22,205 nucleotides of DNA from a virus. Position numbers and translations under genes: made by a program. This document shows, piece by piece, positions 1-22,205 of this stretch (its first letter is position 1; each line of letters starts with the position of its first letter). The stretch is from positions 1 through 22,205 of the IMG/VR virus record IMGVR_UViG_3300029309_003683. One strand, 5' to 3'. Below the pieces are notes generated by a model. That model worked only from the letters and a program-made list of their open reading frames with translations. It had not been told where the DNA came from and searched no databases.

Positions 1-414
1 GTCAATGCCACCTGTGGCACCAGCCTTGGCGGCAACCTCGTCTTCGGCACCAAGCGAGGCGTCTATGACATCAACAAAATCGAGAGCAACGAAGGAGCTA
101 TGCCCTTCGTGCGCATCGAAACGCCAGTCCTGTGGATGGGAGAGCTCGACGGCACGAAACAAGCCAAGTCCATCACGCTGCAAGCATTCGGTGACGGAGA
201 GCTCACCATCACCGCAATCGACGACCAAAACCGCGATAAGTGGCAGACCACGGTGATGCTGACCGATGAGGACGACGATGGCAGGCGAACTGTGCCACTA
301 CAGAGGCAGTATGAGCGCCCCATGTCGATCCGCTTCCGTGGGCTGCGCTTCAAGTTTGAATACAAAGGTACAGGGCTCTTCCGCATTATTGGTTTTGCGG
401 TCGAGCTCGTTTAG
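1..414 (+). CDS. C-terminal part of a phage tail structural protein (5' end outside window)
   Basis: The frame is open from the first base to a TAG at 412-414, giving about 137 residues, so this is the 3' end of a longer gene and not a small gene starting at the ATG at 100. The visible part is beta-rich and polar. It has GTKRGVYDINKIES near the left edge and closes with a run of aromatic and basic residues (RFRGLRFKFEYKGTGLFRI). Such a last strand is common in tail nozzle or packaged-DNA-stabilising proteins of short-tailed phages, and the position just before the fibre gene fits a tail component. That assignment is inference, and a baseplate or other tail protein is equally possible. The stop overlaps the TAGGAG ribosome-binding site of the next gene, so the two are likely cotranscribed. 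Confidence 0.65.
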   Translation, partial: VNATCGTSLGGNLVFGTKRGVYDINKIESNEGAMPFVRIETPVLWMGELDGTKQAKSITLQAFGDGELTITAIDDQNRDKWQTTVMLTDEDDDGRRTVPLQRQYERPMSIRFRGLRFKFEYKGTGLFRIIGFAVELV

Positions 415-422
415 GAGTTGCC

Positions 423-2150
423 ATGAGCCGCCTGCGCCAACTACGAGCCTACGAGTACGGATCGAGCAGTGCGATCCAGACCGAGTTCGAGAGCATTGTC
501 CGCTATCTCCAGAGCGCTGAGGTCGGCGGCCAAACGCTGTCCGAGACCATCAACAAGATCACCGACGACAACGGCAATCTGCAAAGCAACGTCGCACTGC
601 GCAACGACGCCATCTCGGGCATCCAGTACCGTGTTGGCGAGTACACTGACGCCGAAGCAGGCTGGACGACCATCATCTCCGCCGCTGACCTGCGTGGCCC
701 GAGTGGCGTAGCAGTTGGCGAAATTGGTGCACCGATCTTCAACAGCCGAGTGGACTACACGGTAGTTACTACCCTCAGCGACCCGGTCGATAACACCGAG
801 ATCCTGACCGGCACTGCTGTACTGAACTACTCGCACCTCGAGAGCGACGAGCTTCTCGTGTACCGAGGCGGCATCCTGCTGCAAGAGGGCGGCGACTACA
901 CGACTGACCACAATGGCAACAGCGGTACTGGCACAGTAACGCTGACCACAGCCCACCTGACGCCGGTATCAGGCTCGGGCCCGATCACAACGAACGACAA
1001 TTTTACGATCTACAAAGTCCGCTCGACCGCCATCACGAACTTCCGGCGTTTGGACGCGACCAACGATGGCTCGGTTCCTCTGCCATTCGTCAGCTTTGAC
1101 CTCAGTGAGAGCACTCAGATCCTCGTCTACGTCTCCGGTATCCTGTACCGAGAGCCAGACGACTACGCCCGCGATCCTATCAATGACCGCGTTGTCTTCA
1201 CGGCCAACCAGCAAATCCAACCCGACGCAAACTACAGCATCATCACGGTTGAGGACGCGGACGTACAGACCGTGACCGGCATCATGATGGAGAGTGCCTT
1301 CACGGACATCACCACTGGCCTGATCCAGTTCAACAAGCTCGGCATCTCCGACGGGGCCATCACTCAGTCCAAGGTACAGAACCTTCAGACCGATCTCGCA
1401 GCTCGCGCCAAGTTGTTCACCACCACGCCGTCCGCAGCCGAACTGGCGAGTGGTGATATTGACGACGCCTTTTACACGCGCACGGCGAACAACGCGACTG
1501 AGGTCGTCTACTACGATGGCACGAGCAGCATTGTCCTCAACCCATCCAGCAGCCTGCCTTCCGCGTCCGATACGGACGTAAACAAGGTTGTCACCGTGGA
1601 CAGCGCCGGTTCATACGTCCTGTCTCTGGTGGACCTGAGTGGCGTCGTCAAAGACGATGACAAGAACGCAGCAAACGGCGTGGCTGCACTCGACGACAAC
1701 GCCAAGATCAGAAAAGACCAGTACGCGATGTCTGGCGACAACAGCCTGCTGAGCAGGTTCTCAGCCTCGCCGCACGTTGAGTTCTTTTACGACCCACAGC
1801 AGGGCAGCGATCCATCTACCTCAGCCATAATTGCAACTGGCGACTACCGTGTAGAGCGGTTCTACGGCCAGAACTTCAAGATCACTGGCTTGGAGATCCG
1901 ATGCAGCGGTGGCTCTGGCAACATCCGCCTCAAAAAGTCCGGCGCAGTTGTGGGTGACACCCACACCGTAGACATCGCCGCCGACCCGAGCGGAGCTGGC
2001 CTCGGCGTCCGCCGCGTGTCGCTGGGCTCCGGCTTCATTGGCATGGACAGCCGAGTGAACAGCATACTGCTGGAAGTGGAAGTCACTCTCTCGACCAACC
2101 TGACCGCACTTGAGGTCATCTTCCAAACCGAGCTGTTGGAGAATGCATAA
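423..2150 (+). CDS. Tail fibre / receptor-binding protein
   Basis: This 575-residue protein is probably the host-recognition fibre. The start ATG has TAGGAG six bases upstream. Residues 1-90 form a mixed N-terminal part, probably the virion anchor, ending in a GPSG stretch. Residues about 142-198 and 230-280 are two related beta modules: each has a core like ILVYxxGIL, then a DY, then a second strand pair ending in an IxxV strand. Residues 311-321 (GAITQSKVQNL) and 418-434 (NGVAALDDNAKIRKDQY) are of the kind that recurs in phage fibre stalks. Residues 448-575 are a beta-rich C-terminal head, the likely receptor-contact or trimer-tip part. No catalytic motif or chaperone domain was seen. It follows a tail protein and overlaps the next start by one base (TAATG). 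Confidence 0.78.
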   Translation: MSRLRQLRAYEYGSSSAIQTEFESIVRYLQSAEVGGQTLSETINKITDDNGNLQSNVALRNDAISGIQYRVGEYTDAEAGWTTIISAADLRGPSGVAVGEIGAPIFNSRVDYTVVTTLSDPVDNTEILTGTAVLNYSHLESDELLVYRGGILLQEGGDYTTDHNGNSGTGTVTLTTAHLTPVSGSGPITTNDNFTIYKVRSTAITNFRRLDATNDGSVPLPFVSFDLSESTQILVYVSGILYREPDDYARDPINDRVVFTANQQIQPDANYSIITVEDADVQTVTGIMMESAFTDITTGLIQFNKLGISDGAITQSKVQNLQTDLAARAKLFTTTPSAAELASGDIDDAFYTRTANNATEVVYYDGTSSIVLNPSSSLPSASDTDVNKVVTVDSAGSYVLSLVDLSGVVKDDDKNAANGVAALDDNAKIRKDQYAMSGDNSLLSRFSASPHVEFFYDPQQGSDPSTSAIIATGDYRVERFYGQNFKITGLEIRCSGGSGNIRLKKSGAVVGDTHTVDIAADPSGAGLGVRRVSLGSGFIGMDSRVNSILLEVEVTLSTNLTALEVIFQTELLENA

Positions 2151-3859
2151 TGAGCAGCTTCCTGAGGCAACTCGGCTTCCAGCAGAAGGGTAACTTCCAG
2201 ACGAACCCTTCGTCTGGGGTGAACATCTATCGCGACCGCTCCGGTCAGCGTATGTTCTCCGCGCCGTTCTTGCAGAACCCACAGCCGTTCAACGGTAACT
2301 TCGCCAGCCAAGCGGGCCTACGTCCGCCACAGGCCAGCACGCCCTCGACGACCAACAGTGTCAGCAATGCCAACAGCGGCATCACTGTAACTGGTGGCAA
2401 CACTCAGCCAGCCTCTCAGCCCGCACCACAGCCAACTGCCTCTCAGCCCGCCGCCCCAGCATTCGACATGGCGGCGTTTCTTCAGGCGCAGCAAGATGCG
2501 GCCAACGCCGCCGCAGAGCGCGCCGAGCAGCAGGCTCAGCAGCGCCTTGAGCAAGAGTTGCGCGGGCAGGCAGGCATGCTGTCCGGCATGTCGGCTGGCT
2601 TCGGCATCAACGATACCTCGCAGATCAACGCTGCCCTTGGCCAGCTCCGTGGCCTACAGGGGCAAGCCGCCGCGTCCGGCGTCTCCCTACCGGACGTGGC
2701 GTCCTCTATCTCGCAGCTTGAGGGTCTCCTCTCGCAGCGAACCGCCGAGCAAGGTCGCTACCAAGACTTCGTGAACCAGTTCAACACTGCCGCTCGCCAA
2801 GCTGGCAACTACGGCGTCAACGACGTGGACGCGATCAACTCGGCGATGCAGCAGTTCCAAGACTACCAGTCTGGCGCTACCGGCTTCAGCTCGCCACTCA
2901 ACGTGGACACCTCGTTCGTGGCCCCTCGTTCGCAATCTGCAATGGATCAACTCCAGCGCACACTCGACGAGCGTGAGCGTCAACTCGGCGTCGTCTCCGA
3001 CACCCGTTCCCAGCTCGAGGACTTCATCGGCAACTTCGGTGACGCCTACAACGCCGTGGACTTCCGCAATGCCGACCAGATCAGCGCCCTAGAGCGTGGC
3101 CTTGACCCGATTACCACCGGCACCATCGACGGCATCGACGTTGATTTCGACTTCTCAGACCTCGCTGGCCAGACCGCTGGGTTCACCGACATGATTGGCA
3201 ACCTGCGTGAGCGCCGAGGCCGCGAGCTCGACACCTTCGGCGGCGACGTTACCGACTTCTCGACCTCGCTGGGCGGCATCGACGCCGAGGGCGACGACTT
3301 CAGCGCCAACCAAGTGTACGGCGCACGCGATGACTTCCTTGGCCTCCAGCGCGAGCTCGGCAACTTTGGCTCCGGCGACCGCGTGAACACTTTCCGTGAG
3401 CAGCTCTTCGGCCTCGACGAGCAGTACGCTGGCCTCAGCGACGCACTGCGCGACCGCCAAGAGGGCGTAGAGAGCAACGCTCAGGCGTTCGTGGACAGCC
3501 TCATGGGTGGCCAGTTCACCGACATCAATCAGCTCTCCGCCGAGGAAGCGCGCCTCGCCGAGCTGCGCGCAAACCGTGGCCGGTTCGACGCCTTCCAGTC
3601 CGATGACGAGCTCAGCCGAGCCCAGCAGTTCCTTGGCGACACACGAGGCCGCCTGCAAGCTGAAGCACTTGCGCGTCAGCAGCAGGCAGAGCGCGACCGC
3701 ATGTTGGGTGGAAACACTGTAATGACGCCAGCGTTCGCGCGTCAGTTCATGAATGACGCCGAGTATCAGGCATTCCTCGCCTCGCTCGAGCAGGCCCGAG
3801 AAGGTCAGGACAGCGGCGCGCAAGCGACCGCTTTCGCCCGTAGTCTCGGGTTAGCGTAA
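2150..3859 (+). CDS. Glutamine-rich, helical repeat virion protein (probable internal/ejection protein)
   Basis: This 569-residue protein has no recognised family. It starts at an ATG sharing one base with the fibre stop, with GGAGA a short distance upstream. Residues about 55-105 are a Ser/Thr/Gln/Pro/Ala-rich flexible linker, followed by an Ala/Gln/Glu coiled-coil stretch (106-140). From about 141 to 500 there seem to be five diverged copies of a unit of roughly 60-80 residues. Each has a phenylalanine-centred helix (DFVNQF, DFIGNF, DFSTSL, AFVDSL), a D-rich loop and a second helix ending in charged residues. The C-terminal 70 residues are again helical and Q/A/R-rich. Its place between the fibre and the other internal proteins suggests an internal virion (ejection) protein or tail-associated scaffold; this rests on context only. 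Confidence 0.6.
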   Translation: MSSFLRQLGFQQKGNFQTNPSSGVNIYRDRSGQRMFSAPFLQNPQPFNGNFASQAGLRPPQASTPSTTNSVSNANSGITVTGGNTQPASQPAPQPTASQPAAPAFDMAAFLQAQQDAANAAAERAEQQAQQRLEQELRGQAGMLSGMSAGFGINDTSQINAALGQLRGLQGQAAASGVSLPDVASSISQLEGLLSQRTAEQGRYQDFVNQFNTAARQAGNYGVNDVDAINSAMQQFQDYQSGATGFSSPLNVDTSFVAPRSQSAMDQLQRTLDERERQLGVVSDTRSQLEDFIGNFGDAYNAVDFRNADQISALERGLDPITTGTIDGIDVDFDFSDLAGQTAGFTDMIGNLRERRGRELDTFGGDVTDFSTSLGGIDAEGDDFSANQVYGARDDFLGLQRELGNFGSGDRVNTFREQLFGLDEQYAGLSDALRDRQEGVESNAQAFVDSLMGGQFTDINQLSAEEARLAELRANRGRFDAFQSDDELSRAQQFLGDTRGRLQAEALARQQQAERDRMLGGNTVMTPAFARQFMNDAEYQAFLASLEQAREGQDSGAQATAFARSLGLA

Positions 3860-3869
3860 GGAGACGATC

Positions 3870-5423
3870 ATGCCCATTGGCTGGGGTGCACTCATCACTG
3901 CGGGGCTTCAGGCAGCCCCCTCCATCATTGGCGGTATCAGTGCCCTCCGACAGGGGCGGCAAGCCGAGACCCGTGCCGAACAGGACTACGCTTCCCAGCA
4001 GGCCCGCACTCAGCAGATTGACGACATGGCCCGTCAGCAGATGCGCCTGTTCGACATGGAGTACGCTGCCCGAGAAGAGCAGCGCGACTACTACCGCAAC
4101 ATGGACGAGATCAACCGCGCCATTCTCCAGAATGAGCGCGACTTCGACATGCAGCGGATGTTACGCACGGACGCGCAACTCGCCTCCGAGCGCGACTTCT
4201 ACATCAATCGTCAGATGGACCTCGACCGTGATGCCGCTTCCGAGCGTGCGCGCCAGCTTCAGCAGCTCATCAACAACCAGATGCTGGCTGCCTCCGAGCG
4301 GGACGTGGCCCTCGACGAGCTCAAGCGGGCTCAAGAAATCGCCGCTGGCGAGCGCGAGACGGACCTCCGCAACTTCCATGAGGCGCAGTTCCAAGCCCGT
4401 GCCGAACGTCAGTTCGCCATTGAGCAGATGGAGCAGAAGCGTGCGACTGCCCGAGCCGAGCGTGACTTCGAGCTGGAGCGCCGCAACGAGCTTGAGAACC
4501 GCCTGACCGACTACGGCGCTGCCATGGCCCAACTCCAAGAGAGCTTTGGCCCTGCGCGCCGTATGCGCGAGCTGACTGACGCCGACATCGACCGTGAAGT
4601 AGGCCGCCGCCGTGACCTCGTAAGCAGTGCCTACGACCGCGTGATCGACCGTGTATCTGGCACCAACGAGGCCGACCTGATGCGCCGAGGCATTCAGGGC
4701 ACCGATCCGGGCGACACCCGCGCACGCATTGCGGCACGTCTCGCCGACGATTTGGCGATGCAGCAGATGGCCGCCGAGGACAGCGCGATCAACTACCTGA
4801 GCAACGAGCAGAACCTCATGCTCAGCAACATTCAGGGTGATTATGCGACCCGCGACATGGCCTACCGCGATATGACCGCAGGCCAACTCGCAGGCTTCAA
4901 CGAGTTCGCTGGCCTACTCAACTCGACGCCGTCCGCCAACAACTACAATCTCGATGTGGGCATCGGCTCCGCCGTGTACGACCGAGGCATCCAGTCTGCC
5001 AACCAGTATCAGGCCCCACTCGCAGTCAACTCGGCGATCTACGATCAGGCCATCGGCTCCGGCTTCGGCCAGACGCTGGGCCTGCCGTCCGCTGTCAACA
5101 ACCAGCAGCTTCGCAGCGCCGCACTTATGGGCCCATTCGGCTCAACCAGCTTTGCTGATGCGTCCTACCTCGAGGCCGCAAACCAGAACCTGAACAACCT
5201 GCTGTCTCAGTCCACCACGCAGTATGAGAACAACCGGAACATGGCGCAGGCAGCCGACAAGTCGCTCGGCACAAACATCGAGAGCGGACTTGGCGTAGTC
5301 GAGGGTCTACTGCCCAACCTCTTCCCCCAGACGTTTTTCAACCACGACACGGGCGGAACGATCATGAACAGCTCAGGGATGACGGACTACGGTCGCACCT
5401 TCGGCTCAGTATTCGGGAAATAA
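3870..5423 (+). CDS. Internal virion protein with hydrophobic N-terminus and long 18-residue-repeat helix
   Basis: This 517-residue protein starts at an ATG with AAGGAGA seven bases upstream, ten bases after the previous stop. Residues 1-25 are hydrophobic and small (GWGALITAGLQAAPSIIGGI), as in T7 gp14, an ejected protein that enters the outer membrane; the likeness is positional and compositional, not a proven homology. Residues about 30-215 form one very long charged helix, with an ER pair every 18 residues exactly from 89 to 197. Residues 216-330 are a further helical region, and the C-terminal 190 residues are Asn/Ser/Gly-rich with few charges. The role is probably part of the ejected channel or internal core. 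It follows and precedes other probable ejection proteins with little or no gap. Confidence 0.65.
   Translation: MPIGWGALITAGLQAAPSIIGGISALRQGRQAETRAEQDYASQQARTQQIDDMARQQMRLFDMEYAAREEQRDYYRNMDEINRAILQNERDFDMQRMLRTDAQLASERDFYINRQMDLDRDAASERARQLQQLINNQMLAASERDVALDELKRAQEIAAGERETDLRNFHEAQFQARAERQFAIEQMEQKRATARAERDFELERRNELENRLTDYGAAMAQLQESFGPARRMRELTDADIDREVGRRRDLVSSAYDRVIDRVSGTNEADLMRRGIQGTDPGDTRARIAARLADDLAMQQMAAEDSAINYLSNEQNLMLSNIQGDYATRDMAYRDMTAGQLAGFNEFAGLLNSTPSANNYNLDVGIGSAVYDRGIQSANQYQAPLAVNSAIYDQAIGSGFGQTLGLPSAVNNQQLRSAALMGPFGSTSFADASYLEAANQNLNNLLSQSTTQYENNRNMAQAADKSLGTNIESGLGVVEGLLPNLFPQTFFNHDTGGTIMNSSGMTDYGRTFGSVFGK
4080..4511 (+). repeat. Eight in-phase 54-base units encoding an 18-residue helical repeat
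   Basis: Within the 517-residue protein, residues 71-214 divide into eight units of exactly 18 residues with no insertion or deletion. Seven begin with ER (residues 89, 107, 125, 143, 161, 179, 197) and the first begins with QR (71). The loose consensus is ERDFxL at the start and AxAS or AxA before the next ER. Eighteen residues equal five turns of an alpha helix, or one heptad plus one hendecad, so the ER pairs line up on one face of a nearly straight rod. DNA identity between units is low, which points to an old and selected repeat. Confidence 0.88.
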
Positions 5424-5426
5424 TAC

Positions 5427-7916
5427 ATGTTCGGCGTAGGATTTACCCAAGGGTTTCAGGAAGGGCGGGAACGCACTCGCAACCGCCGCGCCAAGGTGTT
5501 CGACGCTTTCCAACGGTGGAAGGCCGACAACCCCTACGCGACTGCTGCTGACTTCCAGAACGCTGTCCGCGCCATTGGTGGCGGCGACCTGACGGTAGCC
5601 AACTCGCTCCCCGGCCAGCAGGCCATCCAGCGCATGGCCTCCGAAAACCAGCGTAAGAAGCAGGAAGACGACCTCCAAAAGAAGCGCGCCGCCATCAGCG
5701 AGCAGCTTCAAATGCAGAACACGATGCTTAGCCTCGTCAGCAACGCCGTGCAGATGTACGGCGATAAGGTTGACGCCAACATGCTGTCTCAGCAGTTCGG
5801 CGTGCCTGCCGACATAATCCAGCCTGCACTCGACCAAGCACAAGCCAAGGCCGCACAGGCGAAGGCCGAGAAGGACCAAACCGCTCAGCTTGAGGCGCTC
5901 GAGATTTACTCCTCAACACTCAACACCATGATCGCCAATGGCAGCACGCCAGAACAGGCCACAGCAGCAGCCAAGGCCAGATCCAGCCGCTATCTCAAGG
6001 CGGCAGGTGTGGATGTAAGCCTTGGCAACGTCGGTGCCCCCAGCCAGTTCGCTTCCAACATCGATGCGGCTAACGCCGAAGCGAACGCGCTGTACGGCAT
6101 CCGCGTCAACAAAGAAGCGCAGAACGCGGCGAACACCGTCCGCACTCTGTTCGCAAATGATCCCGAGCTACGAGATCTTCTGCTCAACGATGAGCAAGAA
6201 GCCATCAACGCGGCATTGGCGCGCTCTGGCATCGAATTGAATGACGACGTAGCCAAAGTCACCCGCGCGAACCTCGAGGCCAGTGTGGGCGAGATCGCAC
6301 GCGCGCACAGGGAGCGTCGAGACCGCGCCGACCGTGACGAGGCTGGCTCTGTTTACAGCGCCATGAACGAGGACGGGCCATCGAAGGACATGATCCTTGG
6401 CGATGAGGAGGCCGCACGCACTGCTTTACAAAACCAGCTCATAAGTGGAGGGATGTCCGAAGACCGCGCTGAAGTAGCTGTGAATACTTTGTTCGAGGAT
6501 CAGCAGCCGGTGCTCGAAGGATTGCATCAAGATCAGTACCAGTCTCTTGAGGGGCTGGAGGCCACACTGCTGCAAGGCGCTGCCGTCCGAGCACAGGCGT
6601 ACACTGATGGCCGCATGAAGCCAAAGGACGGTACAGTCTTGATCGACCTACCCGGCCAGAAGGGCGGGGCGGTATACGTTGGAGAGACCCACCTTCAGCA
6701 AATTGAGCGAGCCATGGCCCAACGTGCGTTTGCCGATGATGCAGAGATGAACGCCTTCTTTACGGCGCTCGTACAAGTTTCGGCTGATCGCATCGGCAAT
6801 GCCCAAGGGTCGTTCGGCAGCTTGGATGAAATGCTTGCCGCCGCTGATGCTCGCTTTGAAGAGAGCCAAAAGTACACTCTGCCTTCAATCAACCAACTCA
6901 TGAACGAGCTGGCTCAAGACCAGATGGATCAATTCACGTCCACCGCAGACATGGTGGAGCAAGACCTGATCCGCGCAGCCGATGACGATCAAGCGTACTT
7001 TGCAGGCGAGCTGGGCGAGGTGGACATCACCGAGGCTGCCATCGTGGAGGCCAACGCGCTGAATGATGACACCCGTGCCCGCGCGCTGGCTGACATTCGT
7101 GATGCTACGCTCAAGGCGATTGCCGATACTCAGGCTTACATGGAAGCTGTGGCTACTGGCTCGTTTAACCCCGTCGTTTTCAGTGAGCTGACACCCGAGC
7201 ACCGTTTAGCGCGTGGCGTTGAGTACGACAAAGAGGCCCACTTGGCAGGCATTCAGCGCCGCCTCGACGACCTGAACGCACGTTTGGCCTTGGTTGCAGG
7301 CAGCAGCCAATACCGTAGCCCCGGCCTCAATATAAATGACGCGCCTCCACCCGCGCTACTGCCCAACAACCTGACGGTTGAAAACAATGGCGTCAGCCGT
7401 GATGTGACGTTCTCCGAGGCGTTAAGCGCGCCCGACAACCGGGTCAACTACTTTGCTGACGGCCTTGAGGCGACCTTAACCGCTGCCGGACGCGCAGAAA
7501 TACAACAGTACCTGCCAGACATCATGGCTGCTGTATCCAGTGATGACACTGTCAGAGACATCCGAGTGGTACGCGGGATAGGCGACGGGCTGGAAGCGTA
7601 TGACTTTATGAAGGACTACGCGATGTCAGTGAGCAATGCGGAGTTCCAGTCTTTCCTCGACAAAGTCGGCATCAACATGCGAGTTGGGGCAATCCTCAAC
7701 GCAGACGATGTAGATGAGGCAGCGAGACAGTACGCCCGCATTATGTTCGCCGCCCAACTCGATGGCACTGACCACCCGAAGGGCAGCGAATTGATACAGC
7801 AGTTCGGCGAAATGCTGTTCCTGCTCGATGACCGCTCTGGCCTTGAAAGCAGAGCAGGCGCAGCCTTCCTGCGCGCTCCTCTTCTGGACCTGCCGCGTAT
7901 GCGGGAAAGCCTGTAA
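5427..7916 (+). CDS. Large helical internal virion protein (gp15-like position), unknown family
   Basis: This 829-residue protein follows the previous stop by three bases; GGGA lies about eight bases before the ATG, a weak ribosome-binding site that suggests coupling to the gene upstream. It begins MFGVGFTQGFQEGRER and is mostly alpha-helical, with Ala/Gln/Lys-rich coiled-coil stretches near residues 75-175 and acidic helices through the middle. No signal peptide, clear membrane segment or catalytic motif was found. Size and position between a gp14-like and a giant gp16-like protein suggest the middle ejection protein of a podovirus-type set, as gp15 in T7. This is inference from gene order. 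The 3' half (from about 6420) uses more A/T-ending and rare codons than the 5' half, which may mark a recombination joint. Confidence 0.6.
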   Translation: MFGVGFTQGFQEGRERTRNRRAKVFDAFQRWKADNPYATAADFQNAVRAIGGGDLTVANSLPGQQAIQRMASENQRKKQEDDLQKKRAAISEQLQMQNTMLSLVSNAVQMYGDKVDANMLSQQFGVPADIIQPALDQAQAKAAQAKAEKDQTAQLEALEIYSSTLNTMIANGSTPEQATAAAKARSSRYLKAAGVDVSLGNVGAPSQFASNIDAANAEANALYGIRVNKEAQNAANTVRTLFANDPELRDLLLNDEQEAINAALARSGIELNDDVAKVTRANLEASVGEIARAHRERRDRADRDEAGSVYSAMNEDGPSKDMILGDEEAARTALQNQLISGGMSEDRAEVAVNTLFEDQQPVLEGLHQDQYQSLEGLEATLLQGAAVRAQAYTDGRMKPKDGTVLIDLPGQKGGAVYVGETHLQQIERAMAQRAFADDAEMNAFFTALVQVSADRIGNAQGSFGSLDEMLAAADARFEESQKYTLPSINQLMNELAQDQMDQFTSTADMVEQDLIRAADDDQAYFAGELGEVDITEAAIVEANALNDDTRARALADIRDATLKAIADTQAYMEAVATGSFNPVVFSELTPEHRLARGVEYDKEAHLAGIQRRLDDLNARLALVAGSSQYRSPGLNINDAPPPALLPNNLTVENNGVSRDVTFSEALSAPDNRVNYFADGLEATLTAAGRAEIQQYLPDIMAAVSSDDTVRDIRVVRGIGDGLEAYDFMKDYAMSVSNAEFQSFLDKVGINMRVGAILNADDVDEAARQYARIMFAAQLDGTDHPKGSELIQQFGEMLFLLDDRSGLESRAGAAFLRAPLLDLPRMRESL

Positions 7917-7949
7917 GGACGACTGACGCACCCAAGCCATGGCACCAAT

Positions 7950-7964
7950 AACGGGACAACCGTT
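7950..7964. other. Small hairpin in the 62-base gap before the giant gene
   Basis: The gap 7917-7978 is the longest in the structural block. It holds AACGG-GACAA-CCGTT, a five-base-pair stem with a five-base loop, just before the GGAGA ribosome-binding site of the giant gene. It could affect translation of that gene or be chance. There is no T-run after it, so it is not a standard terminator, and no convincing promoter was found in the gap. Confidence 0.25.
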
Positions 7965-7978
7965 TACTGGAGACAGCC

Positions 7979-10900
7979 ATGGCTTTCGGCTCTTCTCGTC
8001 GTCGCAGCACTACCCCTGACTATGCTCGGGATATTGACGGCACGACCCTGCTTCGCAATCCGTCCTTCCTCGCAGATCTGCGTGATTATTATCGTAAGCG
8101 TGGCGTTTACATTGATGATGACCGCACGCTGGTAGAGCGCTTCCACCGCGACCAGACGTTCATGGGTATGAACACGCTGGGCGGTATCGGCGGTATCCTG
8201 AAGGCCAAGTCAGCCAGCAAAGAAGGCCGAGCGCAGCAGCGCCGCCTCCGTGACGCCTACCAAAAACTGCCTATGTTCTTCGAGCAGGGGGGGATCGGCG
8301 CGGCAGGGGCTGGCAACATTGGTGCGGCCATGTTGCTGGACCCACTAAACCTCGTCGGCTTCGGGGCAGGTGCTGGCGCGAGAGCGGGCACCAAGTTGAT
8401 TGCAGCAGGGGCGACAGGGGCTCAGGCCACGCGCGCAGGGGCTAAAGCTGGCGCGGTGCGTGGTGCGGTGGCCGAGGGCGTCGTAGGTGCAGGCTCAGAG
8501 GCCGTCATGTCCGGCATTCAGCAGGGCATCGACCTCGAGCTGGGTCTGCAAGACAACTTCTCCATGGGCCGTCTGGTATTCGATGCAGCAGCAGGTGGCG
8601 TCATGGGCGGCGCACTTGGTGCTGGTTTCGGTGCTGCTGGTGGCGCGATAGCGACCCGGCGTGCTCATCGAGGCGCTCGTTTAGCTGCGATGGAAAAGCT
8701 CGGATACAAACTGCCTGAGATCCAGCGCATGAGTGACGATCAGATGGCTAACATCCTGAGCGAAGCAGGGATGAAGCCCGAGGAGATCGACAAGGCTGGC
8801 GCAGCCATGGACGCCGCAACTGGCCCAACGCAGCCCGAGCAGCCCGAGCAGCCAACCGCTACTTTTGACGGTGCGTTCGGTGGCGGGTCTCGTGACCCCG
8901 CCCTAGATAGCGACCGCTCTCTCCCGGTGGCTGAGGGTGACGGCGCGCAATTCGGCGGCATGGACCCATACACCCAGCGCGGCTACCGCTCGCTGATTGT
9001 TAATCTTAACGATGAGGATCTTGCCAGTGCCAAAGCTAACGCTGATGCAGAACGCCGAGAGATCGAGGCAGATAAAGCCGCCGACCCGGACTATGCACCA
9101 GAGGACGCTGAAGCCGACAACGCAGCCCTCAATCGCGCCATTGACGAAGAAATTGCTCGCCGTGCCGCCGAACAACCAAAGGCAGAGGAAGCACCTGCCG
9201 ATGGGGCACCGGCACAAGAGGGAGCAGAAGCTACTGATACCGCAGACGAAGCTCCTGTAGCCCCCAAAATCCGCATCCACCCGTCCACGCGCAAGCTGGC
9301 TGAGGACAACGGCGTAGACGTGGAGACTGTCTTTGCCGGACAGAAGCGGGTCAACAAGAAGCAGGTCCAAGACTACATCGCCGCTCGTGACACCGAGCAG
9401 GCGGCGAGTAACCCCATGATGGTTGAGGCTGAGGCCACCCTGTCTCGCACCGTGGCCGACATCGAGACTGCTGGTGGTGACGTAACCAACCAGAAGGAAG
9501 TCTTCGCCGAGCTCGAGCGTCTGATCGAGGATGAGGAGCTGCGTCGTATGGCGCAGACCCTCTACAAAGAAAGCCGCGAGTTCACTCAGAAGAGCGTCCG
9601 TCGAGAAGCCCCGGCTGCCACGGCTAAGGGCGCGTCTCTCGACCGCGTTCAGAAGATGCGGGTTGCCAACAAAAAGGCCGACCTCATCGAGAACGATCCG
9701 AACATGTCGGAAGCTGAAGCCGAGCGCATAGCCACCGCATCAGTGCTTGGCACCAAGGCCGAGGAAGTTCCGAGCAACTTCGGCGAGAGCCGACGCGGCT
9801 CCAGCGCTGCACGCGCTGAGCGCGAGCTGGCCGAGGGGCCAGTAACCACGGGCCAGACCATCCAGCCTCGCACTGATGTGCGCACGGGCGAGCGCTACTA
9901 CTCCACTCGTGTCTCGAAGATCCTGCGCCGTGGCTTCAGCGTAGGCGATGGCCGCACCGTCACCGACCGCAACCTTGTGCCCACTCGTGGTGACATGCCG
10001 CGCGAGGAGGCCGTCGCTCGCGCCAAGATGAACGCCGAGAACGGCACTGGCCCGACCTTGGTCAGCTTCACCGCCAAGGTGTCCACCCGCGCTCAGAACG
10101 GCAAGATGATCGAGCGAGGCGAGACTGGCTACGCAGATGGTGTGTCCGGCAAAATCTTCGCATCCAAGGGCGACTACGAAGCGGCGACCGGGCGCAGCAC
10201 TCTTGATGCTGGCCTGAGTGAGCGCATGCTGATCGAGGCAGACTACCAGAGTGGCAACATCTCCGCCGCTGAAGCTGCCCGCCTGATCGGCCAGCACGAG
10301 GCCAACGAGACCGCAGGTACGTTCAACTCACTGCACTCCATCCCCACCAGCAAGGGCAACCTCGTCGCTGCCATCCGCTACATTCCGGGCGACATCTCCG
10401 ACCCTGTCCGCATCCTGTCTCTAGCACAGGCCGCAGAGGGCAGAGGCGTCCGCCCACTGCTGGCCAAGAAGGGTGGCCCGCAGAGCAACCCAGCGAATTG
10501 GGAGCTGGCCTACGTCGCGCGTCCGACTGAGAAGGGCAAAGAGGCGAAGGCTGCTGCCTTCGACGCAGCGGAAGTTGAGGGCACCGTCGAACAGGCGGCG
10601 ATCACGCCACGAGCAGACGGCACCGAGGAGGGCGGCCCACCAGCCCTGAACGACATTGCTGAGATCACAGTCCCACTCAGCCCAGAGCAAACGGCTCGTT
10701 TAACGGAGATTGCGCGACGATCCCCAAGGACGCCTCGTGAGTTTGTTACGGTGATACAAATGGGCGTCATTCAATACGGCCACGTTTGGCAGTTACTGAA
10801 TGGTTTCCACAGTGCGAAATGGCCGAGAACGGAGGCCGAGCTAGACGTGCTGCTGGAAACGCTGAGTGAGGTAAGCCGACTGCAATCGGAGCTGTTCCCT

Positions 10901-13900
10901 CGTGGCGTCAAAATGCCAGAGGTCGAGCGGACAAAAGCGATTGAGGAGCTGAAAAATGCGCTCGGCAAGCTCGATGAAGCAGACCTGAAGCTAGTCGAGA
11001 CGCTGTTTGACGGCATGCAAACTGGCGGCGCTCCAGCCGTGGTGCGGAGTGACGGGCCGGTTTATCGGCCCATCACAGAGAAAGGCGAAATTTCCTTAGT
11101 TGGGATGCCGGACCTCAGCGTAGAAGACGCAAGGAACGTGGATTATTCGTTGCGTGCCAGAGGCCCGATCTTTGTCCACGAAGCAATGCACTGGCTGTAT
11201 CGCCACGGCATGACGGCCAAAGAGCGCCAACTGTTCTGGGAAAGCACCCGCAAGTTCTACAAAGACGGCACGCTCGACATGGCCGAGCTGAAGAAGAAAG
11301 TGCCGGGTCCGGGGACGGCAGGGAACAAGCTCGAAAGCCCGCAGGAATACTTCGCCAATCAGGGCATGATGTACTTCACGCAGCGTGAGGCCACCCCTGA
11401 GATGGTGGACTTCTGGCAGAAGATGGGTGAGCGCATCAAGCAGTTCATCAAGGGCATCATGGACCCGAACCGTGTGGACGACGAGCTCCGTCCGCTGTTC
11501 GCGCGCCTGCTGAGCGACCCTGAAGGCGAGCGCCATCGCCTCAGCCGTTTCTCCGAGCCGCGTCGTGATGAGGGTGTCCACATCTTCAAACGCTTCACCG
11601 AGCAGGGTGAAATCGACCAGAGAATGCGGGCGGCGATGATAGCGGGTGACGATGCCGGCATCCTGTCCTCTGCTCAGGATCTGCTTTCCTACCTCAACTC
11701 GATTGGCATGAGCCGCAAAGAGGCCGAGTTCATCGCTCGCCGACAGAAGGTCCAGCCCCGCACTACTGGCGTCTTCTACCCGGTCAAGAGCCAGTACCTG
11801 CAAATCCGCGTCATGCGCGAGAAGCTGTACGAGATCATTTCGGGCAACAGCGCCGAACACTTCGACGAAGGCGTCTACACCGATCTTGGCCCCGGCTTCC
11901 AGATTGAAGGTGGCATAGAGAAAGGCGACGAGCTCATGGACCTGTACCGCGAGGAAGGCGGGATCAAAGAGCTGCTAGTCAAGATCGACGACCTTTATTC
12001 CTCGCAGTACGAAATCGTCGAGCGTGGTCAACTCAACCGTCTTCAGAAGCGCGGCAAGACCTCACTGTCTGCCGAGGCCACCGCCGAAACCCGTCGTCAA
12101 CTCGCCCGTGCCGACGCACGGCTGGACCGCCAGCTTGCGCTGATCCAGCGCCTCGAGAGCAACGACACCAGCATGGGTGAAGCACTGCTCGACCAAGACG
12201 CCGTCATCGACGCGACTATGGACGGCGACGTAACTGTCTCCAGCATCCGCACCGTCCGTGAGATGATGGCCAAGGCCCGTGAGCTCCGCAACGAGCCGGA
12301 TGGTCGGGTCATTGCCCACCTCGTTGGTCGCCGCCTGCGGGCTGGTGAGCTCGACCTCCCAGCATCCACTGCGGATGACGAGCTGCTGCAAATTGTCCGT
12401 GACATGGAGACCACCGATCTGGCTGACACCGCGTTCGACCTTCTGCGGAGTGAGCCAGATCCTACAGAGTTTACCGATGACACGCTCGTTGCCGTCATGG
12501 CCGAGCTCAAAAACCGGATCGACATCTCGGAGGGCATCGCGCCCGAAAATCCGTTTGTGCCAGACCCAACGGACCTTGGTCTGGTCAACCACTTCGGCAC
12601 GCGCCCATCCGTCCGCCGCCTTCAGATGCGGATGGACATCCGAGGCGAGGGCGCAGAAGACCTGCGCACTATGTTCGGTCGCCTGCTGAACCTGCGTGGC
12701 AAGGGCTCCGCCGAAGCTGGCGACGCCAATCTGCCGATGGAAAGTGACGCCGCTGCAATCTCGGGGCAGCCCATCTCCACTGCCGATGCGCCCCTGCTGG
12801 AGACCAGCCTCCAGTTCAGAGAGTTGCGCAGTGCATTGCGCGGCGTCACCACCCGTCTACTACGCGGCGACGACAAGGCAATGGCAGAGCTGGCCGGTAT
12901 GGCAACTCGTGCTGCACTGTCACCCAGAGAGCGCGATCTAATCGCTCAACTCGGCGACGACATCGGCGAGACTGTAGCCAAGCGCCTGCGTGGTGAACGC
13001 ACTGGCCTCAACGAGCTGCCCAACCGCAGTGAGGTAAGTGACGCTTTACAACGCGCACAGGAAGCCACGGCCTACACGATCAACGGCATCGTCAAGGACA
13101 GCGGCATGCGCCAGCGCTACTGGCGCGCACACATCTACGGTGACATGGACACGCCGATGGCCAACAAGCCACACGCTGACGTGTTCGACCCGAAGAAGCC
13201 AGTACCGCCATCCATCGCAGCCGAGGTGGCCAGCGAAGTTATGGACGCTGGCGGCCTTCGCCTGCGCCGTGGCGTCAACGCCTTCACTCGTGGCACGGTC
13301 GGCGAGGGGCAGGTCTTCTACGCTCAGACCCCTGACGGCTCTCCAAACCACACTGGCGGCGTTGCCTCCGGCGGCCCTGCCGGTGCAGCCGTCTACGTCT
13401 CCGCCGCTCCCGGCGGCGTGCCTCAGCGCCGCAACATGGCCAAGGCTGCGAAGCCTGAGCTCACAGCCGAGTTGAACAGCCGCCTTGCTGCGCTCGAGGA
13501 GCAGCTCTCTGCCGTGCGTGCCGCCATTGCCGATGGTGGGCCACACGTTGCTATCCGCAAGGCGGAGCGGACCAAACTGCTGAAGTACATCTCGGCAGTG
13601 CGGGGCGCTCTGGCAGAGAACAACACGCCAGCCTCGAGCGTTACGCCGGTCGTCATTGCTGCACGCAGCCTCGCCGACCTCACCGAGAGTGCGCGCTACA
13701 ATGCAGCCCAAGGCTTGCCAGTGGCCATCAGCGACTACCTTGGCCGCACCAACTCCAGTGCAGCGCAGTCCTTCCGGGCTGACATGATCGGCAAGACCGA
13801 CCTGACGGGTGCCGAGCTGATGGACATCCTGTCTGGCTCAGTCGGCCCAGCTCGTATGGCGCAGATGTTCCGAGGTATGGGCTACGACGGTATTCAGTTC

Positions 13901-16753
13901 CGCCGTGGTGCCTCCGACGAGATCGCTCTGTATCGCACCGAGCAAGTCAGCGCGCTCACCAACCCAGCCCTGACCATGCCTGAGATGGCTATGCCAACCG
14001 ATACGCAGCCCCGTATCTACGACAGCATGGGCGATCAGATGGTCATGGCCATGAGCGGTGAGCGCCCCGACCCCGCTCGTATCGAGATCCGTGAAGAGAT
14101 GCGAGTGGAGCAGGGTATGGACCCCGAGCTCTCCGAGCTGATCGCCGACATGGAGCGTGGCGCAAACGGCGAGCTGCCCGAGCGCAAGGTCAGCGGCATG
14201 GTTCGTACATACAACCGCTTCATGCGCGGTATCGCCGACCGCATGAGCTACCTCGGCCACGAGCAGATCGCCAATCGCTTCCGTTCGTTCGAGCTTGACC
14301 AGCGCCAGCAACTGGCCAGCTACGTCACGCCACTGATGGACGTGATCAATAAGGCCCGTGGTGACAACTCGCACATCCTGAAGCGGACGTGGGACTACCT
14401 GAACGAGCCACGCCGAGGCAAGGGCCGTCATCGTCTGGCACACAAGCAGAGCGCGAGCGAGAACCGTATTCTCAAGGCTCTGCGTATGGGCGAGGCCAGC
14501 GACGCCTACCGCCTGCTCAACGACGACGAGCGCACCGCTTACACCGAAGTACGCAAAGCCTACCGTGATGTTCACGACCGGATGCGCGCTGAGGGTATCC
14601 CCATCGGCGACTTGGGCAGCAATTATTTCGGGCAGGTCTGGGATCAGGACCACATCCGTCGCAACATCCCGGCGTTCCGCAAGCTGCTCATCGGCCTCTA
14701 CAACGCCGAGCGTGGCCTCGAGGTGTCCGCCTCCGAGGCTGCTGTCACTGCGCACCGCATGGACAGTGAGGCGTTTGCCGAGGGCGTGATCCGGTCCATC
14801 GTTGGCAATGACACCAATGGCATCCTGCCGACCACCGACTTTGACGGTAACGGCAACCCGATCAACGCTATCGAGCACAGCCGAGTGCTGCACTTCCAGA
14901 AGTACCCAGCCCTGCACGAGCAGGCCATGGAGTTCATGGACGGCTCGCTGATGGGCAACATCGTCCGGTACATGGATCAGGCCACTCGTAAGATTAACCA
15001 CACCAAGAACTTCGGTCTCGGCGGCCACATCGCCTACGACTATGTGAAGGTGGCCCAAGAGGGTAGGGACGGTGTGGCCAAGCTGCTCAGCTCGGACAAG
15101 GTGTTCACTCGCCAGATGACGATGGTGGATGGCAACAACGTGGACCGCACCGAGGTGCGCTACAAGGTGCCTGCTCCGTTCGCCCGCCGTCCAGAGCTGG
15201 CTCGCCAGCTCGCCGAGCAGGTCACGATCATGGTCAACTCGGGTGACGTGAAGGGTGCCCAGACAACGCTGATGCAGTTCGCGCCGAAGTCTGGCGATAA
15301 CGTCATCGACCGTGGCTTCGAGCGTCGAGCGGAGGCTATCATCGACGGCCTGCGAGACCACCGAGGAGAGCAGTCGGGCTTTGCCACAGCCGATCTCGAT
15401 GCACTCGAGGCCAACATGCTCTACGCCGTGCGGCGTGGGCAGGGCGGCAACGATCTGGCCAACAACACTGGTCGCCTGATGCGTCGCTTCAACAACGTCA
15501 CCCTGCTGGCGTTCACCACGCTCACCTCGTTCTCGGACATCGCCATGCCGCTGTTGCGCACTGGCGACTTCAAGGCGTTCGCCCGTGGCTGGAAGAGCTT
15601 CCTCAAGGCTACCGTCACAGCGGACGACGAGACCAAGCGTGCGCTTCGCCGCATCGGTGTGGGCATGGACGGTGTCGTCGCATCTCGCCTGACCGAGATG
15701 ACAGGCGACGGGGCTGACGTGGTGCAGGACGTATTCTTCCGTGGCACGGGCCTGACTGGCTGGACGAACATGAACAGCCAAATCTCCGGGCTCATCGGCC
15801 TTGAGAGCTTCCGCGCTGAGCAGGCTCGAGCAGTGAACCTCCACAACCCCGACGTTTCGATGGCTGAGCAAAGCCCAGCGTTCAAAAAAGCCTTCCGTTA
15901 TCTCGCCCACTTCGGGCTGGACTTCCGCAAGGACACCTTCGACCTGAAGGACGCCTCGGTCGGCAACGCCGTGAACCAGTTCGTCAAAGAGACGATCTTC
16001 GCGCCGACACCAAACGAGCTGCCCTCGTGGGCCAACAACGGCCCGTGGTTTAAGACCGTGGCCCAGCTCAAGTCGTTCCCGATGATGTACGAGCGGCTGG
16101 TCACGAACATGGCTTCGACCACCTACAGCGGCATGCGCGAGGCCATGGCCAAGGGCGACATCGTCACGGCGGCCAGCTACCTCGGCCCAGCGGGTGTCTT
16201 CATTCTGGCTCCTCTGTTCGGCATCGGTGCCAACTCGGCCAAGGACGTGGTCATGGGCCGTGGCGGCGAGGACAACGACGAGTTCGGCAAGGTCGCCGCA
16301 AAGCGGCTGAGCGAGGACTTCATCTTCAAGGGGCTGCTCGCAGACCAAGAGGCGTTCGACGCCTTCATGGGCCACTACATCGCCGGGATGTTCACGGCTG
16401 GCGGCCTCGGTCTGCTCGGCCAGATGATCTACGACAGCTCGGCGCAGATGGACAACGACGCCTACGGTCGTGAGCGCATGGCCAGCCTGATGATGGGCCC
16501 ATCGTTCTCGGTCGTGTTCGGTGACGTTCCGAAGGTGGCGAGTGGACTGCTGGCCATCCCAGATCCAGAGGGCAAGTCTCGCCGCCGGACGGCGGTGCGT
16601 ACCGTGACCTCACGCATTCCTATTGCTGGCCAGATCAGGCCATTCCGCGAGACCGTAGTCGATACGGTGGCGGGCGAAGTGGAAGAGAAGAGCAGCGACA
16701 GCTACGGCGTCAGCTCTTACGGCTCAAGGGTGAGTGGGTATGGACGCAGCTAA
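7979..16753 (+). CDS. Giant polyvalent virion/ejection protein with metallopeptidase and ADP-ribosyltransferase-like domains
   Basis: This 2924-residue protein is preceded by GGAGA at a good distance. Visible regions in order: residues 1-100, basic helical start; 103-227, glycine/alanine-rich hydrophobic stretch with glycine-zipper character, possibly membrane-inserting; 285-430, acidic Pro/Ala/Glu linker; 430-470, like the peripheral subunit-binding domain of E2 enzymes; 1040-1180, zincin peptidase with H1067-E1068-x-x-H1071 and a third-ligand candidate E1123 in QEYFA; about 1740-1993, ADP-ribosyltransferase-like, with R1771-G1772-T1773, a VYVS strand and GYDGI at 1968-1972; about 2060-2300, helical phage region with YFGQVWD; about 2480-2870, C-terminal helical part with QLKSFPMMYERLV, resembling a large polyvalent protein associated domain (LPD38 type); hydrophobic segments near 2736-2755 and 2800-2818. 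Phage polyvalent proteins are known to travel in virions carrying several effector domains. It is likely the T7 gp16-like ejection protein, entering the host with DNA. Domain calls are by eye. Confidence 0.75.
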   Translation: MAFGSSRRRSTTPDYARDIDGTTLLRNPSFLADLRDYYRKRGVYIDDDRTLVERFHRDQTFMGMNTLGGIGGILKAKSASKEGRAQQRRLRDAYQKLPMFFEQGGIGAAGAGNIGAAMLLDPLNLVGFGAGAGARAGTKLIAAGATGAQATRAGAKAGAVRGAVAEGVVGAGSEAVMSGIQQGIDLELGLQDNFSMGRLVFDAAAGGVMGGALGAGFGAAGGAIATRRAHRGARLAAMEKLGYKLPEIQRMSDDQMANILSEAGMKPEEIDKAGAAMDAATGPTQPEQPEQPTATFDGAFGGGSRDPALDSDRSLPVAEGDGAQFGGMDPYTQRGYRSLIVNLNDEDLASAKANADAERREIEADKAADPDYAPEDAEADNAALNRAIDEEIARRAAEQPKAEEAPADGAPAQEGAEATDTADEAPVAPKIRIHPSTRKLAEDNGVDVETVFAGQKRVNKKQVQDYIAARDTEQAASNPMMVEAEATLSRTVADIETAGGDVTNQKEVFAELERLIEDEELRRMAQTLYKESREFTQKSVRREAPAATAKGASLDRVQKMRVANKKADLIENDPNMSEAEAERIATASVLGTKAEEVPSNFGESRRGSSAARAERELAEGPVTTGQTIQPRTDVRTGERYYSTRVSKILRRGFSVGDGRTVTDRNLVPTRGDMPREEAVARAKMNAENGTGPTLVSFTAKVSTRAQNGKMIERGETGYADGVSGKIFASKGDYEAATGRSTLDAGLSERMLIEADYQSGNISAAEAARLIGQHEANETAGTFNSLHSIPTSKGNLVAAIRYIPGDISDPVRILSLAQAAEGRGVRPLLAKKGGPQSNPANWELAYVARPTEKGKEAKAAAFDAAEVEGTVEQAAITPRADGTEEGGPPALNDIAEITVPLSPEQTARLTEIARRSPRTPREFVTVIQMGVIQYGHVWQLLNGFHSAKWPRTEAELDVLLETLSEVSRLQSELFPRGVKMPEVERTKAIEELKNALGKLDEADLKLVETLFDGMQTGGAPAVVRSDGPVYRPITEKGEISLVGMPDLSVEDARNVDYSLRARGPIFVHEAMHWLYRHGMTAKERQLFWESTRKFYKDGTLDMAELKKKVPGPGTAGNKLESPQEYFANQGMMYFTQREATPEMVDFWQKMGERIKQFIKGIMDPNRVDDELRPLFARLLSDPEGERHRLSRFSEPRRDEGVHIFKRFTEQGEIDQRMRAAMIAGDDAGILSSAQDLLSYLNSIGMSRKEAEFIARRQKVQPRTTGVFYPVKSQYLQIRVMREKLYEIISGNSAEHFDEGVYTDLGPGFQIEGGIEKGDELMDLYREEGGIKELLVKIDDLYSSQYEIVERGQLNRLQKRGKTSLSAEATAETRRQLARADARLDRQLALIQRLESNDTSMGEALLDQDAVIDATMDGDVTVSSIRTVREMMAKARELRNEPDGRVIAHLVGRRLRAGELDLPASTADDELLQIVRDMETTDLADTAFDLLRSEPDPTEFTDDTLVAVMAELKNRIDISEGIAPENPFVPDPTDLGLVNHFGTRPSVRRLQMRMDIRGEGAEDLRTMFGRLLNLRGKGSAEAGDANLPMESDAAAISGQPISTADAPLLETSLQFRELRSALRGVTTRLLRGDDKAMAELAGMATRAALSPRERDLIAQLGDDIGETVAKRLRGERTGLNELPNRSEVSDALQRAQEATAYTINGIVKDSGMRQRYWRAHIYGDMDTPMANKPHADVFDPKKPVPPSIAAEVASEVMDAGGLRLRRGVNAFTRGTVGEGQVFYAQTPDGSPNHTGGVASGGPAGAAVYVSAAPGGVPQRRNMAKAAKPELTAELNSRLAALEEQLSAVRAAIADGGPHVAIRKAERTKLLKYISAVRGALAENNTPASSVTPVVIAARSLADLTESARYNAAQGLPVAISDYLGRTNSSAAQSFRADMIGKTDLTGAELMDILSGSVGPARMAQMFRGMGYDGIQFRRGASDEIALYRTEQVSALTNPALTMPEMAMPTDTQPRIYDSMGDQMVMAMSGERPDPARIEIREEMRVEQGMDPELSELIADMERGANGELPERKVSGMVRTYNRFMRGIADRMSYLGHEQIANRFRSFELDQRQQLASYVTPLMDVINKARGDNSHILKRTWDYLNEPRRGKGRHRLAHKQSASENRILKALRMGEASDAYRLLNDDERTAYTEVRKAYRDVHDRMRAEGIPIGDLGSNYFGQVWDQDHIRRNIPAFRKLLIGLYNAERGLEVSASEAAVTAHRMDSEAFAEGVIRSIVGNDTNGILPTTDFDGNGNPINAIEHSRVLHFQKYPALHEQAMEFMDGSLMGNIVRYMDQATRKINHTKNFGLGGHIAYDYVKVAQEGRDGVAKLLSSDKVFTRQMTMVDGNNVDRTEVRYKVPAPFARRPELARQLAEQVTIMVNSGDVKGAQTTLMQFAPKSGDNVIDRGFERRAEAIIDGLRDHRGEQSGFATADLDALEANMLYAVRRGQGGNDLANNTGRLMRRFNNVTLLAFTTLTSFSDIAMPLLRTGDFKAFARGWKSFLKATVTADDETKRALRRIGVGMDGVVASRLTEMTGDGADVVQDVFFRGTGLTGWTNMNSQISGLIGLESFRAEQARAVNLHNPDVSMAEQSPAFKKAFRYLAHFGLDFRKDTFDLKDASVGNAVNQFVKETIFAPTPNELPSWANNGPWFKTVAQLKSFPMMYERLVTNMASTTYSGMREAMAKGDIVTAASYLGPAGVFILAPLFGIGANSAKDVVMGRGGEDNDEFGKVAAKRLSEDFIFKGLLADQEAFDAFMGHYIAGMFTAGGLGLLGQMIYDSSAQMDNDAYGRERMASLMMGPSFSVVFGDVPKVASGLLAIPDPEGKSRRRTAVRTVTSRIPIAGQIRPFRETVVDTVAGEVEEKSSDSYGVSSYGSRVSGYGRS

Positions 16754-16988
16754 ACTCATCAACGCAATCACACAGGCAGGGGCGCTGGTCTTAGTCGGAC
16801 TGGCGGCCCTGTTTGGCATGACCATGTACGCGCGAGGTAAAGCGATTGGTAAAGCTAATGCAAATCTTAGGATTGAACGTGAACAACGAAGAGCCGCCGA
16901 GGCCGCTCGCCATATTCGCACTTCTGTTCGCGGGCTCAGCGCTCGTGATGTTGATGAGCGGCTGCGCAACGAGGGCTGGCTGCGATAG
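16740..16988 (+). CDS. i-spanin (Rz-like inner-membrane spanin subunit)
   Basis: This 82-residue protein has one N-terminal membrane segment (about residues 12-30, AGALVLVGLAALFGMTMYA) and then a charged helix rich in Arg, Glu and Ala. It ends in VDERLRNEGWLR, a C-terminus typical of Rz-like i-spanins (RLRxxGWLR). With its o-spanin partner it would bridge the periplasm and fuse inner and outer membranes in the last step of lysis. AAGGG nine bases before the ATG at 16740 favours that start over the in-frame GTG at 16734, which sits too close. It overlaps the end of the giant gene by 14 bases, so its expression is tied to the late structural block. A nested o-spanin begins within it. Confidence 0.8.
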   Translation: MDAAKLINAITQAGALVLVGLAALFGMTMYARGKAIGKANANLRIEREQRRAAEAARHIRTSVRGLSARDVDERLRNEGWLR

Positions 16989-17082
16989 TTGGGACTACAT
17001 TTACGTCGTCCCAGAGGACAGCCTCGAGACCAAGCGTCAGGTGCTGGCCCACAACCTCGTCTATCAGGAGCTTTGTAGCTGA
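16879..17082 (+). CDS. o-spanin (Rz1-like outer-membrane lipoprotein)
   Basis: This gene begins inside the i-spanin in another frame and runs 94 bases past its stop. The likely start is the GTG at 16879, with AGGA six bases upstream, giving 67 residues; an ATG at 16858 (74 residues) has a weaker ribosome-binding site. A hydrophobic signal (residues 10-26) leads to a lipobox LMSGC with the lipidated Cys at residue 29. The mature part is only 39 residues, CATRAGCDSW onward, with two further cysteines. It would be sorted to the outer membrane and contact the i-spanin across the periplasm. The nested arrangement is classic for Rz/Rz1 pairs and is the best support for both calls. Its end overlaps the converging gene on the other strand by 19 bases. 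Confidence 0.8.
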   Translation: MNNEEPPRPLAIFALLFAGSALVMLMSGCATRAGCDSWDYIYVVPEDSLETKRQVLAHNLVYQELCS

Positions 17083-17447
17083 GCTTTCTGCGCCATCACT
17101 AGATTGCGCCGATGCAGCGACGTGCTCAGTGCTCGCTTGAAGTTCTCTTCGGCTTCCTCGTCACTCGCCGAGACTGCCGCAACGACCTCTCCAAGCGCCG
17201 CCGCAAGCGCATAGACTGCGCCAATCCCTGTCGGCGTACCGAGCCCAGCTTCCGCCTCACGAGCCTGCTCAAACGCCGACGCCGCTAACCTCACTACTGG
17301 CGTGGAGGGTGATGTCTCGGGCCTCGTTGGCTCCGACGCCCTCTCGTTTTGACTGCTCGTCTCGGGCTCTCTCGGCGGCTCGGTGGAGCTTGGCGATGTC
17401 AGTTCCGTTTCCGAGTGCTCGTCGCTGTGCTGGTGGTCGGTCGTCAT
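17064..17447 (-). CDS. Unknown 127-residue protein, overlapping the diphosphohydrolase gene
   Basis: Its product is not recognised. The start ATG (17447) has a very good ribosome-binding site, GAGGAG six bases upstream, which is the main reason to accept it. The first 60 residues are Ser/Thr/Pro/Glu-rich and probably disordered; they are encoded in the same DNA as the last 59 residues of the upstream diphosphohydrolase, in a +1-shifted frame. The second half (about 60-127) looks more like folded protein, with an Ala-rich helix (GIGAVYALAAALGEVVAA) and a charged amphipathic C-terminus. The hydrophobic stretch is too short and too small-residue to be a sure membrane span, so a holin-like role is possible but unsupported. 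It is last in the leftward operon and converges on the o-spanin. Confidence 0.6.
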   Translation of the reverse strand: MTTDHQHSDEHSETELTSPSSTEPPREPETSSQNERASEPTRPETSPSTPVVRLAASAFEQAREAEAGLGTPTGIGAVYALAAALGEVVAAVSASDEEAEENFKRALSTSLHRRNLVMAQKAQLQSS

Positions 17448-17757
17448 TGCCAACTCCTCGTAGGTGAATGGATAGCAGCATGAGTATGCACGCGCCTGCG
17501 TGCGCCAGATGGGGCAGGGCGGTCTCGTCGTCGAAGTCGTCTCGCTCGTGCCATGCCATCAGATGATTAAGTGCGGCCCGGTAGAGCTGGCTGTGGTTCA
17601 CGCCACGCTCCCAATTTCGATCCGAATACTTGTGCGCCCCATAGGTAAACGCCAGCGCGACCTCGCGCAGGGCATCAGTGGGCAGCAGGTCCAGCCGGTT
17701 CTTGAACTTGTCGTACTTCACGCCGGTTTTGCCGAGGTCGCGGATCGAGTTGGCCAT
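17269..17757 (-). CDS. dATP/dGTP diphosphohydrolase N-terminal-type protein (DUF5664-like)
   Basis: This 162-residue protein is read from the ATG at 17757, which shares one base with the TGA of the upstream nuclease gene and has GGAGAG about ten bases before it; a longer frame starting upstream lacks this support. Residues about 20-95 carry the family pattern: DALREVALAFTYGAHKYSDR, then NWERG, a conserved helix with HLMAWHERDDFDDE, then LPHLAHAGACILMLL. This matches the phage family named dATP/dGTP diphosphohydrolase, N-terminal (formerly DUF5664), thought to act on purine dNTPs. The biochemical role of this member is inferred from the family name. The last 59 residues are low-complexity and lie outside the conserved part, where the next gene overlaps. 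It belongs to the leftward recombination operon and may adjust nucleotide pools for phage DNA synthesis. Confidence 0.75.
   Translation of the reverse strand: MANSIRDLGKTGVKYDKFKNRLDLLPTDALREVALAFTYGAHKYSDRNWERGVNHSQLYRAALNHLMAWHERDDFDDETALPHLAHAGACILMLLSIHLRGVGNDDRPPAQRRALGNGTDIAKLHRAAERARDEQSKREGVGANEARDITLHASSEVSGVGV
17454..17459 (-). promoter_or_regulatory. Strong ribosome-binding site for the overlapping gene
   Basis: The leftward strand reads GAGGAG, six bases, then ATG at 17447. This near-perfect Shine-Dalgarno lies inside the diphosphohydrolase coding sequence. It argues that the overlapping frame is translated, and it decides the start against the upstream TTG at 17453, which directly abuts the site. 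Confidence 0.65.
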
Positions 17758-18620
17758 CAGATTTTCTCTCCGGGTGTCCATGTTTTGTAGTCGTCGCAGG
17801 GGTCGTCACGGACTTCCTTGAGCCGAGTGCAGAACCATGCGCCCTCGCCTGTGGGCTTCGAGTGGGCGCACGTCCGACACACAGTCTCAGGGGCCAACCC
17901 TTCCCAGCAGGCGTCACGCTTCGAGCAGAAGCGGCAGCCAAAGAAGCCGGGGCCATCGTTGGTGATGCGGCGTCCGTTGCCGCTCTCGAGCACACGCTCG
18001 GTCTTGGCGAGTAGGCCCTCGTATCGGAACTGATCGAAGGGCACGATCTCGGCGTGGTAATCGCTCGTGTTCTTGTTGTAAGCGATGAACAATGCGTGCC
18101 GCATGCCAGATGCACCCATATAAAACTGGCACTGGTCCGCGTAGTGGCTGTGGCTGCTGGCCACGCCGGTCTTCACGAACTTTTTCCAGCTCGCATCGTT
18201 CATGCTCTTGATCTCGAGGAGGTAGACCTCGCCATCGGGCCCTTCGATCTTTCCGTCAATGTTCGACCGCACATGCCCACCATGGCTATGGTAGGCGAAC
18301 TGCCGTCCATTGGCGTCACGATCCCACACTTGGAACCCGCCGCGCTTCAGGTCGTACACAACATCATCCTCGATCTTGTGGCCGTCTCTGAAGATGCGGC
18401 GAACCCGTGGTGGAAAGTCGTTGTCGGGAAAACCACGCAGGCCAAAGGCAACGCTCGCGTCACATTCCTTGCCGATCATGGAGCCCCCGATATACGAGCG
18501 GGGCTTTCCATGATCTTTGCGCTGATACGAGCGGTCTATGGCGTCAACGACCTCACCCGCCCAAGCCTGTGAAGCCTGAGCGGGGATGGTCGTATCGTCG
18601 TCTTCCCAAGGAGCAGTCAT
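17757..18620 (-). CDS. PD-(D/E)XK nuclease, Cas4/RecB-like with probable Fe-S cysteines
   Basis: This 287-residue protein is a probable DNA exonuclease. Motifs in order: C53 in GSMIGKECDASVAFG, the N-terminal cysteine position of Cas4/AddB-type nucleases; E84 in GHKIEDD; D122 in SNIDGK; E136-x-K138 in LLEIKSM; Q163-xxx-Y167 in the QxxxY motif; then C229-x2-C232-x5-C238. C53 with the last three would form a 4Fe-4S cluster, as in Cas4-like proteins. A second set follows, C248-x2-C251, C264 and C275, which could bind zinc and is not part of the usual family core. The start shares one base with the stop of the SSB-like gene and has no strong ribosome-binding site, so translation is likely coupled. 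Next to a Sak4-like protein and an SSB-like protein it probably makes single-stranded ends for recombination. Confidence 0.8.
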   Translation of the reverse strand: MTAPWEDDDTTIPAQASQAWAGEVVDAIDRSYQRKDHGKPRSYIGGSMIGKECDASVAFGLRGFPDNDFPPRVRRIFRDGHKIEDDVVYDLKRGGFQVWDRDANGRQFAYHSHGGHVRSNIDGKIEGPDGEVYLLEIKSMNDASWKKFVKTGVASSHSHYADQCQFYMGASGMRHALFIAYNKNTSDYHAEIVPFDQFRYEGLLAKTERVLESGNGRRITNDGPGFFGCRFCSKRDACWEGLAPETVCRTCAHSKPTGEGAWFCTRLKEVRDDPCDDYKTWTPGEKI

Positions 18621-19036
18621 CAGAACGGGATGTCGTCGTCGATCTGCTCTACCGCCGGAGCCGTCTCGCGCTTCACAGCGGTGACGTTGGCCATCTCCGG
18701 GTACTGGCTGTAGTCATTGGCCTTGAGTGTGACGAGCAGCTCTTTGCCCTCGTACCACTCGACACCTTCACTCGCGAACTTCGATGGAGTTGGGTGCTCG
18801 AGTGCGGTTGCGATCATCAGCATGCGCTTCCGATTGAAGTCCCGCTGCTTGGGCGAGCTCTTGTCGAAGCGCATGTTTACGAAGGCTACGCCCTGCTCAT
18901 TGGACATGCGGAACTTCAGCATCTGATTGCCGTCGTCCCAGACTGCACTCTGGATTTTCACTTTATGGAGACCGGGCTTGAGCAGCTCGGTCGTGTTCAG
19001 CTCGAGGCCATCGGCATCAAGATCATAGAAAGACAT
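18620..19036 (-). CDS. Small single-stranded-DNA-binding-like protein with SSB-type acidic tail
   Basis: This 138-residue protein starts at an ATG with GGGAGA upstream, 12 bases after the Sak4-like gene. The body (residues about 20-115) alternates short beta strands with loops (GLHKVKIQSAVWDDGNQMLK, then VAFVNMRF, then KELLVTLK), in keeping with an OB-like or DUF669-like fold, a family common beside phage recombinases. The last residues are EQIDDDIPF, the acidic tip ending in Pro-Phe that bacterial and phage SSB proteins use to recruit partners. The proposed role is to coat single strands and hand them to the neighbouring Sak4-like protein and nuclease. The tail is directly visible; the fold and DNA binding are inferred. 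Confidence 0.68.
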   Translation of the reverse strand: MSFYDLDADGLELNTTELLKPGLHKVKIQSAVWDDGNQMLKFRMSNEQGVAFVNMRFDKSSPKQRDFNRKRMLMIATALEHPTPSKFASEGVEWYEGKELLVTLKANDYSQYPEMANVTAVKRETAPAVEQIDDDIPF

Positions 19037-19048
19037 TCGTATCTCCCG

Positions 19049-19804
19049 TTATGCTGCGGCCAGACGGTCCAGCAGCGTAGTGATGTTTGAACATTCCTCG
19101 ACCGGCTTGAGCACGCCGCGTGGGTCACGCGCCTTGCCGTGGTAGCCGTTGATCTCATCGGTGATGACGAGACGACGCACTCGAGGAGCGGTGCCGTCCT
19201 TTCCGGGGTCCACAATTTTGGACCCCGCAAATACATAATCAAAAAGCGCCGGGACGTGCTTGGCCACCGCGTTGCCTTTGACGAGTGGCCAGTATTCGAC
19301 GGTCCCGTTCGGGGTGTTCTCTTCCTTGGCCAAGCACGTCACGAGAACGTGCATGTCGGTCTTGTCTCTGATCCACTTCAACGCGCCGAGTAGGTCGCGG
19401 TTGTAGTCGCCCCAGAGCTCGAACTTGTTTTTGTTCTGCTCGTGCTTTTTCTCGAGGTGTTGGAGCAGGCGCTCACTCAACTCGGTCAGGCTGTCGATGG
19501 CACACCACTTGTAGCCACGCTCTTTGAACTCAGGGCTGGCCATGATCTTGGTGATGCCCACAAAAGACAGCTTTCCTGCCTCGGGATTGTGCGTACCGTC
19601 CCAACTTGAGAACGGCATGAAGTCGATGTCGGACGCGGCCAAGCTCTTCAGTCCTGCCTCACCACTGATGATGACGCCGGGGCCAAAGTGTTCTTGGTAG
19701 TGCATGCAGGCTGTGGTCTTGCCCCAGCCGTGTGCGGCGTACAGGAGTGTTTTGGTCGGTTCCAGCTTGCCGATGTCTTTCGTCGAAAAAATTGGAAGGT
19801 TCAT
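19049..19804 (-). CDS. Sak4-like RecA-fold P-loop ATPase (AAA_24 type)
   Basis: This 251-residue protein is first in the leftward operon. Residues 21-31 read LYAAHGWGKTT, a Walker A motif in which the usual first glycine is alanine (A23) while G28-K29-T30 is kept. Walker B is WCAIDS with D104. KELs and a sensor-like strand follow near 152-158 (HVLVTCLA). Length and motif spacing fit the AAA_24/Sak4 family of phage single-strand annealing ATPases, small RecA-core relatives that work with a phage SSB. That partner is encoded immediately downstream, which strengthens the call. The ribosome-binding site is modest (GAAGAG nine bases before the ATG). It is read from the divergent control region, so it is probably expressed early. 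Confidence 0.75.
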   Translation of the reverse strand: MNLPIFSTKDIGKLEPTKTLLYAAHGWGKTTACMHYQEHFGPGVIISGEAGLKSLAASDIDFMPFSSWDGTHNPEAGKLSFVGITKIMASPEFKERGYKWCAIDSLTELSERLLQHLEKKHEQNKNKFELWGDYNRDLLGALKWIRDKTDMHVLVTCLAKEENTPNGTVEYWPLVKGNAVAKHVPALFDYVFAGSKIVDPGKDGTAPRVRRLVITDEINGYHGKARDPRGVLKPVEECSNITTLLDRLAAA

Positions 19805-19919
19805 TTGGTCGGTCTCTTCGGTTGGTTTAGTTCCTTTCTTAGATGTAAACAGATTTGACTTGTTTAGAAAATTGAATGGGGCTAGTCAACAGTTCTTTAC
19901 ACCACAACCGAGAAAAAAA
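19805..19919. promoter_or_regulatory. AT-rich divergent control region
   Basis: This 115-base gap separates the leftward recombination operon from the rightward regulator-primase pair and is clearly richer in A and T than its surroundings, as expected for divergent promoters. It contains TTGACT at 19855-19860 and its inverse AGTCAA at 19884-19889, 23 bases apart. The helix-turn-helix protein encoded next to it is a natural candidate to bind here. Six-base inverted arms can occur by chance in a gap of this size, so an operator is only a suggestion. Confidence 0.55.
19861..19889 (-). promoter_or_regulatory. Candidate leftward sigma70-like promoter
   Basis: On the leftward strand TTGACT (19889-19884, five of six to the -35 consensus) is followed after 17 bases by TAAACA (19866-19861), a poor -10 with about half the consensus bases. 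Transcription would start near 19853, leaving about 50 bases of leader before the Sak4-like gene. The location and spacing are good and the -10 is weak. No equally good rightward pair was found. Confidence 0.3.
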
Positions 19920-20138
19920 ATGACCGACGAACACACCTTCAACGTGAGGAAATTTGTGAATGCAGCAGGCGGCTTGGCCGAGGTAAGCCGTATGACAGGA
20001 CGCACACGCGGCGGCGTTCACTACTGGATCAGAAACAATCGGATGTCATCAGTTGACCTACTGAGCATCCATGACCGCACCGGCCTAAACTGGCTGGACT
20101 TCATTGATCGGCCCGCAAAAAAGCGGGGCAAGCAATGA
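19920..20138 (+). CDS. Small helix-turn-helix regulator (YdaS/Cro-like)
   Basis: This 72-residue protein is read from the ATG at 19920, after GAG and a run of eight A's; the in-frame ATG further left lies within the opposite-strand Sak4 gene and is not believable. Residues about 9-40 carry the helix-turn-helix: KFVNAAGGLAEVSRMTGRTR, then GGVHYWIRNNRMSS. This follows the AAGG-LA-hydrophobic-G pattern and W-x-x-(N/R) recognition-helix end of YdaS/Cro-type phage repressors. It likely binds the control region just upstream and sets the balance between the divergent operons. Its last four bases overlap the primase start (ATGA), so the two are translationally coupled, which would let the regulator track replication gene expression. 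Confidence 0.72.
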   Translation: MTDEHTFNVRKFVNAAGGLAEVSRMTGRTRGGVHYWIRNNRMSSVDLLSIHDRTGLNWLDFIDRPAKKRGKQ

Positions 20139-22081
20139 GCTGGGATGACACCGCACAGGAGCTGATCGAAATGGGCCTCAAGCCCATGCCGGTGTACCCG
20201 GAAGATCACTCCGTCAAAGACAAACGCAAGGCTCCCATCTTTAGGTGGACGCCATTTCAGGAACAGTGGCCGGACGACGAGCAGCTTGCGCGCTGGGCCA
20301 AACAACGTCCCGACGCTGAATGGGCTGCCATCTGTGGCGAGGACAGCGGCTACGTTGTCGTGGACGTTGATAGTGAAGACCTGCTGAAAAGCGCCAAGGC
20401 CATGGGGCTATGCACGTCGCCGGTCATGGTGCGCACTACGCGCGGGTATCATTTTTATTACCAGCACCCCGGCGACCAAAGGATCAAGAACAAGATCGGT
20501 GGTGCCCTTGCGCGCAACGATAAGGAATGGCCACGGGTGACTGGCCTCGACTTCAAGGCGGACGGCGGTTACGTCCGGTGCCCGCCATCGGGCAGCCTGA
20601 AGTGGATCGGCAGCAGTGACCTGTCCGATGCACCAATATGGGCGGGCTACAAGTTCGAGCCGAGCCATCTGCAATATTTTGACAAGTCGGATGCAATCGA
20701 GACTGGCTTCGCTGCGCTGCACGCCATGACCCCCGAGGAGGAGTTCATTCATCGAGCGGAAGAGCAGGGCGGTAAGATACGCGAGGGCGGACGTAACCAA
20801 GCCTTCGCTGTTCTGTGCGGGTATCTCGCCAGCAAGGGCAGCGGCCTGACGTTGAACGAGGCGGAGCAGCGTGCTCACGAGCTGGCGGACAAGTACCTCG
20901 AGGGCTTTGATCATGAGGAAGCCGACCGGACGTGGCAGTCCATCGTTGAGGCAGAAAAGCGCCAGCACCCTGAGCGGTTCGAGAGCCCGGTGCCCAAGCC
21001 CGCGAAGTTCAGGGCGATCACCGCTGCCAACGTCGATGAGTATGCGGCTGCGCTGCCTGAACCTCCGCTGCCCATCGTCGAGCACCTTTATCAACGTGGC
21101 GCTGCGACGTTGGTCAACGGCTACTCGGGTTCTGGTAAGAGCCAGTTCGTGCTGAGCAGCCTCATGGCTGCGTGCGACCCGGCGCATTTGAATAGGTTTG
21201 TTGGACCGTTCTTCGTCCGTGAGACGCCCAAGGTGCTATACCTCGATCCTGAGAACAGCGAATGGACGATCATCGACCGAATGCGGGCCATGCGGCCCAT
21301 GGCCAACAGCGGCAACAACCTGCACGTCCTGCCCGCCCGCATATTTAATGAGGGGAGCTGGTCGGATACGGCCTTTGATTTCGCCAACCGGCCTGAGAGC
21401 ATGGACGACCTATGTACTATGGTGCAGGACAACCGATACACCGTCGTGGTCATCGACACTGTGCGCTCGCACTTTCCCGGCATGGAAGAGAGCAGGGCTG
21501 AGGCTTGGACCGGCTACAACAAACTGATCATGCGCCTTAAACGTCTGGGCTGCGCCGTGGTTCTACTGCACCACACCAACAAAGCGCGGGAGGATGGCTT
21601 CCAGATCGAGAGCGGGTCGGCCCACCAGTTGACCAACATCGAGACGCAGCTAATCGTTCAGCCCGCAGTCTTTGACGAGCAGCTTGCGCGACGTATGGGC
21701 GGCCTCTGGATAGAGGACGACAAGACCTATGTCAGGCCCCTGTCACCCGGTTCGACACCCCTTCCGCTGGATCAAGCAATCCTGTTCGACAACGGCATGT
21801 TGTACCAAGAGGAAATCCTGCGGAACATCAGCCGTGTGACGTTCGGTAAGGTGCGCGACCGACAGGAGCAGCATCAGCATCCGCTCGTTGTGGGGCAGGC
21901 GTACAGCACCATCAGTGACACTGTGCGGATGGTGGGCATGAAGAGCATGCGGCGGGTCATTCATGAACAGTATAAGCTTGCACGGGCCGCTGGTGAGAGC
22001 GACCCGCACAAGACTACAGCGCTGGCGATGAGACTGCCTTTAGCAGAGGTCCGGCGCACTATGGCGGCGGTCGGTCATTAA
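20135..22081 (+). CDS. Primase-polymerase (AEP) fused to RepA-like helicase
   Basis: This 648-residue replication protein has two enzymatic parts. Residues about 5-190 are an archaeo-eukaryotic-type primase-polymerase: motif I VVVDVD with D77 and D79, motif II GYHFYY with H106, motif III GLDFK with D139, followed by GGYVRCPPS. Residues about 200-285 resemble a primase C-terminal helical domain (EGGRNQAF). Residues about 310-530 are a RepA/AAA_25-type ATPase: Walker A GYSGSGKS (329-336), Walker B VVVID with D441, and LLHHT with H479-H480. The C-terminal 100 residues are a basic, helical tail. Such fusions prime and unwind at phage replication forks. All catalytic residues sought are present, so it should be active. 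Its start overlaps the regulator stop (ATGA). No DNA polymerase of another family is seen in the window. Confidence 0.85.
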   Translation: MSWDDTAQELIEMGLKPMPVYPEDHSVKDKRKAPIFRWTPFQEQWPDDEQLARWAKQRPDAEWAAICGEDSGYVVVDVDSEDLLKSAKAMGLCTSPVMVRTTRGYHFYYQHPGDQRIKNKIGGALARNDKEWPRVTGLDFKADGGYVRCPPSGSLKWIGSSDLSDAPIWAGYKFEPSHLQYFDKSDAIETGFAALHAMTPEEEFIHRAEEQGGKIREGGRNQAFAVLCGYLASKGSGLTLNEAEQRAHELADKYLEGFDHEEADRTWQSIVEAEKRQHPERFESPVPKPAKFRAITAANVDEYAAALPEPPLPIVEHLYQRGAATLVNGYSGSGKSQFVLSSLMAACDPAHLNRFVGPFFVRETPKVLYLDPENSEWTIIDRMRAMRPMANSGNNLHVLPARIFNEGSWSDTAFDFANRPESMDDLCTMVQDNRYTVVVIDTVRSHFPGMEESRAEAWTGYNKLIMRLKRLGCAVVLLHHTNKAREDGFQIESGSAHQLTNIETQLIVQPAVFDEQLARRMGGLWIEDDKTYVRPLSPGSTPLPLDQAILFDNGMLYQEEILRNISRVTFGKVRDRQEQHQHPLVVGQAYSTISDTVRMVGMKSMRRVIHEQYKLARAAGESDPHKTTALAMRLPLAEVRRTMAAVGH

Positions 22082-22205
22082 CCGACTGGCCGCTTCGGGC
22101 CGATGTAAATCACTCGGCCCGCTCCTAATTTTTCTCTGATCAAATCGACAGCAGCAGCGGCAACCGGGTCACGTTCTCGGTTCCGCTTGCGGGCTGCGTC
22201 CACCG
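22078..22205 (-). CDS. C-terminal end of an unknown leftward gene (cut by window edge)
   Basis: The leftward strand is open from the window edge to a TAA at 22080-22078, giving about 41 residues that end in AAVDLIREKLGAGRVIYIGP and then KRPVG. The other two leftward frames are stopped. The residues look like real protein (a basic helix, then LIREKLGAGRVIYI), and the stop overlaps the primase stop by four bases, a tight convergent arrangement like that at 17064-17082. The family is not recognised and the length is unknown. With so little visible it could still be a chance open frame. Confidence 0.45.
   Translation of the reverse strand, partial: VDAARKRNRERDPVAAAAVDLIREKLGAGRVIYIGPKRPVG
22096..22133 (+). 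terminator. Probable terminator after the primase gene
   Basis: CGGGCCGA (22096-22103) and TCGGCCCG (22114-22121) form a perfect eight-base-pair GC-rich stem with a ten-base loop. A T-run (22129-22133) follows seven bases after the stem, further than ideal. It lies 15 bases after the primase stop, where a rightward terminator is expected. The same DNA codes for the end of the converging leftward gene. On the leftward strand no T-run follows the stem, so it would act in one direction. Confidence 0.45.

Follow-up and report, generated by a model that had tools for sequence, protein, structure and literature searches.

Upon refolding, the ejection proteins of short-tailed phages form conduits; to our knowledge, no rule has been established that determines how long a conduit is. 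The equivalent proteins of T7 (PMC11784390) and of DEV and N4 (PMC10925440, PMC12633501) form helical trans-envelope channels. The genes of T7 are arranged in the order 13-14-15-16, and the Schitoviridae encode a trio of a small, a medium and a giant ejection protein (gp73-gp72-gp71 in DEV and gp52-gp51-gp50 in N4), which contain long helices and form a trans-envelope tube (PMC10925440, PMC12633501). We analyzed a stretch of viral DNA of 22,205 nucleotides (IMG/VR record IMGVR_UViG_3300029309_003683; hereafter, the window), in which a 569-aa modular protein (positions 2150–3859), a 517-aa protein containing a repetitive rod (3870–5423), an 829-aa protein (5427–7916) and a 2924-aa giant protein (7979–16753) are encoded in this order on the plus strand. 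By description, the last three resemble the small, medium and giant proteins of the Schitoviridae; however, DEV gp73 is a 17.7-kDa protein without an 18-residue rod.

Genomic context of the rod gene

The only isolate matching the rod protein among 50,697 phage records was Roseobacter phage CRP-810 (OR671924.1), on which a marine family comprising 251 related genomes was founded (PMC11288001). Its gp38 is homologous to the rod protein (tblastn, E = 6e-35, 36% identity over 69%), lies in the same gene order and contains eight 18-residue units in the same register; it is annotated only as a hypothetical protein, and mention of gp38 was not found in PMC11288001. The upstream modular protein is similar to CRP-810 gp39. 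The AAA ATPase and the Prim-Pol are core genes common to both phages (58% and 33% identity, respectively), and the late proteins are 30–36% identical and arranged in the same order. For the PD-(D/E)XK nuclease, a further core gene of the family, a match to the YqaJ type (PF09588) was just below the cut-off in the window. With its core genes in the family arrangement, the window is a member of the CRP-810-type marine phage family. In CRP-810, a GNAT gene is located ahead of the gp39/gp38-type pair, and the gp13-slot protein of some T7-like phages, internal virion protein A, is annotated as an acetyltransferase. Positions 17269–19804 of the window, on the minus strand and facing the late operon, encode a dATP/dGTP diphosphohydrolase (PF18909), a YqaJ-type nuclease, an SSB-like protein and a Sak4-like ATPase. 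Two scans of genome contigs for prophage copies found none.

Among the neighbors of the rod gene, the giant protein in the gp16 slot matched PHROG 342, a gp16-type family described as 'internal virion protein with endolysin domain', at residues 2450–2702 (E = 1.6e-5), and is 30% identical to CRP-810 gp34-36. It is a single ORF in the window, whereas in CRP-810 it corresponds to three ORFs (gp36, gp35 and gp34; L001 19679–29319), indicating fission or fusion. CRP-810 gp35 (L001 20778–26828) showed a weak match to ART-PolyVal, a polyvalent ADP-ribosyltransferase (E = 7e-5), which suggests that the ejected giant protein may carry an enzymatic domain; a Pfam search of the matching region of the window protein gave no match. 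The 829-aa protein occupies the slot of T7 gp15, which forms the periplasmic tunnel (PDB 7k5c and 9jyy), and its putative identity as gp15 comes from a weak, colinear and partial fold match: Foldseek of the AlphaFold2 model (pLDDT 73.6) placed T7 gp15 third among 350,542 PDB chains with a non-significant E value of 1.1, and VIA-align gave Z values of 6.7–6.8, a level that helical proteins may reach simply by having a common arrangement. The 829-aa protein had no profile match to gp15. Most relatives encode proteins in this slot that are only 10–17% identical to the 829-aa protein, except in the N-terminal ~70 residues, where a conserved NPYAT..DFQ...GG motif likely marks a docking domain.

The rod gene appears to occupy the operon slot of T7 gp14 (PF24072), the ejection protein that makes a channel in the outer membrane, ahead of the putative gp15- and gp16-like genes. 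Residues 1–70 (3870–4079), comprising a hydrophobic, alanine-rich N-terminus and the start of a helix, showed weak profile similarity to the N-terminus of gp14 (hhalign, probability 58–69%, E about 1e-4 in a one-to-one comparison). Two relatives matched the Pfam T7_gp14 profile with E values of 0.01 and 0.025, both under the cut-off; the best relative scored 16.2 bits, over the N-terminal 65 residues only, against a cut-off of 27 bits. The window protein had no match to PF24072, and hhalign against the single T7 gp14 and gp15 sequences returned nothing. Unlike the rod protein, T7 gp14 is 196 aa long and lacks the 18-residue rod. In line with the initial annotation, which named no family with this repeat in this position, neither Pfam nor PHROG has a family that covers the rod protein of the window, and an ejection or internal virion role fits the position in the operon. 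Synteny and the weak profile matches support, rather than prove, the assignment of the rod gene to an ejection-protein operon of the gp14/gp15/gp16 type and of its product as the gp14-slot ejection (internal virion) protein.

An 18-residue repeat conserved among relatives

Residues 71–214 of the rod protein (4080–4511, plus strand) consist of eight 18-residue units without any insertion, the first starting with QR and the other seven with ER; translation and autocorrelation agree with the unit count of the initial annotation. The lag-18 identity autocorrelation over residues 31–235 (z = 6.4) was the highest among lags 1–59 and was equalled in 0 of 2000 shuffles, and z was 9.4 within the 144-residue core. 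A search for a tandem repeat at the DNA level found none. We gathered homologues from viral contigs with the rod protein, its upstream neighbor and the ATPase gene as starting points, and obtained 44 sequences (26 non-redundant) that were 23–95% identical to the window protein. In the 26 non-redundant homologues, the mean BLOSUM62 scores per pair were +0.41, +0.39 and +0.36 at lags 18, 36 and 54, respectively, ~8 sd higher than at the other lags (–0.51, sd 0.11), and the top lag was 18, 36 or 54 in all 26. Because these three lags stand out while the helix-phase lags (7, 11, 14, 15, 22 and 25) are at background, the pattern represents a true 18-residue repeat beyond helical periodicity.

The register is kept among relatives at 24–33% identity. 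All 144 rod positions are filled in the 44 homologues, with no deletions, and proline is absent from the 3744 residues of the rod block in the 26 non-redundant ones. The ER start, which describes units 2–8 of the window protein, does not extend to every unit of the family: it is strong only in units 2, 3, 5, 6, 7 and 8 (16–26 of 26 homologues each), whereas unit 1 mostly starts with EN and unit 4 is degenerate. In a 35-sequence alignment, E143, E161, E179 and E197, each of which is a unit start, are invariant. Gly160, which closes unit 5, is present in 25 of the 26 relatives, and the motif N-Q-x-[LI]-[ST/A]-x-x-E-R is conserved ahead of unit 5. In the literature that we searched, no relevant report of an 18-residue repeat in a phage or coiled-coil protein was found. 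The rod is a real, strictly conserved repeat, and represents a new family-specific rod within a known kind of system.

Residues 215–350 (4512–4919) form a helical region with invariant columns, including a conserved NEADLxRxG motif. Past this region, at residues ~365–400 (4960–5070), there is a second, shorter repeat of about 20 residues (GSAVYDRxIQSANxYxxPLxVxSAIYD), and the C-terminal part of one relative, L156, contains more copies of it than the window protein.

Helical character of the rod

The initial annotation had pictured the rod as one uninterrupted, almost untwisted helix of about 21 nm that bears a fixed charged stripe and differs from a heptad coiled coil; only the last of these properties was borne out. 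AlphaFold2 with the 35-sequence alignment predicted helices at residues 21–136, 141–159, 161–226, 237–273 and 280–350, in a model that is weak overall (pLDDT 56.6, pTM 0.24) and has pLDDT values of about 70–85 in the last two helices. Because the predicted breaks at residues 137–140 (4278–4289) and at Gly160 (4347–4349) coincide with the boundaries of units 4/5 and 5/6 and with the conserved NQ motif and glycine, so that the low-confidence model and the conservation agree, the rod is probably helical but segmented, being broken after units 4 and 5, rather than a single straight helix of 21 nm. A one-sided stripe was not seen in the 100-degree moments of the 18-column average (permutation tests, P = 0.68 for hydrophobicity and P = 0.22 for signed charge). 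In the best heptad frame, the a/d positions were 0.41–0.49 hydrophobic, which is inside the range of shuffles; likewise, the best frame of a hendecad (11/3) a/d/e/h core was below the 95% shuffle level, with lag 11 at background. A PDB sequence search with the family profile gave chance helix matches only (best E = 0.2), and Foldseek of the rod-protein model found no PDB match below E = 0.35 and one BFVD homologue whose function is not known.

A composition rich in glutamate and arginine (15% and 14%), the absence of proline and an enrichment of acid-to-base pairs at i,i+1 and i,i+3 (z = 9 from i to i+3) are also features expected of a stable single α-helix of the ER/K type, which would serve as a spacer and whose periodicity would be a by-product of salt bridges. 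However, the i,i+4 acid–base pairs that define such helices are not enriched (z = 0.3 and –0.8), and the specificity of lags 18, 36 and 54 and the nearly invariant Gly160 further speak against a simple spacer, which we consider highly improbable.

The hydrophobic and alanine positions recur with a period near 6 and are consequently spread round the helix, as for helices contacted on several sides. This distribution would suit a rod that associates only with itself, six to twelve copies forming a straight helical barrel or a tube wall as suggested in the initial annotation; the length of the upstream protein would then change for other reasons, for example if both proteins responded separately to capsid, portal or envelope dimensions. 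Precedents are T7 gp14, whose helices pair up in a hexameric channel once the protein has been ejected (PMC11784390), and DEV gp73/gp72, which form a nonameric tube (PMC10925440). Nevertheless, neither a heptad nor a hendecad hydrophobic pattern is present, the rod is interrupted by conserved breaks, and the length changes of the upstream protein described below match those of the rod; self-association as the sole arrangement appears rather unlikely.

Length covariation with the upstream protein

The number of units is eight in most relatives, but about twelve in three lineages, namely L153/155/158/163/164 (+65 residues), L156 with L239 (+72 residues) and L232 (+72 residues, exactly twelve units). 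The L153-type sequences, L156, L239 and L232 overturn a strictly fixed rod length. The extra ~4 units are inserted after unit 5, past Gly160, and the inserts of L153 and L156 both resemble earlier units of their own rods. An insert placed at residue 121 in L156 was rejected as a repeat-alignment ambiguity, given that it fits after unit 5 like those of the other long rods. At rod residues 166–194 of L153, the 65 added residues make up three units and a remainder of 11 residues. Compared with 72, seven residues, or two turns of helix, have been lost mid-addition in this lineage, and the 18-residue register is broken once.

The upstream protein is composed of ~82-residue modules, which a module HMM detected in the window at residues 190–258 (2717–2923; i-E = 4e-20) and 268–346 (2951–3187; i-E = 4e-10), with a partial module at residues 124–174 (2519–2671; i-E = 9.5e-6). 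By eye, the module consensus opens with a helix of about 36 residues, equal in length to two rod units. In all three long-rod lineages, the module number of this protein is five, as opposed to three. Each of the 35 distinct gene pairs with a short rod contains 1–3 detected full modules (4 when a partial one is counted), and short-rod phages with readable modules have three full ones each, often plus a partial one; in contrast, all 7 long-rod pairs contain 5–6 modules, or 4 strong and 1 weak in L232. The distance between conserved anchors within the upstream protein was 456–470 residues for eight-unit rods, 501 in L137 and 620 in L232; the increase of 164 in L232 over the 456 of short-rod phages equals two modules, the first of its five modules being the weak one.

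A correlation with the total length of the upstream protein was set aside as misleading, as this protein is long for other reasons in L134, L137, L154 and L161. L137 combines an upstream protein of 1019 aa with an eight-unit rod, but is not an exception to the rule because its anchor distance is only 501; L154 and L161 have upstream proteins of about 850 aa with three modules and eight units. Module counts and anchor distances account for L137, L154 and L161, and the modules of L134 and L137 are only partly detectable. The gp15-slot protein, used as a negative control, ranges from 518 to 915 aa and does not track rod length. The covariation rule was first noticed post hoc; L232, which emerged afterward when the upstream protein was used to seed a scan, fits the rule. 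These results suggest that the rod and the upstream protein are constructed with mutually fitting lengths. The length constraint proposed in the initial annotation appears to hold in this form, as one set by or with the neighboring modular protein and not by anything shown on the tail or periplasm.

We further analyzed whether the long rods arose independently. A single origin was not rejected with gp38 alone (AU test, P = 0.24), but was rejected with the gp38 C-terminal part, gp41 and gp42 combined (AU test, P = 0.0099, for a group named after the tree had been seen and before L232 and L239 were added). With L232 and L239 included, the tree of the same three regions, of which gp38 is itself one, required three changes, all three forced by well-supported branches, and the 5–95% bounds of the number of changes over 200 bootstraps were 3. 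A rough estimate of the chance that three rod changes and three module changes fall on the same three of ~49 branches was about 1 in 18,000. Three independent length events are not certain, because adjacent genes could be exchanged as a block.

The covariation bears on two of the alternatives. A shift of two modules in 3/3 long-rod lineages, next to a gp15-slot protein that varies freely, is at odds with a rod that only self-associates. By contrast, it would be equally expected if the upstream protein served as a chaperone or scaffold for assembly, sheathing the rod in the infected cell without being ejected, the length match being that of chaperone and client. The product of T7 gene 13 has a role in assembly, and the upstream protein adjoins the gp13 slot. 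The upstream protein, however, resembled no known chaperone in our searches, although nothing else speaks specifically against this function; we regard a chaperone as unlikely.

A model for the matched lengths

The reading that we favor, with a probability of a little under one half for the whole, is that, in a CRP-810-type short-tailed marine phage, the rod protein is a gp14-slot ejection protein whose segmented stalk lies in register against the modular protein encoded upstream, so that their lengths are matched. The N-terminal region would be gp14-like, with a 144-residue helical stalk of eight 18-residue units built in behind it. The stalk would lack an amphipathic core of its own, and partners, above all the upstream protein, would hold it on several faces, about two units (36 residues, 5.4 nm as a helix) packing against one ~82-residue module. 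A gain of length in one protein would then demand a gain in the other, giving eight units with three full modules or ~12 units with five. The addition of 65 instead of 72 residues in one long-rod lineage is a point against this arrangement. We infer that the two proteins pair physically and that the complex would reside in the virion alongside the gp15/gp16-like core proteins; on infection, it might be expelled and become part of the trans-envelope conduit or of its lining.

A stronger version is that the two proteins constitute a two-component molecular ruler with 36 rod residues per 82-residue module, which would set the length of a trans-envelope conduit or of an internal core in this phage family, each step comprising four units and two modules, and would have switched length repeatedly in evolution through concerted duplication in both genes. 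We consider this version possible but doubtful.

In our view, the length match between two neighboring proteins is the most interesting and most testable result of this analysis. A strict 18-residue repeat whose unit number, 8 or about 12, follows the module count of an adjacent gene in three lineages amounts to a readable length code, and functional hypotheses are gained for two gene families that are recorded only as hypothetical in CRP-810.
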